Source: an uncultured Ruminococcus sp.
Lineage (GTDB): Bacteria; Bacillota; Clostridia; Oscillospirales; Acutalibacteraceae
NCBI GenBank assembly: GCA_902766885.1
Contig: CACXFS010000009.1
Coordinates: 1 to 61,183, forward strand
DNA length: 61,183 nt
Reading direction: 5' to 3'
Shown: positions 1 to 61,183 of the stretch, one piece after another
Layout: each line of letters begins with the position of its first letter
Position numbering within the stretch: position 1 is the stretch's first letter
Notes under the pieces: generated by a model
Seen by the model: only the letters and a program-made list of their open reading frames with translations
What the model was told of the DNA's origin: nothing
Database searches by the model: none
Translations under genes and position numbers: made by a program

Positions 1-255
1 ACACTCAAAAATGAATGTACCAATGTTCAAAAGTTCCTTGACATTGTCAGGAAATATGTATGTGTTCAGGAACTGACGCCCGAGGTGCTGAGAACCTTCA
101 TCAGCAAGATTGTCGTTCACGAGCGCGAGAAAAAGAACAGCCAGACCTCTCCGCAACAAATCGACATCTATTTCCGCTACATCGGAACATTCGCTCTGCC
201 GAGCGAAATTATCCAAGCAGAAGAAAAAACGCATGACGAAAGGCGGACAGCTTGA
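1..255 (+). CDS. Serine site-specific recombinase, C-terminal fragment (DUF4368-like), cut by window start
   Basis: Frame 1 is open from the first base to a TGA at 253-255 and encodes 84 residues. The stretch ELTPEVLRTFISKIVVHERE followed by QIDIYFRYIGTF is the typical C-terminal tail (DUF4368) of large serine recombinases of Tn1549/ICE-type elements. The catalytic N-terminal domain lies outside the window. The gene runs toward the V-ATPase operon and ends 95 bp from the D subunit stop codon, so an integrated element probably borders the window on the left. Family assignment is from recognised sequence; whether the element is intact cannot be seen. Confidence 0.8.
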   Translation, partial: TLKNECTNVQKFLDIVRKYVCVQELTPEVLRTFISKIVVHEREKKNSQTSPQQIDIYFRYIGTFALPSEIIQAEEKTHDERRTA

Positions 256-265
256 ACTGTCCGCC
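242..265 (+). terminator. Perfect 9-bp inverted repeat over the recombinase stop codon
   Basis: The arms at 242-250 and 257-265 are exact reverse complements with a 6-nt loop that contains the TGA stop. No T-run follows, so it may be a 3'-end stabiliser or an element-end structure and not a classical terminator. Confidence 0.4.
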
Positions 266-349
266 CGCACATAAGGCACCGCATTAAACTGAAAACATCC
301 TTTTCGGAATCAGCCTAACGATGTCCCTTTTACTTTGCAATATAAAATT

Positions 350-1015
350 TTAAGCTGATTGTTCCTGACTTTCTTCCTTTGCTTTTTTAAAAGCGGCGTC
401 TTTCTGCTTTTTCTTCTTGATTACTTTAAGACGGCTGAATTCTTCTCTGTCTTTTTCGTCAAGTGCGTCGGAAATAAACTTTACCGTTTCTTCAAACTTC
501 GGAATCATAATATTTTTCAGAGCGTTTGCACGCTTCTGGGTTTTCTTGATAGAATCGGCAAGTCTGTAAACGCTGTTTTCAATTTCAGCAAGCTCTACTG
601 TGAGGTACTTAACCTCCGAAAATTTGTTGTAAACCTTGTCAATTGCGGAGTTTGTGGTCCTCAGTCCGTAGTGAAGAAAGTCGTGCTGCTGATGCTCTCC
701 GATTGTGAGAATCGGAATTTCAACGCCCATTACGCTGCGTGAGTCGAGCTTTAAGCTGTCCTCATAGGGGATAGAGTTTGAAATATCCTCGCAAAAGCCG
801 TTTGTCACGTTAGCTGTCTGCAAAGCAATGTATGCTTCCTCGTAAGCGCTGTCAATCTTCTGCTGAATAGCGTTTGCGTGGTCAATCAGCGTCATCATCT
901 CTCGGATAAGAATGTTGCGCTTTCTGTCGAGCAGTTCATATCCGACCTTTGCAAGAGCAAGCGACTTTTTGGTGTTCATCAGATTACCCTTGGTGGGTAC
1001 TGCCTGTACTGCCAT
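350..1015 (-). CDS. ntpD: V-type ATPase subunit D (central stalk)
   Basis: This 221-aa protein has the normal length and all-helical character of V-type subunit D, the coiled-coil rotor shaft that couples the A3B3 head to the membrane ring. The N-terminus MAVQAVPTKGNLMNTKKSLA and the following LLDRKRNILIREMM fit the family. The C-terminus is rich in Lys and Glu. It is the last gene of the operon, 25 bp after subunit B, with an AGGAG about 9 nt before the ATG. Identity is high by position and sequence. Confidence 0.95.
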   Translation of the reverse strand: MAVQAVPTKGNLMNTKKSLALAKVGYELLDRKRNILIREMMTLIDHANAIQQKIDSAYEEAYIALQTANVTNGFCEDISNSIPYEDSLKLDSRSVMGVEIPILTIGEHQQHDFLHYGLRTTNSAIDKVYNKFSEVKYLTVELAEIENSVYRLADSIKKTQKRANALKNIMIPKFEETVKFISDALDEKDREEFSRLKVIKKKKQKDAAFKKAKEESQEQSA

Positions 1016-1040
1016 ACACCTGAACTCCTTTCCTTACGGC

Positions 1041-2414
1041 TCAGCCTTTGTAGTACTTGTCAAGTATAGCGTCGTCAACACGGTCAAGCTCTGCTCTCGG
1101 AAGCGTTGAAAGCAATTCCCAGCCGAGGTCAAGACTCTGTTCAATGCTTCTGTTCTCGTTAAAGCCCTGATTTACAAACTTTGCCTCGAACAGCTTACCG
1201 AACTCAATGTACTTCTTGTCGGTAGGTGAAAGCTCCTCCTCGCCGATAACCGAAGCAAGCGACCTTGCGTCAATAACCTTTGCATAGGACGCAAAAAGCT
1301 GGTTTGCAAGCGACTGGTGGTCGCCTCTTGTGTAGCCTTCGCCGATACCGTCCTTCATAAGACGTGAAAGCGACGGAAGAACGCTTACGGGCGGGTAAAG
1401 TCCCTGTCCCTGAAGTGAACGGTCGAGAACTATCTGTCCCTCTGTGATATATCCCGTAAGGTCGGGAATAGGATGAGTAATATCATCGTTGGGCATTGTG
1501 AGAATCGGAATCTGCGTAACCGATCCGGAATGTCCCTTAATCATACCTGCACGCTCGTAAAGAGATGCAAGGTCGGAATAAAGATAACCGGGATAACCCT
1601 TACGTCCGGGAATTTCACCCTTTGACGAGGAAAACTCACGCAGAGCCTCGGCGTAGGATGTCATATCGGTCATAATTACAAGAATGTGCATATCAAGCTC
1701 GAAAGCAAGGTACTCTGCAATTGTAAGCGCACATCTCGGTGTAAGAGTTCTTTCGATAATCGGGTCGTTTGAAAGGTTCAAGAGCATAACAACTCTTGAA
1801 AGAACGCCGCTTTCTTCAAAGCTTCTTCTGAAATACTCAGCAACGTCCTTCTGAACGCCCATTGCGGCAAATACAACGCCGAAGTTTGTGCTGTCGGCAC
1901 CGCTGATTTTAGCCTGACGTACAATCTGTACGGCTAAATCATTGTGAGTCATACCTGTTCCGGAAAAAATCGGAAGTTTCTGACCTCTGATAAGCGTCAT
2001 AAGCGTGTCAATTGTCGAGATACCCGTGTTAATGTAGTTTTTCGGATATACTCGTGAAACAGGGTTAATCGGCGTACCGTTGATGTTTTCACGCTTTACG
2101 GGGAAAATATCGCCGAGTCCGTCAATCGGTCTGCCTGCACCGTCAAGCACACGTCCGATAATTTCGGGCGAAAGCGGCATTTCCATAGGATGTCCCGTAA
2201 GAGTAGTTCTTGTGTTCTTAAGGCTGATTCTTCTTGTGCCCTCAAAAACCTGAACAACAATTCTTTCGCCCTCGATCTGAACAACACGTCCCTGTCGGGT
2301 TGTGCCGTTTTCAAGGCGGATGTCTACTATTTCTTCATTGGAAACGCCCTTAACGCCGTCCATTACGATAAGCGAGCCGTTAATTTCCTTTACGCCTACA
2401 TAATTTATTATCAT
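1041..2414 (-). CDS. ntpB: V-type ATPase subunit B (non-catalytic head subunit)
   Basis: A 457-aa protein of the usual size for V/A-type subunit B, which alternates with subunit A in the cytoplasmic hexamer and lacks a functional P-loop. Recognisable family segments include [19 protein letters not shown], the [25 protein letters not shown] region and [20 protein letters not shown]. The start ATG is preceded by AAGGAGG. It lies 14 bp downstream of subunit A and 25 bp upstream of D. Confidence 0.97.
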
Positions 2415-2428
2415 TGTGCGTTTCCTCC

Positions 2429-4186
2429 TTATTTAAGTAGTGAAGCAAGCTTTTCGTCGATTTCCTTGATGTAATCATCGAACATTTCGGGCTTGCTGTT
2501 TGGAATGTCATACTTCATCTTTGTCAGCTTGTCAAAGAGTCCAAGATTCAGAACCTTTGAAAGCGGAATTTCCTTTGCAACGATTTCCTTTGCTTTTTTG
2601 TAAAGGTGAAGTATTGTTTTCATCATAAGCTTCTGCTTTTCAAGCGGAACGAATGTATCGTCAGCGTGGAAAGCGTTCTGCTGTAAGAATCCTACTCTGA
2701 TAACTCTTGCAGTTTCAATTACAAGCTTCTGGTCGTCGGGAAGAACGTCCGAGCCGATGAGCTTTACGATTTCCATAAGCGAGCTTTCTTCCTGCAAAAG
2801 TGCGCTTATTCTGTTGCGGTATTCAACAAAGTCCTCGCCGAGATTCTCTTTAAACCACGGGTCAAGGTCGTTGAAATATTCGCTGTAGCTCTGCATCCAG
2901 TTGATTGCAGGGTAGTGTCTTGAATAAGCGAGCGACTTGTCGAGCGCCCAGAAACAGCGTGTGAAACGCTTTGTGTTCTGCGTAACAGGCTCAGAGAAGT
3001 CGGAGCCCTGCGGAGAAACCGCACCGATAAGCGTTACCGAGCCTTCGCCGCCGCTGAGTACGTCTGCACGTCCGCCTCTTTCGTAGAACTCTGCAAGACG
3101 TGAGGGAAGATAAGCAGGAAAGCCTTCTTCGGCAGGCATTTCTTCAAGTCTGCCAGAGATTTCACGCAGAGCCTCTGCCCAACGTGAAGTTGAGTCAGCC
3201 ATCATAGCAACGTGGTAGCCCATATCTCTGTAATATTCGCCGAGCGTTATACCTGTGTAGATTGAAGCCTCACGAGCCGCAACCGGCATATTTGAGGTGT
3301 TTGCGATAAGTACCGTTCTGTCGGTCATAGGGCGCTGTGACTTCGGGTCGATAAGCTCCGAGAATTCCTCAAGAACCTGACTCATCTCGTTGCCACGCTC
3401 ACCGCAGCCGACGTAAATAATAATATCAGCGTCGCACCACTTTGCAAGCTGGTGCTGAGTCATTGTTTTGCCTGTTCCGAATCCGCCGGGTATTGCGGCT
3501 GTACCGCCCTTTGCAATCGGGAAAAGCGTGTCGATTACACGCTGACCTGTGATAAGCGGAACAGAAGAAGTAAGGCGGTTTTTAACGGGACGTGAAGTTC
3601 TGATAGGCCACTTCTGGCAGAGGGTGAGGCTGTGCTCTACACCCTCGTCGTCCTTGATTACAACTATTGTATCAAAAAGTTTGTAGTCGCCGTCGGGCAT
3701 AACCTTTGTTACAACACCCGAAAGTTCGGGGTGCACCATAAGCCTGTGCTCAATAATCGGAGTTTCGGGGAGCGTTGCGTAAATCTGACCGCCCTCGAGT
3801 CTGTCGCCGACCTTTACCTTCATTGTGACGTTCCACAGCTTGTTTTCATCAAGCGAAGATACGGAAGCACCACGGTTGATGAATGCGCCCGACTGCTCCT
3901 CAATAGCCTTTAAGGGACGTTCAATTCCGTCAAAAATATTATCAATAATACCCGGTCCCAAAAGCACGTTCATAGGTGCTCCCGTACCCCTTACAGGGTC
4001 GCCGGGCTTAAGACCTGTTGTTTCCTCGTAAACCTGAATGGTAGTAAAATCATCGGTGATACCGATAACCTCGCCGACAAGATTCTGCTCTCCGACGTGA
4101 ACCATTTCCATCATCTCGAAGCAGTCGGCTTGCTTTACGGTAACAACAGGACCGTTAATTCCGTATATAACATTGTTGTTTTCCAT
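2429..4186 (-). CDS. ntpA: V-type ATPase catalytic subunit A
   Basis: A 585-aa catalytic subunit that hydrolyses or synthesises ATP at the A/B interface. The Walker A motif GGFGTGKT is at about residues 234-241. The family-specific 'non-homologous' insert (residues ~110-200, with the segment [20 protein letters not shown]) separates it from F-type beta subunits. The segment [20 protein letters not shown] carries the conserved nucleotide-site residues. Full length, no damage seen. It follows subunit E by 44 bp. Confidence 0.97.
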
Positions 4187-4230
4187 TTATATTACCATCT
4201 CTTTCGGTGAAATTAACAGTTGTTTGAAAA

Positions 4231-4824
4231 TCAAAGCACGCTGAGTCCTGAATTTTCGATAAACCATTCTCTCTGTGCATAGAGCTTGCTGTCAAGCGTT
4301 TCGTCAGCCACAATGCTGAGAGCCTTGCAGTAGCCCTTTATGCCGCCGATTTTAATTGTTTTATCGGTGCAAACTTCTGTTTCGCCGCTGAAAAGCGCTT
4401 TGAGTTTGTCTGCAAAACCCATATCCTTTTCATTTAAGTAAAGAGTACAGCTTTCGCTGCCGAAAAGAGCGGCAACATTTTTTGCATTTTCCAAAAGCTT
4501 TTCGGAATACTCGGCTGTTTTGGTGTATAGGGCAAGCTTTTCTTCCGCTTTCTTAAACACGCTGTCGGTCATTTCGGCTCTTTCAAGAAAGAGCTTTTTC
4601 TGACCTTCCTGCGTAAGCTTTGCAAGTCTTGAGGTTTCTTCGTTGCGCTTGGCTTCAAGCCTATCCTTGATAAGCTTTTCACTGTCGTACTTTGCCTTTT
4701 TCTCGGCTTCTTTGATTTTTTCCTCTTTTAACTGCTCAACCTCGGTACGCATGGCGTTTCTCTGCTCGTCAGCGTATTTTTTTATGGCTTTAAGAAAGTT
4801 ATCCGTTTTTGCTGTTTTGTCCAT
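4231..4824 (-). CDS. ntpE: V-type ATPase subunit E (peripheral stalk)
   Basis: A 197-aa protein with a long charged N-terminal coiled coil (residues ~10-100, rich in K/E/R) and a compact C-terminal half. This matches peripheral-stalk subunit E, which pairs with a G/H-type helix to hold the head against rotation. The G/H partner is the short coiled-coil gene at the start of the ATPase cluster. It sits between F and A, as in other Clostridia-type operons. The sequence is divergent, so the call leans partly on position. Confidence 0.88.
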   Translation of the reverse strand: MDKTAKTDNFLKAIKKYADEQRNAMRTEVEQLKEEKIKEAEKKAKYDSEKLIKDRLEAKRNEETSRLAKLTQEGQKKLFLERAEMTDSVFKKAEEKLALYTKTAEYSEKLLENAKNVAALFGSESCTLYLNEKDMGFADKLKALFSGETEVCTDKTIKIGGIKGYCKALSIVADETLDSKLYAQREWFIENSGLSVL

Positions 4825-4859
4825 ATATATAACCTCTTTAGCAAATCAATTTGCGATAA

Positions 4860-5168
4860 TCAGAGCTTAACTCCGATAGCGTCCTGAACGTACTTTGTAA
4901 TACTGTCCTTTGTTCTTCCGTTGCCGTGACGGTCGGGAATTTCAACAATAAGCGGCTGCTTTCGGTTTAATTTAAGCTCATATACAAGGTCGGGGCAGAG
5001 AGCGACAAGGTGCTCCGTCATTAAAATAACGGCGATGTCTTCTCTGTTCATTGCGTTTGTAAGCTCACGGCGAACGTCCTCATCTTCGTGAACGACAACA
5101 CCCTCAATGCCTGCAAAGCGCATACCCATTTTTGTATCAACATTATCACTTATAAGAAAAAATTTCAT
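4860..5168 (-). CDS. ntpG: V-type ATPase subunit F (central stalk; NtpG type)
   Basis: A 102-aa Rossmann-like protein beginning MKFFLISDNVDTKMGMRFAG, with IAVILMTEHLV in the middle and PLIVEIPDRHG near the end; all three are typical of subunit F, which binds subunit D in the rotor. The ATG has AAAAGG upstream. It is 29 bp downstream of subunit K and 35 bp upstream of E. Confidence 0.93.
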   Translation of the reverse strand: MKFFLISDNVDTKMGMRFAGIEGVVVHEDEDVRRELTNAMNREDIAVILMTEHLVALCPDLVYELKLNRKQPLIVEIPDRHGNGRTKDSITKYVQDAIGVKL

Positions 5169-5197
5169 AGTATCAAATCCTTTTCAGTCCGGATTTA

Positions 5198-5626
5198 TCA
5201 GCCGACCGAGGAGATAATCATAATTGAAATAAGCATACCGTAAAGTGCGATACCTTCGCCGAGAGCAACGAAGATGATAGCCTTACCAAATGCCTTGGGG
5301 TCCTCGCTTGTTGCGCCGATTGCGGCAGGAGCTGCGTTACCAACGGCAATACCGCCGCCGATGCAGGAAAGACCTGTTGCAACTGCTGCGCCGATGTAAG
5401 CCATACCGCTTGCAGCAGCCGAAGCTGAAGCAGCGTCCTCTGTAGCTGCGCCTGCAACTAACGGACAAACAAAACAAATTGCAAATACTGCTGCGAAAGA
5501 AGCAAGCTGCATTAAAACAGTTTTCTTTCTGCTTTTGCCTTTTTCAAAAGCCTTAACGGCAATGAATACGGAAACAATAAGAAATACAACGGGAAGTGCA
5601 AGCATTAATAAATTGAAAAGTAACAT
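5198..5626 (-). CDS. ntpK: V-type ATPase subunit K (membrane rotor ring)
   Basis: A hydrophobic proteolipid of 142 aa with four predicted membrane helices. The C-terminal hairpin holds GGGIAVGNAAPAAIGA and the ion-binding helix VALGEGIALYGMLIS with a buried Glu. The N-terminal hairpin shows no matching carboxylate, as is common after c-subunit duplication. I start at the ATG at 5626, because the upstream in-frame ATG at 5641 would place the strong GGAGG (5635-5639) inside the coding region. Whether Na+ or H+ is carried cannot be decided from sequence alone. Confidence 0.93.
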   Translation of the reverse strand: MLLFNLLMLALPVVFLIVSVFIAVKAFEKGKSRKKTVLMQLASFAAVFAICFVCPLVAGAATEDAASASAAASGMAYIGAAVATGLSCIGGGIAVGNAAPAAIGATSEDPKAFGKAIIFVALGEGIALYGMLISIMIISSVG

Positions 5627-5645
5627 AGTAAATTCCTCCAAAAAA

Positions 5646-7580
5646 TTATTCTGTTATTAATTTAACAGGCTCATAAGGTCTGCCTTCGCCCGAGTAGAAA
5701 CGGCTGAACATTTCGTAATATTCAAGACGAAGTACCTGAATTGCAACAAGCAAAGCCTCAAGAACCATAACGAGTGCGTTTCCGAAAACGACAATCGGCC
5801 AGTAGCCGACTCCGCCGACGGTTTCTGCGAGCACAAACACAACCATCATCATACCTGCGTGAACAAGAACGAATGCGCCCACACGCAGAAAGCTCATTGT
5901 GTTCGTGACATAGCTTAAAATAACCTCAATGGACTCAAAAAGATTTTCAACGATATATCCGCCCCAGCTTTCGGGCTTCCAGTCGGGCTCGCCGTTTACG
6001 AGATTTGTAAGCGGTTCGCCGAAGAAGATAAGGATAAACGGAAGAACAATCAGACAAAGCACATAGGGGAGAGTGAGAGTGTTAAGTCCGAGGAACAACT
6101 GTCCCACAAGTCCGAATACAACCGAGCCGTAGAAAACAATTCCTGCAACTCCGCTTGTACTGAACAGCGCACGTCCGTAATTTTTCTGTCTGATTGAGGT
6201 GTAAACATTAAGAAACATTGCTATTATCAGAAGCAGAACGCCAATGCCGATAGCCGACATAATGATTGTGTTGGTGTTCTGCGATGCCATAACCTCAAAC
6301 GGCTTTTCTTCAAGTCCGAAAAGCGCCTTGTACATCGGGTCGAGCAGATGCTCAAATCCGAAAACGCTTCCGAAGAAAGTGCCGAACACAGCCGATGAAA
6401 TTCCGCATGGGAAAAGAATTTTGCCGATTTTCATTTTCTTTAACTTCCACATCAGAAGTCCTGCAATTGAAAGGCAGATTCCCTGTCCCAAGTCGGCAAA
6501 CATAATTCCGAAAATTATGATGTAGGTTATTGCAATAAACAGCGACGGGTCAATTTCGTTGTATTTCGGTACGCCGTACATTTCGGTGTAGAACTCAAAC
6601 GGCTTTGCAAGGAAGCAGTTTCTGAGTTTTACGGGCGGAGATTTTTCAATTTCCTTTTTAGCGTCCGAAAGCTCAACGCTTACACTGCTGATTTTTTTCA
6701 GCCTGCGCTTTAGCGGCTTTGCAAATTCTGTAGGAACCCAGCCGACTATGATAAAGCTTCTGTTATATTGCAGTGCCTTTGTGCGTATTTTTGCGTAAAG
6801 GTAAAGCTCCTCAAGCTTTGAAAGATACCTTGTTATACGTTCGGCATGCATATCAAGATAGCTGTCAAGCCTTTTCTGCGACTCAGCTAATTTTGTTTCG
6901 AGTTTCGGAACAAGCTCCTGAAGCTTCTGAAGATGAACTCTCGGAGTGTCGTTAACGCCTAAAACATCGCATTTTTCAAAGTACAGTCCCGAAAAAATCC
7001 TGTCGATTTCACCGCAATTGTCAATCGGAGCAAAATAAACGCCCCAGTAATGCGATTTATCTTCACTGCATATTGTGAAGTCAACATAGGGATTGTCCTT
7101 GTAAGCAGAAAGCTTTTCGTAGCTTTCCTTAGGAAGTCTGCCAAAACGGGTTTTAAGGTACTTAAGCGTCAGAAGCTTTTCGGTTTCAACGCCGAGTCCG
7201 ACAAAATGCTTTGTGTCGTTAAGGCTTTCCTTTGCTTCAATAAGCTGTTCGGATACAAACTCCCTGTCGTCTACGAGAGCGTCAATTTCTTTTGCAGTGT
7301 TAGTTGCAAAAATTTCCATTTCCTTAAAGCTCGGATTAAAGTCGCTTACGTCAATCAGCGGAAATTTACGCTTTGTAAGTCCTATCGACGCCTTAAGGTT
7401 GGTGAGTGGTTCAGCGTAGATGTTTTTTGTCTGCAGGTGTGTAAAATTCTTTGTGTTACTGTAAAAAGCAGGAACATCGTCGGGATGAAACACACCCGAT
7501 TCACCAAGAACCGAAATAACGTCGTCAATATCGTCAACAACGCCGATGACGTTTACGGCCTGCATGGTTGATACAGCCAA
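5646..7580 (-). CDS. ntpI: V-type ATPase subunit I (stator membrane subunit)
   Basis: A 644-aa protein with a soluble N-terminal half rich in coiled coil (residues ~1-330) and a C-terminal half with about seven to eight membrane helices, starting near SLFIAITYIIIFGIMFADLG. This is the a-subunit equivalent that forms the ion half-channels. The helix region ENLFESIEVILSYVTNTMSF holds the conserved Glu-rich and Ser/Thr positions. The start is a TTG at 7580 with GAGGTGA 7 nt upstream; MAVSTMQAVNVIG fits the family N-terminus better than the later ATG. Confidence 0.95.
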   Translation of the reverse strand: MAVSTMQAVNVIGVVDDIDDVISVLGESGVFHPDDVPAFYSNTKNFTHLQTKNIYAEPLTNLKASIGLTKRKFPLIDVSDFNPSFKEMEIFATNTAKEIDALVDDREFVSEQLIEAKESLNDTKHFVGLGVETEKLLTLKYLKTRFGRLPKESYEKLSAYKDNPYVDFTICSEDKSHYWGVYFAPIDNCGEIDRIFSGLYFEKCDVLGVNDTPRVHLQKLQELVPKLETKLAESQKRLDSYLDMHAERITRYLSKLEELYLYAKIRTKALQYNRSFIIVGWVPTEFAKPLKRRLKKISSVSVELSDAKKEIEKSPPVKLRNCFLAKPFEFYTEMYGVPKYNEIDPSLFIAITYIIIFGIMFADLGQGICLSIAGLLMWKLKKMKIGKILFPCGISSAVFGTFFGSVFGFEHLLDPMYKALFGLEEKPFEVMASQNTNTIIMSAIGIGVLLLIIAMFLNVYTSIRQKNYGRALFSTSGVAGIVFYGSVVFGLVGQLFLGLNTLTLPYVLCLIVLPFILIFFGEPLTNLVNGEPDWKPESWGGYIVENLFESIEVILSYVTNTMSFLRVGAFVLVHAGMMMVVFVLAETVGGVGYWPIVVFGNALVMVLEALLVAIQVLRLEYYEMFSRFYSGEGRPYEPVKLITE

Positions 7581-7614
7581 GTTAAAATCACCTCTTTATG
7601 AGAGTCAAGCTTAA

Positions 7615-8649
7615 TCAGTAGATAAGCAATGACTGTATTAATTTAGTATCAAGCTTATATCTTACTCCCTCAATAAGGCTGACAACGTTCATCAGCTCGA
7701 TTTCGGAAATAAACATATAAGACAGCATAACTACAGACGGATTGTTGGAAAAATGCATATTTTTTCTTGCCAGCCTGTACTTAACTCTCGGACTGATGTC
7801 GCTTGCATAAACGTAGCCGATTTTGTCAATCAACTTGCCGTTGTGCGTTGACTGCATAATTGAAAAGACCTCAGCCGAGGATTCCGCCCTGCACATCATA
7901 TCAATCGCCTTGGGACTGATGTCGCAGTAATTGAGCAGAAGATTTGATTTGATAGCGTCGGGGGAGAGATTGTAATACTTTTTAAGTCTTAAAATCCTTG
8001 AAAAAATATTATAATCGTTTATGGTAAGGAAAAACGAGGTAAGCTCCTGTCTTTCACTGCCTTTTGTGTTTTTCTTGATTATGTTAAGCAGATTTGCAAA
8101 AACAAAATCGTAAAGCTTGTTTTCAATCTCGGAAATATGAAGCCGTCCTTTTTCGTCGGGCGAACAGCTCTTGAGTATTTCATAATACGGAGAGTCTGAA
8201 AGTACCTTTAAAAATTCTTCATAATTCTTTGCATTTGCAAGCCTGTCAATATCAATTTCCGTGTGCTTAGAAAAGTATGCGGGGAACTGATAGATAAATT
8301 TTTCGGTTGAATTGGAGTTAAGCAGAATTAAAAATCTGACAATCTGCTCAACCTCAATTGTTTCGATGACATATTGAGAAAATCCCGAGCTTACGCTTGA
8401 ATCGTACCTGCAAAGCGAATCAAATTCGTAGAAAAGATTCTGCCTCAGCATTGCTTCAAGCCGTCCTCTGTGGACATCTCTTTCGTTAATGTCACGAAGC
8501 GCAGCCGAATAGTGTGTATATGATTTTAAATATGACATAACCTCTGCAACGCTCTGGCAGGCAAGCAGACTTGTGTAGTCTTTTTCGGTAAGTCGCTTAC
8601 CGAATTTTGCCCTTGCTTTTGTCAGAACGGCGAAAGAAGTGTTTGACAT
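7615..8649 (-). CDS. ntpC: V-type ATPase subunit C (ring-stalk connector)
   Basis: About 344 aa, all-helical, without membrane segments. The start MSNTSFAVLTKARAKFGKRL with LTEKDYTSLL and the recurrent YFSKHTEIDID/NDYNIFSRILRLKKYYNL blocks fit subunit C (AtpC/d), which links the rotor shaft to the K ring. Two starts are possible: a GTG at 8658 (3 nt after GGAGG) and the ATG at 8649 (12 nt after). I prefer the ATG. It precedes subunit I by 34 bp. Confidence 0.9.
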   Translation of the reverse strand: MSNTSFAVLTKARAKFGKRLTEKDYTSLLACQSVAEVMSYLKSYTHYSAALRDINERDVHRGRLEAMLRQNLFYEFDSLCRYDSSVSSGFSQYVIETIEVEQIVRFLILLNSNSTEKFIYQFPAYFSKHTEIDIDRLANAKNYEEFLKVLSDSPYYEILKSCSPDEKGRLHISEIENKLYDFVFANLLNIIKKNTKGSERQELTSFFLTINDYNIFSRILRLKKYYNLSPDAIKSNLLLNYCDISPKAIDMMCRAESSAEVFSIMQSTHNGKLIDKIGYVYASDISPRVKYRLARKNMHFSNNPSVVMLSYMFISEIELMNVVSLIEGVRYKLDTKLIQSLLIY

Positions 8650-8690
8650 AATCTGCACACACCTCCCGATAAAAATTGTTTTGATTATTC

Positions 8691-8772
8691 ATACTAATAC
8701 CTAATAAAAAGCAGACAATCTTTGCGACCTAATTTCCGCAAATATAAATCTACTTTCTATCAGGAATTAGTA
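8691..8772. repeat. Possible decayed copy of the 41022-41180 repeat element
   Basis: Positions 8691-8710 match the terminal inverted repeat of the 41022-41180 element at about 17 of 20 bases (core ACTAATACCTAAT). The sequence at 8761-8772 is nearly its inverse. The span covers the gap between ATPase genes and the last codons of the G/H-like subunit. The central part is unrelated or lost, so this is a weak call. Confidence 0.35.
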
Positions 8773-9077
8773 TCAAGCGTGCGGCTTACTATTGCGTCAA
8801 CCCACTTGTCGCAGTTTTGCTCGTAGTCTGACTGCAGCTTGATATGAGCCGATTTCTGTTTGTTCTGGATTTCCTCCCAGAGCTTTTCGGCTTTCTTTTC
8901 CTCCAAAGAATCGTTGCGCTTAACGGTTTCAAGTGCGTCCTTCATATAGCTGTCGTAGATTTTCTGAGTTTCCTCATCAATCTTTTTTGCAAGCTCTTCC
9001 TTTTCTTTAAGGGCGCTTTCCTCCATTGCCTTAGCTTCGTTGTCGGCATCAACAATCTTTTTAATCATATTTTCCAA
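8760..9077 (-). CDS. V-type ATPase G/H-like peripheral-stalk subunit
   Basis: A 105-aa protein, almost entirely charged coiled coil, with no membrane segment. It starts at a TTG (9077) 9 nt after GGAGG; the alternative ATG at 9068 is too far away. As the first ATPase gene of the cluster it occupies the place of ntpF/ahaH, whose product forms a heterodimeric stator stalk with subunit E. Sequence identity in such coiled coils is low, so the assignment rests on length, composition and position. The last residues (DTNS) may derive from a decayed repeat. Confidence 0.75.
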   Translation of the reverse strand: MENMIKKIVDADNEAKAMEESALKEKEELAKKIDEETQKIYDSYMKDALETVKRNDSLEEKKAEKLWEEIQNKQKSAHIKLQSDYEQNCDKWVDAIVSRTLDTNS

Positions 9078-9103
9078 ACAGTAACACCTCCGGAAAAAAT
9101 CAA

Positions 9104-10465
9104 TTAGTTTTTAAGCGCCTGCAAGGGTGCGGGAATTCTTCCTCCACGCTTGATAAATGTTTCGGGCGAGCCCTGTCTTACAGGCATTACGGGACCTCTG
9201 CCGAGAAGTCCGCCAAAATTGAGTTCATCACCGGCTTTCTTTCCGATAGCAGGAATAAGTCTTACGGCTGTTGTCTTTGTGTTAACCATTCCGATAGCAG
9301 CCTCGTCGGCAATAATTGCCGAGATAACCTCGGGAGTAATATCTCCCGGCACAACAATCATATCAAGACCGACAGAGCAAACGGCTGTCATTGACTCAAG
9401 CTTTGTGATGTCAAGATAACCGTTCTGCGCAGCGTCAATCATACCTGCGTCCTCTGTAACGGGAATGAAAGCACCGCTGAGTCCTCCGACGTGAGAAGAA
9501 GCCATAACGCCGCCCTTTTTGACAGCGTCATTGAGCAGTGCAAGAGCAGCGGTTGTGCCGTGACAGCCGCAGACCTCAAGTCCCATCTCTTCAAGAATAT
9601 GTGCAACACTGTCGCCGACTGCGGGAGTCGGTGCAAGTGAAAGGTCAACAATACCAAAGGGTACGCAGAGTCTTTTGCTTGCCTCCTGAGCAACAAGCTG
9701 ACCCATACGTGTGATTTTAAATGCAGTTTTCTTTACCATATCGGCAATTTCCGTAATGTCCTTGCCTGCGCCGCCCTTTGCAAGTGCGGCTCTTACAACG
9801 CCCGGACCGGATACGCCTACGTTAATTACGGTGTCTGCTTCGCCTACGCCGTGGAAAGCACCTGCCATAAACGGGTTATCCTCGGGAGCGTTGCAGAATA
9901 CAACGAGCTTTGCAGCACCGATGCAGTTTCTGTCGGCTGTAATTTCAGCCGTCTGCTTTACAATTTTACCCATCATCTTAACTGCGTCCATATTGATACC
10001 TGCTTTTGTTGAGCCGATATTTACGGACGAGCAGACAAAGTCGGTTTCGCTCAACGCCTGCGGAATACTTTCAATCAGCGCATAGTCGCCGCTTGCAAAG
10101 CCCTTCTGAACGAGTGCCGAATAACCGCCGACGAAATTAACGCCGAGCTCTTTAGCCGCCTTGTCAAGTGCGTATGCAAACTTGACTACTTTTTTACTCT
10201 GGCACGGAGCGGCTACCATACCGATAGGAGTAACAGAGATTCTCTTGTTAATAATCGGGATACCGTATTCCTTCTGAATATCCTCGCCTGTCTTTACAAG
10301 GTCCTTTGCCGAACGGCAGATTTTGTCGTAAACCTTTGTGCAGGCTTTGTCAATATCCTCGTCAATACAGTCAAGAAGCGAAATACCCATAGTAATTGTT
10401 CTTACGTCAAGGTTTTCGTTGTCTATCATATTTATTGTTTCAAGTATGTCTTTTGTTTCTAACAT
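9104..10465 (-). CDS. UPF0210/PFL-family protein (DUF711)
   Basis: A 453-aa protein recognisable as the UPF0210 (DUF711) family: [20 protein letters not shown] at the N-terminus, then [16 protein letters not shown] and [20 protein letters not shown]. It has a pyruvate-formate-lyase-like barrel fold but no known reaction. It follows the ACT-domain gene by 29 bp, the pairing conserved across bacteria and archaea, and precedes the first ATPase gene by 26 bp on the same strand, so cotranscription with the ATPase is likely. Function unknown. Confidence 0.92.
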
Positions 10466-10494
10466 TTTTATTAACTATCCTTTCAATCCGCTTT

Positions 10495-10764
10495 TTAAAT
10501 CTTATGCATACTGTTGAATATGTCTTCATGCATAATGTGGATTTTAGTACCGGTAGCTTCTCCTACCTTGTCAAGGTTTTCTCTTAACTGCTCGAAACCG
10601 ATGTTTGACTTGTCGATTTCAACAAGCATAACCATTGCAAACATATCCTGAAGAACGCTCTGTGTAACTTCAACAATGTTCACGTCTGCCTGTGCGCAGG
10701 CGTCTGAAACCTTTGCCAGAATGCCAACTGTGTCTTTGCCGATAACTGTAATGATTGCTTTCAT
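10495..10764 (-). CDS. ACT-domain protein, UPF0237 family
   Basis: An 89-aa single ACT domain starting MKAIITVIGKDTVGILAKVS, the UPF0237 signature (GcvR-like small-molecule sensor). An AGGAGG lies 6 nt upstream of the ATG. ACT domains bind amino acids or related ligands, and this one is almost always encoded just before UPF0210. It is the first gene of the long minus-strand operon. Confidence 0.93.
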   Translation of the reverse strand: MKAIITVIGKDTVGILAKVSDACAQADVNIVEVTQSVLQDMFAMVMLVEIDKSNIGFEQLRENLDKVGEATGTKIHIMHEDIFNSMHKI

Positions 10765-10828
10765 AAGATAACCTCCTGATTATGCAGGATTAACGCTTTG
10801 AACTTGCATAATTCTGCAATAACCTTTT

Positions 10829-10871
10829 AATAAGTATATAATAATTCATTGTTGTTTATTATATACTTATT
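10829..10871. promoter_or_regulatory. Perfect 16-bp inverted repeat, operator-like
   Basis: Arms 10829-10844 and 10856-10871 are exact reverse complements (core AAGTATATAATAA) around an 11-nt spacer. The right arm contains the -10 of the V-ATPase promoter, so a bound repressor would block it. A dyad of this length between divergent genes is more likely an operator than a terminator. Confidence 0.55.
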
Positions 10872-10886
10872 TTTGACTAATGTAAA
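10858..10886 (-). promoter_or_regulatory. Sigma-A promoter of the ACT/UPF0210/V-ATPase operon
   Basis: On the minus strand TTTACA (10881-10886) and TATAAT (10858-10863) are separated by exactly 17 bp, about 90 bp before the ACT gene start. Confidence 0.65.
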
Positions 10887-10945
10887 GGCAAATCTTGCAT
10901 AAATTTGATTGTTATGATATTATTTTTTTGGGAGGTATCGGATTT

Positions 10946-11767
10946 ATGAAACTATGTGACCTGCATATGCACTCGAATAATTCTTTTGATGCAAAAAATA
11001 CTGTTGATGAAATGTGCGAAAGTGCGATAAAATGCGGTTTGTACGCAATTGCAATCACCGACCACTGCGAGGCTCCGTGGATAAAAGACGGCGAAAACTG
11101 CGAATACGGGAGTTTTGACAGGCTTATTCCCAAGTCAATTGCAGAAACCCGGTCTGCAAAGGAAAAATACAACGGTAAACTAAAGGTGTTGTGCGGAATA
11201 GAACTCGGAGAGCCTATGCACGATAAGGAATGTACCGAAAGAGCGTTAGCCTACGGTGCAAGCGACTTTACACTTGCGTCCGTGCATAATCTCAGAGGGT
11301 TTGAGGACTTCTATTTTATCGACTGGACAAAAGTCAGCGTTGATGAAATTTTGAAACTGTACTTTGCCGAACTTGCAGAAACGGCAGAGTTTGAACACTT
11401 TGACAGCCTTGCTCATCTAACCTATCCACTCAGATATATCAAGGCAAAAACGGGAAAAATTCCCGACCTTTCAGTATTTTATGAAGATATTGACAATATA
11501 TTTAAAATTCTTGTGAAGAATAATAAAGCGCTTGAAATCAACGTTTCGGGCTTGTTCAAGGAATTGAAAACCACCTTGCCCGACGAAACGCTTGTAAAAC
11601 GTTTCAGAGAACTCGGAGGAAAATACATTACGCTCGGAACAGACTCGCACAGCACAGATTTTGTCGGAAAAGGCATCAAAGAGGGAATAGAGGTAGCCAG
11701 AAAGGCTGGCTTTACTCACTATACTATTTACGAAAATCATCAGCCGATACAGATTCCGATATTATAA
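10946..11767 (+). CDS. PHP-domain phosphatase, HisK-type histidinol-phosphatase family
   Basis: A 273-aa PHP protein. The metal-binding motifs are present: DLHMHS near the start, ITDHCE around residue 47, an ASVHN block and the C-terminal GTDSHS. The family hydrolyses phosphomonoesters, classically L-histidinol phosphate, but no his genes are nearby so the substrate is uncertain. I use the ATG at 10946 with GGGAGG 10 nt upstream; an ATG at 10895 lacks a ribosome site. Divergent from the ATPase operon. Confidence 0.85.
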   Translation: MKLCDLHMHSNNSFDAKNTVDEMCESAIKCGLYAIAITDHCEAPWIKDGENCEYGSFDRLIPKSIAETRSAKEKYNGKLKVLCGIELGEPMHDKECTERALAYGASDFTLASVHNLRGFEDFYFIDWTKVSVDEILKLYFAELAETAEFEHFDSLAHLTYPLRYIKAKTGKIPDLSVFYEDIDNIFKILVKNNKALEINVSGLFKELKTTLPDETLVKRFRELGGKYITLGTDSHSTDFVGKGIKEGIEVARKAGFTHYTIYENHQPIQIPIL

Positions 11768-11773
11768 AACAAA

Positions 11774-11810
11774 AACGAGGCTTCCGTATTTTGGAAGCCT
11801 CGTTGCTTTT
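11774..11810. terminator. Bidirectional rho-independent terminator (PHP gene / galU)
   Basis: A 12-bp stem (11774-11785 with 11793-11804) and 7-nt loop are flanked by A-rich and T-rich sequence. It lies between two convergent genes. Confidence 0.85.
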
Positions 11811-11835
11811 ACTTTTATAAACTATAAATTTGTAA

Positions 11836-12708
11836 TTATAAATTTTTTGCGATTTCTTTTATGTATTCTCTGAGCTGGTCTTTGGTTTCGGGATGTTCAA
11901 GACCGACTTCAATTTGTGCCTGCAAAATTCCGAACTTGTTGCCCATATCGTAACGCTTGCCCTCAAATTCGACTGCTGTCATTCCCTTTGTGACTGCAAT
12001 TTCACGCATTGCGTCGGTAAGCTGAATCTCACCGCCTGCGCCGGGCTTTGTACGCTCAAGAATTTCAAATATCTCGGCAGGAAGTACGCATCTGTCAAGA
12101 ATTGAGTACAAAGAGAGTACTTCTTCCTTAGTCTGCGGCTTTTCTTTCATATCCGTGCATTTGAAAACGTTGTCATGGAGGTTTTCAACCTTTAATGAGC
12201 CGTACTTGTGAATGTCCTTTTCGGGCACAAGCTTAACGCCCACAACGCCCTCTCCGTACTCGCCGTAGCAGTCAATAAGCTGCTTGATTGCAGGAGTTTT
12301 GCTGACGATAACGCCGTCGCCGTACATAACGGCAAACGGCTCGTTTCCGACAAATGACTTAGCCTTTAAAACTGCGTGACCAAGACCTTTCATTTCTTTT
12401 TGTCTGATGAAGGTGATGTTTGCAAGGTTTGAAATTGCCCTTACAGTTTCAAGAAATTCCGTCTTGCCGCTCTTTTCAAGCTGTGCTTCAAGCTCGGGAG
12501 AGGCGTCAAAATGGTCCTCAATCAGACCCTTGCCTCTGTTGGTGATAATGAGAATATCCGTGATTCCCGCTTCCACTGCTTCTTCAACAATGTACTGAAT
12601 TGTGGGCTTGTCAACAATGGGGAACATTTCCTTAGGCATATTTTTTGTAGCAGGAAGAACTCTTGTGCCTAATCCTGCCGCAGGAATAACTGCTTTGGTA
12701 ATTTTCAT
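11836..12708 (-). CDS. galU: UTP--glucose-1-phosphate uridylyltransferase
   Basis: A 290-aa enzyme making UDP-glucose from UTP and glucose-1-phosphate for cell-wall and exopolysaccharide synthesis. The nucleotide-binding loop AVIPAAGLGTRVLPATKNMP is followed by EMFPIVDKPTIQYIVEEAVE, and GGEIQLTDAM lies near residue 220; all are GalU hallmarks. Normal length. It follows the zinc-ribbon protein by 32 bp on the same strand and probably shares its transcript. Confidence 0.96.
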   Translation of the reverse strand: MKITKAVIPAAGLGTRVLPATKNMPKEMFPIVDKPTIQYIVEEAVEAGITDILIITNRGKGLIEDHFDASPELEAQLEKSGKTEFLETVRAISNLANITFIRQKEMKGLGHAVLKAKSFVGNEPFAVMYGDGVIVSKTPAIKQLIDCYGEYGEGVVGVKLVPEKDIHKYGSLKVENLHDNVFKCTDMKEKPQTKEEVLSLYSILDRCVLPAEIFEILERTKPGAGGEIQLTDAMREIAVTKGMTAVEFEGKRYDMGNKFGILQAQIEVGLEHPETKDQLREYIKEIAKNL

Positions 12709-12740
12709 TTCAGTCCTCCGAAAAAATGATAATACTTTTT

Positions 12741-13766
12741 TTAAAAGTTGATAAACAGCGGAATGTAGGAAATAATCACAAACGCAGCTTCAAAGCATAT
12801 TGCAAGCGCAAGATTAACTCCTCCGCAGTTTTCAAGCTCCTTATTGATGTTGGGTGAATCAACTTTTGATTTGATAAGATTGATTTTTTTTGTGCAGTGC
12901 TTATAATAGGCTCGGTTTGCCGTAAAACCGCAGACGAGCATAATAATTCCCTTTGCAAGACTTAATATATACGGCGAATACATAAAGATAATTTCATTCA
13001 TTGTAAACTCTGACGAAAGTGAGAAAGAATAAAACATCTGTGTACCGTTCTGCATATTCAGAAGGCTGCTAATCAGTTCCTGATACTCAGGCATAAGCTG
13101 AATAAATGTTTCGCCGACAGTAAGTCCGATTACAAGTAAGGAAAGTACAATTCCTATGGCAATCATTTTTCTGTAAAGGAAATAAACTCCCGAAAACAGA
13201 AAAGCTGCAAAGTTAAATCGTGAACTTCCGAAATTCTTGATTCGATTGAACACAATCATAAAATACGGCGTATTTTTGCCGACAAATTTTGACATTTCAC
13301 CAGCCGTTACATTTTCTGCAATCGGCTGTTCGCTGTCAATCCCAGCCATCGGGTCAAACGGAATTCCCGCTCCGCCGAATCCGAACGGGGGTACGCCCTG
13401 ACCAAAAGGCTGACCGTTGGTGCCGTTCTGAGGATTCTGTGTGTTTTGATTGTTACTTTGCTTTCTGTCCTGCTCGTTGAGCGGAAAACCGCACTTCCGG
13501 CAGTAAAACGTGGCTTTTTCGTTTTCAAAACCGCATTTTTTACAGATTACAGTACCGCTTTCGGTGTTGTCCGAATCGCCTTTATTTTCACTGTATGTTT
13601 CTTCAAAGGAAAAACCCTCTGAATGCTTGTCCTCATAAAAGCAATGTCCGTTATTTTCGTAACATTCACGGTGGTGTGGTGCGCCGCATTCGGGACACAC
13701 AACAATGTCGTCACCGCTTTTGAATTGTTCATTGCATACGGGGCATTTGTATTGAGTAAATTCCAT
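12741..13766 (-). CDS. RING/zinc-ribbon membrane protein with DUF2628-like C-terminus
   Basis: A 341-aa protein. Residues 1-45 form a prokaryotic RING-like zinc site (CPVCNEQF, CPECGAPHHRECY). Residues ~72-95 form a second zinc ribbon (CKKCGFENEKATFYCRKCGF), and a Q/N/G-rich linker follows. From about residue 165 there is a membrane region with four hydrophobic segments starting FNFAAFLFSGVYFLYRKMI, as in DUF2628 proteins. It probably senses or scaffolds at the membrane; no enzyme activity is visible. Upstream of galU. Confidence 0.8.
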   Translation of the reverse strand: MEFTQYKCPVCNEQFKSGDDIVVCPECGAPHHRECYENNGHCFYEDKHSEGFSFEETYSENKGDSDNTESGTVICKKCGFENEKATFYCRKCGFPLNEQDRKQSNNQNTQNPQNGTNGQPFGQGVPPFGFGGAGIPFDPMAGIDSEQPIAENVTAGEMSKFVGKNTPYFMIVFNRIKNFGSSRFNFAAFLFSGVYFLYRKMIAIGIVLSLLVIGLTVGETFIQLMPEYQELISSLLNMQNGTQMFYSFSLSSEFTMNEIIFMYSPYILSLAKGIIMLVCGFTANRAYYKHCTKKINLIKSKVDSPNINKELENCGGVNLALAICFEAAFVIISYIPLFINF

Positions 13767-13793
13767 AATTTCCTCCGTATATTCTTTTACAAG

Positions 13794-13972
13794 TTAAGGA
13801 ACCACTGAATAAATCACGCTAAAAGCTGTTTACACATCTTGCTTGCATATTTTCCGCCAGCTTGCCCAAAAAATCCTCGTAATGCGTCAGCATTACTGCG
13901 GTTTATTTGTGCAACCTAACGAAAAATCTGACGGCGCAATATGCACAAACGATTTAATCAGTGTTTCCTTAA
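13794..13972. mobile_element. MITE-like element with 22-bp terminal inverted repeats
   Basis: The ends 13794-13815 and 13951-13972 are inverted repeats matching at 20 of 22 positions (TTAAGGAAnCACTG...). The 179-bp element has no coding capacity. Its core carries a perfect hairpin, 13879-13885 with 13890-13896 and loop GTCA, also present in the 41022-41180 element. TTAA at each end could be the target duplication. It lies just upstream of the prfB promoter and fills the otherwise gene-free stretch 13767-14026. Confidence 0.7.
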
Positions 13973-14026
13973 TTATAACAAATAAAAACTCTAATTGCAA
14001 CAATAATAATTTATTTAAATTTTAAG

Positions 14027-14055
14027 TTTACATTTCTGCACAAATTTGGTATAAT
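14027..14055 (+). promoter_or_regulatory. Sigma-A promoter of prfB-apgM
   Basis: TTTACA at 14027-14032, a 17-bp spacer, and TATAAT at 14050-14055 preceded by TGG, giving an extended -10. Confidence 0.75.
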
Positions 14056-14114
14056 AACAAATTGTGATAAGATAATGTAAAATGAAAATATATATCAAAG
14101 AAAGGTATGTGTTT

Positions 14115-15233
14115 ATGGTACAGTTTGAAGAATTGCTGCTCGGACTTCAGGCGTTAAAGCCTGAGATTGACGATTTGTCCGACGCTCTCGGAATGAAAGG
14201 AATGTTATCCGAAATTCAGCAGCTTGAGCTGAAGGCTACCGAGCCGGGATTCTGGGACGACGTTGAAAAATCGCAGAAGGTTTTGCAGAGAACGGGTGCA
14301 CTCAAGGGCAAGGTAGAGGCTTACGAAGGTCTTGTTGCAAAATATGAGGACACCGTAGCGCTTATTGAGCTTGCAAATGAGGAAGAAGACTTGTCACTGC
14401 TTGAAGAGGCTGAAAGCGAAGTTAATGCAGTCAAGGAAAGCCTTGAAAAGCAAAGACTTCAGACCTTGCTTACAGGCGAATATGATAAAAATAATGCAAT
14501 TCTCACTTTCCACGCAGGTTCGGGCGGAACCGAAGCTCAGGACTGGGCAGAAATGCTTTACAGAATGTATACTCGCTGGGCAGAGGCTCACGGATTCAAG
14601 GTTAAAGAGGTTGACTACCTCGACGGCGACGAGGCAGGACTAAAAAGTGCCGTTTTGCTTATTGAGGGCGAAAACGCATACGGTTATCTGAAAAGTGAAG
14701 CAGGCGTTCACCGTCTTGTGCGAGTATCTCCGTTCGACTCGGCAGGCAGACGTCACACGAGCTTTTCTTCATTAGAGGTTATGCCCGAAATGGACGATGA
14801 TATTCAGGTTAACATCGCACCCGAAGATATAAAAATGGACGTTTACCGTGCGAGCGGTGCAGGCGGACAGAAGGTAAACAAAACTTCATCTGCCGTTCGT
14901 CTTACTCATATTCCGACAGGTATCGTAGTAGCAAGTCAGGTTGAGCGCAGTCAGTATCAGAACCGTGACGTTGCTATGAAAATGCTTATTTCAAAGCTCG
15001 TTGAAATCAAGGAGCGTGAGCACCTTGAAAAAATTGAAGATATAAAGGGCGTTCAGAAGGAAATCACATGGGGTTCGCAGATTCGAAGCTACGTTTTTAT
15101 GCCCTATACAATGGTAAAGGACCACAGAACGGGCTTTGAAACGGGTAACATTCAGGGCGTTATGGACGGCGACCTTGACGGATTTATCAATGCATACTTA
15201 AAATGTGCAAGCCTTGGAACCTTGCAGAAATAA
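14115..15233 (+). CDS. prfB: Peptide chain release factor 2
   Basis: A 372-aa class-I release factor for UGA and UAA codons. The SPF tripeptide (VRVSPFDSAG) marks RF2 over RF1, and GAGGQKVNKTSSAVRLTH holds the GGQ motif that triggers peptide release. The reading frame is continuous from MVQFEELLLGL, so the programmed frameshift found in many prfB genes is absent. I use the ATG at 14115 with GAAAGG upstream, not the ATG at 14082. It is followed 14 bp later by apgM. Confidence 0.96.
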   Translation: MVQFEELLLGLQALKPEIDDLSDALGMKGMLSEIQQLELKATEPGFWDDVEKSQKVLQRTGALKGKVEAYEGLVAKYEDTVALIELANEEEDLSLLEEAESEVNAVKESLEKQRLQTLLTGEYDKNNAILTFHAGSGGTEAQDWAEMLYRMYTRWAEAHGFKVKEVDYLDGDEAGLKSAVLLIEGENAYGYLKSEAGVHRLVRVSPFDSAGRRHTSFSSLEVMPEMDDDIQVNIAPEDIKMDVYRASGAGGQKVNKTSSAVRLTHIPTGIVVASQVERSQYQNRDVAMKMLISKLVEIKEREHLEKIEDIKGVQKEITWGSQIRSYVFMPYTMVKDHRTGFETGNIQGVMDGDLDGFINAYLKCASLGTLQK

Positions 15234-15247
15234 AAAGGGGTAATTTT

Positions 15248-16459
15248 ATGAAATATTTTGTAATGCTTTGTGACGGAATGGCTGACGAGCCTGTTGAAGC
15301 GCTCGGCAATAAAACTCCTATGGAAAAGGCTGTAAAGCCTTGTATGGATAGTCTTGCATCAAAAGGTGAAGTCGGAATGGTAAAAACTGTTGCAGAAGGC
15401 TTAAAGCCCGGCAGTGACGTTGCTAATCTTTCCGTTCTCGGATATGAGCCGGCAATCTACTACAGCGGACGTTCTCCGCTTGAGGCGGCAAGCATCGGAA
15501 TTGATTTAAAGGACACAGACGTTACCTTAAGATGTAACCTTGTAACACTTTCCGACGAGGAAAATTACGAGGATAAAACAATGGTTGACTACTGCGGCGG
15601 AGATATTTCAACGCAGGAAGCAAAGATTTTAATAGATTACATTCAGGAAAAGCTAGGCGACGATACTTTCAAATTCTATTCGGGCGTTTCATACCGTCAT
15701 TGTCTTGTGTGGAGCAACGGCAATCCTCACCCGGGCGAGCTTACACCTCCGCACGATATTTCAAACCGTGTAATTACCGACTACGTCCCGAAGGGCGAGG
15801 ATACAGCAAAGCTTTACGAGCTTATGAAGAAGAGCTATGACTTGCTCAAGGACCACCCTGTCAATAAGCAGAGAGTTGCAGAGGGCAAGCGTCCTGCAAA
15901 CTCAATCTGGCTCTGGGGCGAGGGCACAAAGCCTCAGCTTGACAGCTTTTTCGGCAAATTCGGCAAGAAGGGCAGTATGATTTCAGCTGTTGACCTTTTA
16001 AAGGGTATTGCAATCTGCGCTGGAATGAAGAGCGTTGATGTTGAAGGTGCAACGGGTTACATTGACACCAACTTTGACGGAAAATGCAAGGCGGCAATTG
16101 AGGAATTCAAAAACGGCGCTGATTTTGTTTACGTTCACGTTGAAGCACCAGACGAGTGCGGCCACAGAGGAGAAATGGAGAACAAGGTAAGAGCTATTGA
16201 GCTTATCGATGAGCATATTCTTGCACCTGTAACCGAATTTCTGAAAGGCTACGACGATTTTGCAGTCCTCGTTTGTCCCGACCACCCGACACCGCTTTCA
16301 ATCAAAACACACAGTTCAAATCCTGTTCCGTACCTCATTTACGACAGTAAGAATGAAATCGACAGCGGTGTTAAATGTTTCTGCGAAAAGACAGCTAAGC
16401 AGACAGGCAATTACATAGAAAAAGGCTTCACTATGATGGACTATTTCCTGTCAAAGTAA
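15248..16459 (+). CDS. apgM: 2,3-bisphosphoglycerate-independent phosphoglycerate mutase, archaeal type
   Basis: A 403-aa member of the alkaline-phosphatase superfamily that interconverts 3- and 2-phosphoglycerate in glycolysis. The metal-site start MKYFVMLCDGMADEP, the nucleophile region GSDVANLSVLGYEP and the late HVEAPDECGHRGE and CPDHPTP blocks are characteristic. The start is ATG at 15248 with AAGGGG upstream. Normal length. It shares the prfB promoter. Confidence 0.95.
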   Translation: MKYFVMLCDGMADEPVEALGNKTPMEKAVKPCMDSLASKGEVGMVKTVAEGLKPGSDVANLSVLGYEPAIYYSGRSPLEAASIGIDLKDTDVTLRCNLVTLSDEENYEDKTMVDYCGGDISTQEAKILIDYIQEKLGDDTFKFYSGVSYRHCLVWSNGNPHPGELTPPHDISNRVITDYVPKGEDTAKLYELMKKSYDLLKDHPVNKQRVAEGKRPANSIWLWGEGTKPQLDSFFGKFGKKGSMISAVDLLKGIAICAGMKSVDVEGATGYIDTNFDGKCKAAIEEFKNGADFVYVHVEAPDECGHRGEMENKVRAIELIDEHILAPVTEFLKGYDDFAVLVCPDHPTPLSIKTHSSNPVPYLIYDSKNEIDSGVKCFCEKTAKQTGNYIEKGFTMMDYFLSK

Positions 16460-16479
16460 TAAGTAAGCTTTATTATTAG

Positions 16480-16508
16480 ATTGTAGCGAGCGACGCCCTC
16501 GTCGCTCA
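16480..16508. repeat. Dispersed 29-bp palindromic repeat, copy 1
   Basis: This segment contains the 8-bp stem GAGCGACG/CGTCGCTC with a CCCT loop. It matches the reverse complement of 35546-35574 at 27 of 29 positions, so it is a dispersed repeat and not a private terminator of apgM. Confidence 0.7.
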
Positions 16509-16556
16509 TTTCATTTGCAACTGCTGAATAAAACTGAATAAATAGGATTTAGCATT

Positions 16557-16594
16557 GACCTCAACGGATAATTTTCCGTTGAGGTCATATTTTT
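16557..16594 (+). terminator. Rho-independent terminator of prfB-apgM
   Basis: Stem 16557-16568 paired with 16575-16586 (12 bp, core ACCTCAACGG) followed by ATATTTTT. Confidence 0.8.
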
Positions 16595-16613
16595 ATGCTT
16601 GTCAACATAGTAT
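16585..16613 (+). promoter_or_regulatory. Sigma-E promoter of the spoIIIA operon
   Basis: TCATATT (16585-16591) matches the Bacillus sigma-E -35 consensus KMATATT exactly. After 14 bp comes CATAGTAT (16606-16613), 6 of 8 to the -10 consensus CATACANT. It sits 33 bp before spoIIIAA and overlaps the apgM terminator. Confidence 0.7.
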
Positions 16614-16645
16614 CTATTAAGCAAATAATTTTGGAGGAATTTAAA

Positions 16646-17596
16646 ATGACAAGCGTAGAAGATAAGGGACGTTTTATTCAGGCGATAAAGTGTCTGTGCC
16701 CGTCAATCTGCAAAAGACTGTACCCGCTGAGCGAGCGGCTTGAAAATTCCGCACAGGAAATAAGACTGCGCATCAACCGACCGCTCTGCATAGTCTGCAC
16801 CGACAATACATATTATGTTACATCAAACGGTGGATTGACAAGCACTCCGATTGACGGCTCTATGTATAACGTTACACGTGCCGATATTGCAGACACCTTT
16901 CAGAATATCTGCAATTACTCCGTTTACACAAGGCAGAATGAAATTATTAACGGCTTTGTCACAATGTTCGGCGGTCACAGAGCGGGAATATGCGGAACGG
17001 CTGTTGTAAACAACGGCAAAATTGTGAACATCCGTGATATTTCTTCAATCAATATCCGTATTGCAAGGGAGCATAAGGGGTGTGCAAAACAGCTTTTAGA
17101 CAGGCTTGGTATTCTGCGTGGCGGCGTTCTGATTTGCGGTGCACCCTGTTCGGGAAAGACAACTGTTCTTCGAGATATGGCTCGCATACTTTCAACGCAG
17201 TGCGGCAAGAATGTTTCGCTGATTGACGAAAGAGGTGAGCTTGCAGGGGCAGTTTCGGGGGTATTCAGAAATGACATTGGTATGTGTGACGTTTACGATT
17301 CCTACAAAAAGAGCGAGGCTATGATGCAGGCTGTGCGCAGTATGGCGCCCGACATTATAATCTGCGATGAAATCGGTGCGTCAGATGATATTGAAGCAAT
17401 TGAACATACGGTAAACAGCGGTGTGATTGTAATTGCAACCGTACACGCCTCAAATGAGTACGAGCTTAAGCACAAGGAAAACATACGCAGAATTTTCAAA
17501 ACAGGAGCGTTTTCAAAGGTCGTTTTTCTGTCCGATAAATCAGCTCCCGGCAAAGTTGTGAAAATCTCCGAAGCAGGTGACATCTTTGGCTCTTAA
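16646..17596 (+). CDS. spoIIIAA: Stage III sporulation protein AA (ATPase)
   Basis: A 316-aa secretion-type ATPase of the mother-cell/forespore channel. The Walker A motif is GAPCSGKTTVLRDMAR, followed by SLIDERGELAG (the SpoIIIAA signature) and the Walker B region PDIIICDEIG. It energises the SpoIIIA-SpoIIQ feeding-tube complex. I use the ATG at 16646 with GGAGG 6 nt upstream; the ATG at 16595 lies inside the sigma-E promoter. First gene of the complete AA-AH operon. Confidence 0.96.
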   Translation: MTSVEDKGRFIQAIKCLCPSICKRLYPLSERLENSAQEIRLRINRPLCIVCTDNTYYVTSNGGLTSTPIDGSMYNVTRADIADTFQNICNYSVYTRQNEIINGFVTMFGGHRAGICGTAVVNNGKIVNIRDISSINIRIAREHKGCAKQLLDRLGILRGGVLICGAPCSGKTTVLRDMARILSTQCGKNVSLIDERGELAGAVSGVFRNDIGMCDVYDSYKKSEAMMQAVRSMAPDIIICDEIGASDDIEAIEHTVNSGVIVIATVHASNEYELKHKENIRRIFKTGAFSKVVFLSDKSAPGKVVKISEAGDIFGS

Positions 17597-18083
17597 AATT
17601 TTAGGCGGACTTCTGCTTGTGATGTCGGGATTCTCGGCAGGGTGGTTCTGCTCAAAAAAGCTTTTAATGCGAAAAGATTTCTTTAAAAGAATTATAAGCT
17701 TTATATCTAACCTTTCAACTCAGCTGCGCTACAGTACGTCCGATATTTTTACGCTTGTGTCACTTTCGGCAAACACATCGGGACTGTACTTCTTTGAAAT
17801 AAGAGAAGAATCGGGAACTCCGTTTTACAAAGTATGGAGCGAAAGAGTGAGTGAAATCCCTGCAAAATTCGGACTGAAAAACAGCGACAGAACACTTTTG
17901 CTTGAATTCGGAGAACAGCTCGGCAAAACCGACGTTGACGGTCAGCTAAAGCACCTTGAACTGTATGAAGCGTTGTTTAAAAAACAGCTGACGGACGCAG
18001 AAAACGAGATAAATAAAAAATCAAAGCTATACAAAACGATGGGCTTTTTTGTCGGAACGGCAGCGGCTCTGATGATTATATAA
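17586..18083 (+). CDS. spoIIIAB: Stage III sporulation protein AB
   Basis: About 165 aa, beginning MALKILGGLLLVMSGFSAGW with one N-terminal and one C-terminal membrane segment and a helical cytoplasmic part between. The family resembles GspF-like proteins. The TTG at 17586 has AGGTG 5 nt upstream; a GTG at 17577 adds three residues. Either way it overlaps the spoIIIAA end, indicating translational coupling. Confidence 0.92.
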   Translation: MALKILGGLLLVMSGFSAGWFCSKKLLMRKDFFKRIISFISNLSTQLRYSTSDIFTLVSLSANTSGLYFFEIREESGTPFYKVWSERVSEIPAKFGLKNSDRTLLLEFGEQLGKTDVDGQLKHLELYEALFKKQLTDAENEINKKSKLYKTMGFFVGTAAALMII

Positions 18084-18092
18084 GAGGTAAAA

Positions 18093-18287
18093 ATGGACGT
18101 TGAGCTTATTTTCAAAATTGCGGCAGTCGGAATAATTGTTGCGGTGCTTACTCAGCTTTTAATACGCAGCGGACGTGAGGAACAGGCAATGCTTACTTCA
18201 CTTGCAGGGCTTATTGTGGTGCTTACGCTCATAATAACCCAGATAAGCGCGCTGTTTACAACAATAAAACAGCTTTTTGGATTTTAA
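18093..18287 (+). CDS. spoIIIAC: Stage III sporulation protein AC
   Basis: A 64-aa protein with two membrane helices (AAVGIIVAVLTQLLI and LAGLIVVLTLIITQI), the conserved size and topology of SpoIIIAC. It is 9 bp after AB and its stop abuts the AD start. Confidence 0.95.
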   Translation: MDVELIFKIAAVGIIVAVLTQLLIRSGREEQAMLTSLAGLIVVLTLIITQISALFTTIKQLFGF

Positions 18288-18674
18288 ATGAATATACTTT
18301 CAGTTTGTGTGCTTGCCGTAGTTACCGTAATCATAATGGTAATGCTCAAGCCGAAAAACGGTGAAATTGCCTTAATGCTCGGACTTGCCTGCTCTGTGCT
18401 TGTTTTGTTTTCCGTGCTGTCGCAGGTTTCGGGCGTGATAGAAACAATCAACAGTATAATAGCTGCCTCGCAAATCAGTACAAGCTATGTAGTGATTCTG
18501 CTTAAGGTAATCGGAATTTGTCTTGTAACCGAGTTTGCAGTAAACACCTGCAAGGACGCAGGAAGTCAGTCGCTTGCAAACAATGTGTCGCTTGCAGGAA
18601 AAATTATGGTGACGATAACCTCACTGCCGCTTTATTCCGATATTTTAAACACCGTTTTGTCGCTTGTATCGTAA
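18288..18674 (+). CDS. spoIIIAD: Stage III sporulation protein AD
   Basis: A 128-aa polytopic membrane protein (about four helices). It contains MLKPKNGEIALMLGLACSVL and the FAVNTCKDAGSQSLANNV loop typical of SpoIIIAD. It starts at the base after the AC stop codon, so the two are translated together. Confidence 0.95.
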   Translation: MNILSVCVLAVVTVIIMVMLKPKNGEIALMLGLACSVLVLFSVLSQVSGVIETINSIIAASQISTSYVVILLKVIGICLVTEFAVNTCKDAGSQSLANNVSLAGKIMVTITSLPLYSDILNTVLSLVS

Positions 18675-18708
18675 ACTAATTTGACAACCTCGTTTATGGA
18701 GGAATGAC

Positions 18709-19827
18709 GTGAAAAAATTTATAGTTGTAACAATAACCGCTGTCGTTTTCATCTGCCTGTCGGTTTTTCCAGCGGCGGCTGAGGAAAACTCAATGCTTTA
18801 CGACCTTTCGGGAGTATATGACAGCCTGTCGGATGATGCAAAGCAGAGCCTTGAAAACATAGGTGCAGAAAGCGCAGACCCGAACAGTCTGTCGCAAATT
18901 TCCTTTTCATCAATAGTCGGTGAAATAGCTAATATGGCGTCTGAGAATATTTTTTCACCGCTGAAAGGTCTTATCAATATTTCAGCACTCTTACTGCTTT
19001 GTTCAATACTCACCGCCTACAAGGGCTCGCTTTCAAATGACATTTCAAATACAATCAACATCGTTTCAACGCTCTGCATAACCTGTGCGGTTGTAATGCC
19101 TGCTGTAAACGTAATCAAAAGCACCGCAAGCGTAATTGAAACTGCATCAAACATTATGCTTGCATATCTGCCCGTTATGTTCACAATTATGGTATCGTCG
19201 GGACGAGCCGTAAGCGGAGCAAGCTACTATTCAATGATGCTTGCAACAGGCGAGGGAGTGGGACAGCTTTCCTCAAAAATCATCGTTCCGCTGCTCAATA
19301 TGTTTCTCGGAATCAGCGTGACCTCAAGCGTGTCACCAGACATAAATCTGTCGGGCTTTGTAAACCTGATTTCAAAGACCGTAAAGTGGCTGTTAAGCTT
19401 TGCGATGATGATTTTTTCTGCACTTCTTTCATTCAAGCAGATTATCACAACCTCGCTTGACGACGTAACCTCACGGGCAGTAAGGTTTTCTCTAAACTCG
19501 TTTATCCCGATTGTCGGCTCTGCTTTGTCGGATGCCTACAAAACCGTTCAGGGCAGTATAACTCTGCTTAAATCGGGAGTGGGAGTATTTGTCATAATCT
19601 CAATCGCAGTTGTGTTTCTCCCTGTAATATTGCAGAGCCTTATGTGGATAGTAACGCTCTGGCTCGGCAAATCAACTGCCGAGGTGCTCAATCTTCCGCA
19701 GTGCTCAAAACTCCTTGAAAGCGTAACAACTGTGTTTTCAACCCTGCTTGCAATAATCTTATGCATTATGGCTGTTTACATAATCTCAACGGCAATAATT
19801 CTGATAACAGGCGGTGGCGCAGGATGA
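18709..19827 (+). CDS. spoIIIAE: Stage III sporulation protein AE
   Basis: A 372-aa polytopic protein with an N-terminal signal-like helix, an exposed segment of about 60 residues, and seven or so membrane helices. The block LDDVTSRAVRFSLNSFIPIV and the GSALSDAYKTVQGSITLLKS stretch are diagnostic of SpoIIIAE. Its stop overlaps the AF start by 4 bp (ATGA). Confidence 0.95.
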   Translation: MKKFIVVTITAVVFICLSVFPAAAEENSMLYDLSGVYDSLSDDAKQSLENIGAESADPNSLSQISFSSIVGEIANMASENIFSPLKGLINISALLLLCSILTAYKGSLSNDISNTINIVSTLCITCAVVMPAVNVIKSTASVIETASNIMLAYLPVMFTIMVSSGRAVSGASYYSMMLATGEGVGQLSSKIIVPLLNMFLGISVTSSVSPDINLSGFVNLISKTVKWLLSFAMMIFSALLSFKQIITTSLDDVTSRAVRFSLNSFIPIVGSALSDAYKTVQGSITLLKSGVGVFVIISIAVVFLPVILQSLMWIVTLWLGKSTAEVLNLPQCSKLLESVTTVFSTLLAIILCIMAVYIISTAIILITGGGAG

Positions 19828-20297
19828 ACGAATTACTCGCTGTCACCTCGGCAATCTGTGCGTCAGCTTTGATTTGTACGCTCGTTTCAAACTTTGTTAC
19901 CGACGGCAGTACAAAAAAGATTATCAGTCTTGTCCTCGGTGCATTTATAATCTGTTCAATGATTGTGCCGATAAAGAACGCAGTAAACGGCTTCAGCGAA
20001 GAAATTGCAGAAACGCAAATCTCCGACTCGGCTGTTTCAACCGACGACGAAGCCTACAGCAGAGAAATCTTAAAGCAGACAAGAAAAAATCTTGAATCAT
20101 CACTAAAGGATTTGCTTTTGCAAAACGGTGTTGAAATAAACTCCTGCGAAATAATTTTAGCTCTGACTGATGATAATAGCATAATCATCTCATCAGTGCG
20201 CATATATATAAGCAAAGAGTACACGCAGTACACCGATTTGATAAGTGAAATAACCTTTCAGAATTTTTCGGTACAGCCGAATATAATAACGGAGTGA
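19824..20297 (+). CDS. spoIIIAF: Stage III sporulation protein AF
   Basis: A 157-aa protein with two N-terminal membrane helices and a soluble C-terminal domain, as in SpoIIIAF. The start is the ATG overlapping the AE stop (19824), giving MNELLAVTSAICASALICTL; an ATG at 19761 would lie deep inside AE. Confidence 0.9.
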   Translation: MNELLAVTSAICASALICTLVSNFVTDGSTKKIISLVLGAFIICSMIVPIKNAVNGFSEEIAETQISDSAVSTDDEAYSREILKQTRKNLESSLKDLLLQNGVEINSCEIILALTDDNSIIISSVRIYISKEYTQYTDLISEITFQNFSVQPNIITE

Positions 20298-20300
20298 AAA

Positions 20301-20753
20301 ATGGACGAAAGCAAAACAGTCGGACGGGTAAAAAAACTGTTTGACAGTGACAAAATGCGAAGAATAATTATTATCGCAGGAATAGCGGGAATTGCGCTTA
20401 TTTTCCTTTCAAATTACATAGATATAGGAAATTCGTCAGATAAAAAACGAGAGGAGGAATTTTCTGTAACAACATACAGTACGCAGATTGAAAATGACCT
20501 TCAATCCGTTATATCGCATATTGAGGGAGCAGGAAAAACAGAGGTGCTGCTGACAATGGAAAACAGCGTTGAGTATGTTTACCTTGACGACAGCACAACA
20601 AAGACAAAGGAAATCGAGCCGATTATCAGAGGAGTGCTCGTTGTTTGTGAAGGCGGTGACTCGCCTGTCGTAGTTGAGCGGATAACCGAGGCGGTTACAA
20701 AGTCGCTTGACATATCGGCGGCAAAAGTATGTATTACAAAATTATCAGAATAA
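20301..20753 (+). CDS. spoIIIAG: Stage III sporulation protein AG
   Basis: A 150-aa protein with one membrane helix (IIIIAGIAGIALIFLSNYI) and an extracellular ring-building domain. GAGKTEVLLTMENSVEYVYL and IRGVLVVCEGGDSPVVVERI are the conserved SpoIIIAG blocks. It forms the large ring of the intermembrane channel. It starts 3 bp after AF. Confidence 0.95.
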   Translation: MDESKTVGRVKKLFDSDKMRRIIIIAGIAGIALIFLSNYIDIGNSSDKKREEEFSVTTYSTQIENDLQSVISHIEGAGKTEVLLTMENSVEYVYLDDSTTKTKEIEPIIRGVLVVCEGGDSPVVVERITEAVTKSLDISAAKVCITKLSE

Positions 20754-20767
20754 AGGTCGGTAGTATT

Positions 20768-21313
20768 ATGAAATTTCAGAAAAAATATATTGTTCTTGCA
20801 ACGCTTGTGCTGGCACTCGGAACGGCAGTTTACGTAAACTGGCAGTTTGCAGGAGCAAATACAAACACAAGTTCAAAGGAGCTTGGTGCGGCGTCATATG
20901 TAAGTGCAACGGTGTCGGATTCAACCTCTGACGAAACGGTGCAGACCTCGGCTTTGTCAAAGGAGCAGAAAAACTATTTTGCCACCGAGCGCACAAAACG
21001 TCAGGCTACACAGGATAAGGTCATTGACGAGGCAAAGGAAACGCTTGACCTTGAAAACGTGAGCGAAAGCGAAATGACAGAGGCTCAGAAAAGCGTTGAA
21101 AAGCTGCTAAAAACCTACACCATTCAGGACAGCATTGAGAGCATAATCAAAGCAAAGGGCTTTTCGGAATGTCTTTGCTACATAAGCGACGAGGGAGTAA
21201 CGGTAATCGTACCCGACTCCGAGCTTAACGATACCTCGGCTCTTGTGATTGACGACGCAGTAACATCTCATTACGACGTAAGCTATGAGGATATTTCAAT
21301 AGTCGGAGCATAA
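20768..21313 (+). CDS. spoIIIAH: Stage III sporulation protein AH
   Basis: A 181-aa protein with an N-terminal membrane anchor (KKYIVLATLVLALGTAVYVN) and a C-terminal YscJ/FliF-like ring domain that binds SpoIIQ from the forespore. The start is the ATG at 20768 with AAGGTCGG upstream. The middle is Ser/Thr and Lys/Glu rich. Last gene of the operon. Confidence 0.93.
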   Translation: MKFQKKYIVLATLVLALGTAVYVNWQFAGANTNTSSKELGAASYVSATVSDSTSDETVQTSALSKEQKNYFATERTKRQATQDKVIDEAKETLDLENVSESEMTEAQKSVEKLLKTYTIQDSIESIIKAKGFSECLCYISDEGVTVIVPDSELNDTSALVIDDAVTSHYDVSYEDISIVGA

Positions 21314-21329
21314 ATTTAATTAATAAAGC

Positions 21330-21370
21330 AACAGGCAGCTTCAAAGTGAAACGCTTTGAAACTGCCTGTT
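21330..21370. terminator. Terminator hairpin between spoIIIAH and the nitrilase gene
   Basis: A 17-position stem (21330-21346 with 21354-21370, one mismatch, core ACAGGCAG) lies between convergent genes and is followed by TTTTGAGG on the plus strand. Confidence 0.75.
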
Positions 21371-21398
21371 TTGAGGTTTTCTAAAAATGAAATGTAAG

Positions 21399-23696
21399 TT
21401 ATTTTAATGTTACGTTATAACCTGCAAGATATTTCTGGAGGAGAGTTACGTCAAGAATAGAAACTCTGCCATCACCGTTGAGGTCACATTTATCGTTTGA
21501 TTCTACCATTCCGAGGCCTGCTTTCTGAATATAAGTTACGTCCTCGATGTTAACTTCGGTATCGCCGTTTGCGTCACCTGCTTTATCATAAATTGAGGTG
21601 TAGCCGTCACGATAGAGAACAGCAAGCTCATCATACATTTTTGAGTAAAGTCTTGCCTGGAAGTTTGTAAGTCTGAAACCGCAGCCGCTTAAGTTCATTT
21701 TTGCAATTTCAAGTCCTTCGGGGCTTGTACCTCTTTCGTCAAATCCCTCAGAAGCCGAACCAGTGCCGTTGAGGTCAATTGCATAGCCCGTTTCGGGGTC
21801 AAATGAAGTTCTGCCGCTTGCATTGTGATACTTCGTGATAATTAAGCTTGTAGAGGCAAATACACCGCCTGACCATTTTCCTGTGGATTCGTCATAAGTA
21901 CCGTCAGGACCGAGCAGGTTACAAGTGATTGCAGCCATACCGTCACGGTCTGTATAAGAGCCGATTCTTGTTTCTCTGTACCAAGGGTTACCCGTTGTTG
22001 CAGTCGGATGAATCAGCATTGTGCAGCCCATTGCGGCGTAATATCTGCCAAGCTCGGGATAGAAGTGACCGTCACGGCAGATGTCAATGCCGATTTTGCC
22101 CCACTGTGTTTCAAACATATACGGTGTGTCGCCGCATACTGACCACTTTGATTCGTTGCCTGCACGGTGCATCTTCTGATAAGAATCAATTGTTCCGTCG
22201 GGGTAGAGAATAGCGGCTGAGTTGTAAACCTTTTCTGTGCCGCCGTCAGTCATATCATAGATAGGTTCGTCCTCTTTTTCGGTCATACCGAAGATGATAT
22301 ACATTCCGTACTGCTGAGCGTACTGTGAGAAGTAGTTTGTTGTAGGTCCGGGAATAGTTTCTGCAAGTGCTACCTGCATTGCGACTCCCGATTCCTGATA
22401 ATACGGGTCATTTTCGGGCTTTTTCCATTCATAGCCCGTCAGCACTGTTTCGGGGAATACAAGAATATCAACGCCTTTTTCGCCTGCTTCAATAATGTAT
22501 TTTTCCATAGCGTCAATGTTAGCCTGTTTGTCACCCCATACACCCGGCATATTTACAACAGCGGCAACAGGACCGTCGGTTACATTGTTGCTGTAGGAAA
22601 GCTTATCTCCTGAGTCCTGCATATCTGCAAGCTCATCATACCACTTTGCGTAATCCTCCGGACGGAAGTCCTGATTTGTGCAGGTTGAGCCTGTGCTTGC
22701 TTTAAGTGATTCCTTGTTTGTAAGCAATCCTTCTTCTCCGGTTATTATATCAGCTTCTGTATTTGAAAATACAGTTTCATCGGTAGTACCTGCATAGTAC
22801 TTTGTGCCTGACTGTAAGATTACCGAGCCGCCGGGGAAGTCGTAAGCCTGCTTGCCGTCTGACTTAACAGGTCCGTCAGCACCTACAAGGTTGGAACTTA
22901 AAAGTGTGTAGCCGTCACGGCTTGTATTGCTTTCAATTCTGTTTTTGTAGTACCATTCCCAGCCTGTGTCTTCTTTAACACCGTCACCGTCCGTATCGGT
23001 GTAGCTTCTTGAAGTAGCTGTTGGATTAAGAAGAATGTTACAGCCCTTTGCGGCATAGTATCTGCCGATTTCGGGCATTGCGTATGTGTCATAGCAAATA
23101 CTTACTCCAATCAGTCCGTAGTCGCCTGCGTCAATTAACACGGGATTTTCACCGGGAGTACACCACGAACCTTCAACAGGGCTGATTTTCTGGTATGTAG
23201 TAACTTCACCCTCGGGCGAGCAGATAAATGCTGAATTATAAGCGTGTTCGCTGTCACCTTCGATTGTTTCCGTTGCACCGTAGATAATCCACATATCATA
23301 GGTGTCTGCAACCTCTGCAAAGGTTGTTGCGGTAGGACCGTCGGAAGTTTCGGCAAGGTTAACTGCCGTCTGATATGCAAGTGACTCCGGGTCGCTTGAC
23401 GAAACATATCCTGTTACACACATTTCAGGGAAAAGAAGAATTTTTACTCCCTTTTCGTGAGCCTGTTCAACATAATTAAGCATGGAGCTTACATTTGCTT
23501 CTTTGTCGCCCCACGTTGACTTGAAGTTTACAACTCCGAGCTCGTCTTTTGCAAAGGTGTGTGAAACCTTTGGCTGACTAATTCTGTCCAATCTGGTGTA
23601 GTCGGTTGCAAAAGCTGTAACCGACGCTGTCATAATAATTGTAGATGCAACAGCAACGGATACAATTTTTTTTGACAGCTTTCTTGCTCTCTTCAT
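21399..23696 (-). CDS. Secreted tandem carbon-nitrogen hydrolase with C-terminal dockerin
   Basis: A 765-aa secreted protein. A signal peptide (residues 1-30, ending TASVTAFA) is followed by nitrilase-like domain 1 (~50-310), domain 2 (~375-660) and a type-I dockerin (~702-762, GDANGDTEVNIEDVTYIQ and CDLNGDGRVSILDVTLLQKY). Both domains keep the Glu-Lys-Cys triad: E91/K170/C201 and E416/K508/C540. Such enzymes cleave amide or nitrile C-N bonds; the substrate here is unknown. The dockerin implies attachment to a cohesin on the cell surface. The start has GAGGTGA upstream. It is a tandem paralogue of the next gene. Confidence 0.9.
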   Translation of the reverse strand: MKRARKLSKKIVSVAVASTIIMTASVTAFATDYTRLDRISQPKVSHTFAKDELGVVNFKSTWGDKEANVSSMLNYVEQAHEKGVKILLFPEMCVTGYVSSSDPESLAYQTAVNLAETSDGPTATTFAEVADTYDMWIIYGATETIEGDSEHAYNSAFICSPEGEVTTYQKISPVEGSWCTPGENPVLIDAGDYGLIGVSICYDTYAMPEIGRYYAAKGCNILLNPTATSRSYTDTDGDGVKEDTGWEWYYKNRIESNTSRDGYTLLSSNLVGADGPVKSDGKQAYDFPGGSVILQSGTKYYAGTTDETVFSNTEADIITGEEGLLTNKESLKASTGSTCTNQDFRPEDYAKWYDELADMQDSGDKLSYSNNVTDGPVAAVVNMPGVWGDKQANIDAMEKYIIEAGEKGVDILVFPETVLTGYEWKKPENDPYYQESGVAMQVALAETIPGPTTNYFSQYAQQYGMYIIFGMTEKEDEPIYDMTDGGTEKVYNSAAILYPDGTIDSYQKMHRAGNESKWSVCGDTPYMFETQWGKIGIDICRDGHFYPELGRYYAAMGCTMLIHPTATTGNPWYRETRIGSYTDRDGMAAITCNLLGPDGTYDESTGKWSGGVFASTSLIITKYHNASGRTSFDPETGYAIDLNGTGSASEGFDERGTSPEGLEIAKMNLSGCGFRLTNFQARLYSKMYDELAVLYRDGYTSIYDKAGDANGDTEVNIEDVTYIQKAGLGMVESNDKCDLNGDGRVSILDVTLLQKYLAGYNVTLK

Positions 23697-23740
23697 AAAA
23701 TCACCTCATAAAATTATAATTACCTTTCGGCATTATATAA

Positions 23741-23780
23741 GTAAAAATGAGGTACAAACCATAGCGGTCTGTACCTCATT
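23741..23780 (-). terminator. Leader hairpin with U-run upstream of the first nitrilase gene
   Basis: On the minus strand 23780-23766 pairs with 23760-23746 over 15 positions (one G-U) around a 5-nt loop, followed by T's. It lies about 50 nt before the start codon and about 110 nt after the promoter, so it would act as an attenuator. Confidence 0.55.
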
Positions 23781-23893
23781 GTACTTGCAATAAAATTATA
23801 CTAACTTGCAAAAATATCAATTATTAATAAGAATAAAGCAAAAAATACAATAAATATGAATAATTGGTATCTGCAACTTTCAAATTCACTCTT

Positions 23894-23921
23894 ATTATAC
23901 ACCCTAAATCTGCATTGTCAA
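23894..23921 (-). promoter_or_regulatory. Sigma-A promoter of the first nitrilase-dockerin gene
   Basis: Minus-strand TTGACA (23916-23921) and TATAAT (23894-23899), both perfect, with a 16-bp spacer. The transcript has a leader of about 190 nt. The rest of 23697-24084 is AT-rich with no gene. Confidence 0.8.
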
Positions 23922-24084
23922 CCACTTTGTTCATTTTTGGTAAACATACTTCAAAATGATTGAAATTTATAAATTAATTACAGGAAGTTATATAATTCAT
24001 TGGGTGAAATTGAGAAAGATTATTTAATATATTGCATTCTTTATATGAAATGAAAAATATGAATATAGTTACGTTACATATAAT

Positions 24085-26478
24085 TTATACCAAAGCTACG
24101 TCATATCCTGCAAGGTATTTCTGCAACAGCGTTACGTCAAGAATTGAAACAACGCCGTCACCGTTCAGGTCGAATTTATCGGTTAAGGTTTCATTACCGA
24201 GAATTGCAAGCTGAATATAAGTTGCGTCAGATATGTTTACTTCAGTATCGTCGTTAGCGTCACCGGGTCTGTTGTAAATCGAGTTGTAGCCGCCACGATA
24301 GAGAACAGCAAGTTCATCATACATTTTTGAAAAAAGCCTTGCCTTGAAGTTTGTAAATTTAAATCCGCATCCGCTCAAATCCATCTTTGCAATTTCAAGT
24401 CCTTCGGGGCTTGTACCTCTTTCGTCAAAGCCCTCAGAAGCCGAGCCTGTGCCGTTGAGGTCAATTGCGTATCCCGTTTCGCGGTCAAATGAATTGACGC
24501 CGTTTTCATCATGATTTTTTGTTATGATTAGGCTTGTTGAAGCAAACACACCGCCTGACCATTTGCCTGTTGACTCGTTGTAAGTGCCGTCGGGACCGAG
24601 TGCGTTGCAGCTTATGGCAGCCAGACCGTCACGGTCGGTATAAGAGCCGATTCGTGTTTCTCTGTACCACGGATTACCCGTTGTTGCAGTCGGGTGAATC
24701 AGAATTGTGCAACCCATTGCTGCGTAGTATCGTGCAATTTCGGGGTAAAAATGACCGTCACGACATACATCAACGCCGATTTTGCCCCACTGTGTTTCAA
24801 ACATATACGGTGTGTCACCGCATATTGACCATTTTGATTCATAGCCTGCACGATGCATCTTATGATAAGATTCAATTTTTCCGTCGGGGTAAAGAATAGC
24901 GGCAGAGTTGTAGACCTTAATTTTAGAACTATCGGTTTTATCGTAAATAGGTTCGTCCACTTTTTCGCTCATACCGAAGATTATATACATTCCGTACTGC
25001 TGAGCGTATTTGGAAAAATAATTTGTAGTAGGTCCGGGAATTGTTTCTGCGAGTGCAATCTGCATTGCAACTCCTGATTGCTTATAGTACGGATCGTCAT
25101 TGGTGCTTTTCCATTCATAACCCGTAAGAATCGTTTCGGGAAACACAAGAATGTCAACGCCCTTTTCGCCTGCTTCAATAATGTATTCTTCCATTTTTTC
25201 AATGTTAGCCTGTTTGTCACCCCATACTGCGGTCATATTTACAACAGCGGCAACAGGGCCGTCGGTTACATTGCTGTTGTATGCAATATTACTATCCGAG
25301 CCTTGCCTGTCTGCAATTTCGTCATACCACTTTGCGTAGTTTTCCGGACAGAAATCTTCATTTGAGCAGGCTGTTCCTGAGCTTGCTTTGAGTGACGCTT
25401 TGTTGGTAAGCAACCCTTCTTCTCCCGTAATGATATCGGCATCTGTGTTTGTTGCAACACTTTTATCAGTTGTACCTGCATAGTATTTAGCGTCTGCCTG
25501 CAAAATTACCGAGCCTCCGGGAAAGTCGTAAGCCTGCTTGCCGTCTGACTTAACAGGACCGTCAGCACCAACAAGGTTTGCGCTTAAAAGCGTGTAACCG
25601 TCACGGCTTGTATTGCTCTCAATTCTGTTTTTGTAGTACCATTCCCAACCTGTGTCATTATTAATTCCGTCTTCGTCAGTGTCGGTGTAGTTTTTTGAGG
25701 AAGCGGACAGATTAAGAAGAATGTTGCATCCTTTTGCAGAATAATATCTTGATATTTCGGGCATATCGTATGTGTCGTTGCTTATGCTGACGCCGATATA
25801 TCCATAATTTTTTGCCTCAATCAGTACGGGTGTTTCACCCGATTTGCACCACGTCCCCTCAACAGGACTTATTTTCTGATAAGTAGTAACTTCACCCTCG
25901 GGCGAGCAGATAAACGCAGAATTATAAGCGTGTTCGCTGTCGCCTTCGATTGTTTCCGTTGCGCCGTAGACAATCCACATATCATATGCGTCTGCAACCT
26001 CTGCAAAGGTTGTTGCGGTAGGACCGTCGGAAGTTTCGGCAAGGCTAATTGCTGTACGGTATTCAACTGACTCGGGGTCGCTTGACGAAGCGTAACCCGT
26101 TACGCACATTTCGGGAAAGAGGAGAATTTTTACCTTCTGTTCGTGAGCTTCTTCAACGTAGTTTAGCATAGAGTTTACATTTGCTTCTTTGTTACCCCAC
26201 GTTGATTTAAAGTTAACTACTCCGAGCTCATTTTTTGCAAAATTATGTGAATAATCAGGCTGAAGAAGTCTGTCTGCTCTTGTATAATCAATTGCGAAAA
26301 CCGTAACCGATGTTGTGGAAATTATTATTATGCTGATAGCTATTGATATAGCTTTCTTTGACAGTTTTTTAAATATATCGGAAAATGCTCCTAAACGCTC
26401 GTGTAAAGTAGAGTTATCAAAATCATAATGCTTGTCCGATTTGCGTGTCGATGCACTCGACATTTTAAATTTCTTCAT
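24085..26478 (-). CDS. Secreted tandem carbon-nitrogen hydrolase with dockerin, domain 1 Cys lost
   Basis: A 797-aa paralogue of the neighbouring gene with the same order: two nitrilase-like domains and a dockerin (GDANDDTEVNISDATYIQ, DLNGDGVVSILDVTLLQKY). Domain 2 keeps its triad (the Cys in DVCRDGHFYPE). In domain 1 the catalytic Cys is replaced by Ser: the paralogue's SICYDTY reads SISNDTY here (S233), while E123 and K202 remain. Domain 1 is therefore probably inactive. The hydrophobic signal is preceded by about 42 polar residues, unusually long. I start at the ATG at 26478, 4 nt after AAGGTGAT; an ATG at 26538 lies within the leader hairpin. Confidence 0.9.
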   Translation of the reverse strand: MKKFKMSSASTRKSDKHYDFDNSTLHERLGAFSDIFKKLSKKAISIAISIIIISTTSVTVFAIDYTRADRLLQPDYSHNFAKNELGVVNFKSTWGNKEANVNSMLNYVEEAHEQKVKILLFPEMCVTGYASSSDPESVEYRTAISLAETSDGPTATTFAEVADAYDMWIVYGATETIEGDSEHAYNSAFICSPEGEVTTYQKISPVEGTWCKSGETPVLIEAKNYGYIGVSISNDTYDMPEISRYYSAKGCNILLNLSASSKNYTDTDEDGINNDTGWEWYYKNRIESNTSRDGYTLLSANLVGADGPVKSDGKQAYDFPGGSVILQADAKYYAGTTDKSVATNTDADIITGEEGLLTNKASLKASSGTACSNEDFCPENYAKWYDEIADRQGSDSNIAYNSNVTDGPVAAVVNMTAVWGDKQANIEKMEEYIIEAGEKGVDILVFPETILTGYEWKSTNDDPYYKQSGVAMQIALAETIPGPTTNYFSKYAQQYGMYIIFGMSEKVDEPIYDKTDSSKIKVYNSAAILYPDGKIESYHKMHRAGYESKWSICGDTPYMFETQWGKIGVDVCRDGHFYPEIARYYAAMGCTILIHPTATTGNPWYRETRIGSYTDRDGLAAISCNALGPDGTYNESTGKWSGGVFASTSLIITKNHDENGVNSFDRETGYAIDLNGTGSASEGFDERGTSPEGLEIAKMDLSGCGFKFTNFKARLFSKMYDELAVLYRGGYNSIYNRPGDANDDTEVNISDATYIQLAILGNETLTDKFDLNGDGVVSILDVTLLQKYLAGYDVALV

Positions 26479-26523
26479 AAAATCACCTTGTAAAATTTCA
26501 AAACTTCTCTGAATTAATTTCAT

Positions 26524-26555
26524 AAAAAAGAGGCACAAACCTGATGGTGTGTCTC
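26524..26555 (-). terminator. Leader hairpin with U6 run upstream of the second nitrilase gene
   Basis: Minus-strand GAGACACA (26555-26548) pairs with TGTGCCTC (26537-26530), one mismatch, followed by six T's. It resembles the 23741-23780 hairpin in sequence (GGTTTGTRCCTC) and in position before the gene. Confidence 0.5.
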
Positions 26556-26661
26556 ACTACACCTTAAACAGAAAATTAATATATTATATTGCAACAATAA
26601 GTATTGTCTGTTAATAAACAACAAATAAAATAATAAACAGGAAATGAATTTATTTATCTTA

Positions 26662-26689
26662 ATTATATACATTAAATCGACCTTGTCAA
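26662..26689 (-). promoter_or_regulatory. Sigma-A promoter of the second nitrilase-dockerin gene
   Basis: Minus-strand TTGACA (26684-26689) and TATAAT (26662-26667) with a 16-bp spacer, the same architecture as the paralogue's promoter. Confidence 0.8.
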
Positions 26690-26778
26690 CAACCCGAATT
26701 GTTGTATAAAAATATACTTTTAAAAAACAGCCGTCAAAAAAAACAATTACTTGTTTCGATATTACGGGATTAAAATTA

Positions 26779-26807
26779 TTGACAAATTGTGCAAAAATTA
26801 CTAAAAT
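26779..26807 (+). promoter_or_regulatory. Sigma-A promoter of the mini-CAP gene
   Basis: TTGACA (26779-26784), 17 bp, TAAAAT (26802-26807), about 45 bp before the start codon. Confidence 0.6.
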
Positions 26808-26853
26808 ATAATAGAAATATAAAATTTTTAGTAAAAAGAGGAGGAGAATATAA

Positions 26854-27111
26854 ATGAAAAAAGTTTTGGAATTTTTATCCGTGCAGATTGTGTTAATTAT
26901 GTCAATCTGTGTAGTATCGGCGGTATCAGTTACTGTCGGTGCAGCCGAAAATATAGCAATGGGACAGGGAACGCCCGAATCGGTTATGAATGCATGGTTG
27001 AATTCTCAGGCACACAGGGATAATATCCTCAGTTCTTCATACACCTGTGTCGGAATAGCACATTATAAGCAAAACGATATAGATTATTGGGATCAGGTAT
27101 TACTCGGATAA
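26854..27111 (+). CDS. Short secreted CAP-domain (SCP/PR1-like) remnant
   Basis: 85 aa: a signal peptide (~1-31) is followed directly by AENIAMGQGTPESVMNAWLN, SQAHRDNIL and a closing YWDQVLLG. These are the second half of a CAP domain (YkwD type); the first half, with one of the two cavity histidines, is missing. The gene has its own promoter and a strong AGGAGGAG site, so it is expressed or only recently deleted. It is either a degraded gene after an internal in-frame deletion or a genuine mini-CAP peptide; I favour deletion. Confidence 0.7.
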   Translation: MKKVLEFLSVQIVLIMSICVVSAVSVTVGAAENIAMGQGTPESVMNAWLNSQAHRDNILSSSYTCVGIAHYKQNDIDYWDQVLLG

Positions 27112-27137
27112 ATCGGTAATGAATTATAAATAACAAT

Positions 27138-27184
27138 AAAAGGTCAGAGTTAACGCTTGTGTCGGTTAATCCTGACCTTTTAAC
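27138..27184 (+). terminator. Rho-independent terminator after the mini-CAP gene
   Basis: AAAAGGTCAG (27138-27147) pairs with CTGACCTTTT (27172-27181); an imperfect inner stem continues it. Confidence 0.75.
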
Positions 27185-27253
27185 TTTGTTGGCAAAATCA
27201 CCCGTTTACATAATACGGCATATGATAATAGCAGTAAATGAAAGGGGGATTAT

Positions 27254-27718
27254 ATGCACAACAATCATCAATGGAACAAACCTCATAATCTTAACTGCTC
27301 ATGTGCAAAATCTATGACCGACTTCGGTCCCGAGCCGTTTGTTGTAAATATCGAACAGGCAGCCTGCCACAACACAAATTTCCGTTCAGCCTTATGGACA
27401 GGCGAAAATTTACAGCTTACTTTAATGAGTATTCCGAAAGACGGTGAAATCGGAGTCGAGATGCATAATGACACCGACCAGTTTCTGCGTATTGAATCGG
27501 GCAAGGGTATTGTAAAAATGGGCTCGTGCAGGGACAGAATGAATTTTCATAAATATATCGGTGCAGGCAACGCAGTGTTTGTTCCCGCAGGCACGTGGCA
27601 TAATATTATAAATACAGGCGATTGTCCGATAAAGCTCTATTCAATCTACGCTCCGCCAAAGCACCCTCACTCAACTGTTCATATGACAAAAGAGATTGCC
27701 GAGGCTGAGGGCGACTGA
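27254..27718 (+). CDS. Cupin-domain protein
   Basis: A 154-aa soluble protein with one cupin barrel. Metal-site motif 1 is EMHNDTDQFLRIESGKG and motif 2 is FVPAGTWHNIINTG. The N-terminus is His/Asn/Cys rich (HNNHQWNKPHNLNCSCAKS), which could bind metal. Small stand-alone cupins of this kind are common in Clostridia, often as unassigned sugar-isomerase-like or stress proteins; no substrate can be inferred. AAGGGGG precedes the ATG. Confidence 0.82.
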   Translation: MHNNHQWNKPHNLNCSCAKSMTDFGPEPFVVNIEQAACHNTNFRSALWTGENLQLTLMSIPKDGEIGVEMHNDTDQFLRIESGKGIVKMGSCRDRMNFHKYIGAGNAVFVPAGTWHNIINTGDCPIKLYSIYAPPKHPHSTVHMTKEIAEAEGD

Positions 27719-27800
27719 AATAATAATCACATTTGTAACACAATAAAAGAACATAACATAAACTGGTATTGATTTTGGATTTACTTACTTGGAGGAAAAA

Positions 27801-28694
27801 ATGAATACCATTAATTATGTTATTAAATCATTGGAGCTGCACCTGTTTTTCGGAAGAATAATGAAAGAACATTCGTTTTTTCTGAAAGCAGGCTTTACTC
27901 CCTCCGCAGCGTCCTTTTCAAACAAAGCAGAGTATTTTATGAAGGAGTTTGAAAAGCTTCTTTGTCAGGCTGTAACACTTGCAAACGGAATAGTGCGCAG
28001 GGACGTGCTGGTTTCGGGTGAAATTGTTACGGAATTTACTGCCGAAGCAGAAAGACAGACCGAGCATTTTACGGGAATACCGATTAATAAAATTCTGACC
28101 CAAAGAGAACTCAGACTGATAAGCGGAGAATGTCCCTGTCGGGTAAACTCCGAACGGTGGTCGCAGGTGTGCAGACTTAACAGGACTGCTTTAAAACTGC
28201 TTGACGGCTTAATTTCATTTAAAGAAAACGTACTGCATAATGTGCTCAACTGTGAGATTTTTACTGTAAATTACCCCTTGCTTATCGAGCATATCATTCG
28301 TGAGGCAAGACTCTACCGAGAGTACGTTTCTGTGCTTGAAAGGGATGGCGATATAACCGACGAATCAATGAAAAATACAGAGTGCTTCTGGAACAGAATT
28401 ATGATGGAGCACGCAATGTTTATCCGAGGATTGCTTGACCCGACAGAAAAAGAGCTTATGAACACTGCCGACGGTTTTGCAAAGGAGTACTCTGCACTGC
28501 TTGATAACTGTAAAAATGCACAGAGTAAAGCGATGAAGTCGGAGTCGCTTGAAGAAACGCTGAAATTCAAAGAGTTTAAAAAAGCAGGCGTTCAGGGAAT
28601 AACAGGCTGTAAAATCCGCTCACTCATTCTCCCGCTTCTTGCAGATCACGTTTTAAGAGAAGCCAATCACTATATACGTTTATTAAAATGCTAA
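27801..28694 (+). CDS. DUF2935 family protein
   Basis: A 297-aa all-helical protein with two similar halves. The first has ELHLFFGRIMKEHSFFLKAG and the second FWNRIMMEHAMFIRGLLDPT; each carries the EH...F pattern of DUF2935 four-helix bundles, which may bind metal. Function unknown. The ATG at 27801 is 5 nt after GGAGG; a TTG at 27789 overlaps that site. Followed by a terminator shared with the convergent transporter gene. Confidence 0.85.
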   Translation: MNTINYVIKSLELHLFFGRIMKEHSFFLKAGFTPSAASFSNKAEYFMKEFEKLLCQAVTLANGIVRRDVLVSGEIVTEFTAEAERQTEHFTGIPINKILTQRELRLISGECPCRVNSERWSQVCRLNRTALKLLDGLISFKENVLHNVLNCEIFTVNYPLLIEHIIREARLYREYVSVLERDGDITDESMKNTECFWNRIMMEHAMFIRGLLDPTEKELMNTADGFAKEYSALLDNCKNAQSKAMKSESLEETLKFKEFKKAGVQGITGCKIRSLILPLLADHVLREANHYIRLLKC

Positions 28695-28701
28695 AAAAGA
28701 A

Positions 28702-28732
28702 AAAAGTCCTCTCGTTATTTGAGAGGACTTTT
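28702..28732. terminator. Bidirectional terminator (DUF2935 / AEC transporter)
   Basis: AAAAGTCCTCTC pairs with GAGAGGACTTTT around a 7-nt loop, with A-rich and T-rich flanks between convergent genes. Confidence 0.85.
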
Positions 28733-28742
28733 GATATTTTGG

Positions 28743-29681
28743 TCAGAAAAAGTTAAGCTGTTTAAACAGGAATATCCATAAAAACATCGTAAAGCAAGCC
28801 GTTATTGAAGTGAAAACTACAGTTGCACCCGAAAGCTCGTAGTCACTGCCCATCTGTTGCGACATTGTAAACGAAGATACCGCACAGGGCGAGCAGAAAA
28901 GTCCGATAAGTGATACAAAGTCAACTCCACGAAAGCCGAGCAACGATGCCGCAGTAAGACATAACGCAGGAACTGCAACAAGACGTGCAATAATGCAGAA
29001 CACAAGATTTCTCCTGCAATTTTTGATGCTTTTAAATGTTACCGATGCACCAAGCACCATAAGCGCAATCGGTGTAGCCGCACCTGCAATGTCGGAAACA
29101 ACGCTGTTAATTGTCTGCGGAAGTTTTACATTAAGTGCAACGGCTAAAATTCCTGCAACTGAGCCGATTATCAGCGGATTTGTCGCAATTCCCTTTAAAA
29201 TTTTAAGAAAATTGATTTTGTTTCCTCTGAAAATTTCAAGCGTGATTACAGCAAGAATGTTATACATCGGGACAATTACCGTTACAAGCACAGCTGTCAT
29301 TCCGAGCTTGCCTTCGCCGAAAATATTTTCAACTATCGGCATTCCCATAAGCACAAAGTTACTTCGGTAAATAGCCTGAATCATTGCGCCACGGCTATAA
29401 TTTGACTTTTCAACAAGCAACGTAAAGCCTACTGAAAGCATATATACTACCGCAACTGCCACTACTGCAAAAATCAGAAGTTTGGGATTAAACACACTCC
29501 CGAAATCCGAGCCGTAAATATTGTTGAACATTAAAAACGGAAAGAATACCGTAAAAACAAGCTTGTTAAGCTGCGGCAGGAAGCTTTCTTTTAGAATATT
29601 CAGTTTTCGTATTGCAAAGCCTATAAAAAGCATAATGAACATAGGCAGCACTGCGTTTAACGCTATGTAGAAATTTTCCAT
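28743..29681 (-). CDS. AEC-family transporter (auxin efflux carrier fold)
   Basis: A 312-aa membrane protein with about ten hydrophobic helices in two inverted halves. Family features are MFIMLFIGFAIRKLNIL at the N-terminus, the VFFPFLMFNNIYG stretch, PLIIGSVAGIL and the C-terminal CSPCAVSSFTMSQQMGSD. Bacterial AEC carriers export or import small organic acids such as malate; the substrate is not evident. Monocistronic. Confidence 0.9.
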   Translation of the reverse strand: MENFYIALNAVLPMFIMLFIGFAIRKLNILKESFLPQLNKLVFTVFFPFLMFNNIYGSDFGSVFNPKLLIFAVVAVAVVYMLSVGFTLLVEKSNYSRGAMIQAIYRSNFVLMGMPIVENIFGEGKLGMTAVLVTVIVPMYNILAVITLEIFRGNKINFLKILKGIATNPLIIGSVAGILAVALNVKLPQTINSVVSDIAGAATPIALMVLGASVTFKSIKNCRRNLVFCIIARLVAVPALCLTAASLLGFRGVDFVSLIGLFCSPCAVSSFTMSQQMGSDYELSGATVVFTSITACFTMFLWIFLFKQLNFF

Positions 29682-29795
29682 ATTATCGCACCTTTTGTCC
29701 CGTCAGAAAAGTGTATTGCGTACTGTTAGAATATCACAAAAAGAATCATTTTTCAACAAAACAGGCAACAAGCTGAAAATGTTTATCAATAAAAG

Positions 29796-29824
29796 TTGAA
29801 AACATTTCCGCATTGTGCTAAAAT
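29796..29824 (+). promoter_or_regulatory. Sigma-A promoter of the small membrane protein genes
   Basis: TTGAAA (29796-29801), 17 bp, TAAAAT (29819-29824). Confidence 0.6.
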
Positions 29825-29851
29825 AATAGCACTAACCTTGAAAGGGTGTTT

Positions 29852-30241
29852 ATGTTGAAAAAATGCGATTATTGCGCCAAAGAAATTTCTTACTTTGAGC
29901 AGTACTGCAGTGATGAGTGCCACGCAAAAACAAATAAGTTTTACGAAATAAGCGAAAAATTTGAAAAGCTGTTTTCAATTGTCAATATGATTTGTGTTTT
30001 CGGAATACCTGTCGGAATATTTTTGTTCCCGTTTGCAAAGGTACCCGGAACTATTGTTGCTTCAATAAGCTGTTTTATACTCGGAGTTCTGCTCCTTTTA
30101 CTTCCGTTTCCGACGGATAATATGATTTCAAAATTCAAGCTGAAAAAAGCTATAAAAATTACACGAATAATCGGTATCTGCGTAATCGTACTCGGACTTC
30201 TTATTTGCGGATTTTTATTTTTCTTTTTGTTAAGTGAATAA
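29852..30241 (+). CDS. Small zinc-finger membrane protein, function unknown
   Basis: 129 aa. The N-terminal CDYCAKEISYFEQYCSDECH is a treble-clef-like zinc site (two Cys pairs). Three hydrophobic segments follow (~45-65, 68-88, 105-127). Start ATG 29852 with AAAGGG upstream; a GTG at 29846 is possible. No family recognised. The next gene follows 52 bp later on the same strand. Confidence 0.7.
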   Translation: MLKKCDYCAKEISYFEQYCSDECHAKTNKFYEISEKFEKLFSIVNMICVFGIPVGIFLFPFAKVPGTIVASISCFILGVLLLLLPFPTDNMISKFKLKKAIKITRIIGICVIVLGLLICGFLFFFLLSE

Positions 30242-30293
30242 TTGAACTTAAAGCGTCAACACTACTATCAGCATCATAAAAGGAGGACTTTGA

Positions 30294-30521
30294 ATGCTTG
30301 ATAAAATAGCGTTGACGCTTCTTATAATCGGCGGACTCAACTGGGGCTGCGTCGGAATTTTCCGTTTTGACATTGTTGCATGGCTTTTCGGAGGACAAGT
30401 GGGAATCGTCAGCAGAATCATCTATATTCTTGTCGGTCTTGCGGCAATATGGTGTATTTCGTTGCTTTTCAGAGATTCAAGAAACACCGTTATGGAAGAC
30501 TCGGCTTCAATAAGGGATTAA
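30294..30521 (+). CDS. DUF378 family membrane protein
   Basis: A 75-aa protein with two membrane helices. LTLLIIGGLNWGCVGIFRFD and VSRIIYILVGLAAIWCI are the DUF378 signature. AAGGAGG lies before the ATG. Function unknown. Confidence 0.9.
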   Translation: MLDKIALTLLIIGGLNWGCVGIFRFDIVAWLFGGQVGIVSRIIYILVGLAAIWCISLLFRDSRNTVMEDSASIRD

Positions 30522-30537
30522 GTATAGATAAAAATAA

Positions 30538-30566
30538 AAGGGTTGGTTCAAATGAGCCAACCCTTA
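30538..30566. terminator. Bidirectional terminator (DUF378 / ackA)
   Basis: AAGGGTTGGTTCA pairs with TGAGCCAACCCTT with one G-T, between convergent genes. Confidence 0.8.
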
Positions 30567-30579
30567 AATAATATATTTA

Positions 30580-31788
30580 TTAAAGTGTTTCAACAATAGC
30601 CTTTGTATCTCGTGCAATTACCATTTCTTCGTCGGTTGCAATAAGCTCAACTCTGATTTTAGAGTCGGGAGTCGACAGAGTACCTGTAACGCCTCTCATA
30701 GCCTTTGCATTGAACTCCTTGTCAAGCTTAACGCCAAGACAAGCGAGATAGTCGCAAACCTTTTCACGAAGCTGAGGCTGGTTTTCACCGAGACCGGCGG
30801 TAAATACAATGCCGTCACAGCCGCCGAGTGCAACGTAGTAGCTTCCGATATACTGTGCAATCTGATAGTAGAGCATCTCGTGAGCAAGGTGAGCTCTGAG
30901 ATTACCGTCAGCCTCTGCTGCTGAAACGTCACGGTCATCGGAGGAAACTCCCGAAACACCAAGGAGTCCGGATTCTTTGTTGAGAATTTTTGAAATCTCA
31001 TCGGGAGTAAGGTGTTCTTTTTCGGCAATAAATGTAACAACAGACGGGTCAAGAGAGCCTGAACGTGTGCCCATCATAAATCCGCCGAGGGGAGTAAGTC
31101 CCATTGTTGTGTCAATAACCTTGCCGTTCTTAACAGCGGTAATAGAAGAACCGTTGCCGATGTGGCAGGTGATAAGCTTGAGTTCTTCTTTCTTTCTGCC
31201 CATAAGGTCAGCCATTTTATCTGTTACATAGCGGTGAGAAGTACCGTGGAAACCGTACTTGCGAACGCCGAATTTCTCATAATATTTGTAGGGAATTGCA
31301 TACATAAATGCCTTTTCGGGCATAGTCTGATGAAATGCAGTATCAAAAACAGCAACCTGCGGAACTTTTGCACCGAAAACTCTTGTGCAGGCTTCAATAC
31401 CCTGAATGTGAGCAGGATTGTGCAGAGGAGCAAGGGGAGCAAGCTCCTTGATTTTATTGATTACATCGTTATTTACAAGAACCGATTTGTCAAAATATGA
31501 GCCGCCCTGAACAACTCTGTGACCGATAGCCGTAACCTCGGACAAGTTCTTGATTGCGCCGTATTCAGGATCAATAAGTGCGTTTTTAACAGCCTCAAAA
31601 GCCTGAGTGTGATTGAGCATCTGTGTTTTACGCTCAATTTTTTTGCCGTCCGGTGCTTTAAATCCAATGAATGCACCGTCTGTGCCGATTCTCTCGCAGT
31701 TGCCTTTTGCAAGCACTTTTTCGTCTGCCATATCAATAAGCTGATATTTCAGCGAAGAACTGCCCGCATTAATTACTAAAATTTTCAT
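30580..31788 (-). CDS. ackA: Acetate kinase
   Basis: A 402-aa enzyme interconverting acetyl-phosphate and acetate with ATP, the energy-yielding last step of mixed-acid fermentation. MKILVINAGSSSLKYQLID at the N-terminus, KYGFHGTSHRYV, THIGNGSSITAVKNGKV-type residues (here CHIGNGSS) and MGTRSGSLDPSV are all present. No pta is adjacent, so acetyl-phosphate comes from a distant locus. Monocistronic, with its own promoter. Confidence 0.97.
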   Translation of the reverse strand: MKILVINAGSSSLKYQLIDMADEKVLAKGNCERIGTDGAFIGFKAPDGKKIERKTQMLNHTQAFEAVKNALIDPEYGAIKNLSEVTAIGHRVVQGGSYFDKSVLVNNDVINKIKELAPLAPLHNPAHIQGIEACTRVFGAKVPQVAVFDTAFHQTMPEKAFMYAIPYKYYEKFGVRKYGFHGTSHRYVTDKMADLMGRKKEELKLITCHIGNGSSITAVKNGKVIDTTMGLTPLGGFMMGTRSGSLDPSVVTFIAEKEHLTPDEISKILNKESGLLGVSGVSSDDRDVSAAEADGNLRAHLAHEMLYYQIAQYIGSYYVALGGCDGIVFTAGLGENQPQLREKVCDYLACLGVKLDKEFNAKAMRGVTGTLSTPDSKIRVELIATDEEMVIARDTKAIVETL

Positions 31789-31847
31789 TTATGTTCATCC
31801 CTTCTTTTGTTGATTAGATTTAAGAAATGATATATAATACATAATAT

Positions 31848-31876
31848 ATAATACTCCGATATTTTAATGTTTTCAA
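31848..31876 (-). promoter_or_regulatory. Sigma-A promoter of ackA
   Basis: Minus-strand TTGAAA (31871-31876), 17 bp, TATTAT (31848-31853). Confidence 0.6.
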
Positions 31877-31918
31877 GTGTTTTTTTACATATTTTGGCGG
31901 ATTTTACGAGGTGAAACT

Positions 31919-33055
31919 ATGGCTGTAGCCGTTATAAGTGAATTTAACCCGTTTCACAACGGTCACAAGTATTTAGTACAAACTGCAAAGAAACTTTCAA
32001 ATGAACCCGTTATCGCAATAATGAGCGGTAGCTTTACGCAAAGGGGAGAGGTAGCTTTAACCGATAAATTTTCAAGGGCAAAAACTGCTCTTGAAAACGG
32101 CGTTGACCTTGTTCTTGAACTCCCGACGGTCTATGCTGTTGCAAACGCTCAGCGTTTTGCTTATTGCGGAGTGCAGATTGCAAAGTCTTTTGACTGCGTA
32201 AATTACCTTGCCTTTGGCTGTGAAAGCGGAAATGTTGACAGTCTTAAAAATGCATTAAACGCAGTTGAAAATCCTGAGGTAAATAAAATTATTTCAGAGA
32301 AAATGAGCAACGGTGATTACTACCCCAGAGCCTTGCAGTCGGCTGTCAGAGAGATTTTCGGTGACGAAACGGCAGAAGTTTTGTCCTCACCTAATAACAT
32401 TCTTGCGGTTGAATATCTTAAAAATCTTACAGAAACAGATATAAAACCGCTTGCTGTCAAGCGAGTAGGAACTGCTCACGACAGCGATAAAGCCTGTGAT
32501 GAATTTGCGTCGGCGTCACTGGTGCGTAGTATGCTCCGCCAAGGTCAAAATGCCGGAAAGTATGTTCCGTCCGTTATGCAAAAAATCACCTTTCCTGAAA
32601 ATCTTGAACGTATAATGCTTTATAAGCTCAGAATGATGAGCGCTAAAGATTTCAGCTTGTTGCCCGACGTGAACGAAGGTCTTGAAAACAGAATTTTTGA
32701 TGCTGTGAGAAGTTATAATTCTTTAAATGAAATAATTTCTTCTGTGAAAACAAAGCGCTACACCCACGCAAGGCTGCGCAGAATTATGACCTGTGCTCTG
32801 CTTGACATTACTGAGAATTTACAGAGTACACCTATTGAGTATGTGCGAGTGCTCGGTTTTACCAAAGAGGGGGCGTCACTTCTCAAAAACTGCAATGTCG
32901 AGGTTGTAACCTCTGTTGCAAAAACGATGAAAAAAGAGTCAAATATATCAAGATTGCTTGAAAAAGATGTGCTTGCAACCGATATAGCCGCTTTGGCGTA
33001 TAATGACGTTGGCAGATGTGGAAATGATTATCTACAGCAAATTGTTAAAATATAA
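31919..33055 (+). CDS. tmcAL: tRNA(Met) cytidine acetate ligase
   Basis: A 378-aa nucleotidyltransferase of the YlbM/TmcAL family. It activates acetate with ATP and forms N4-acetylcytidine at the wobble base of elongator tRNA-Met. AVISEFNPFHNGHKYLVQTA holds the HxGH-type motif, IMSGSFTQRGEVALTDKFSR follows, and VKRVGTAHDS is conserved. Start ATG 31919 with GAGGTGA upstream, not the ATG at 31877. It is divergent from ackA and both enzymes handle acetate. Confidence 0.93.
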   Translation: MAVAVISEFNPFHNGHKYLVQTAKKLSNEPVIAIMSGSFTQRGEVALTDKFSRAKTALENGVDLVLELPTVYAVANAQRFAYCGVQIAKSFDCVNYLAFGCESGNVDSLKNALNAVENPEVNKIISEKMSNGDYYPRALQSAVREIFGDETAEVLSSPNNILAVEYLKNLTETDIKPLAVKRVGTAHDSDKACDEFASASLVRSMLRQGQNAGKYVPSVMQKITFPENLERIMLYKLRMMSAKDFSLLPDVNEGLENRIFDAVRSYNSLNEIISSVKTKRYTHARLRRIMTCALLDITENLQSTPIEYVRVLGFTKEGASLLKNCNVEVVTSVAKTMKKESNISRLLEKDVLATDIAALAYNDVGRCGNDYLQQIVKI

Positions 33056-33138
33056 TTGTATGTTGCGGAAAATAATTTAGCAGTATGACATTTGTTCATA
33101 AATGCCTAAATTATTTACATAAAATTACATTTTACCCC

Positions 33139-33167
33139 TTGTATATTTGTTGAAAATATATTATACT
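33139..33167 (+). promoter_or_regulatory. Sigma-A promoter of glgB
   Basis: TTGTAT (33139-33144), 17 bp, TATACT (33162-33167). Confidence 0.5.
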
Positions 33168-33261
33168 ATAGATGAATAATAATACTGATTTACATAAACG
33201 GCAATTTTAAATGTGAACTTATTATGAATCAGTAAAACTATTGTATGAAAAGAGGTTAATT

Positions 33262-35355
33262 ATGGCTTTTAAATTAAATGATGAAAGACCTCCTCTCGAC
33301 CAGTTCTTACAGGGTGAATCAGCTCACGCCTATGAGTTTTTAGGCTCTCATTTTGTGAATTGGGACAACAGAGACGGCGTCGTTTTCAGAGTATGGGCAC
33401 CTAATGCCCTTTCTGTTTCCGTTGTGGGCGACTTCAACAACTGGGACAGCAACGCAAACTTTATGTATAAAATCTCGGATTCAGGCGTCTGGGAACTGTT
33501 CATTGAGGGAGTGCAGGAATTTTCCTGTTACAAGTACTGCGTTGAAACCCCTTGGGGCGAGCGCAGATTAAAGACCGACCCTTACGCATTCCATTGTGAA
33601 ACACGTCCCGATAACGCATCAAGAGTGTATGAAATTGACGGCTACGAGTGGCACGATGAGGAGTGGTTCAACTATAAAAAGGAGCATCCTCACAAAACAC
33701 AGCCAATTAATGTTTACGAGGTAAACGCAGGCTCTTGGCGCAAATATGAGGATGGTAACCTTTTCAGCTATCGCAAGCTTGCAGACGAGCTTATTCCTTA
33801 TGCAAAAAATATGGGTTATACTCACATTGAGTTTATGCCGCTTACCGAGTTTCCTTTTGACGGAAGCTGGGGTTATCAGGTAACAGGCTACTTTGCCGCA
33901 ACCTCACGTTATGGCGAGCCTAAGGACTTGATGTATTTCATTGACAAGTGTCATCAGGAGGGAATCGGTGTAATCCTCGACTGGGTACCTGCTCATTTTC
34001 CGAAGGACGCTCACGGTCTTGCCCGTTTTGACGGCACAGGCTGTTATGAATATGAGGACTACCGTATCGGTGAGCATAAGGAATGGGGAACATATATTTT
34101 CAATTACGGAAGATTTGAAGTTACAAGCTTCCTTATTTCTTCGGCTATGTTCTGGCTTGACATGTACCACGTTGACGGTATACGTGTTGACGCTGTTGCC
34201 TCAATGCTCTATCTTGACTATAACCGCAAGGACGGCGAGTGGATTGCAAACTGCTACGGCGGACGTGAAAACCTTGTTGCAGTTGATTTCCTGCAAAAGC
34301 TTAACACCGTAGTACATATGTACCACCCCGAGGCTATGATGATTGCAGAGGAAAGTACCGCTTGGCCTAACGTTACACGCTATCCGATTCAGGATATGGG
34401 ACTCGGCTTTGACTACAAGTGGAATATGGGTTGGATGAACGATATGCTTTCCTACATTTCGCTTGACCCGTTGTGGAGAAATTACCACCACGACACCCTT
34501 ACCTTCAGTATGGTTTACGCATTTTCAGAGAACTTTATGCTCCCGATTTCGCACGACGAAGTCGTTTACGGCAAGGGTTCTCTTATCAATAAAATGCCCG
34601 GTGATTACGACCAGAAGTTTGCAGGTGTGAGAGGATTCATAACATATATGATGGCTCATCCCGGCAAAAAGCTTATGTTTATGGGCAGTGAAATAGGTCA
34701 GTTTGACGAGTGGAACGCAGAAAAGCAGATTGAATGGGATTTGCTTGACTACGAAAAGCACCGTCAGCTGAATCACTTCTTTGCAGAGGCTAACAAGTTC
34801 TATCGTGATGTTCCGGCAATGCACGAAAACGACTATGACTGGAACGGTTTCCAGTGGATTGCGCTTGATGATTATCAGCACAGCGTAATAGCTTTCCGCA
34901 GAATTGCATATGACGGAAGTGAAATCATCTGCGTTTGCAACTTCCAGCCTGTTACCCGTGAAAAGTACAGAATAGGCGTTCCCGTTTACGGAATTTACGA
35001 GGAAGTTTTCAACTCGGAAAGCGAAGAATTTGGTGGTTGCGGAATCGTAAACAGCGGTGACATCAAATCTAAAAAGGTTAAAGACCACGAGCTTAATTAC
35101 TCAATTGAAATCACACTTCCGCCTCTCGGTGTAATGTACTACAAGCTTAAAAAAGAGCTCCCCGTACCTGTCAGAAAGAAGTCAACTTCGAAAATGACGG
35201 CTAAAAAGGAGGCTGCCGCAAAGAAGGTAAAGGAAGAAAAAGCTGCGGCTAAAAAATCAGACGATAAAAAGCCAACTGAAAAGAAAACCGAAGAAAAACC
35301 AAAGGTTGTGGTCGCAGAAAATACCGACAAACCCGCAGAAACTAAAGCAGAATAA
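33262..35355 (+). CDS. glgB: 1,4-alpha-glucan branching enzyme with Lys/Glu-rich tail
   Basis: A 697-aa GH13 enzyme that adds alpha-1,6 branches to glycogen. An N-terminal CBM48 (VVFRVWAPNALSVSVVGDFN) precedes the barrel. Catalytic regions are DGIRVDAVASMLY (nucleophile Asp), MMIAEESTAWP (acid/base Glu) and PISHDEVVYGKGSL. The start is ATG 33262 with AGAGG upstream. The last ~60 residues (from about 637) are a low-complexity Lys/Ala/Glu tail such as TAKKEAAAKKVKEEKAAAKK, which is not part of the enzyme fold. No other glg gene is in the window. Confidence 0.96.
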   Translation: MAFKLNDERPPLDQFLQGESAHAYEFLGSHFVNWDNRDGVVFRVWAPNALSVSVVGDFNNWDSNANFMYKISDSGVWELFIEGVQEFSCYKYCVETPWGERRLKTDPYAFHCETRPDNASRVYEIDGYEWHDEEWFNYKKEHPHKTQPINVYEVNAGSWRKYEDGNLFSYRKLADELIPYAKNMGYTHIEFMPLTEFPFDGSWGYQVTGYFAATSRYGEPKDLMYFIDKCHQEGIGVILDWVPAHFPKDAHGLARFDGTGCYEYEDYRIGEHKEWGTYIFNYGRFEVTSFLISSAMFWLDMYHVDGIRVDAVASMLYLDYNRKDGEWIANCYGGRENLVAVDFLQKLNTVVHMYHPEAMMIAEESTAWPNVTRYPIQDMGLGFDYKWNMGWMNDMLSYISLDPLWRNYHHDTLTFSMVYAFSENFMLPISHDEVVYGKGSLINKMPGDYDQKFAGVRGFITYMMAHPGKKLMFMGSEIGQFDEWNAEKQIEWDLLDYEKHRQLNHFFAEANKFYRDVPAMHENDYDWNGFQWIALDDYQHSVIAFRRIAYDGSEIICVCNFQPVTREKYRIGVPVYGIYEEVFNSESEEFGGCGIVNSGDIKSKKVKDHELNYSIEITLPPLGVMYYKLKKELPVPVRKKSTSKMTAKKEAAAKKVKEEKAAAKKSDDKKPTEKKTEEKPKVVVAENTDKPAETKAE

Positions 35356-35369
35356 AGAATAATCAATAT

Positions 35370-35410
35370 AAGCTGTTTCAAAACTCTCTGTTTTGAAACA
35401 GCTTTTTTAT
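35370..35410 (+). terminator. Rho-independent terminator of glgB
   Basis: A perfect 15-bp stem (35370-35384 with 35390-35404), loop TCTCT, followed by TTTTT. Confidence 0.9.
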
Positions 35411-35448
35411 GCTTGCGGTCTATTTTTTAACACAATAAACGATAATTT

Positions 35449-35796
35449 GCCGAGTGCCTCGGCTCGCAAATCGAGTGGAAAAATCGGTTATTTTGGTAAA
35501 AACGGTTGCCCGAATTATAGATTGGTATGTAAGTAACGTTTTTTGTGAGCAACGAGGGCGTCGCTCGATACAATTTTGCACAAACATTTCCTTTTCAGTC
35601 GTAGGGACACGGCGTGCCGTGTTCGTAGTGATTATCAAACGCAACCGATTATATCAATATTTATGTGACAAACAAACCTTTCCGTAGGGGACGGGTTCCC
35701 ACACGTCCCTATGTATAAATTGTGAAACAATTTATACATTATGGCGAACACAGTTCGCTGCTGCAATTATAAAATTTGCCCGTCGAGGCACTCGAC
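35449..35796. repeat. Hairpin cluster bounded by inverted repeats, includes dispersed palindrome copy 2
   Basis: The ends 35449-35471 and 35774-35796 are inverted repeats, 19 of 23 matching, and each is itself a small hairpin (GCCGAG/CTCGGC and GTCGAG/CTCGAC). Between them lie at least four more hairpins: 35546-35574 (shared with 16480-16508), ACACGGC/GCCGTGT at 35607-35622, a GGGACG/CGTCCC pair near 35697-35709, and TGTATAAATTGT/ACAATTTATACA at 35712-35738. There is no convincing gene in this stretch. It looks like a composite non-coding repeat. Confidence 0.6.
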
Positions 35797-35823
35797 TAAA
35801 TTATTATTTTTTGCTTTTATAGG

Positions 35824-35851
35824 TTGACATATCCCGTAAAAGTAGTACAAT
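35824..35851 (+). promoter_or_regulatory. Sigma-A promoter of the TetR/lipid operon
   Basis: TTGACA (35824-35829), 16 bp, TACAAT (35846-35851). Confidence 0.7.
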
Positions 35852-35860
35852 ATATTATAG

Positions 35861-35879
35861 AATTAAACAGTGTTTAATT
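35861..35879. promoter_or_regulatory. Perfect palindrome, probable TetR operator
   Basis: AATTAAACA-G-TGTTTAATT is an exact 19-bp palindrome at the expected transcription start, 29 bp before the TetR gene. A second weaker dyad, TTAAACAATGTTAA, follows at 35881. This is the usual setting for autorepression. Confidence 0.65.
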
Positions 35880-35907
35880 TTTAAACAATGTTAAAAGGAG
35901 CTTTGAT

Positions 35908-36498
35908 ATGGGACGTGAACGGCAGATACAAAAAAACGAAGAAACCCGAAAAGCAATAATTGATGCCGCCGTTTCAATCGGACTTGAAGATGGCTTTGAG
36001 GAACTCTCAATCAGAAAGATTACCGACAAACTCGGCTACTCCGCAGGAATAGTTTACCACTATTTTAAGGATAAGCAGGAGATTCTCGACACGATACACA
36101 ATACCACAAGTATGGAGCTTATGGACACTGTTGATGCATGCATTCGTGAGGACAGAAACTTTGCAGAGAACACTAAGGTTGTGTTCAAAATGCTCTCCGA
36201 AATTTCAATATACGAGCCTGAAATGTTCAAACTGATTCTTCTTAACAGATATTCTCCAAAAAATGAGTCAATTCAGACGTGGCTTAAAATGATTCGTCAC
36301 TGTATTGAAATCGGTATAAACACCGGTGAGCTTAGAGATGTTGACTCTGAAATTGTGTCGTATATTATGCTGAATTCCTTTCTCGTTGCACAGATGATAA
36401 TAAATGAGAAAGATGACATTGACGAAAAGATGATTGAGCACGTTTTTGATACGGAGCTTGACATAATACTAAACGGGTTACTTAAAAAGGAGGAATAA
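35908..36498 (+). CDS. TetR-family transcriptional regulator
   Basis: A 196-aa one-component regulator. Residues ~12-58 form the TetR helix-turn-helix (LSIRKITDKLGYSAGIVYHY, FKDKQEIL), and the rest is the helical ligand/dimer domain. It starts with ATG after AAGGAG and ends one base before the hydrolase gene. A palindrome overlapping the likely start of transcription suggests it represses its own operon, with release by an acyl or lipid-like ligand (inference from operon content). Confidence 0.9.
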   Translation: MGRERQIQKNEETRKAIIDAAVSIGLEDGFEELSIRKITDKLGYSAGIVYHYFKDKQEILDTIHNTTSMELMDTVDACIREDRNFAENTKVVFKMLSEISIYEPEMFKLILLNRYSPKNESIQTWLKMIRHCIEIGINTGELRDVDSEIVSYIMLNSFLVAQMIINEKDDIDEKMIEHVFDTELDIILNGLLKKEE

Positions 36499-36499
36499 C

Positions 36500-37465
36500 A
36501 TGCAACTCTTTATGTGGATTTTGCTTGTAGTGCTGATTGTGATTGTCGGTCTGGCTTGCACAATTTATTTTTCGGCAAGATATTTTTTCAGGCTTACAAT
36601 ACTTCGCAAGCCTACTGCAACGCTTGAAAACAATATCAATGCAAACACAAACTGGGAACAGCACCTTGACTTTATCAATGAGCGCAAGGAGTGGCTCTTA
36701 CAGCAGAAAACGGAGGACGTTTTTGTAAAGTCCGACGACGGCTTAAAGCTTCATGCAACACTCTTAAGGAGCAATAGCAAGAAGAACTGCGTAATCTGCT
36801 TTCACGGCTACACCAGCAAGGGACTCAACGATTACGGCTCAATCTCGAAATTCTATATTGAGCAGGGCTTTAATATACTGATTGTTGACGAAAGAGCCCA
36901 CGGTGACAGTGAGGGAACGTATATCGGTTTTGGTGTTCTTGACAGATACGACGTTGTAAAGTGGATTGAATACGCAATAAAGCTGTTCGGAAATGATGTG
37001 AACATTATGCTCCACGGCGATTCAATGGGCGCAACAACTGTTCTTCTGGCAAGCGGACTCAACCTTCCGAAGAATGTAAAAGCTATAGTTGCCGACTGCG
37101 GTTTTACAAGCGCATATGATGTTTTTTCACACATTTTAAAGCGTGATTACCATATTCCGAAATTCCCGATTATGAACGTAACGGAAGTTATGACGAGAAA
37201 AAAAGCAGGTTACGGCTACAACGATGCAAGCACACTTGATGCTGTAGCCTCAACAGATATTCCGATTTTGTTTGTTCACGGCGACAAGGACGATTTTGTG
37301 CCCACTTGGATGAGCCAAAAAAATTACGAAGCTTGTAAATCGGAAAAGGAACTCCTTATCGTAAAGGGTGCAGACCACGCCGAATCTTACTATACCGATA
37401 CGCCTGCATTTGAAAATGCAGTAAAGAAGATGATTGAAAAATATTTTAAGGAGGACAAAAAATGA
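36500..37465 (+). CDS. Membrane-anchored alpha/beta hydrolase
   Basis: 321 aa: an N-terminal transmembrane helix (MWILLVVLIVIVGLACTIYF) and an alpha/beta-hydrolase domain from about residue 75. The oxyanion/HG region is CFHGYTSKG, the nucleophile elbow is GDSMGA, the acid lies in GDKDDFVP and the His in GADHAES, so the triad is intact. It probably acts as an esterase or thioesterase at the membrane. Its TGA overlaps the next ATG (ATGA), indicating translational coupling within the operon. Confidence 0.88.
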   Translation: MQLFMWILLVVLIVIVGLACTIYFSARYFFRLTILRKPTATLENNINANTNWEQHLDFINERKEWLLQQKTEDVFVKSDDGLKLHATLLRSNSKKNCVICFHGYTSKGLNDYGSISKFYIEQGFNILIVDERAHGDSEGTYIGFGVLDRYDVVKWIEYAIKLFGNDVNIMLHGDSMGATTVLLASGLNLPKNVKAIVADCGFTSAYDVFSHILKRDYHIPKFPIMNVTEVMTRKKAGYGYNDASTLDAVASTDIPILFVHGDKDDFVPTWMSQKNYEACKSEKELLIVKGADHAESYYTDTPAFENAVKKMIEKYFKEDKK

Positions 37466-38850
37466 GTGAAGTACATAAGCTATATCCTTTAGCAGCATCG
37501 CAGAAAATGCACTACTACACTGTTTCGTACTGCCCTAACAAGGCTGTGCTCAACATCGGCACAAGCCTGACAATTGAAAACGACATTGATTTTAATGTGC
37601 TCAAGGAGAGTATCTACGAGGCATATGACAGAAGTGAGTGTATGCGGATTCGTTTCTGTAAGAACGAAAACGGTGACGTTATGCAGTATGTTGTTCCCAA
37701 AGAGGAACGTGACATTGAGTTCTTTGAGTTCGGACACTGGAAATTTGAGGACGCAGAAAACGAGATGAAAAAATGGACTTCTGTTCCTTTTGAGCGTTTC
37801 GACAGCCCGATGAACAGAGTTGTTATGATTTCAATGCCCGACGGCTACAAGGGAATTTATCTGCTTGTTGACCATATGACAATGGACGCTCAGGCGGTTG
37901 TAATGTTCTTTAAGGACGTTATTCAGATATACTGCCACAAGGTTTACGATATTGATTATCCAAAGCCGCTTGCATCCTTTATCAAAGCTCTTGAAAAGGA
38001 CTTGAAGTACGAGGATAATTCAAAATCTCTGCAAAAGGACAGAGAGTACTGGACAGAATTTCTCAAAAACGGCGAACCTATGTATGCCGACATGACGGGC
38101 GACAATCTGCTTGAAAGACAGAGAGCGGAAAGCAACAATCCGAATTTAAGGGCGGCTGTATGCGGTATTCAGAGTTGTGACGCTGAAATTGCTCAGTTCC
38201 ACCTTGAGCCGAATCCTTCCGACTGGCTTGTTACCTTCTGCGAAAAGAATAATATATCAATGGTGACCTTATTGCTTATGGCGCTTAGAACATATCTTCA
38301 GAAGGTCAACAACAATCAGACTGATATTTCAGTTCAGAATACCGTTTCAAGGCGAGCAACTCTGCTTGAGAAAAATTCTGGAGGTACAAGAGTTCACTTC
38401 TTCCCGTGCAGAACGATTGTAAATCTTGATGAAACCTTCCTTGAAGGCTGTGAAAAAATCCGTGATGCTCAAAACGCCGTTTTCCGTCACGCAAATTTCA
38501 ATCCCATTGAGTTTATGGGCATGAGAAGTGAATTTTACCACCTCGACAGAGGTCAGTCGTATGAGCCGATAAGTCTTACCTATCAGCCCCTTTCAATGCG
38601 TTCAAACGATATTCTTCCCGATGTCCGCTATAAGTCAAACTTGTACACAAACGGCGTTGCGGCTCAGAATATCTATCTCACCGTAATGCACCGCTCACTC
38701 GACAACGGTCTTGACTTCTGTTTCGAATATAAGAAGGATAAGTACACATATAATGACCTTGAGAAGATGTATTACTTTATTACAAGAATCCTTTTTGAGG
38801 GTGTAAGAAATCCCTACAGCACAATTGCGGAAATTATTTCAAATACATAA
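37462..38850 (+). CDS. Stand-alone condensation-domain acyltransferase-like protein
   Basis: A 462-aa single condensation (C) domain of the NRPS/acyltransferase superfamily. The N-terminal YPLAASQKMHYY resembles the C1 motif. The catalytic HHxxxDG appears as DHMTMDA (LLVDHMTMDAQAV, about residue 137): the second His, the catalytic one, and the Asp are kept, while the first His and the Gly are changed. No A or PCP domain is fused. With ACP and ligase genes next to it, it likely joins an ACP-bound acyl group to an alcohol or amine; ester or amide cannot be decided. Confidence 0.75.
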   Translation: MSEVHKLYPLAASQKMHYYTVSYCPNKAVLNIGTSLTIENDIDFNVLKESIYEAYDRSECMRIRFCKNENGDVMQYVVPKEERDIEFFEFGHWKFEDAENEMKKWTSVPFERFDSPMNRVVMISMPDGYKGIYLLVDHMTMDAQAVVMFFKDVIQIYCHKVYDIDYPKPLASFIKALEKDLKYEDNSKSLQKDREYWTEFLKNGEPMYADMTGDNLLERQRAESNNPNLRAAVCGIQSCDAEIAQFHLEPNPSDWLVTFCEKNNISMVTLLLMALRTYLQKVNNNQTDISVQNTVSRRATLLEKNSGGTRVHFFPCRTIVNLDETFLEGCEKIRDAQNAVFRHANFNPIEFMGMRSEFYHLDRGQSYEPISLTYQPLSMRSNDILPDVRYKSNLYTNGVAAQNIYLTVMHRSLDNGLDFCFEYKKDKYTYNDLEKMYYFITRILFEGVRNPYSTIAEIISNT

Positions 38851-38864
38851 GGAGAGCAAGAACA

Positions 38865-39092
38865 ATGATTGACAAGATGAGAGAATTAATTACAAACTAC
38901 GTTGATGTTTCACCTGCCGAAATTTCGGAGGACTCAAAGTTTATTGACGACCTCGGATTTAATTCATATGATTTTATGAGTTTTCTGGGAGAAATCGAAG
39001 ATGAATTTGACATTGAAATCGACGAGCGTGAGGCTTTGAAAATCCACACAGTAGGAGAGGCAATAAAGTATATCGAATCAGCAGTGCAGTAA
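38865..39092 (+). CDS. Acyl carrier protein
   Basis: A 75-aa acidic four-helix carrier. DDLGFNSYDFMSFL holds the Ser that takes the 4'-phosphopantetheine arm. AAGGAGAG precedes the ATG. It lies between the condensation protein and the AMP-ligase, so it is probably dedicated to this pathway and not the housekeeping AcpP. Confidence 0.9.
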   Translation: MIDKMRELITNYVDVSPAEISEDSKFIDDLGFNSYDFMSFLGEIEDEFDIEIDEREALKIHTVGEAIKYIESAVQ

Positions 39093-39103
39093 GGAGCGGA
39101 AGT

Positions 39104-40657
39104 ATGGAAAATGTTAAGGTAAAGCCGAGCAAGAGATACGAAACTATCAAGGAAATGCTTAATGACACTGCAAAAATGTACGGCAGTCAGGACGCATTCC
39201 GCTATAAAAGCAAAAAGGAAATCGTTTCAAAAACATACACTGACATCAGAAACGACAGTATGACATTTTCGAATGTGCTGAAAAGCCTTGATTTGCTTTC
39301 AAAGCATATTGCCGTTATCGGAGCAACAAGCTACGAGTGGATTGTGACGTATTTCGGCACGGTAAACAGCAACAGCGTAATTGTTCCGATTGACAAGGAG
39401 CTTTCCGCTGAGGATATTTCAGAGCTTCTTGACAGGGCAGATGTTTCAGCGCTTGTTTATGACAAGGTGCTTTCGGACAGAATCAACACAATCCGTTCAA
39501 GTTGCAAAAATATACGTTACTTTATTGATATGAACGCTGAAAGCTCAACCGATGATACGCTTTCGTTTGCACAACTTATGAGCGAAAACGAGGGTGAATT
39601 TGACGTTGCAATCGACAGTGAAAAAATGTGCTCAATCCTCTTTACCTCTGGTACGACAGGCAGGAGCAAGGGCGTAATGCTTTCGCAGCAAAGCCTGATG
39701 GATAACGCAACTTGTATGGATATGGGCGAGCCTGTAGGTACGGTTTCGCTTTCAGTTCTGCCGATTCACCACGCATATTGCTTTACCTGCGATATCCTTG
39801 CGTGCCTTTGCGCAGGCGCAACAATCTGTTTTAACGACTCCATAATGCGTCTTGTCAAGAATCTCAACATTTTCAATCCTGATATTATTCTGCTTGTTCC
39901 AATGATAATGCAGACGATTTCTTATCAGCTGTCAGAATTGTCATCTCAGCACCCCGAAGTTCCCAAAGCAATGCTTGCCAAAAAGATTTTCGGAACTTCA
40001 CTGCACACAATCTACAGCGGCGGTGCATATCTTAACCCTGCTTTGATTGACGAGTTTGCACAATACGGAATTGACGTAATTCAGGGCTACGGAATGACCG
40101 AGTTTTCTCCGAGAATAGCAGCAAACGTAAGAGGATACATTAAAAAAGAGTCTGTCGGAGTTGTTATTCCCGGATGTGAAGCAAAAATAGAGGACGGCGA
40201 AATCCTTGTAAAGGGTAAAAGCCGTATGATTGGCTACTACAAGGATGACGCTGAAACCGCCAAGGCTTTATGCGGAGAGTGGCTCAGAACAGGCGACCTC
40301 GGATATATTGATGAGGATAATTTTCTTTTCATTACAGGCAGGAAGAAAAACCTAATAATCCTTGCAAACGGAGAGAACGTTTCTCCCGAGGAGCTTGAAA
40401 ACAAGTACAACGGATGGCTTGTTGCAAAGGAGCTTATGGTGTATTCCGAGGACGGAAAAATCATTGCCGAAATGTTCCCAAATGATGATTTTGTAAAGCT
40501 TAAAGGCATTACTAACATTGATGAAGTATTTGCTAAAAAGACAGAAGAAATCAATGCAGAGCTGCCGCTTTACAAGAGAATTGTAAAAACAATAGTCAGA
40601 AGTGATGAATTTGAAAAGACATCTTCGGGTAAAATAAAAAGAAAAAACAACAGCTGA
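39104..40657 (+). CDS. AMP-forming acyl ligase (ANL superfamily)
   Basis: A 517-aa adenylating enzyme. Core motifs are SILFTSGTTGRSKGVMLSQQ (A3), YGMTEFSPR (A5), WLRTGDLGYIDEDNFLFITG (A7/A8) and the C-terminal KTSSGKIKRK with the catalytic Lys (A10). It activates a carboxylic acid as acyl-AMP and could load the adjacent ACP or CoA. The substrate is unknown; size and context favour a fatty or aryl acid over an amino acid. It starts 11 bp after the ACP stop codon. Confidence 0.9.
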   Translation: MENVKVKPSKRYETIKEMLNDTAKMYGSQDAFRYKSKKEIVSKTYTDIRNDSMTFSNVLKSLDLLSKHIAVIGATSYEWIVTYFGTVNSNSVIVPIDKELSAEDISELLDRADVSALVYDKVLSDRINTIRSSCKNIRYFIDMNAESSTDDTLSFAQLMSENEGEFDVAIDSEKMCSILFTSGTTGRSKGVMLSQQSLMDNATCMDMGEPVGTVSLSVLPIHHAYCFTCDILACLCAGATICFNDSIMRLVKNLNIFNPDIILLVPMIMQTISYQLSELSSQHPEVPKAMLAKKIFGTSLHTIYSGGAYLNPALIDEFAQYGIDVIQGYGMTEFSPRIAANVRGYIKKESVGVVIPGCEAKIEDGEILVKGKSRMIGYYKDDAETAKALCGEWLRTGDLGYIDEDNFLFITGRKKNLIILANGENVSPEELENKYNGWLVAKELMVYSEDGKIIAEMFPNDDFVKLKGITNIDEVFAKKTEEINAELPLYKRIVKTIVRSDEFEKTSSGKIKRKNNS

Positions 40658-40686
40658 TTTATATTTAGATAATGGGGAGTACTTTT

Positions 40687-41010
40687 ATGACATTTTTTGA
40701 AATTTTTGACGAGGTAAAATCAACATTTATGCAGGCAGATGTAAGCGACTTCAGAGGTCACCTTGCACTGCAGGTAAATATGACAGGTGAGGGAGAGGGC
40801 AGATTCTACGCAGAGCTGAATGACGGTAAGTTAAGCGTTGAGCCGTATGAGTATTACGACAGAGATGTAATGTTCACTATTGACTCAAAGGACTTTTTAA
40901 AGCTCGTTCACGGCAAACTCGATCCTGTCTTTGCGTTCACCGTAGGTAAGCTTAAAGTTGACGGCGACCTCGGAAAAGCACTTGAAATACAGAAGTTAAT
41001 TAAAAAATAA
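40687..41010 (+). CDS. SCP2 sterol-binding-domain protein
   Basis: A 107-aa single SCP2-type domain with a hydrophobic ligand tunnel. ALQVNMTGEGEGRFYAELND, the DVMFTIDSKDFLKLVHGKLD block and AFTVGKLKVDGDLGKALEIQ are the family pattern. Start ATG 40687 after GGGGAG; an ATG at 40672 is upstream of that site. It could bind or carry the lipid product of the preceding enzymes. Last gene of the operon. Confidence 0.88.
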   Translation: MTFFEIFDEVKSTFMQADVSDFRGHLALQVNMTGEGEGRFYAELNDGKLSVEPYEYYDRDVMFTIDSKDFLKLVHGKLDPVFAFTVGKLKVDGDLGKALEIQKLIKK

Positions 41011-41021
41011 ATTCATATCTA

Positions 41022-41180
41022 ATACTAAAACCTAATTAAATACTAAATATCTTTTTGGCATCTTTTCCGTCATATTTCGAGAGCTGTCCTAGAAATGCGT
41101 CAGCATTTCTGCGGAATCTCATTTGTCTGACGAAAAATCTGCTCAAAAATCTAATATAGTTTTTAATAAGGTATTAGTAT
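41022..41180. mobile_element. MITE-like element with 26-bp terminal inverted repeats
   Basis: The ends 41022-41047 and 41155-41180 are inverted repeats matching at 22 of 26 positions (ATACTAAnACCT...). The 159-bp element is non-coding. Its core contains the perfect hairpin AGAAATGC-GTCA-GCATTTCT (41091-41110) and a downstream CGAAAAATCTG shared with the 13794-13972 element, although the termini differ. It lies right after the SCP2 gene. Confidence 0.7.
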
Positions 41181-41217
41181 AAAACAAAAAGCAGGCAAAA
41201 CGCCTGCTTTTTGTTTT
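41181..41217. terminator. Bidirectional terminator (SCP2 operon / dockerin operon)
   Basis: A perfect 16-bp stem (41181-41196 with 41202-41217, core GCAGGC/GCCTGC) with A- and T-runs in the arms. It separates convergent operons. Confidence 0.85.
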
Positions 41218-41294
41218 TAAATGCAATATTATACTAAATACCGATAGGAAACTTAATATGTTCAATTTCTCACATAACATATAAATATTTATAA

Positions 41295-41969
41295 TCAGTT
41301 TTTTACCGATGCGCCCCATTCGCCGTTTTGATTTGGTGATTTTGGCGGTAAATCGGCCACATCTTGATTTAATGTGCTCGGAGTCGTATTTAAAGTGGTA
41401 TCTTCGGTAGATTTGGTTGGCTCGGTTGTTGGTTCTGAGCTTACAAAACTGTCAATTAGTCCTGCACAGTACATCTGAATCAGTGTGGCATCTAAAATAT
41501 TAACTAAATTATCGGAGTTTACATCAGCCAATTCACTTGACTCAGAGGTGGGCTCAATGATATATGCAATAATTTTCTGAATTTGAGTTGAGTCTGCAAT
41601 ACTTATTTCGCCATTAAGGTCAACATCACCAAGCATATAATTTGTTTCCTGAGTTTTTGATTCTTCCGTCGTGTTGCTCAAGGCTGATTTAATTGAAGTG
41701 TTTATTTTGAATTCAGAAACTGCGCCGTTTGTTACTCTCGCATTATTCTTATAAGTGCTATTTGAATTCTGGCTTTCTTCCAAGTCTTCATCCTCTTCAA
41801 ATCCCGGAACTTCATAGGGATTGCTTTCGGCAACGGACGGCATAGTCGCAGCAGTGTAATAATTATTGAACAAAAACATAAAAATAATGCTGAGTGAGAT
41901 TGTTATTATTGAGATTATGATAATAGAAACAATATTATTATTCTTAATATTCGTATTTCGATTATACAT
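41295..41969 (-). CDS. Membrane-anchored dockerin protein
   Basis: 224 aa: a short basic/polar N-terminus, one transmembrane helix (~14-36, IVSIIIISIITISLSIIFMF), an acidic/Ser-rich spacer, a type-I dockerin (~115-175, GDVDLNGEISIADSTQIQ and ADVNSDNLVNILDATLIQ with calcium ligands in both loops) and a Thr/Pro tail ending in WGASVKN. There is no catalytic domain. The topology would display a dockerin outside the membrane. I use the ATG at 41969; the GGAGAGGAGG site lies inside the preceding 39-codon gene, whose stop is 2 bp away. Confidence 0.8.
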   Translation of the reverse strand: MYNRNTNIKNNNIVSIIIISIITISLSIIFMFLFNNYYTAATMPSVAESNPYEVPGFEEDEDLEESQNSNSTYKNNARVTNGAVSEFKINTSIKSALSNTTEESKTQETNYMLGDVDLNGEISIADSTQIQKIIAYIIEPTSESSELADVNSDNLVNILDATLIQMYCAGLIDSFVSSEPTTEPTKSTEDTTLNTTPSTLNQDVADLPPKSPNQNGEWGASVKN

Positions 41970-41971
41970 AA

Positions 41972-42091
41972 TTAGAATTCCTCCTCTCCTTCTTCTTCTT
42001 CCCAACCAAAACCACTTTCGTCCATGCAAAGAGTAGAAGAAATATCGAAATATTCAATATGTATTTCAGGTGATTCATATTCTTTTTTCAT
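41972..42091 (-). CDS. 39-residue acidic peptide (short gene), function unknown
   Basis: ATG at 42091 to TAA at 41972-41974 encodes 39 aa. The N-terminal half reads MKKEYESPEIHIEYFDISS, then LCMDESGFGW, then a run of Glu ending EEEF. GAGG lies 9 nt upstream of the ATG. The gene sits 23 bp after the 1184-aa surface protein and 2 bp before the membrane dockerin, which depends on it for its ribosome site. The shape (MKK-Y-x-x-PE start, conserved-looking leader, distinct C-terminal part) recalls RiPP precursors or signal peptides, but no maturation enzyme is adjacent. It is too short for usual ORF cut-offs. Confidence 0.65.
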   Translation of the reverse strand: MKKEYESPEIHIEYFDISSTLCMDESGFGWEEEEGEEEF

Positions 42092-42114
42092 ATTTCTGTG
42101 CCTCACAATGCAAA

Positions 42115-45100
42115 TTAAGTGTTATCCTGTTCGACCTGTTCAAGAAGTTTATTATAAGCGATTAGTGCGTTTGAATATTCAATAATTGACTGGCTGATAT
42201 CAGCATTATCAGAAGTATCTTCAGCAGCTACCGAGTTGTAGCTGTTTGAAATTATATTTGAGTAATAAGTGTTGCCGTCACTATCCTTAACAAAAAATAC
42301 TGTATAAGTATTTTTATTAAAATCTGATGCAAGTATATTGTTAACGTAATAAACTTCTATTGCACCGTTTTCGTCACTATAGATATTACTGTTTGACTTT
42401 GAATACATTACTGATTTTTCATTGGTCAACAAGTCGTTTATTGTAATATTTTCCTCGCTGAAATCTCCGGCTTTATCTGTCAGAATAACTGCACCATAGT
42501 CAGAAAACTCTGAAATATCGTGGTCGTTAACCGTAAATGAATACTTTAATCCCCAAGGCTCAATATTTCTTATCGCTGTTGATGATGAAAAGCTATAAGT
42601 ACCGTCCGTTGATGAATCATAGGTCAGTCCGCTGACGCTGACTGCATCGTAATACTCACTCGGGGCAGTAATGCCTGACGGTGAAACAGCGTCATACATA
42701 CCTTGAATACTGTCAAGCAATCTGGTTTGTGCAGTTTGAAGCTCCGCCTGAGTTTCAGGAGGGAAGGTTGTATAATATCCGTTTTCAGCCTCTTTCATAT
42801 AAGTTGTGATGTTGTTATACAAACATCTGTCTTTAACCGTGCTTGTGTATTTAACGCCTTTATATGTAAAATCAAATACAACCCAGACAGGAGTTTTCAT
42901 GTCGAACAAATAAAAGTCGCTAAAAACTGCTCCTGCTCTGTTAAATTGTCCACTGGTATTTGTCAAGGTATTATATATAAGCTTTTCACTGTTTTTCGAC
43001 GTACCGACTTTTATTGTTTTTGAATTGCTTTTTATTTCTGACGGTGTCGGAGCACTTTCGTCAAGCGTTCCCTTTAACATATAAACATTGTAATCCGTAA
43101 CATCAGGGTCATTTTTTAAGTCTATATATTTTCCGTCAACCTTAACTGTTCCGTATGTTCTAATGTACCAAGGTTCTTTTATCTTAAAAAAATTGAAATA
43201 GTTATAAGCAAACGAAGGTCCGGCATACAGTTCTGTTTTTTCCATTATTTTAGTATTGTCGAAATCAAAGATATACTCTGTTCCTCTTTCGGTAGGAGAT
43301 GTGAACCATGTCTTAACCGACTTTGAGTCACCGGTAGGCTTCACGGCTTTTTTGCCGACTGCGACATCCTGAAAATAGTTACCGTATTTATTATCATCTG
43401 TTATTTCGTAATAGTCATAATTTGCTGGATTGCCTGTTTCGGTGTAGTAAAATATCACAGGAAAAGTAATCTTTTCAAATCTGGCATAATAGGTGTTCAG
43501 CTTACCTTCCTCAACACTTAATGCAATTGAGGTTGATTTGGTTCTTAGCTCATATTCACCCGTTTCGCTGTTTATGCAATACCAGCCCGTAAACATATAA
43601 TCATTCTGGTAATCGGGCGTTGCCTTAAACATTATTTTGTCACCGATGCTGCCGTAGGCTTCAACTCTGACAACTCTGTCCTCATCGTTAACATTCTGAG
43701 TATATTCCTTAACATCTTCGGCTCTCAGCTCGTCGGAAATCAAAGTTTCCTCAACAGTTCCGCCGACAGCCGAATTTTCAAACTCACCGGTTTCGCTGTC
43801 ACGGGTCTGCGCCTGTGCTGTGTTTACGAACTTCCATACTGCTGTAAGCGTAATACCGTGCGAGGCGTCTAATTGCAGGTTGCTGATATTATTTTTTGAA
43901 TCGGTGATTGTTACAATACCGCCGTTGCCTGTTGTCGGGTCATACGTTATTGTATGCTCGCCGTCAAGTATAATCTGATTTCCGTCACTGTCCTTTACGC
44001 TCCAGCCGCAGAATTTAGCAGAGCCGTTATCCCAGTTTTTATTCGGAAGTGCGGCGTGGGATATATATTTTCCCGTTTTTGTTACTTCAATTACTTCGTC
44101 ACCGCTTGATGTGGTGGTGTATTCGCAATTATAGTAATATTCCGACGTATCAATCTCGTTTCCGTCATCATCTTTCACCTTCTGGAAAGAATCGGAAAAG
44201 CCGACTAAGTTTCCGCCGACTGTATTATCAGGAGAAAAGAGATAAGGAGCACCGCCGTTTGAATCATACAATACATACGGAGCCTTTGTATAAATCAGGT
44301 GAACAGCAACCGGTGAATTTACAAGAACTCTGCAATAATAATCCCATGTTTCACCGGTATCAGGGTCTACAAACGGTTCATTAATAAAGTATTCCTCTGA
44401 CAGTGTCTTCTTTTCTTCGTCTGTAAGACTGCTTATATCTCCATCATATATTTTAAGGAACTTTGTGACAGGCGTACCGTCAGCATCGTTAACCGTTATA
44501 TACGCACCTTCAAAGGTACAGTCTGTAAGCTTACCGTCATTGTATTGTTTAGTATATATCGTGCAATACTGTCCGTCAAGGACAACCGAATGTAATGAGT
44601 CACCGCTGGTGATATCGCTCTTAATTGTTACATTTGATAAATCCGGATTTTCAACGTCGGCACCGCCGATACCGCCTTCGGTAATAGATGTAGAAATAGG
44701 CTGATACAGGTCAAAGTTAATTCCGTCCAGAAGATTTCCGTAGGTTATATCATCTTGAGTTTCTCTGCCCGATGAATATGAACAGAATGCAAATATCGTA
44801 TTTGTCTGTCCCTTCGGAACTGTATAGGTGCAGTCATAACCGAGCGAGCTGCTTGCGCCTTTCATTATGTCGTCAAAATCCTCCGAGAGATTTGTTCCGT
44901 ATTTGGACCAGCCGTTTATTGCCTTTTCTGAATCGGTATTGCAGTAAGGCGATGAGATAACCCAGACGCTCCATTCCTGATTGATTGTTTCCGTTTCAAC
45001 CAATGAAATATTCTCATCCTCGTCAGCGGACTCGCCCTCAAATTTTCCGCTTTTAGCAAAAGGCTTTGAATAAACCGTATATTTCTGCGAACAGCCGACT

Positions 45101-45669
45101 TCAGGGTAATCAACGCCATACTGTGTTTTCAGCCAGTTTGTTATTCTTATAAACTGGTCCTTACCTGTTTTTGAAGGCTTTGAAGGGTCGACCGACTGCT
45201 CAGGTCCGATAATAAGCACCATACGGTCTGTTCTGTCTCTTCCTCTGTGGTCAAGTCCCCATGTGTAGGTTGAGCCGGAAACCGTCTTGATTCTCTGGTA
45301 AATAGTACTTTCCTCGGTAGCGTTAAGCTCGGCGGCGATATCTCCCTCTGCAACCTGACAATACTCCGGATTATTCGGATATTTCTTCTTAGTTACACTA
45401 AAATGATACGTTGTTTTACTATTGAAAAACTCAAATTTACCGTCGGAAGCGGTAGTATCCCAATACGGTACGATTCCTTTTGCCGGCTGTGCGTAATTAT
45501 TATTGCTAAAGGTGTAATTTTCTACATTTTCTTCAAATCCGCCGTTCTGAATATGCTTTACCGAATATTTTGTGTCGGTAGTCGAGGCACTGAATCTTAC
45601 CATTTCAAAAGTTGAGAAAAGTAATGCAAAAACAAGAATTAACGAAAAAAGTCTTTTTGTATTCTTCAT
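42115..45669 (-). CDS. Large secreted surface protein with InlB-like repeats
   Basis: 1184 aa. After a signal peptide (~1-29) comes a carbohydrate-binding-like N-terminal domain (~37-330: HIQNGGFEENVENY, IVPYWDTTASDGKFEFF, AAELNATEESTIYQRIKTVS). Several InlB/Listeria-Bacteroides-type beta-grasp segments follow (for example KFCGWSVKDSDGN, MFTGWYCINSETGEY, YYARFEKIT). The C-terminal part has Ig-like beta strands and ends in a helix, with no LPxTG motif, dockerin or membrane anchor. It is the first gene of an operon with the 39-aa peptide and the membrane dockerin. Probably a surface adhesin or polysaccharide binder. Confidence 0.75.
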   Translation of the reverse strand: MKNTKRLFSLILVFALLFSTFEMVRFSASTTDTKYSVKHIQNGGFEENVENYTFSNNNYAQPAKGIVPYWDTTASDGKFEFFNSKTTYHFSVTKKKYPNNPEYCQVAEGDIAAELNATEESTIYQRIKTVSGSTYTWGLDHRGRDRTDRMVLIIGPEQSVDPSKPSKTGKDQFIRITNWLKTQYGVDYPEVGCSQKYTVYSKPFAKSGKFEGESADEDENISLVETETINQEWSVWVISSPYCNTDSEKAINGWSKYGTNLSEDFDDIMKGASSSLGYDCTYTVPKGQTNTIFAFCSYSSGRETQDDITYGNLLDGINFDLYQPISTSITEGGIGGADVENPDLSNVTIKSDITSGDSLHSVVLDGQYCTIYTKQYNDGKLTDCTFEGAYITVNDADGTPVTKFLKIYDGDISSLTDEEKKTLSEEYFINEPFVDPDTGETWDYYCRVLVNSPVAVHLIYTKAPYVLYDSNGGAPYLFSPDNTVGGNLVGFSDSFQKVKDDDGNEIDTSEYYYNCEYTTTSSGDEVIEVTKTGKYISHAALPNKNWDNGSAKFCGWSVKDSDGNQIILDGEHTITYDPTTGNGGIVTITDSKNNISNLQLDASHGITLTAVWKFVNTAQAQTRDSETGEFENSAVGGTVEETLISDELRAEDVKEYTQNVNDEDRVVRVEAYGSIGDKIMFKATPDYQNDYMFTGWYCINSETGEYELRTKSTSIALSVEEGKLNTYYARFEKITFPVIFYYTETGNPANYDYYEITDDNKYGNYFQDVAVGKKAVKPTGDSKSVKTWFTSPTERGTEYIFDFDNTKIMEKTELYAGPSFAYNYFNFFKIKEPWYIRTYGTVKVDGKYIDLKNDPDVTDYNVYMLKGTLDESAPTPSEIKSNSKTIKVGTSKNSEKLIYNTLTNTSGQFNRAGAVFSDFYLFDMKTPVWVVFDFTYKGVKYTSTVKDRCLYNNITTYMKEAENGYYTTFPPETQAELQTAQTRLLDSIQGMYDAVSPSGITAPSEYYDAVSVSGLTYDSSTDGTYSFSSSTAIRNIEPWGLKYSFTVNDHDISEFSDYGAVILTDKAGDFSEENITINDLLTNEKSVMYSKSNSNIYSDENGAIEVYYVNNILASDFNKNTYTVFFVKDSDGNTYYSNIISNSYNSVAAEDTSDNADISQSIIEYSNALIAYNKLLEQVEQDNT

Positions 45670-45674
45670 TCTCT

Positions 45675-45707
45675 AAAACCTCCTTTTTGCAACAAAAAGG
45701 AGGTTTT
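45675..45707 (-). promoter_or_regulatory. RBS-sequestering hairpin of the surface-protein operon
   Basis: A perfect 14-bp stem (45675-45688 with 45694-45707) and 5-nt loop. On the mRNA the 3' arm contains AAGGAGG, the ribosome site of the 1184-aa protein, 9 nt before its ATG. The 5' arm is its exact complement (CCTCCTT). In the closed form translation initiation would be blocked. Confidence 0.7.
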
Positions 45708-45815
45708 GAAAATCATTTTGTCCTTTTCGTCGCCCATTCTTTCATTTTATTTTATTCTACAACTTTTTCTTGGAAAAATCAATAATAATTATTAACTTTT
45801 TCATCTTTAACTGGT

Positions 45816-45844
45816 ATTATAATCAATTTTATAGGTCATTTCAA
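45816..45844 (-). promoter_or_regulatory. Sigma-A promoter of the surface-protein/peptide/dockerin operon
   Basis: Minus-strand TTGAAA (45839-45844), 17 bp, TATAAT (45816-45821). The leader is about 140 nt and ends in the RBS hairpin. Confidence 0.7.
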
Positions 45845-45854
45845 TATGTGTTGC

Positions 45855-45887
45855 GTAAAACGACATTAAAACGGTGTAAAACGACAT
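45855..45887 (-). promoter_or_regulatory. Two perfect 12-bp direct repeats upstream of the -35
   Basis: ATGTCGTTTTAC occurs exactly at 45876-45887 and 45855-45866 (minus strand), period 21 bp, ending 10 bp before the -35 box. Two-turn phasing next to -35 is the layout used by LytTR-type response regulators (AgrA, ComE, VirR). The rest of 45888-46079 is AT-rich with no gene; a second tandem repeat, TTTGTTGCACT twice, lies at about 45985-46010. Confidence 0.6.
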
Positions 45888-46079
45888 ATAATCCGAGTCC
45901 ACGACTCTCAATTCATATAAACAGGTTAAAAGTATTGCATAAATTATTCCGAAAAATCAATATTTTCTATATAATAACATACGAAGTGCAACAAAAGTGC
46001 AACAAAATAAGTATATTTTTAAAAAAATTAAAAAAATCTTTCGGAATATAAAAAATCCGACTGGTTTTATATTGCTGAA

Positions 46080-46253
46080 TCATTTATAAATTTTTGATTT
46101 TGCATATTCCTGCTTTTTAAGCAGTGATATGATTTCAGCCTGTCTGCGTGAGATTTTAATTTTATTTTTAAACAGGTTTTCTTTATTCTGTAAGCCGTAG
46201 TAAACAAGCTGATTGCCCTTCAGCTTCCAGCGGCTTTGAAGTGAGTATGTCAT
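46080..46253 (-). CDS. Small basic protein, 57 aa, function unknown
   Basis: ATG 46253 to TGA 46080-46082, with AGGAG 7 nt upstream. The peptide begins MTYSLQSRWKLKGNQLVYYG and is rich in Lys, with IKISRRQAEIISLLKK near the end. It starts 18 bp after the ArsC/Spx-like gene on the same strand, so it is probably in the same transcript. The 'WKLKGNQLVYYGL' stretch looks like a beta hairpin. No family recognised. Confidence 0.6.
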   Translation of the reverse strand: MTYSLQSRWKLKGNQLVYYGLQNKENLFKNKIKISRRQAEIISLLKKQEYAKSKIYK

Positions 46254-46271
46254 TGCTTTGCTCCTGCATAA

Positions 46272-46622
46272 TTACCTGAGTTGTTCTTCCCATTTTTCAG
46301 CCTCGAAACCAAGCAGAATCTTGTCGCCGTCAATAAGCACGGGGCGTTTTACGAGCATACCGTTGCTCCCTAAAAGCTCGTACTTTTCTTCGTCGTTCAT
46401 AGTCGGCAGCTTTTCTTTCAGATTCATCGACTTATAAAGCAAGCCGCTTGTGTTGAAAAACTTTTTCAGCTCAAAACCGCTTTTCCGGTGCCATTCTTTT
46501 ATTTCATCTGCTGTAGGATTTTCTTCAACAATGTGCCTGTCGGTGTACGAAAAGCCGTTGTCGTCAAGCCACTTTTTTGCCTTCTTGCAGGTTGTGCATT
46601 TTGGATATTCTATAAATAACAT
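46272..46622 (-). CDS. ArsC/Spx-family thioredoxin-fold protein
   Basis: A 116-aa thioredoxin-like protein beginning MLFIEYPKCTTCKKAKKWLD with a CxxC redox site and the RPVLIDGDKILLGFEAEKW end typical of the ArsC/Spx/MgsR group. It lacks the Spx-specific RNA-polymerase contact features I could recognise and is best read as a YffB/MgsR-like reductase or regulator. Followed by a small basic protein gene. Confidence 0.88.
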   Translation of the reverse strand: MLFIEYPKCTTCKKAKKWLDDNGFSYTDRHIVEENPTADEIKEWHRKSGFELKKFFNTSGLLYKSMNLKEKLPTMNDEEKYELLGSNGMLVKRPVLIDGDKILLGFEAEKWEEQLR

Positions 46623-46789
46623 AAATATACCCCTATTTTTTTAGTTAATTATAAAGTAATATTATAAGATAATATTGTAAAAAAATCTACTAAAATCTTG
46701 AAGATTTTGGTATTATTGTTGCAAAATTTACTTGTTTATTGTATATTATATATTATTGAATAATTTTTATTGTAATGGGAAGTGACATT

Positions 46790-47929
46790 ATGAAATTTAT
46801 CCACCTGTCCGACCTGCACATAGGAAAACGAGTGAATGAATTCCCGATGTATGAGGATCAGGAATATATATTGACAGAAATAATCAAGATAATTGACAAT
46901 GAAAAGCCTGACGCAGTTCTGATTGCAGGCGATATTTACGACAAGTCAATTCCGCCGTCGGATGCGGTGACTATGTTTGACGCTTTTCTCGTTCTTTTGT
47001 CTAAGCGAAATCTGAAGGTGTTTGTCATCAGCGGAAATCACGATTCACCCGAACGCCTTTCATTCTGCTCACGTCTGATTGAAAAAAGCGGAGTATATTT
47101 TTCACCTGTATATAACGGTCATATTGCGCCCGTAAAACTGGAGGACGAATACGGTGAAGTAAATATTTATATGCTTCCGTTTGTAAAACCGGCAAATGTA
47201 AGAAGATTTTTTGATGACAGAGAAATTTTAAGCTATACCGACGCAATGGAAGCTGCAATTTCGGAAATGAATGTAAACCGTGAGAGCAGAAACGTTCTTG
47301 TCACTCACCAGTTTGTAACGGGTGCAGACCGCACCGAGTCGGAAGAAATTTCAGTCGGAGGTACGGATAATGTTGACGTTTCGGTGTTTGATGACTTTGA
47401 CTATGTGGCACTCGGACATATCCACAGACCTCAAAACTGTCTTTCAAAAAGAGTCCGTTACTGCGGAACACCGCTTAAATATTCCTTTTCCGAGGCAAAT
47501 GATAAAAAGTCGGTCACTATAGTTGAGCTTAAAGAAAAGGGAAGTCTTGAGATACATACAGCAGACCTTGTGCCAAAGCACGAAATGCGTGAAATCAAGG
47601 GAAAATACGAAGAAATAACTGCAAAAAGCTTTTATGAAAACACCACATATCAGACGGATTATATGCATATTACCCTCACTGACGAGGAGGACATTCCCGA
47701 CGGCGTAGGCAAGCTTCGTACGATTTATCACAATCTGATGAAGCTTGATTATGATAATATGCGCACACGCTCAAATTCTCAGATAACAGGCGCACAAAAT
47801 ATTGAAGAAAAGTCACCGCTTGAGCTGTTTGAGGATTTTTATGAGATGCAGAATAATCAGCCGATGAGCGAGGAACAGAGGGATTACATAAGCTCGCTGA
47901 TTGAAAGCGTGTGGGAGGAAGAAATATGA
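46790..47929 (+). CDS. sbcD: Exonuclease SbcCD subunit D (nuclease)
   Basis: A 379-aa Mre11-type metallophosphoesterase, the nuclease of the SbcCD complex that opens hairpins and protein-blocked DNA ends. Metal-site motifs are MKFIHLSDLHIGK, LIAGDIYDKSIPPSDA, VISGNHDSPERL, VTHQFV and LGHIHRPQ. Start ATG 46790, not the ATG at 46775. Its TGA overlaps the sbcC ATG. Confidence 0.96.
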   Translation: MKFIHLSDLHIGKRVNEFPMYEDQEYILTEIIKIIDNEKPDAVLIAGDIYDKSIPPSDAVTMFDAFLVLLSKRNLKVFVISGNHDSPERLSFCSRLIEKSGVYFSPVYNGHIAPVKLEDEYGEVNIYMLPFVKPANVRRFFDDREILSYTDAMEAAISEMNVNRESRNVLVTHQFVTGADRTESEEISVGGTDNVDVSVFDDFDYVALGHIHRPQNCLSKRVRYCGTPLKYSFSEANDKKSVTIVELKEKGSLEIHTADLVPKHEMREIKGKYEEITAKSFYENTTYQTDYMHITLTDEEDIPDGVGKLRTIYHNLMKLDYDNMRTRSNSQITGAQNIEEKSPLELFEDFYEMQNNQPMSEEQRDYISSLIESVWEEEI

Positions 47930-50691
47930 GACCGATAAAATTAACAATGTCTGCTTTCGGACCGTATGCCGGAGAAACGGTAGTTGATTTTGACAAGCTC
48001 GGCGAAAACGGAATTTACCTGATTTCAGGCGATACAGGCGCAGGTAAGACTACTATTTTCGACGCAATTGTATATGCTTTATATGGAAATGCAAGCGGTG
48101 AAAAACGTGAGCCGTCAATGTTTCGCTCAAAGTATGCAAAGCCCGATACTCCTACCTTTGTAGAACTTGTTTTCAAGTATGCTGACAAGCTGTATAAGAT
48201 CAGAAGAAATCCAAGCTATATGCGGAAAAAGCTAAAGGGAGAAGGGTATACTGCACAGTCGGCGGACTGTAGTTTTACATACCCCGACGGCAGAATCCTT
48301 ACAAAAAATGACGATGTAAAAAATGCAGTCAAGGATATTATCGGTATTTCAAAAGACCAGTTTTTGCAGATAGCAATGATAGCGCAGGGCGATTTTCTTA
48401 AAACACTTACGGCTTCAACGGAAGAAAGACGGAAAATTCTGAGATATATTTTCAAAACAGATCGTTTTTTCACCCTACAGGACAGGCTCAGGACCGAAGC
48501 AAGCGAAGCTAATAATAAAGTAAATAAAGCCAGAGAAGGTATTGAGCATTACATAAAAGAAATACGTTGCCCGGAAGAAAACCCGCTCGCTTTGAAAGTG
48601 GAAAGTGCAAAGAATGAAGAATTGCCGCTTGTTGAATTAATAGCAACACTTGCTACTCTTGTAGAAGAAGATAAAAATTCTGAAAAAGAATTAAGCAAAG
48701 ATATTATGGAAATTGAAAATCAGCTTGCTGTTGTCAATACACTTCTCGGAAAGCTTGAAGAATACAACAAGGCAAAAAACGAGCTTGTAAATGTGAGCGA
48801 AGCTATAAAGTTAAAGTCAGAAGACCGTACAAAGGCTGAAAAAATTCTGAATTTTGAAAAAGAAAAGTTCAAAGAAACCGATTCTCTCTACAAAGAATCG
48901 GCTGAAATCAAAGCTGAGCTGCCCCGATACAGCGAGCTTGAAACACAGAGCAAAAAGATTGAACAGACAGCTAAGCTGCTCAAAAACGATGAAAAAAGTC
49001 TTAATAATAAACGCAATCTCCTTGCAGAAAAAATAGAAATGCTTGAAAAGCTGAAAGCTGAGAAATCAACGCTTGAAAAAGCCGGCGAGAACAGGGAAAA
49101 GCTGATAAGCGAGAAGAGTGCGGCAGAGGAAAAGAAGAAAAATCTTGAAAATCTAAAAAATGCTCTGAATAACTACACTGCTATTATTTCCGACCTCAAA
49201 GAAAAGCAGAATATTTATATCAAAGCAAGCAACTATGCGCAACAGGCGCTTGAAGACTATAACATCAAAAACAAAGCTTTTCTCAACGAACAGGCGGGAA
49301 TACTTGCTATGCAGCTTAAAGATGATTCCCCTTGTCCCGTCTGCGGCTCAACAGTTCACCCGAATATTGCGCAGAAGTCAGAAAGTGCACCGACAGAGCA
49401 GGAACTGAAAACTGCAAAGCAAAAGAGCGAAACGGCACAGTTCGATGCCGCAAGCGCAAGCAACGAGTGCGCAGCTATAAAGGGAAAAGCAGAAACTGCA
49501 AAAGCGAATATAGAAAATCAGCTTGAAAAGCTAATAGGTGACATTGATATTAATTCTTCAAAAGAAAAAATAAACAGTCTGATAAAAGAGCTTACCGAGC
49601 TTATCACAAAACTGAATTGTGAAATCACGGCTGAGGAGAAAAAAATCAAGAGAAAATCAGAGCTTGAAATAATAATTCCTGAAACTGAGAGTGAAACGGA
49701 AAAACTCAAAAACGATATTTCAAGCCTTGAAGCGAACGTTGCTTCTCACAATGCGTCTCTTACGGAAATTACCGAACAGATTGAATTGCTTAAAAGCAGT
49801 CTTTGCTTTGCCGACAAAAGCACGGCTGAGAAAAAAATTGCAGAGCTTGAGGGCAAGGCGGAAACTCTTAAAAAATCCTATGAAAACGCACAAAACTGCT
49901 TTAACGCCTGCGATAAAGAGATTGTCGCATTAAAAGCAAGGGAAGAACAGCTTAAAAAACAGCTTGAAAGCAGTGACAAAATAAACGCCGAAGAAGTAAA
50001 TGAAAAGCGAAACAGCCTGAATTTGCAAAAGCAAGTTAAAACCGAGATGAAAACAGAGGTTATTACACGGCTTATGTCAAATAGCTCGGCTCTTGAAAAT
50101 ATAAAGAAAAAGACTGACGAAATCAACTTGCTTGAGAAAAGAGCGTCGCTTATCTGTTCGCTTAATAACACCGCAAACGGACACATAAACGGAAAAGAAA
50201 GGATTATGCTTGAAACTTATATTCAGATGACCTACTTTGACCGGATAATCGAAAAAGCAAACAAGCGTTTTATGATTATGTCGGGCGGTCAGTATGAGCT
50301 TAAACGCAGTCAGACAGCAGAAAATCTAAAAATAAGCGAGGGGCTTAGCCTGGACGTAATCGACCACTACAACGGCTCAACGAGAAGTGTAAAAACTCTT
50401 TCGGGCGGTGAGTCATTTAAAGCGTCGCTGTCGCTTGCTCTGGGGCTTTCCGACGAAATTCAGGCATCGGCAGGAGGCATCAGACTTGATACAATGTTTG
50501 TTGACGAGGGCTTTGGCTCGCTCGATGATGAATCTCTTAATCAGGCTATGAATGCGCTCAAAGGTCTAACCGAGGGTAACCGCCTTGTCGGAATAATCTC
50601 CCACGTCAACGAGCTAAAGGAGAGAATCGACAAGCAGATAATCGTCAGCAAAGACAGAACCGGCGGTAGCAGGGTGAAAATAGTAACTTAA
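47926..50691 (+). CDS. sbcC: Exonuclease SbcCD subunit C (SMC-like ATPase)
   Basis: A 921-aa Rad50-type ATPase. The N-terminal Walker A is GDTGAGKTTIFDAIVYALYG. Long coiled coils flank a zinc hook, CPVCGSTVHPN, near residue 475. The C-terminal ABC signature LSGGESFKASLSLALGLSDE and Walker B TMFVDEGFGSLDDESL complete the head. Start ATG 47926 with GGGAGG upstream, overlapping the sbcD stop. A short hairpin at 50719-50734 (CACGGA/TCCGTG) follows as a weak terminator. Confidence 0.96.
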   Translation: MRPIKLTMSAFGPYAGETVVDFDKLGENGIYLISGDTGAGKTTIFDAIVYALYGNASGEKREPSMFRSKYAKPDTPTFVELVFKYADKLYKIRRNPSYMRKKLKGEGYTAQSADCSFTYPDGRILTKNDDVKNAVKDIIGISKDQFLQIAMIAQGDFLKTLTASTEERRKILRYIFKTDRFFTLQDRLRTEASEANNKVNKAREGIEHYIKEIRCPEENPLALKVESAKNEELPLVELIATLATLVEEDKNSEKELSKDIMEIENQLAVVNTLLGKLEEYNKAKNELVNVSEAIKLKSEDRTKAEKILNFEKEKFKETDSLYKESAEIKAELPRYSELETQSKKIEQTAKLLKNDEKSLNNKRNLLAEKIEMLEKLKAEKSTLEKAGENREKLISEKSAAEEKKKNLENLKNALNNYTAIISDLKEKQNIYIKASNYAQQALEDYNIKNKAFLNEQAGILAMQLKDDSPCPVCGSTVHPNIAQKSESAPTEQELKTAKQKSETAQFDAASASNECAAIKGKAETAKANIENQLEKLIGDIDINSSKEKINSLIKELTELITKLNCEITAEEKKIKRKSELEIIIPETESETEKLKNDISSLEANVASHNASLTEITEQIELLKSSLCFADKSTAEKKIAELEGKAETLKKSYENAQNCFNACDKEIVALKAREEQLKKQLESSDKINAEEVNEKRNSLNLQKQVKTEMKTEVITRLMSNSSALENIKKKTDEINLLEKRASLICSLNNTANGHINGKERIMLETYIQMTYFDRIIEKANKRFMIMSGGQYELKRSQTAENLKISEGLSLDVIDHYNGSTRSVKTLSGGESFKASLSLALGLSDEIQASAGGIRLDTMFVDEGFGSLDDESLNQAMNALKGLTEGNRLVGIISHVNELKERIDKQIIVSKDRTGGSRVKIVT

Positions 50692-50991
50692 TACAACATA
50701 AAAAATCATTACAAAAGACACGGAGATTTCCGTGGCTTAATTTTATAATGCTATTTTTGTTTTTCTGTTCTATATTGTAATTAACTGTAGTTTAGTAAAA
50801 CTTATTTATAAATAAACTATAAAATGTTTTGTCTTGCAGTAATGCAGTTTGTTGGGAATTACAGGAAATAATTCTGCGCAAAATTAATATAATAATAAAA
50901 GTTGTGTATGATATCTGTTCATTCAAAAGGTGAACAGTGTCTGATAAATTGCTTCCGGAAAGCGAAAAATTTCTAATAAAGGTTTGACTGA
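50692..50991. other. Intergenic region before the vWA protein gene
   Basis: It holds the short sbcC terminator hairpin (50719-50734), AT-rich DNA with a possible -10 TATAAT at 50888-50893, and an inverted repeat CTGTTCA/TGAACAG at about 50916-50938 that could be an operator or leader hairpin. No gene seen. Confidence 0.4.
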
Positions 50992-53900
50992 ATGATTACA
51001 CAATTTAAAAGCGCAAAAAGATTTACAAGCATTCTGATTTGCGTCACAATGCTTATGTCCTGCTGCACGCTGTTTGCAAACAGCGTTGCTGCGGAAGAAA
51101 CCGACGTTACACGAATTTCCGATTATTCAACAATGAATGAATGGAAAAATTACTTCGGGTATGATATAAAGTCTACCGAAAAAGAGGGAAGTGTGTGGAC
51201 AGATAAAACCGTTCTGACCGATTCGTCAGCATTAGGCAATTCGGGAATTTCTATGAACAGCAACGACGATTTTCTTGTAGCCTTGTCTGCAATTGCCTCC
51301 AATAAATCGGTAAAGGTCTATTCAAATATGCCGACCGATACAATGCTTATTCTCGACGTATCCGGCTCAATGAACGATGACGAAGGGCACAATGACCTTG
51401 CCGAGGAAATGGTTGACGCTGCAAACGATAGTATCGCAGATCTTCTTTCAAGCAACAAATACAGCCGAATAGGCGTTGTGCTCTATTCGGGAGCAAGCTC
51501 AGGAGCGTCAACTGACGATGCCGTACTTGTCCTGCCGCTTGACCGCTACACTACCTCGTCAGACGGCAAATACCTCAGCTATACGGTAACAACAAGCGGT
51601 GGAAGACATCCTTCTACCACGGAAACGGTGAGCATTGATTCTGATGTAAAGATTGAAAAAACAGGAGAAAAACCGAAGTCGGTAAGCAAAGAGGTTGTGG
51701 GTGCTACCTATATTCAGAAGGGAGTTATTCTCGCAATGAAGCAGTTTACTGCCGAAAGCAACACAACTACGGTTGATGACCCTGAGCTTGGCACATTACA
51801 GCGAAAGCCTGTTATGGTGCTGATGTCCGATGGCGCACCTACTCTGGGCAGTACCGATTTTACAAAGCCGAATCAGCACAATATCGGAACAGGCAGCAGT
51901 ACAAATACCGCTCTGGGCTTTGTCAGCCAGCTAAGCTCCGCGTATGCCAAACATCAGATTACGGAAAAGTACAACAGTGATTGTCTGTTCTACACACTCG
52001 GTCTTGGCGTTGGCAGTGACAGCGTAGCTGTAAGTGTTCTCAACCCCTCAAATTCATCTGATGAAATCAATAGCTTATGGAAAAATTACAACTCGGCTAA
52101 CACAGGAGAAAATATTACCGTTCCGAACAGCACAGAAGGAGATTCTCCGTATTCCGTAACTAAAATTTCACAAACGCTTGAGCAGAATTATGTTGACGGA
52201 TTTTTCAAAGTTGACGCTTCTTCTAAGGATAAAGCAGCGGATTTGAAAAAAGCATTTGCAGGAATTGTGGGTGCAATTAAGCTCCGGTCACATTACTTTC
52301 CGACTTATGTAACTGACTCAGAGAACACTTCGGGCTACGTCACTTTCACCGACCAAATCGGCGAGTATATGGAAGTAACCGATATGAAAGGACTCTTGCT
52401 CAATAACACCCTTTATTCGGGAGCAGAGCTTGCGAGAAATTTCAGTATAAGTGATGAATTAGCCTCTGCCGTTCAATCACAGCTCGGACTCAGCGATATC
52501 GGAACGGCAAAATCACTTATCAGCATTGCCTGCGAACACAATCAAATCAGCTACAGCAGTGAAACTGAATTTAGTAACTATATAGGCTGGTACGCAAATG
52601 CAAAAGGCGAATACCTCGGATTTTGGGATGATGGAATTGATACGTCATTAGATGATGAAACACAGCCGGCATATATCATAAAATCCTATCTTTATTGCGG
52701 CAAAGTCGGCGAAGAACAGGGCGTGTCTTCTTCTGATTTGAGATATGCAATTGTTCAGGTAAAGGAAAGTATTGCAAACGGTGAGCAGACAGTGAGCTTT
52801 GCCGTTCCGGCTGCACTTCTTCCCGTAGTTTCGTACAACGTAACTTTGGATAAAAACGATAATATTTCCGACCTTGTAATTTCGGGTGCAAAAGAGCCTG
52901 TACGTCTTGTGTACGGTGTCGGTCTGAAAGAGGAAATCAACGAACAGACTATAAGAGATATTGTTTCCGAAGATTACCTTGCCAAGAATACCAATGCTGA
53001 CGGCTCTATAAACTTCTACACGAATAAGTTCGAGGCTGACAACAGCACAGGCTTTGACAAGGTAAACACAATCTCCGACTTTATTCCGTCAAAGCAGAAC
53101 CCAAAGTTCTACTGCCTTGAAGACTCTCCCGTTTATTCAGACGATAAAGGCACATTGCTAAAGGGCAATATGGATTCTGACGCAGAATATTATTGTGCCT
53201 GCACTGTTTATGAAATCAAGGACGGCTCTGCACAGGCAAAAACCGCATACAAAGCATTGTCAAAACATGCGCTTAAATCTGCAAAGCAGAAGGACGACGG
53301 TACGTGGTATATCCCGTCGGGCAGTGCGAATGTAAATTCTGATAACGTTACAGAAAAAGCAGAGAACAGGACTGAAACACTGAAATACTCAAATGCACCT
53401 TTTGTAAATTATCAGTCAGATGAAGATTTTAGTATCTGCTCTGCGCTCGGAAACAACGGCAAGCTGACAATGCAAGATAAGTATGTTGAGCCGACAAAAC
53501 CTACAGAGCCGACAACCGAGCCGATTTGCACAACTGAGCCTACCGAGCCGACAACTGAGCCGATTTGCACAACTGAGCCTACCGAGCCGACAACTGAGCC
53601 GATTTGCACAACTGAGCCTACCGAGCCGACAACCGAGCCGATTTGCACGACCAAGCCTACCGAGCCGACAACTGAGCCGATTTGCACGACCGAGCCTACT
53701 GAGCCGACAACCGAGCCGATTTGCACGACCGAGCCTACTGAGCCGACAACCGAGCCGATTTGCACAACCGAGCCTACCGAGCCGACAACTGTGCCGATTT
53801 GCACAACTGAGCCGACAAAGCCGACTGAACCTACAACAGCAACTGTGCCAACTGTTACAACAGAGCCGGTTTTGCCAAGCAACCCGATAAAGCCGACAAA

Positions 53901-54123
53901 TCCAAGTGTTCCGAGTACACCTGACGAGCCAAATAAAAACGGTATTTCAAACAATTCGGGCACATCAAATAACTGCGGAAATACCGGAACTGTAAAAACC
54001 GTCGGAGCAATCCAGACAGGCGACGACAGAAATTATTATTACCTGCTCGCTTCTCTGATTGTAAGCGGACTTACTCTTTACGGTACGGTTAGTTATCGAA
54101 AAAGAAAAAGAACAGATAAATAA
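50992..54123 (+). CDS. von Willebrand A-domain surface protein with Cys-bearing Pro/Thr repeats
   Basis: 1043 aa. A signal peptide (~1-34) is followed by a vWA domain (~115-430) with an intact MIDAS, LILDVSGSMND (D122, S124, S126), and VLMSDGAPTLGS. Beta-rich Ig/pilin-like domains run to about 830. Residues 839-942 are eight 13-residue units of the form EPTTEPICTTEPT. The C-terminus has GAIQTGDD, a hydrophobic helix and RKRKRTDK, a sorting-signal-like layout with QTGD in place of LPxTG. Probably a cell-wall adhesin or pilus tip; no sortase gene is in the window. Confidence 0.85.
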   Translation: MITQFKSAKRFTSILICVTMLMSCCTLFANSVAAEETDVTRISDYSTMNEWKNYFGYDIKSTEKEGSVWTDKTVLTDSSALGNSGISMNSNDDFLVALSAIASNKSVKVYSNMPTDTMLILDVSGSMNDDEGHNDLAEEMVDAANDSIADLLSSNKYSRIGVVLYSGASSGASTDDAVLVLPLDRYTTSSDGKYLSYTVTTSGGRHPSTTETVSIDSDVKIEKTGEKPKSVSKEVVGATYIQKGVILAMKQFTAESNTTTVDDPELGTLQRKPVMVLMSDGAPTLGSTDFTKPNQHNIGTGSSTNTALGFVSQLSSAYAKHQITEKYNSDCLFYTLGLGVGSDSVAVSVLNPSNSSDEINSLWKNYNSANTGENITVPNSTEGDSPYSVTKISQTLEQNYVDGFFKVDASSKDKAADLKKAFAGIVGAIKLRSHYFPTYVTDSENTSGYVTFTDQIGEYMEVTDMKGLLLNNTLYSGAELARNFSISDELASAVQSQLGLSDIGTAKSLISIACEHNQISYSSETEFSNYIGWYANAKGEYLGFWDDGIDTSLDDETQPAYIIKSYLYCGKVGEEQGVSSSDLRYAIVQVKESIANGEQTVSFAVPAALLPVVSYNVTLDKNDNISDLVISGAKEPVRLVYGVGLKEEINEQTIRDIVSEDYLAKNTNADGSINFYTNKFEADNSTGFDKVNTISDFIPSKQNPKFYCLEDSPVYSDDKGTLLKGNMDSDAEYYCACTVYEIKDGSAQAKTAYKALSKHALKSAKQKDDGTWYIPSGSANVNSDNVTEKAENRTETLKYSNAPFVNYQSDEDFSICSALGNNGKLTMQDKYVEPTKPTEPTTEPICTTEPTEPTTEPICTTEPTEPTTEPICTTEPTEPTTEPICTTKPTEPTTEPICTTEPTEPTTEPICTTEPTEPTTEPICTTEPTEPTTVPICTTEPTKPTEPTTATVPTVTTEPVLPSNPIKPTNPSVPSTPDEPNKNGISNNSGTSNNCGNTGTVKTVGAIQTGDDRNYYYLLASLIVSGLTLYGTVSYRKRKRTDK
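53506..53817 (+). repeat. Coding tandem repeat, eight 39-bp units
   Basis: Eight in-frame 39-bp units encode EPTTEPICTTEPT with few substitutions (one Lys, one Val). Third-position differences are scattered, and adjacent units such as 5 to 7 are nearly identical, suggesting recent unequal exchange. Confidence 0.9.
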
Positions 54124-54139
54124 TAACATTTAACTAATA

Positions 54140-54175
54140 AATAAGCTGTCGCACAAAAATTTGCGACAGCTTATT
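54140..54175 (+). terminator. Rho-independent terminator of the vWA protein gene
   Basis: A perfect 14-bp stem (54140-54153 with 54162-54175, core AAGCTGTCGCA) around an 8-nt loop. Confidence 0.8.
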
Positions 54176-54204
54176 CTATACATATCAGATTAATGCAAAA
54201 CAAA

Positions 54205-54330
54205 TTATTCTGTGCTGCGTCCGTTGAAAAAATTTTCAAAATCTTGCGAGCCGTATTGACCTCTTGTAATTTCTATTGCTTCTTCATAACAAGGGGATAT
54301 GCACTTTTGTGTGATTTTTAGGCAAAAAAG
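54205..54330 (-). pseudogene. Possible gene-end remnant
   Basis: An open minus-strand frame ends in TAA at 54205-54207 with plausible coding character (CYEEAIEITRGQYGSQDFEN), but it has no start codon or ribosome site and the upstream part runs into a terminator. I do not recognise the family. It may be chance. Confidence 0.2.
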
Positions 54331-54354
54331 GATATACCCGAAACGGATACATCC
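54324..54354 (-). terminator. Rho-independent terminator of the SDR gene
   Basis: On the minus strand GGATGTATCC pairs with GGGTATATCC (two G-U) around a 5-nt loop and is followed by six T's. Confidence 0.75.
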
Positions 54355-54383
54355 TTTAGTTTGATTATTATATATATCGAAAA

Positions 54384-55142
54384 TTAAAGCGATGCGCCGA
54401 AGTCGCTGACAACAATCTGACCTGTAAGAGCCTTCGAACTGTCTGATGCGAAAAATTCAATGATGTTTGCAACATCTTCAGCCATACAGGGCTTTATTTT
54501 AAGGTCAGCATGCTTGTTCATTGCGCCCATCATACGCATATCAAGATTTTCGGGCTTCATACTCATTGTCATAGGTGTAACAATAGTACCCGGACAAATT
54601 GCATTACAGCGAATGTACTTGTCTGCAAGCAACAGAGCAGTGTGCTTTGTGATGCCGATAATTGCAGATTTTGTCGAAACATAGGCCGCACCGCCGCCAC
54701 CGTTTACACCTGCAACAGATGCAACGTTGACAATTGATGCGCCCTCTTTCATATACTCAAGAGCCGCACGAATGCACTGCATTGTACCAATCTGGTTGAT
54801 TGAAACTATTTTCTGTATTTCAACGTCGTCAAACTTGTCGATGGGAGCAAGCCCTGTGTCAAGAACGCCTGCGTTGTTTACGAGAATGTCAATTCCGCCG
54901 AACTTGTCGACAGCGGCTTTCATAAGATTTTTACAATCTTCGTCCTTTGAAATGTCAGTTGGAACGGTCAGAACATTGCCGCCCTCTGCTTTGATTTTCT
55001 CAGCAACCTCGTCAAGCGCAGCCTGACGGCGTGCGCTGATTACAACATTTGCACCGCTTTTTGCAAACAGCATAGCTGTTGCAGCACCTACTCCCGAGTT
55101 GCCTCCTGTAATGACAGCAGTTTTACCGTTTAAGTTATTCAT
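54384..55142 (-). CDS. SDR-family NAD(P)-dependent oxidoreductase
   Basis: A 252-aa classical short-chain dehydrogenase. The cofactor motif is VITGGNSGVGAATAML, NNAGV is at about residue 90, and the catalytic Ser-Tyr-Lys lies in VNVASVAG and AAYVSTKSA. It resembles 3-oxoacyl-ACP reductases and glucose/steroid dehydrogenases; substrate unknown. Monocistronic with GGAGG before the ATG. Confidence 0.9.
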   Translation of the reverse strand: MNNLNGKTAVITGGNSGVGAATAMLFAKSGANVVISARRQAALDEVAEKIKAEGGNVLTVPTDISKDEDCKNLMKAAVDKFGGIDILVNNAGVLDTGLAPIDKFDDVEIQKIVSINQIGTMQCIRAALEYMKEGASIVNVASVAGVNGGGGAAYVSTKSAIIGITKHTALLLADKYIRCNAICPGTIVTPMTMSMKPENLDMRMMGAMNKHADLKIKPCMAEDVANIIEFFASDSSKALTGQIVVSDFGASL

Positions 55143-55593
55143 ACAAAAAAACCTCCGTTTGTTTACGTTTATTATCTAATTATTATATCACGTATTTCTG
55201 TGTATTTCAAGTACGACGTTTGTATAACAAATAAAAATTTCTTTATTAATTTCCTTTGTATTGTGATATAGACGACGAGCAAAGAAGAATTGAAAACCGC
55301 CTTGGCAGATATATCGTTTGTTTGTGCAATTACATAAGGGCAAAGCGTCAGCCTTGAAATCGTTTTGTCATGCAATCAGAAAACCTCTGTTATCTGAAAT
55401 TAAATGTTATCATTTAATATATTAAGTAAAATATTTGTATAAAATTCGTAAATATTTCTTCTTGTGAAATTTGATTTTATACAAAATGTCATTTTATGAC
55501 TATGCAATGGGTAAGAAACGGATATTAATTTCTATTGCTCAGCGCTATAATTAAATTAAGCCTTTTAGCAAAACTAACAGGAGGGATTAATCT
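55143..55593. other. Intergenic region before the starch-scaffold operon, with a GTCA-loop hairpin
   Basis: A 450-bp stretch without a gene. The hairpin at 55341-55356 (CAAAGC-GTCA-GCCTTG) has the same GTCA loop as the two MITE-like elements, with a different stem sequence. A -10-like TATAAT at 55546-55551 without a good -35 probably belongs to the downstream operon. AGGAGGG lies just before its ATG. Confidence 0.45.
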
Positions 55594-58458
55594 ATGAAAC
55601 ACAAATCTATAAAGTCAATAAGCTTTATTCTTGCACTTTTGCTTGTGATTCTCCAATGCGGAGTTCTTTCGGTAAATGCTGCAAGCTCATCAAAAGGCAA
55701 AACGGTTTACTTTAAACTTCCCGACGAATGGAAGGGCAGAGTAGACGCAAACACAGGCGAGGAAATTCTCCCTGCAGCATATGTTGCAGGCGGCACCGAC
55801 GGTCAGCACGTTCCGTGGGTAGGCGAGCATATGACTCTCGTTGACGAGGCAAACGACATATGGTCATATACAATTCCGGGTGACCAGACGTTAATTAACT
55901 TTAACACAGGTCAGCAGAGAGACTGGCAGACAGTTGACCTTGCAATTCCGGGTGGCGATATGATTTTCCTGATTGATAACGGTGCAGGTACAAAAACTGC
56001 AACAGGTCATTGGGAGCCGTACAATACAGACGAGCCGAGAGTTGCAATCAGCACAGGTGTTTTCCAGTTTGTAGGCGAGGTTACAATCAACCTCTATTGC
56101 TATAACTGCGACAACGCTTATTACACCGTTGACGGCGGTGAGGCTGTTGCATTTGAAAACGGACAGGCTGTTACAATCGGCGGCGACACTGCTCCGTTAT
56201 CATCAACAAATATCACTCTTACTGCTGTTAAGGGCGAAGAATCATATTCGTATGAATACACCTTTAACAAGAACAATTCACGCACGGTTTATGCAAAGAA
56301 CAGCGCAGGCTGGGACGACGTATATGTTCACTACTGGGGCGGCGAGTCAACCTCCGTATGGCCGGGCGTTAAGATGAAGCGTTACGCAGATTCCGAGGAC
56401 GTTTACTACTGCGAAATCCCGTCAAAATCAACTAACTACAAATTCAACAACGGCGGCAAGGAAGGCGAGTCAGCAAGTGAACAGACAGTAAACCTTGCAA
56501 CTCAGGATATTGTTGAGGGCGTTTCAGAGGTATATGTAATAAATCCTCTTGTTGAGGGTGAAAGCGCAAATTCGGGTGAATACGTTACTCTTGACAGAGC
56601 GCTGTCAGACGAGCCTGTAGAAGGTATGCCGATTATTTCGGTCGAAAACTGCGCTCCTGCACTCGGCGAAGAATTTGCACTCAACGTAAATCTTCAGAAT
56701 GTTCCGCAGGTAAGCGGTTACGTTATAAATCTTGCTTTTGACAAAAACGTAATTGCTCCCGTAAATGAAAGCACAGTTATTTCTTCAACACTCGGCGACG
56801 TTATTACAAATGTAAAATCAAACGGCGAGCTTACCTTGGTATGCTCAGGTGCAGACGCTGTTGATTATACAGAAGAATCCTTGCTTGTTTCAGTTCCGTT
56901 CAAGGTTACGGCAACAGAAACAAAGCAGATTAAGGTATCTGTTAAGGTTGCCGATATGTTCGCAGATGAAAATACAGAAGTGTCGTTCCCGTCATCAAAC
57001 CTCGTTGCAGGCAAGATTACAGTCGGTGTTGACAAGTCTGTTTTAAAGGAAAAGCTTGATTATATAAACGGTCTTGACGAAAGCAAATTTACAGCAGTTA
57101 CATATCAGAACGCTGTAACAGCGGCTAAAAATGCACAGGCTGTTTACGAGTCGGTAACTTCAACACAGGACGTTGTTGACGCTCAGGTTGAGCTTTTAAC
57201 ACAGGCAATCGACGCACTTGTTGAAACACAGGGCGACGGTAACTACTTCTACTTCAAGAACACCACAGGCTGGGACGAAGTTTACGCTTACTGGTGGGGA
57301 AGTGCCGAGGCTTGCCCTGCGTTCCCCGGAATCAAGGCAACACCCGTTGCTGGCAGAGAAGGCTACTACTGCGTTGAGCTTCCCGAGGACGCAACAGGTC
57401 TTAACTTCAACAACGGTAAGGCAGGAAACGAAGGCGGTCAGCAGACTGACAGCATTACAGGCGATAAGCTTACAATCGGAAATATCTTTATTCCTGACCC
57501 CGAAGATTACTACGAAAAGAACGGCGGTTTACGTTTCAGAGGAGTATCCGAAAAATACGTTCCCAATATCTTCTATTTCAGAAACACCGTTGAATGGGAA
57601 ACAGTATATGCTTATTGGTGGGGCGGTACAGTTGCTTGTCCTGCATTCCCCGGAATACCCGCAACAAAGGTTGAGGGTACAACCAACCTCTATTCCGTTC
57701 AGCTTCCCGAGGACGCAACAGGTCTTAACTTCAACAGCGGCAAGGCAGGAAACGAGGGTGGTCAGCAGACCGACAGCATTACCGGCGAAAAGCTCATCTT
57801 AGGTAATGTGTTTATACCCGACCCCGACGATTACTACGAAAAGAACGGCGGCTTACGTTTCAGAGGCGTATCCGAGAAATACGTTCCCAACACAATCTAC
57901 TTCAAGAATGTTATGAACTGGGATGAGGTTTATGCATACTGGTGGGGCAGCACAACAAGCGAATGTCTGCCGTTCCCCGGAATCAAGCCCAGAAAGCTTG
58001 CCGGAACAGACGACATTTACTATGTAACCTTCCCCGAGGACGCAACAGGCTTTAACTTCAGCAACGGTAAGCCCGGCAGTGACGGCGGCGAGCAGACATC
58101 AAGCATCAGCAAATTTGAACGTGGCAAGATTCTGATTATCGACCCCGACAGCGCCTATGAGAAGAACGGAGGTATAAGATACGACGCATATTATGACATT
58201 CTTGAAAAATATACGACAGGTCTTGACGTTCTTATCGGTGATGTAAATATGGACGGCGTAGTAAACGTTACAGACGCAACATTAATTCAGAAAGTTGCTG
58301 TTTCGGTATTGACTATTGATGATGTTCAGACTTTTGCGGCTGATGTAAACGGCGACGGTGAAATAAATGTTGTTGACTCTACATTAATTCAGAAGTACAG
58401 TGCTGAGCTTGAAACAGAGTCAAAAACCGGAACATATGAAAAATACTTTGCAGCATAA
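55594..58458 (+). CDS. Starch-binding scaffold protein with cohesin-like and dockerin domains
   Basis: 954 aa. Signal peptide (~1-30), a starch-binding-like N-terminal domain (~36-145), a small beta domain (~155-228), a CBM26-type module (~232-300, AGWDDVYVHYWGG), a cohesin-like domain (~345-478: PALGEEFALNVNLQNVPQVS, GYVINLAFDKNVIAPV), a FIVAR helix domain (~482-545), three more CBM26 modules (~549-632, 657-740, 766-840; TTGWDEVYAYWWG and variants) and a C-terminal type-I dockerin (~880-938: GDVNMDGVVNVTDATLIQ, ADVNGDGEINVVDSTLIQ). No catalytic domain. It would bind starch, recruit a dockerin enzyme and itself dock onto another cohesin, as in amylosomes. It shares a transcript with the phosphatase 16 bp downstream. 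Confidence 0.85.
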   Translation: MKHKSIKSISFILALLLVILQCGVLSVNAASSSKGKTVYFKLPDEWKGRVDANTGEEILPAAYVAGGTDGQHVPWVGEHMTLVDEANDIWSYTIPGDQTLINFNTGQQRDWQTVDLAIPGGDMIFLIDNGAGTKTATGHWEPYNTDEPRVAISTGVFQFVGEVTINLYCYNCDNAYYTVDGGEAVAFENGQAVTIGGDTAPLSSTNITLTAVKGEESYSYEYTFNKNNSRTVYAKNSAGWDDVYVHYWGGESTSVWPGVKMKRYADSEDVYYCEIPSKSTNYKFNNGGKEGESASEQTVNLATQDIVEGVSEVYVINPLVEGESANSGEYVTLDRALSDEPVEGMPIISVENCAPALGEEFALNVNLQNVPQVSGYVINLAFDKNVIAPVNESTVISSTLGDVITNVKSNGELTLVCSGADAVDYTEESLLVSVPFKVTATETKQIKVSVKVADMFADENTEVSFPSSNLVAGKITVGVDKSVLKEKLDYINGLDESKFTAVTYQNAVTAAKNAQAVYESVTSTQDVVDAQVELLTQAIDALVETQGDGNYFYFKNTTGWDEVYAYWWGSAEACPAFPGIKATPVAGREGYYCVELPEDATGLNFNNGKAGNEGGQQTDSITGDKLTIGNIFIPDPEDYYEKNGGLRFRGVSEKYVPNIFYFRNTVEWETVYAYWWGGTVACPAFPGIPATKVEGTTNLYSVQLPEDATGLNFNSGKAGNEGGQQTDSITGEKLILGNVFIPDPDDYYEKNGGLRFRGVSEKYVPNTIYFKNVMNWDEVYAYWWGSTTSECLPFPGIKPRKLAGTDDIYYVTFPEDATGFNFSNGKPGSDGGEQTSSISKFERGKILIIDPDSAYEKNGGIRYDAYYDILEKYTTGLDVLIGDVNMDGVVNVTDATLIQKVAVSVLTIDDVQTFAADVNGDGEINVVDSTLIQKYSAELETESKTGTYEKYFAA

Positions 58459-58474
58459 AGAGAGGAGGAGTAAA

Positions 58475-60214
58475 ATGACCAAATTTAAAAAGATAGTTTC
58501 AGGTGCGCTTACTCTTGCATTTTCGGCTACCGTAATGTTTTCTTCCATTCCTTCTGCGTTTGCGTTGGAAAACTGGAGCACGATAAGAACTGATTTTTCA
58601 AAAGTAATGCTTGCTCCCGGCGCTGATGAATCACAGCTTAATTTTGCTTGGTATTCAACAGAAGACTCCGTGCCTGTCGTTCAGATAGTAAAGGATGAAG
58701 AAGAATTTGCCGATGCAGGCTTATTCACCGGTACAATTTCAACAGCATACAGAAATGCTGAAACAGGTACGCAGTACTTCTCAAACAAGGTAACTGCAAC
58801 AGGACTTGAACCGAATACTTCTTATAAGTACAGATATAAAACAGGTGACGGCGCTTGGAGTGAAACCTATTCCTATAATACTCAGAGCAGTGAAAACGGC
58901 TTTGGCTTTATCGCAGTGGGTGACGTTCAGATAGGCGTAGGCAACGGCGGCTCCGAGCAGGACACAGAAAGATGGGAAAATACACTCAGCCTTGCAATCG
59001 AAAAAATGCCTGACGCAAGCTTTATAATGTCAATGGGCGATCAGGTTGACGGAAACAAGGAAGAGGACCAGTACGCAGGCTTTATGTATCCCGAGCTTCT
59101 CAGAAGTATGCCGATTTCAACGCTTGCAGGCAACCACGACTGCGACGTTCCCAACCTTACATGGCACTTCAACAACCCCAATCAGACAAAATACGGCGAA
59201 ACAAATGCAGGCGGTGACTACTACTATTCATACGGCGATTTGCTTGTAATTTCTCTTAACTCAAACGCCGTTTTAAAGTCAACCAAGAGCAACAATGCAA
59301 TAGCTGTTGAACACAGAAAATGCATTGAAGAAGCAATTGCATCCAATCCTTATGCAAAGTGGAGAGTAATTGACTTCCATCAGGATATTTACGGTTATCC
59401 CGACCACTACAGCGACGCAGAGGTAAGCAAGTGCCGTGAACAGCTTTATCCGATAATCGACGATTATGATATTGACGTTGTTTTAACAGGTCACGGTCAT
59501 AACTACACACGTTCCTATCAGATGGAGAACAATTCCACAGTAAAGGCTGACGGTGTTGATTATAATGCTTCAGACGTAACTGTTCAGAATCCAGACGGTA
59601 CTGTTTACTTTGAACTAAGCACAGCAGCCAGCAAGAACTATGAGAATAACAAACCGGGCTACAACAACCACATTGCAAAGTCATTTGCAGTAAATATGGT
59701 TCAGTCATATTCACTTGTAAAGGTAACCTCCGAGTCGTTCACAATCGAAACCTATCGAACAGACACAAATGAAATGTACGACAGCTACACGATTAACAAG
59801 AGCGACAGAGCAAAGCTTGACGAGTCAATCAGTAAGGCTGAAAGTATGATTGCAAGCGGAGAATATTCGGGCGTTAAGCTTGAAAATCTTAAAGCTGCTC
59901 TTGAAACAGCAAAGCTTGTTCAGGCTGAAACAGCCGAAAACGGCGAACTTGCCAAGGCATATGACGCTGCTGTTGTACTCGACGAGGCAATCAACGATAT
60001 GAAGCCTGTTCTTTACGGTGACGTAAACGGCGACGGTGACGTAAGAATAAACGATGCAATTGTGCTCCAAAAGTACCTTGCAGGTCAGGACGTTTCGTTA
60101 AGCAAACGCCAGCTTGAAGCTGCCGCAGTTGTAAGCGACGGTGAGCCGACAGTTAAAGACGTTACCCGTATCCAGCAGTATCTTGCAGAGATAATTCCTT
60201 CGCTTAATAAATAA
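58475..60214 (+). CDS. Secreted purple-acid-phosphatase-like enzyme with dockerin
   Basis: 579 aa. Signal peptide (~1-30), an N-terminal Fn3-like PAP domain (~35-140, VTATGLEPNTSYKYRYKTGD) and a metallophosphoesterase domain (~145-430) with metal motifs GDVQIG, SMGDQVDG, LAGNHDCD, DFHQDIYG and LTGHGHNYTRS. A helical FIVAR-like segment (~450-515) and a dockerin (~520-579) follow. The first dockerin loop (GDVNGDGDVRINDAIVLQ) is normal; the second (VVSDGEPTVKDVTRIQ) has lost several calcium ligands. Start ATG 58475 with GAGGAGG upstream. Probably cleaves phosphate esters outside the cell. Confidence 0.88.
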   Translation: MTKFKKIVSGALTLAFSATVMFSSIPSAFALENWSTIRTDFSKVMLAPGADESQLNFAWYSTEDSVPVVQIVKDEEEFADAGLFTGTISTAYRNAETGTQYFSNKVTATGLEPNTSYKYRYKTGDGAWSETYSYNTQSSENGFGFIAVGDVQIGVGNGGSEQDTERWENTLSLAIEKMPDASFIMSMGDQVDGNKEEDQYAGFMYPELLRSMPISTLAGNHDCDVPNLTWHFNNPNQTKYGETNAGGDYYYSYGDLLVISLNSNAVLKSTKSNNAIAVEHRKCIEEAIASNPYAKWRVIDFHQDIYGYPDHYSDAEVSKCREQLYPIIDDYDIDVVLTGHGHNYTRSYQMENNSTVKADGVDYNASDVTVQNPDGTVYFELSTAASKNYENNKPGYNNHIAKSFAVNMVQSYSLVKVTSESFTIETYRTDTNEMYDSYTINKSDRAKLDESISKAESMIASGEYSGVKLENLKAALETAKLVQAETAENGELAKAYDAAVVLDEAINDMKPVLYGDVNGDGDVRINDAIVLQKYLAGQDVSLSKRQLEAAAVVSDGEPTVKDVTRIQQYLAEIIPSLNK

Positions 60215-60226
60215 TATTTCTCACCC

Positions 60227-60264
60227 AAAAAACTCCGATGACGAATTCGTCATCGGAGTTTTTT
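60227..60264 (+). terminator. Strong rho-independent terminator of the scaffold/phosphatase operon
   Basis: A perfect 38-bp palindrome centred between 60245 and 60246 (arm core ACTCCGATGACGAA) ending in a run of seven T's. Confidence 0.9.
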
Positions 60265-60331
60265 TCTGTTTTTTGTAGTTTTTTGCATGTAAATATGTTA
60301 GAATATAAATGTAAATTAATTGGGGGTGCAG

Positions 60332-61168
60332 ATGATGGAGTATAAATATGAAATAGTAAAATTCAGCGACAAATATCCCGCTAAAATATATCTGCAAAAC
60401 AAACCCGGCAGAAGATGCAACACAAGGCTTCATTGGCACAAGGCTATGGAGTTATTATACTTAATTGACGGTTCTCTGAATATTCTTGATGACGGAAAAG
60501 TTACCGAGCTTAAAAGCAACGATATTTATTTTGTCAATCACGACTGCTTTCATAAAACCTTTACTTCACTGCCTGATGAGAATATAAAATATCTGGTTGT
60601 GTTGCTGTCATACGATAAATTGCTCAAATATTATCCAAACCTTGAACAGCTTGAATTCAGTATCAGTGAGTCCGACTCGGCAATACATAAAATTACGGAT
60701 TTGCTGAATCAGGTTGCTTTGTATTTTGAAGAAAAACCTGTTGGGTACGAGATGAAGATTAATTCGTTGCTGCACGATATATATTTTGTACTTATGTCGG
60801 AATGTGTTTGCGAAAACACTAAGAATACAAGTTCCGCGAGTGACAAAGAGCTTGAGTATGTTAAGACTGCAATTGAGTATATGGGACAGAATTATCTTGA
60901 GAATTTAACGCTGAACGATATAGCAAATAAAATCGGCTTGTCAAGCTCATATTTTTCTCGTTGCTTTAAGAGCATTACAAGAATATCCGTTATGCAGTAT
61001 CTTGCAAATATAAGGCTTGAATCTGCACTCCGTGATATAGTTGATGAAAACAAAACCGTAACCGATGCCGCTTTTGACAATGGTTTCACAAGTGTTAAGT
61101 CATTTATTGAGCTTTGCAAAAAGGTCTACAACTGTACTCCGGGACAATATAAATTTCAGTATCAGTAA
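60332..61168 (+). CDS. AraC-family transcriptional regulator
   Basis: About 278 aa. An N-terminal cupin-like sensor domain (HWHKAMELLYLIDGSLNIL, NDIYFVNHDCFHKTF) and a C-terminal double helix-turn-helix (NLTLNDIANKIGLSSSYFSR, VTDAAFDNGFTSVKSFIELC). Such regulators respond to sugars or related ligands. The start is ATG 60332 (or 60335) after GGGGGTG. It is complete, ending 15 bp before the window edge. A role in controlling the adjacent starch genes is only suggested by proximity. Confidence 0.9.
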   Translation: MMEYKYEIVKFSDKYPAKIYLQNKPGRRCNTRLHWHKAMELLYLIDGSLNILDDGKVTELKSNDIYFVNHDCFHKTFTSLPDENIKYLVVLLSYDKLLKYYPNLEQLEFSISESDSAIHKITDLLNQVALYFEEKPVGYEMKINSLLHDIYFVLMSECVCENTKNTSSASDKELEYVKTAIEYMGQNYLENLTLNDIANKIGLSSSYFSRCFKSITRISVMQYLANIRLESALRDIVDENKTVTDAAFDNGFTSVKSFIELCKKVYNCTPGQYKFQYQ

Positions 61169-61183
61169 ATTTAAGAATAAATA

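Follow-up and report, generated by a model that had tools for sequence, protein, structure and literature searches.

The analysed window (61,183 nucleotides) of an uncultured Clostridia bacterium contains an operon of six plus-strand genes with a predicted promoter and two tandem operator-like palindromes, flanked by two terminator-like hairpins (Table 1). According to the preliminary description, the locus begins at 35824 and comprises six tightly spaced genes with gaps of 1 to 29 bp and one overlap. All six are indeed present where it placed them, and 35824 is the first base of the TTGACA box. The spacings in gene order are 1 bp, a 4-bp overlap, 14 bp, 11 bp, and finally 14 or 29 bp, depending on whether the SCP2 gene starts at ATG 40672 or ATG 40687. 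The latter is probably the true start, in line with the SCP2 proteins of relatives, which begin with MT(F/Y), and with it the upper limit of 29 bp holds.

Table 1. Coordinates of the operon's genes and of the predicted regulatory and terminator-like elements.
Feature	Coordinates	Strand	Evidence or remark
Terminator-like hairpin, 3′ of the upstream gene	35370..35404	+	15-pair stem, T tract (pattern scan)
Sigma-70-type promoter, TTGACA-16-TACAAT	35824..35851	+	11/12 consensus positions; predicted
Putative TetR operator 1, TTAAACA-G-TGTTTAA	35863..35877	+	Perfect palindrome; palindrome search of window
Putative TetR operator 2, tandem copy	35881..35895	+	1 mismatch; 18 bp downstream of operator 1
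TetR-family regulator	35908..36498	+	Pfam TetR_N PF00440, E 4.5e-11
Membrane-anchored alpha/beta hydrolase, triad Ser175-Asp264-His293	36500..37465	+	Pfam Hydrolase_4 PF12146, E 2.5e-13
Free-standing condensation (C) protein, FAA type, motif D137-H138-MTM-D142-A143	37462..38850	+	Pfam Condensation PF00668, E 4.2e-34
Acyl carrier protein (ACP), phosphopantetheine Ser34 (GFNSYDF)	38865..39092	+	Pfam PP-binding PF00550, E 2.3e-11
AMP-forming acyl ligase, catalytic Lys510	39104..40657	+	Pfam AMP-binding PF00501, E 1.4e-57
SCP2-domain lipid carrier	40672..41010	+	Pfam SCP2 PF02036, E 3.9e-14
Hairpin with T run, likely operon terminator	41181..41217	+ (could serve both strands)	16-pair stem

The promoter ranks best among 24 sites (14.9 expected). 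The two operators are the only matches with at most 2 mismatches in the whole window. Two matches anywhere occur in 27 of 100 shuffles, i.e., are not rare; what counts is that the two stand together at the tetR promoter with a spacing of 18 bp, not their mere presence. All 9 other tetR promoters have a site matching 11–13 of the 14 operator positions, the pattern being taken from the window's own promoter after inspection of the others and compared with shuffles that preserve base content only. The regulator would sense an acyl ligand and repress its own promoter.

The pattern scan reports 8 terminator-like sites in the region against 4.7 expected. The gene upstream of the first hairpin (33241–35355) is, we take it, glycogen branching enzyme-like. 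The downstream hairpin (fold of 41165–41225, −25 kcal/mol, z −7.4) is absent from the scan list, and the 8 sites there exclude it; by our reading it fails the scan's tail rule once its stem is fully extended.

The condensation protein and its relatives

Judged by sequence, a single solved structure is strongly related to the C protein: OaaC of Coprococcus eutactus (PDB 12KH), matched over residues 5–459 of 462 with 400 bits (E 8e-119) and 41% identical to it, while the next chain reaches 25 bits. OaaC serves as fatty-acid-amide (FAA) synthase in an NRPS-like system of three parts (ligase, ACP, and free-standing C protein), and in vitro it forms amides from acyl-ACP and a free amine, namely, aminovalerate or GABA with oleate, palmitoleate, or laurate (PMC13142362). 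The length of the window protein, 462 aa, is inside the 300–520 aa range for FAA-type free-standing C proteins. Its motif DHMTMDA was given correctly in the preliminary description and called altered. Compared with the canonical HHxxxDG, however, it differs only at the first His and the last Gly, keeps the catalytic HxxxD intact, and fits the published FAA motif (D/H)HxxxD(S/A/G), in which the last place is Ser in 42%, Ala in 36%, and Gly in 17% (PMC13142362); it is therefore typical of the FAA family. The catalytic His and Asp are kept in 86/86 aligned rows, all residue counts being limited to rows past the score and length filters.

The OaaC match and the FAA-type motif thus mark the core trio as a known kind. 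The earlier statement that no known product class fits does not stand, since the C protein matches the FAA synthase of a characterised cluster, and a novel product class was rejected on the strength of the same match. The locus might also be read as a fatty-acid uptake or storage operon, in which the C-like protein would be an O-acyltransferase yielding esters instead of amides. The ligase, SCP2, and hydrolase all fit lipid metabolism, and both wax-ester synthases and Pap proteins belong to the CAT-fold acyltransferases. However, Condensation is the only Pfam match of the C protein at E up to 0.01, and the amide-forming OaaC is its strongest relative by far; we consider esters extremely unlikely. 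An identity as wax-ester synthase/DGAT or Pap was rejected, with no match to their Pfam families at that threshold.

According to the C tree, the window lineage is a sister clade to that of OaaC, with a larger gene set. The window clade has 53 rows (support 92) and the OaaC clade 17 (99), the two being joined with 84, as obtained from a quick tree with SH-aLRT support only, which 46 of the 80 loci described below entered. Its two NRPS outgroup rows sit on very long branches, and a further seven rows (six NRPS-type and L194) were too short and left out. Two trio-only rows, L031 and L050, fall inside the window clade on long branches flagged unsure by the tree; L050 has a hydrolase of a different type 3′ of its ligase.

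The residue next to the catalytic His is Met (Met139 in the window) in 50 of the 53 window-clade rows versus Arg in 13 of 13 OaaC-clade rows, and L054, basal to the OaaC clade, carries Met. The window protein, with Met139 and in the sister clade, lies outside the aminovalerate/GABA-using OaaC subclade. We infer that in OaaC this Arg binds the acceptor carboxylate, so that Arg or Met would mark the acceptor; the text of PMC13142362 names no acceptor-site residues. With Met instead of Arg, the amine is probably other than the 5-aminovalerate/GABA type of OaaC, and the substitution is hinting at a different amine throughout the window clade.

Conservation of the gene set

Loci were picked by C-protein similarity alone, the best 80 of 189 relatives being kept, and the counts thus describe the near clade. 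The order hydrolase–C–ACP–ligase is found in 77 of these best 80, the other three being cut by contig ends; since the loci were selected by the C protein alone, the gene set is more than chance. Taken separately, an ACP lies near the C gene in 80/80 of them, the hydrolase is present in 79, and the ligase is directly downstream in 78 (79 with a misplaced upstream match in L137), the other two loci being interrupted by contig ends. SCP2 is found in 48 of the best 80, at either operon end, and a TetR orthologue heads the operon in 9. Among these 9 is L064, the same locus as L051, which is included in the 80 and excluded from profiles and neighbour clustering. In a family sample of 397 genomes, which overlaps with the 80 loci (the genome of L107 and G938 have identical contig coordinates), all 38 best hydrolase matches are directly upstream of a C gene. 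This conservation across loci supports the preliminary assignment of the hydrolase and SCP2 to the pathway. The loss of the ACP Ser or the ligase Lys in most orthologues, named there as grounds for refutation, is not observed: the former is kept in 86/86 aligned rows and the latter in 80/81, the remaining row having a gap.

The hydrolase triad columns are intact in 81/81 rows, and in the structure model the N-terminal hydrophobic helix spans residues 2–33. The nearest solved structures found with this model are mixed esterases, a thioesterase, and others, with no specificity for lipases; the substrate is not readable from the modelled fold. Hydrolases also occur near OaaC-clade genes, upstream in L175, L177, L178, and L179, and downstream on the other strand in L183. 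They were rejected as a dedicated type, scoring 299–358 bits, under the 410-bit gap and among hydrolases found elsewhere in the genomes. As for SCP2, 22 of the 58 loci whose sequence extends amply to both sides lack it near the cassette, and it was not found in the loci of 12 OaaC relatives (L175–L186) either. The window SCP2 matches mammalian SCP2 chains (E 3e-9) and is the only SCP2 match found in its genome.

Six loci have a PPTase-family gene placed between ACP and ligase, and another three have one next to the cassette (those of L067, L086, and L089 are confirmed by Pfam); the genome to which the window belongs encodes a single PPTase of this superfamily. Among the clustered loci, 14 contain an ABC-ATPase-like family and 12 a MATE-like one (names from reading the sequences); with scattered distances and both strands, transporters were rejected as part of the cassette. 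An Orn/Lys/Arg decarboxylase follows the ligase by ~0.2 kb in three closely related Clostridium loci (L067–L069); since it is absent after the ligase in the related L070 and L074, it was given no weight in predicting the amine. An anti-phage defence reading was set aside, as none of the five proteins other than the regulator gave a PADLOC match at E up to 0.001.

Proposed pathway and alternatives

In our opinion this is quite likely a TetR-regulated FAA operon of the OaaC kind, which most likely couples fatty acids with a small amine. Homology establishes both the trio and the catalytic residues. The ligase would convert a free fatty acid to the acyl-adenylate and transfer it to the ACP's phosphopantetheine arm, presumably attached by a PPTase whose gene lies elsewhere in the genome. 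From there, the free-standing C protein would transfer the acyl group, the putative donor, to a small soluble amine, the putative acceptor, giving an N-acyl amide. The operon has one ACP, with C, ACP, and ligase on separate genes, and a second carrier protein would be unnecessary. The sequence of events proposed earlier, in which the ligase activates an acid, the ACP carries it, and the C protein transfers it, agrees with the published FAA pathway logic (PMC13142362). Our first choice for the membrane hydrolase is that it frees fatty acid from lipid to supply the ligase; alternatively, it might cleave the product. The SCP2 protein may carry the fatty acid or the amide.

Alternatively, the trio could lipid-prime a nonribosomal peptide, the C protein delivering the acyl group to the aminoacyl carrier of an NRPS whose genes lie elsewhere. 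In L031 (G104), ~6 kb separate a related trio from a frame of NRPS type (AMP-binding E 1.9e-85; Condensation weak), starter C domains are the nearest to FAA C domains (PMC13142362), and a 2428-aa frame of the window's genome gives a weak C-domain match (G000:C51, E 1.9e-4). However, no NRPS was recognised on reading the window ORFs of at least 150 aa (part scanned with Pfam) or among the 14 neighbour families that recur most in the clustered loci, and OaaC, the closest solved relative, takes a free amine. Nor does the locus have the C domain fused to A and PCP of a canonical NRPS module, these being separate genes. Such priming therefore seems very unlikely.

A membrane lipid head group, e.g., phosphatidylethanolamine, is also conceivable as the acceptor: the C protein would make an N-acyl lipid, the hydrolase would cut out the amide, and SCP2 would move the lipid. 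The window clade keeps the hydrolase as consistently as the core enzymes, this protein has a hydrophobic N-terminal helix, SCP2 is often present, and Met replaces the Arg of OaaC. OaaC, however, accepts soluble amines, and the fold search with the hydrolase does not point specifically to lipases; we regard this acceptor as improbable.

Returning to the amide-forming operon with a soluble amine, no product, amine, or fatty acid for a window-clade member was found in the literature covered. OaaC is active in vitro without a hydrolase or SCP2, so the frequent presence of both may mean a changed reaction. Tentatively, and with somewhat less than even confidence, the window lineage might represent a distinct five-enzyme system that makes and handles FAAs. 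It would combine a committed membrane hydrolase (supplying the ligase from membrane or dietary lipid, or cutting an N-acyl-lipid intermediate), an SCP2 shuttle, amines other than aminovalerate or GABA, and acyl-sensing TetR feedback.

Comparison with known systems

NRPS C domains (PvdL, surfactin synthetase) share the C fold with the window protein, with weak similarity (at most 25 bits), and act within large enzymes on carrier-bound amino acids. The vibriobactin system VibE-VibB-VibH combines an AMP-ligase and a carrier protein with a free-standing C protein, which attaches an aryl acid to a soluble amine. It works alike, the window pathway differing by its presumed fatty acid. VibH is absent among the 16 sequences matching the C protein at E up to 0.01.

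FAA pathways are a recently described gut-bacterial kind, whose products can mimic human signalling lipids; FAAs from gut Clostridia reportedly target human G-protein-coupled receptors (PMC13142362, citing Chang et al. 2021). Should the window clade make FAAs, the conserved hydrolase and lipid carrier would be pathway parts unmentioned in PMC13142362, and whether Met or Arg adjoins the catalytic His would be a simple predictor of the amine used. The hydrolase could also explain the source of free fatty acid. The words hydrolase, SCP2, and TetR do not occur in the main text of that paper. It alone surfaced, without "sterol carrier protein", in a literature search pairing SCP2 or sterol carrier protein with FAA or C domains, a weak negative with Chang et al. 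2021 and Elmassry et al. 2025 outside its coverage.

For OaaC, gene neighbourhoods come solely from the 12 relatives L175–L186, some with a lower-score hydrolase. The OAA system of C. eutactus (OaaA, OaaACP, and OaaC; PDB 12KH; PMC13142362) likewise consists of three free-standing proteins with the same roles, to which the window operon adds the membrane hydrolase, SCP2, and TetR.

Operon layout and gene-set conservation

The window is contig C9 of a 2.02 Mb genome in 83 contigs. The six genes of the preliminary description lie on one strand (35908-41010), with gaps of 1, −4, 14, 11, and then 14 or 29 bp, the last depending on the choice of SCP2 start, and Pfam bears out their TetR, alpha/beta hydrolase, Condensation, PP-binding, AMP-binding, and SCP2 domains. 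Among solved structures, the free-standing condensation (C) protein has one overwhelming relative, 12KH (400 bits, E 8e-119), followed by PvdL with 25 bits. 12KH is OaaC, the fatty-acid amide (FAA) synthase of Coprococcus eutactus (PMC13142362).

Features of the operon and its flanks
Feature	Position	Strand	Place
Terminator-like hairpin	35370-35404		5' of operon
Imperfect inverted repeat, 26 nt, 302 nt apart	35446-35471, 35774-35799		non-coding DNA 5' of operon
Promoter TTGACA-16-TACAAT	35824-35851		5' of operon
Operator-like palindrome 1, perfect	35863-35877		3' of -10 box
Operator-like palindrome 2	35881-35895		3' of -10 box
TetR	35908-36498	+	
Hydrolase	36500-37465	+	
C protein	37462-38850	+	
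ACP	38865-39092	+	
Ligase	39104-40657	+	
SCP2	to 41010	+	
Strong hairpin with T run	41181-41217		3' of operon

Scanning genomes with four related C proteins as queries gave 205 matching stretches. Relatives made up 189 of these, and the best 80 of the 189 loci were kept and scored with profiles for all six proteins. ACP and hydrolase lie within 5 kb of the C gene in 80 and 79 of the 80 loci, respectively, a ligase lies 3' of it in 78, and the order hydrolase-C-ACP-ligase is kept in 77. The sole locus lacking the hydrolase (L109) has just 211 bp of upstream sequence, and in the two lacking a downstream ligase (L106 and L137) the sequence stops less than 0.4 kb from the C gene. For 58 of these loci the C gene is flanked by no less than 2 kb of 5' and 4.2 kb of 3' sequence; every one of the 58 has the hydrolase, ACP, and ligase genes, 36 have SCP2, and 8 have the window-type TetR. 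SCP2 occurs in 48 of the 80 loci, 29 times at the 5' end and 19 times at the 3' end, and has thus moved yet been retained. Phosphopantetheinyl-transferase genes (three checked by Pfam) separate ACP from ligase in 6 loci and adjoin the cassette in another 3; two others lie far off, on the opposite strand.

The ACP serine and ligase lysine, whose loss from most orthologues would have counted against the proposed pathway, are both conserved: Ser34 in 86/86 aligned rows and Lys510 in 80/81, the remaining row being a gap. His138 and Asp142 of the C protein (86/86) and Ser175, Asp264, and His293 of the hydrolase (81/81) are retained as well.

As for individual loci, the ACP between C gene and ligase in L033 (G051, about 676-910) cannot be read as a single open frame, through either an assembly error or a broken gene. 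At three Clostridium loci (L067-L069, about 10953-13117) an Orn/Lys/Arg decarboxylase lies about 0.2 kb 3' of the ligase.

Promoter, operators, and regulators

At up to 2 mismatches, the operator-like pattern matches the window only at the two tandem palindromes. Two matches somewhere in 61 kb are not rare (1.0 expected; reached by 27 of 100 shuffles); the weight of the evidence lies in their tandem position at the promoter. All 9 promoters of other orthologous tetR genes carry an operator-like site with 11 to 13 of 14 positions matched, while shuffled tetR promoters reach at least 11 positions in 5% and at least 12 in 0.6%. The inverted repeat further upstream is possibly a small repeat element.

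An orthologous same-strand TetR is found in 9 of the best 80 loci. Among 77 loci with other neighbouring ORFs (window included), 9 carry the window-type TetR (the window and eight others), 41 a different, divergent TetR, and 6 a MerR, any of the three being present in 56 (one TetR and one MerR were checked by Pfam). Regulation of the cassette recurs, by differing means.

Elsewhere in the window, two adjoining minus-strand genes (21399-23696 and 24085-26538) encode dockerin-borne amidases, both carrying a dockerin at the C-terminus and two carbon-nitrogen hydrolase stretches apiece, a pairing of which we know no earlier example. A surface-like protein (50992-54123) has a weak VWA match, under the Pfam cut-off, and a long PTEPTTEPICTTE repeat.

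The dedicated hydrolase and the distribution of relatives

The 397 genomes sampled from a single family of the window's class (very likely Lachnospiraceae, since the Sellimonas genome of L107 is among them) include 54 with OaaC-type C proteins (55 genes). The wider hydrolase family is common there, since 177 genomes match the hydrolase alignment at E ≤1e-20. Each of the 38 matches scoring 410 bits or more has a same-strand C gene 36-136 bp (profile ends) 3' of it; the first match below them scores 381 bits and belongs to a genome without a C match. Such a hydrolase is absent from 17 of the 55 C genes, among them the 12 of the OaaC clade. Elsewhere in the window's genome, neither another hydrolase of the kind (E ≤0.001) nor another SCP2 was found.

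The AlphaFold model of the hydrolase (mean pLDDT 93.1) combines a helix (2-33) with an alpha/beta-hydrolase fold, its best solved-structure matches being esterases of several kinds. Of 86 hydrolases, 52 have an N-terminal hydrophobic stretch that exceeds a fixed cut-off, and 34 stay below it. Mean net charges of +1.8 ahead of this stretch and +3.1 behind it hint faintly that the catalytic domain may be cytoplasmic.

The distribution of C relatives is patchy. Among 198 relatives, 3 genomes besides the window's own reach at least 240 bits. In the order sample, 13 of 394 genomes have relatives at E 1e-25, own included, three of them in frames above 1100 aa; in the phylum sample (398 genomes, E 1e-40) only the window's own genome matches. 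Record titles include Robinsoniella, Blautia, Sellimonas, Clostridium celatum, and C. saudiense, which we take to be gut-associated bacteria. Lone C-type proteins in L034 (G045, 11655-13013) and L035 (G177, 8304-9662) share 91% identity across two different families, and neither ACP nor ligase was found close to them, a pattern suggestive of an isolated C gene having been transferred.

Relation to fatty-acid amide systems

A quick maximum-likelihood tree was built from 78 C rows. It groups the 53 rows of the window clade (support 92) and unites them, at 84, with a 17-row clade (99) that contains OaaC and proteins related to it. Nearest to the window are L058 (95% identity), then L059, L060, L062, and L075, all with the full set of six genes. 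Two rows with only the trio of ligase, ACP, and C protein, L031 and L050, fall within the window clade on long branches and are flagged unsure. At L031 (G104, 10815-19001) the neighbours of the trio include a SpoIIE-type phosphatase, a MatE transporter, and an NRPS-type frame. For the OaaC-related C genes of L054 and L187-L189, neither ACP nor ligase was found within the fetched stretches.

Thirteen columns set the window clade apart from 13 OaaC-type rows with the trio. Beside the catalytic His, Met stands in 50 of 53 window-clade rows versus Arg in 13/13 of the OaaC-type rows; Arg also occurs in L187-L189 (three rows near OaaC) and Met in the basal L054. The amines assayed with OaaC, aminovalerate and GABA, are carboxylated (PMC13142362), from which, together with this column, we infer that the window clade may use a different acceptor.

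In the published systems, a free-standing ligase, ACP, and C protein form an NRPS-like trio that couples fatty acids to free amines, and the FAA motif (D/H)HxxxDS varies at its last place: among 127 sequences, Ser accounts for 42%, Ala for 36%, and Gly for 17% (PMC13142362). The window's DHMTMDA motif, previously regarded as altered, falls within this variation. A review passage citing Chang et al. 2021 attributes oleoylethanolamide production to Eubacterium rectale with such a cluster (PMC11979265). The operon core is a further member of the known FAA systems, of which the hydrolase-SCP2 lineage is best regarded as a variant.
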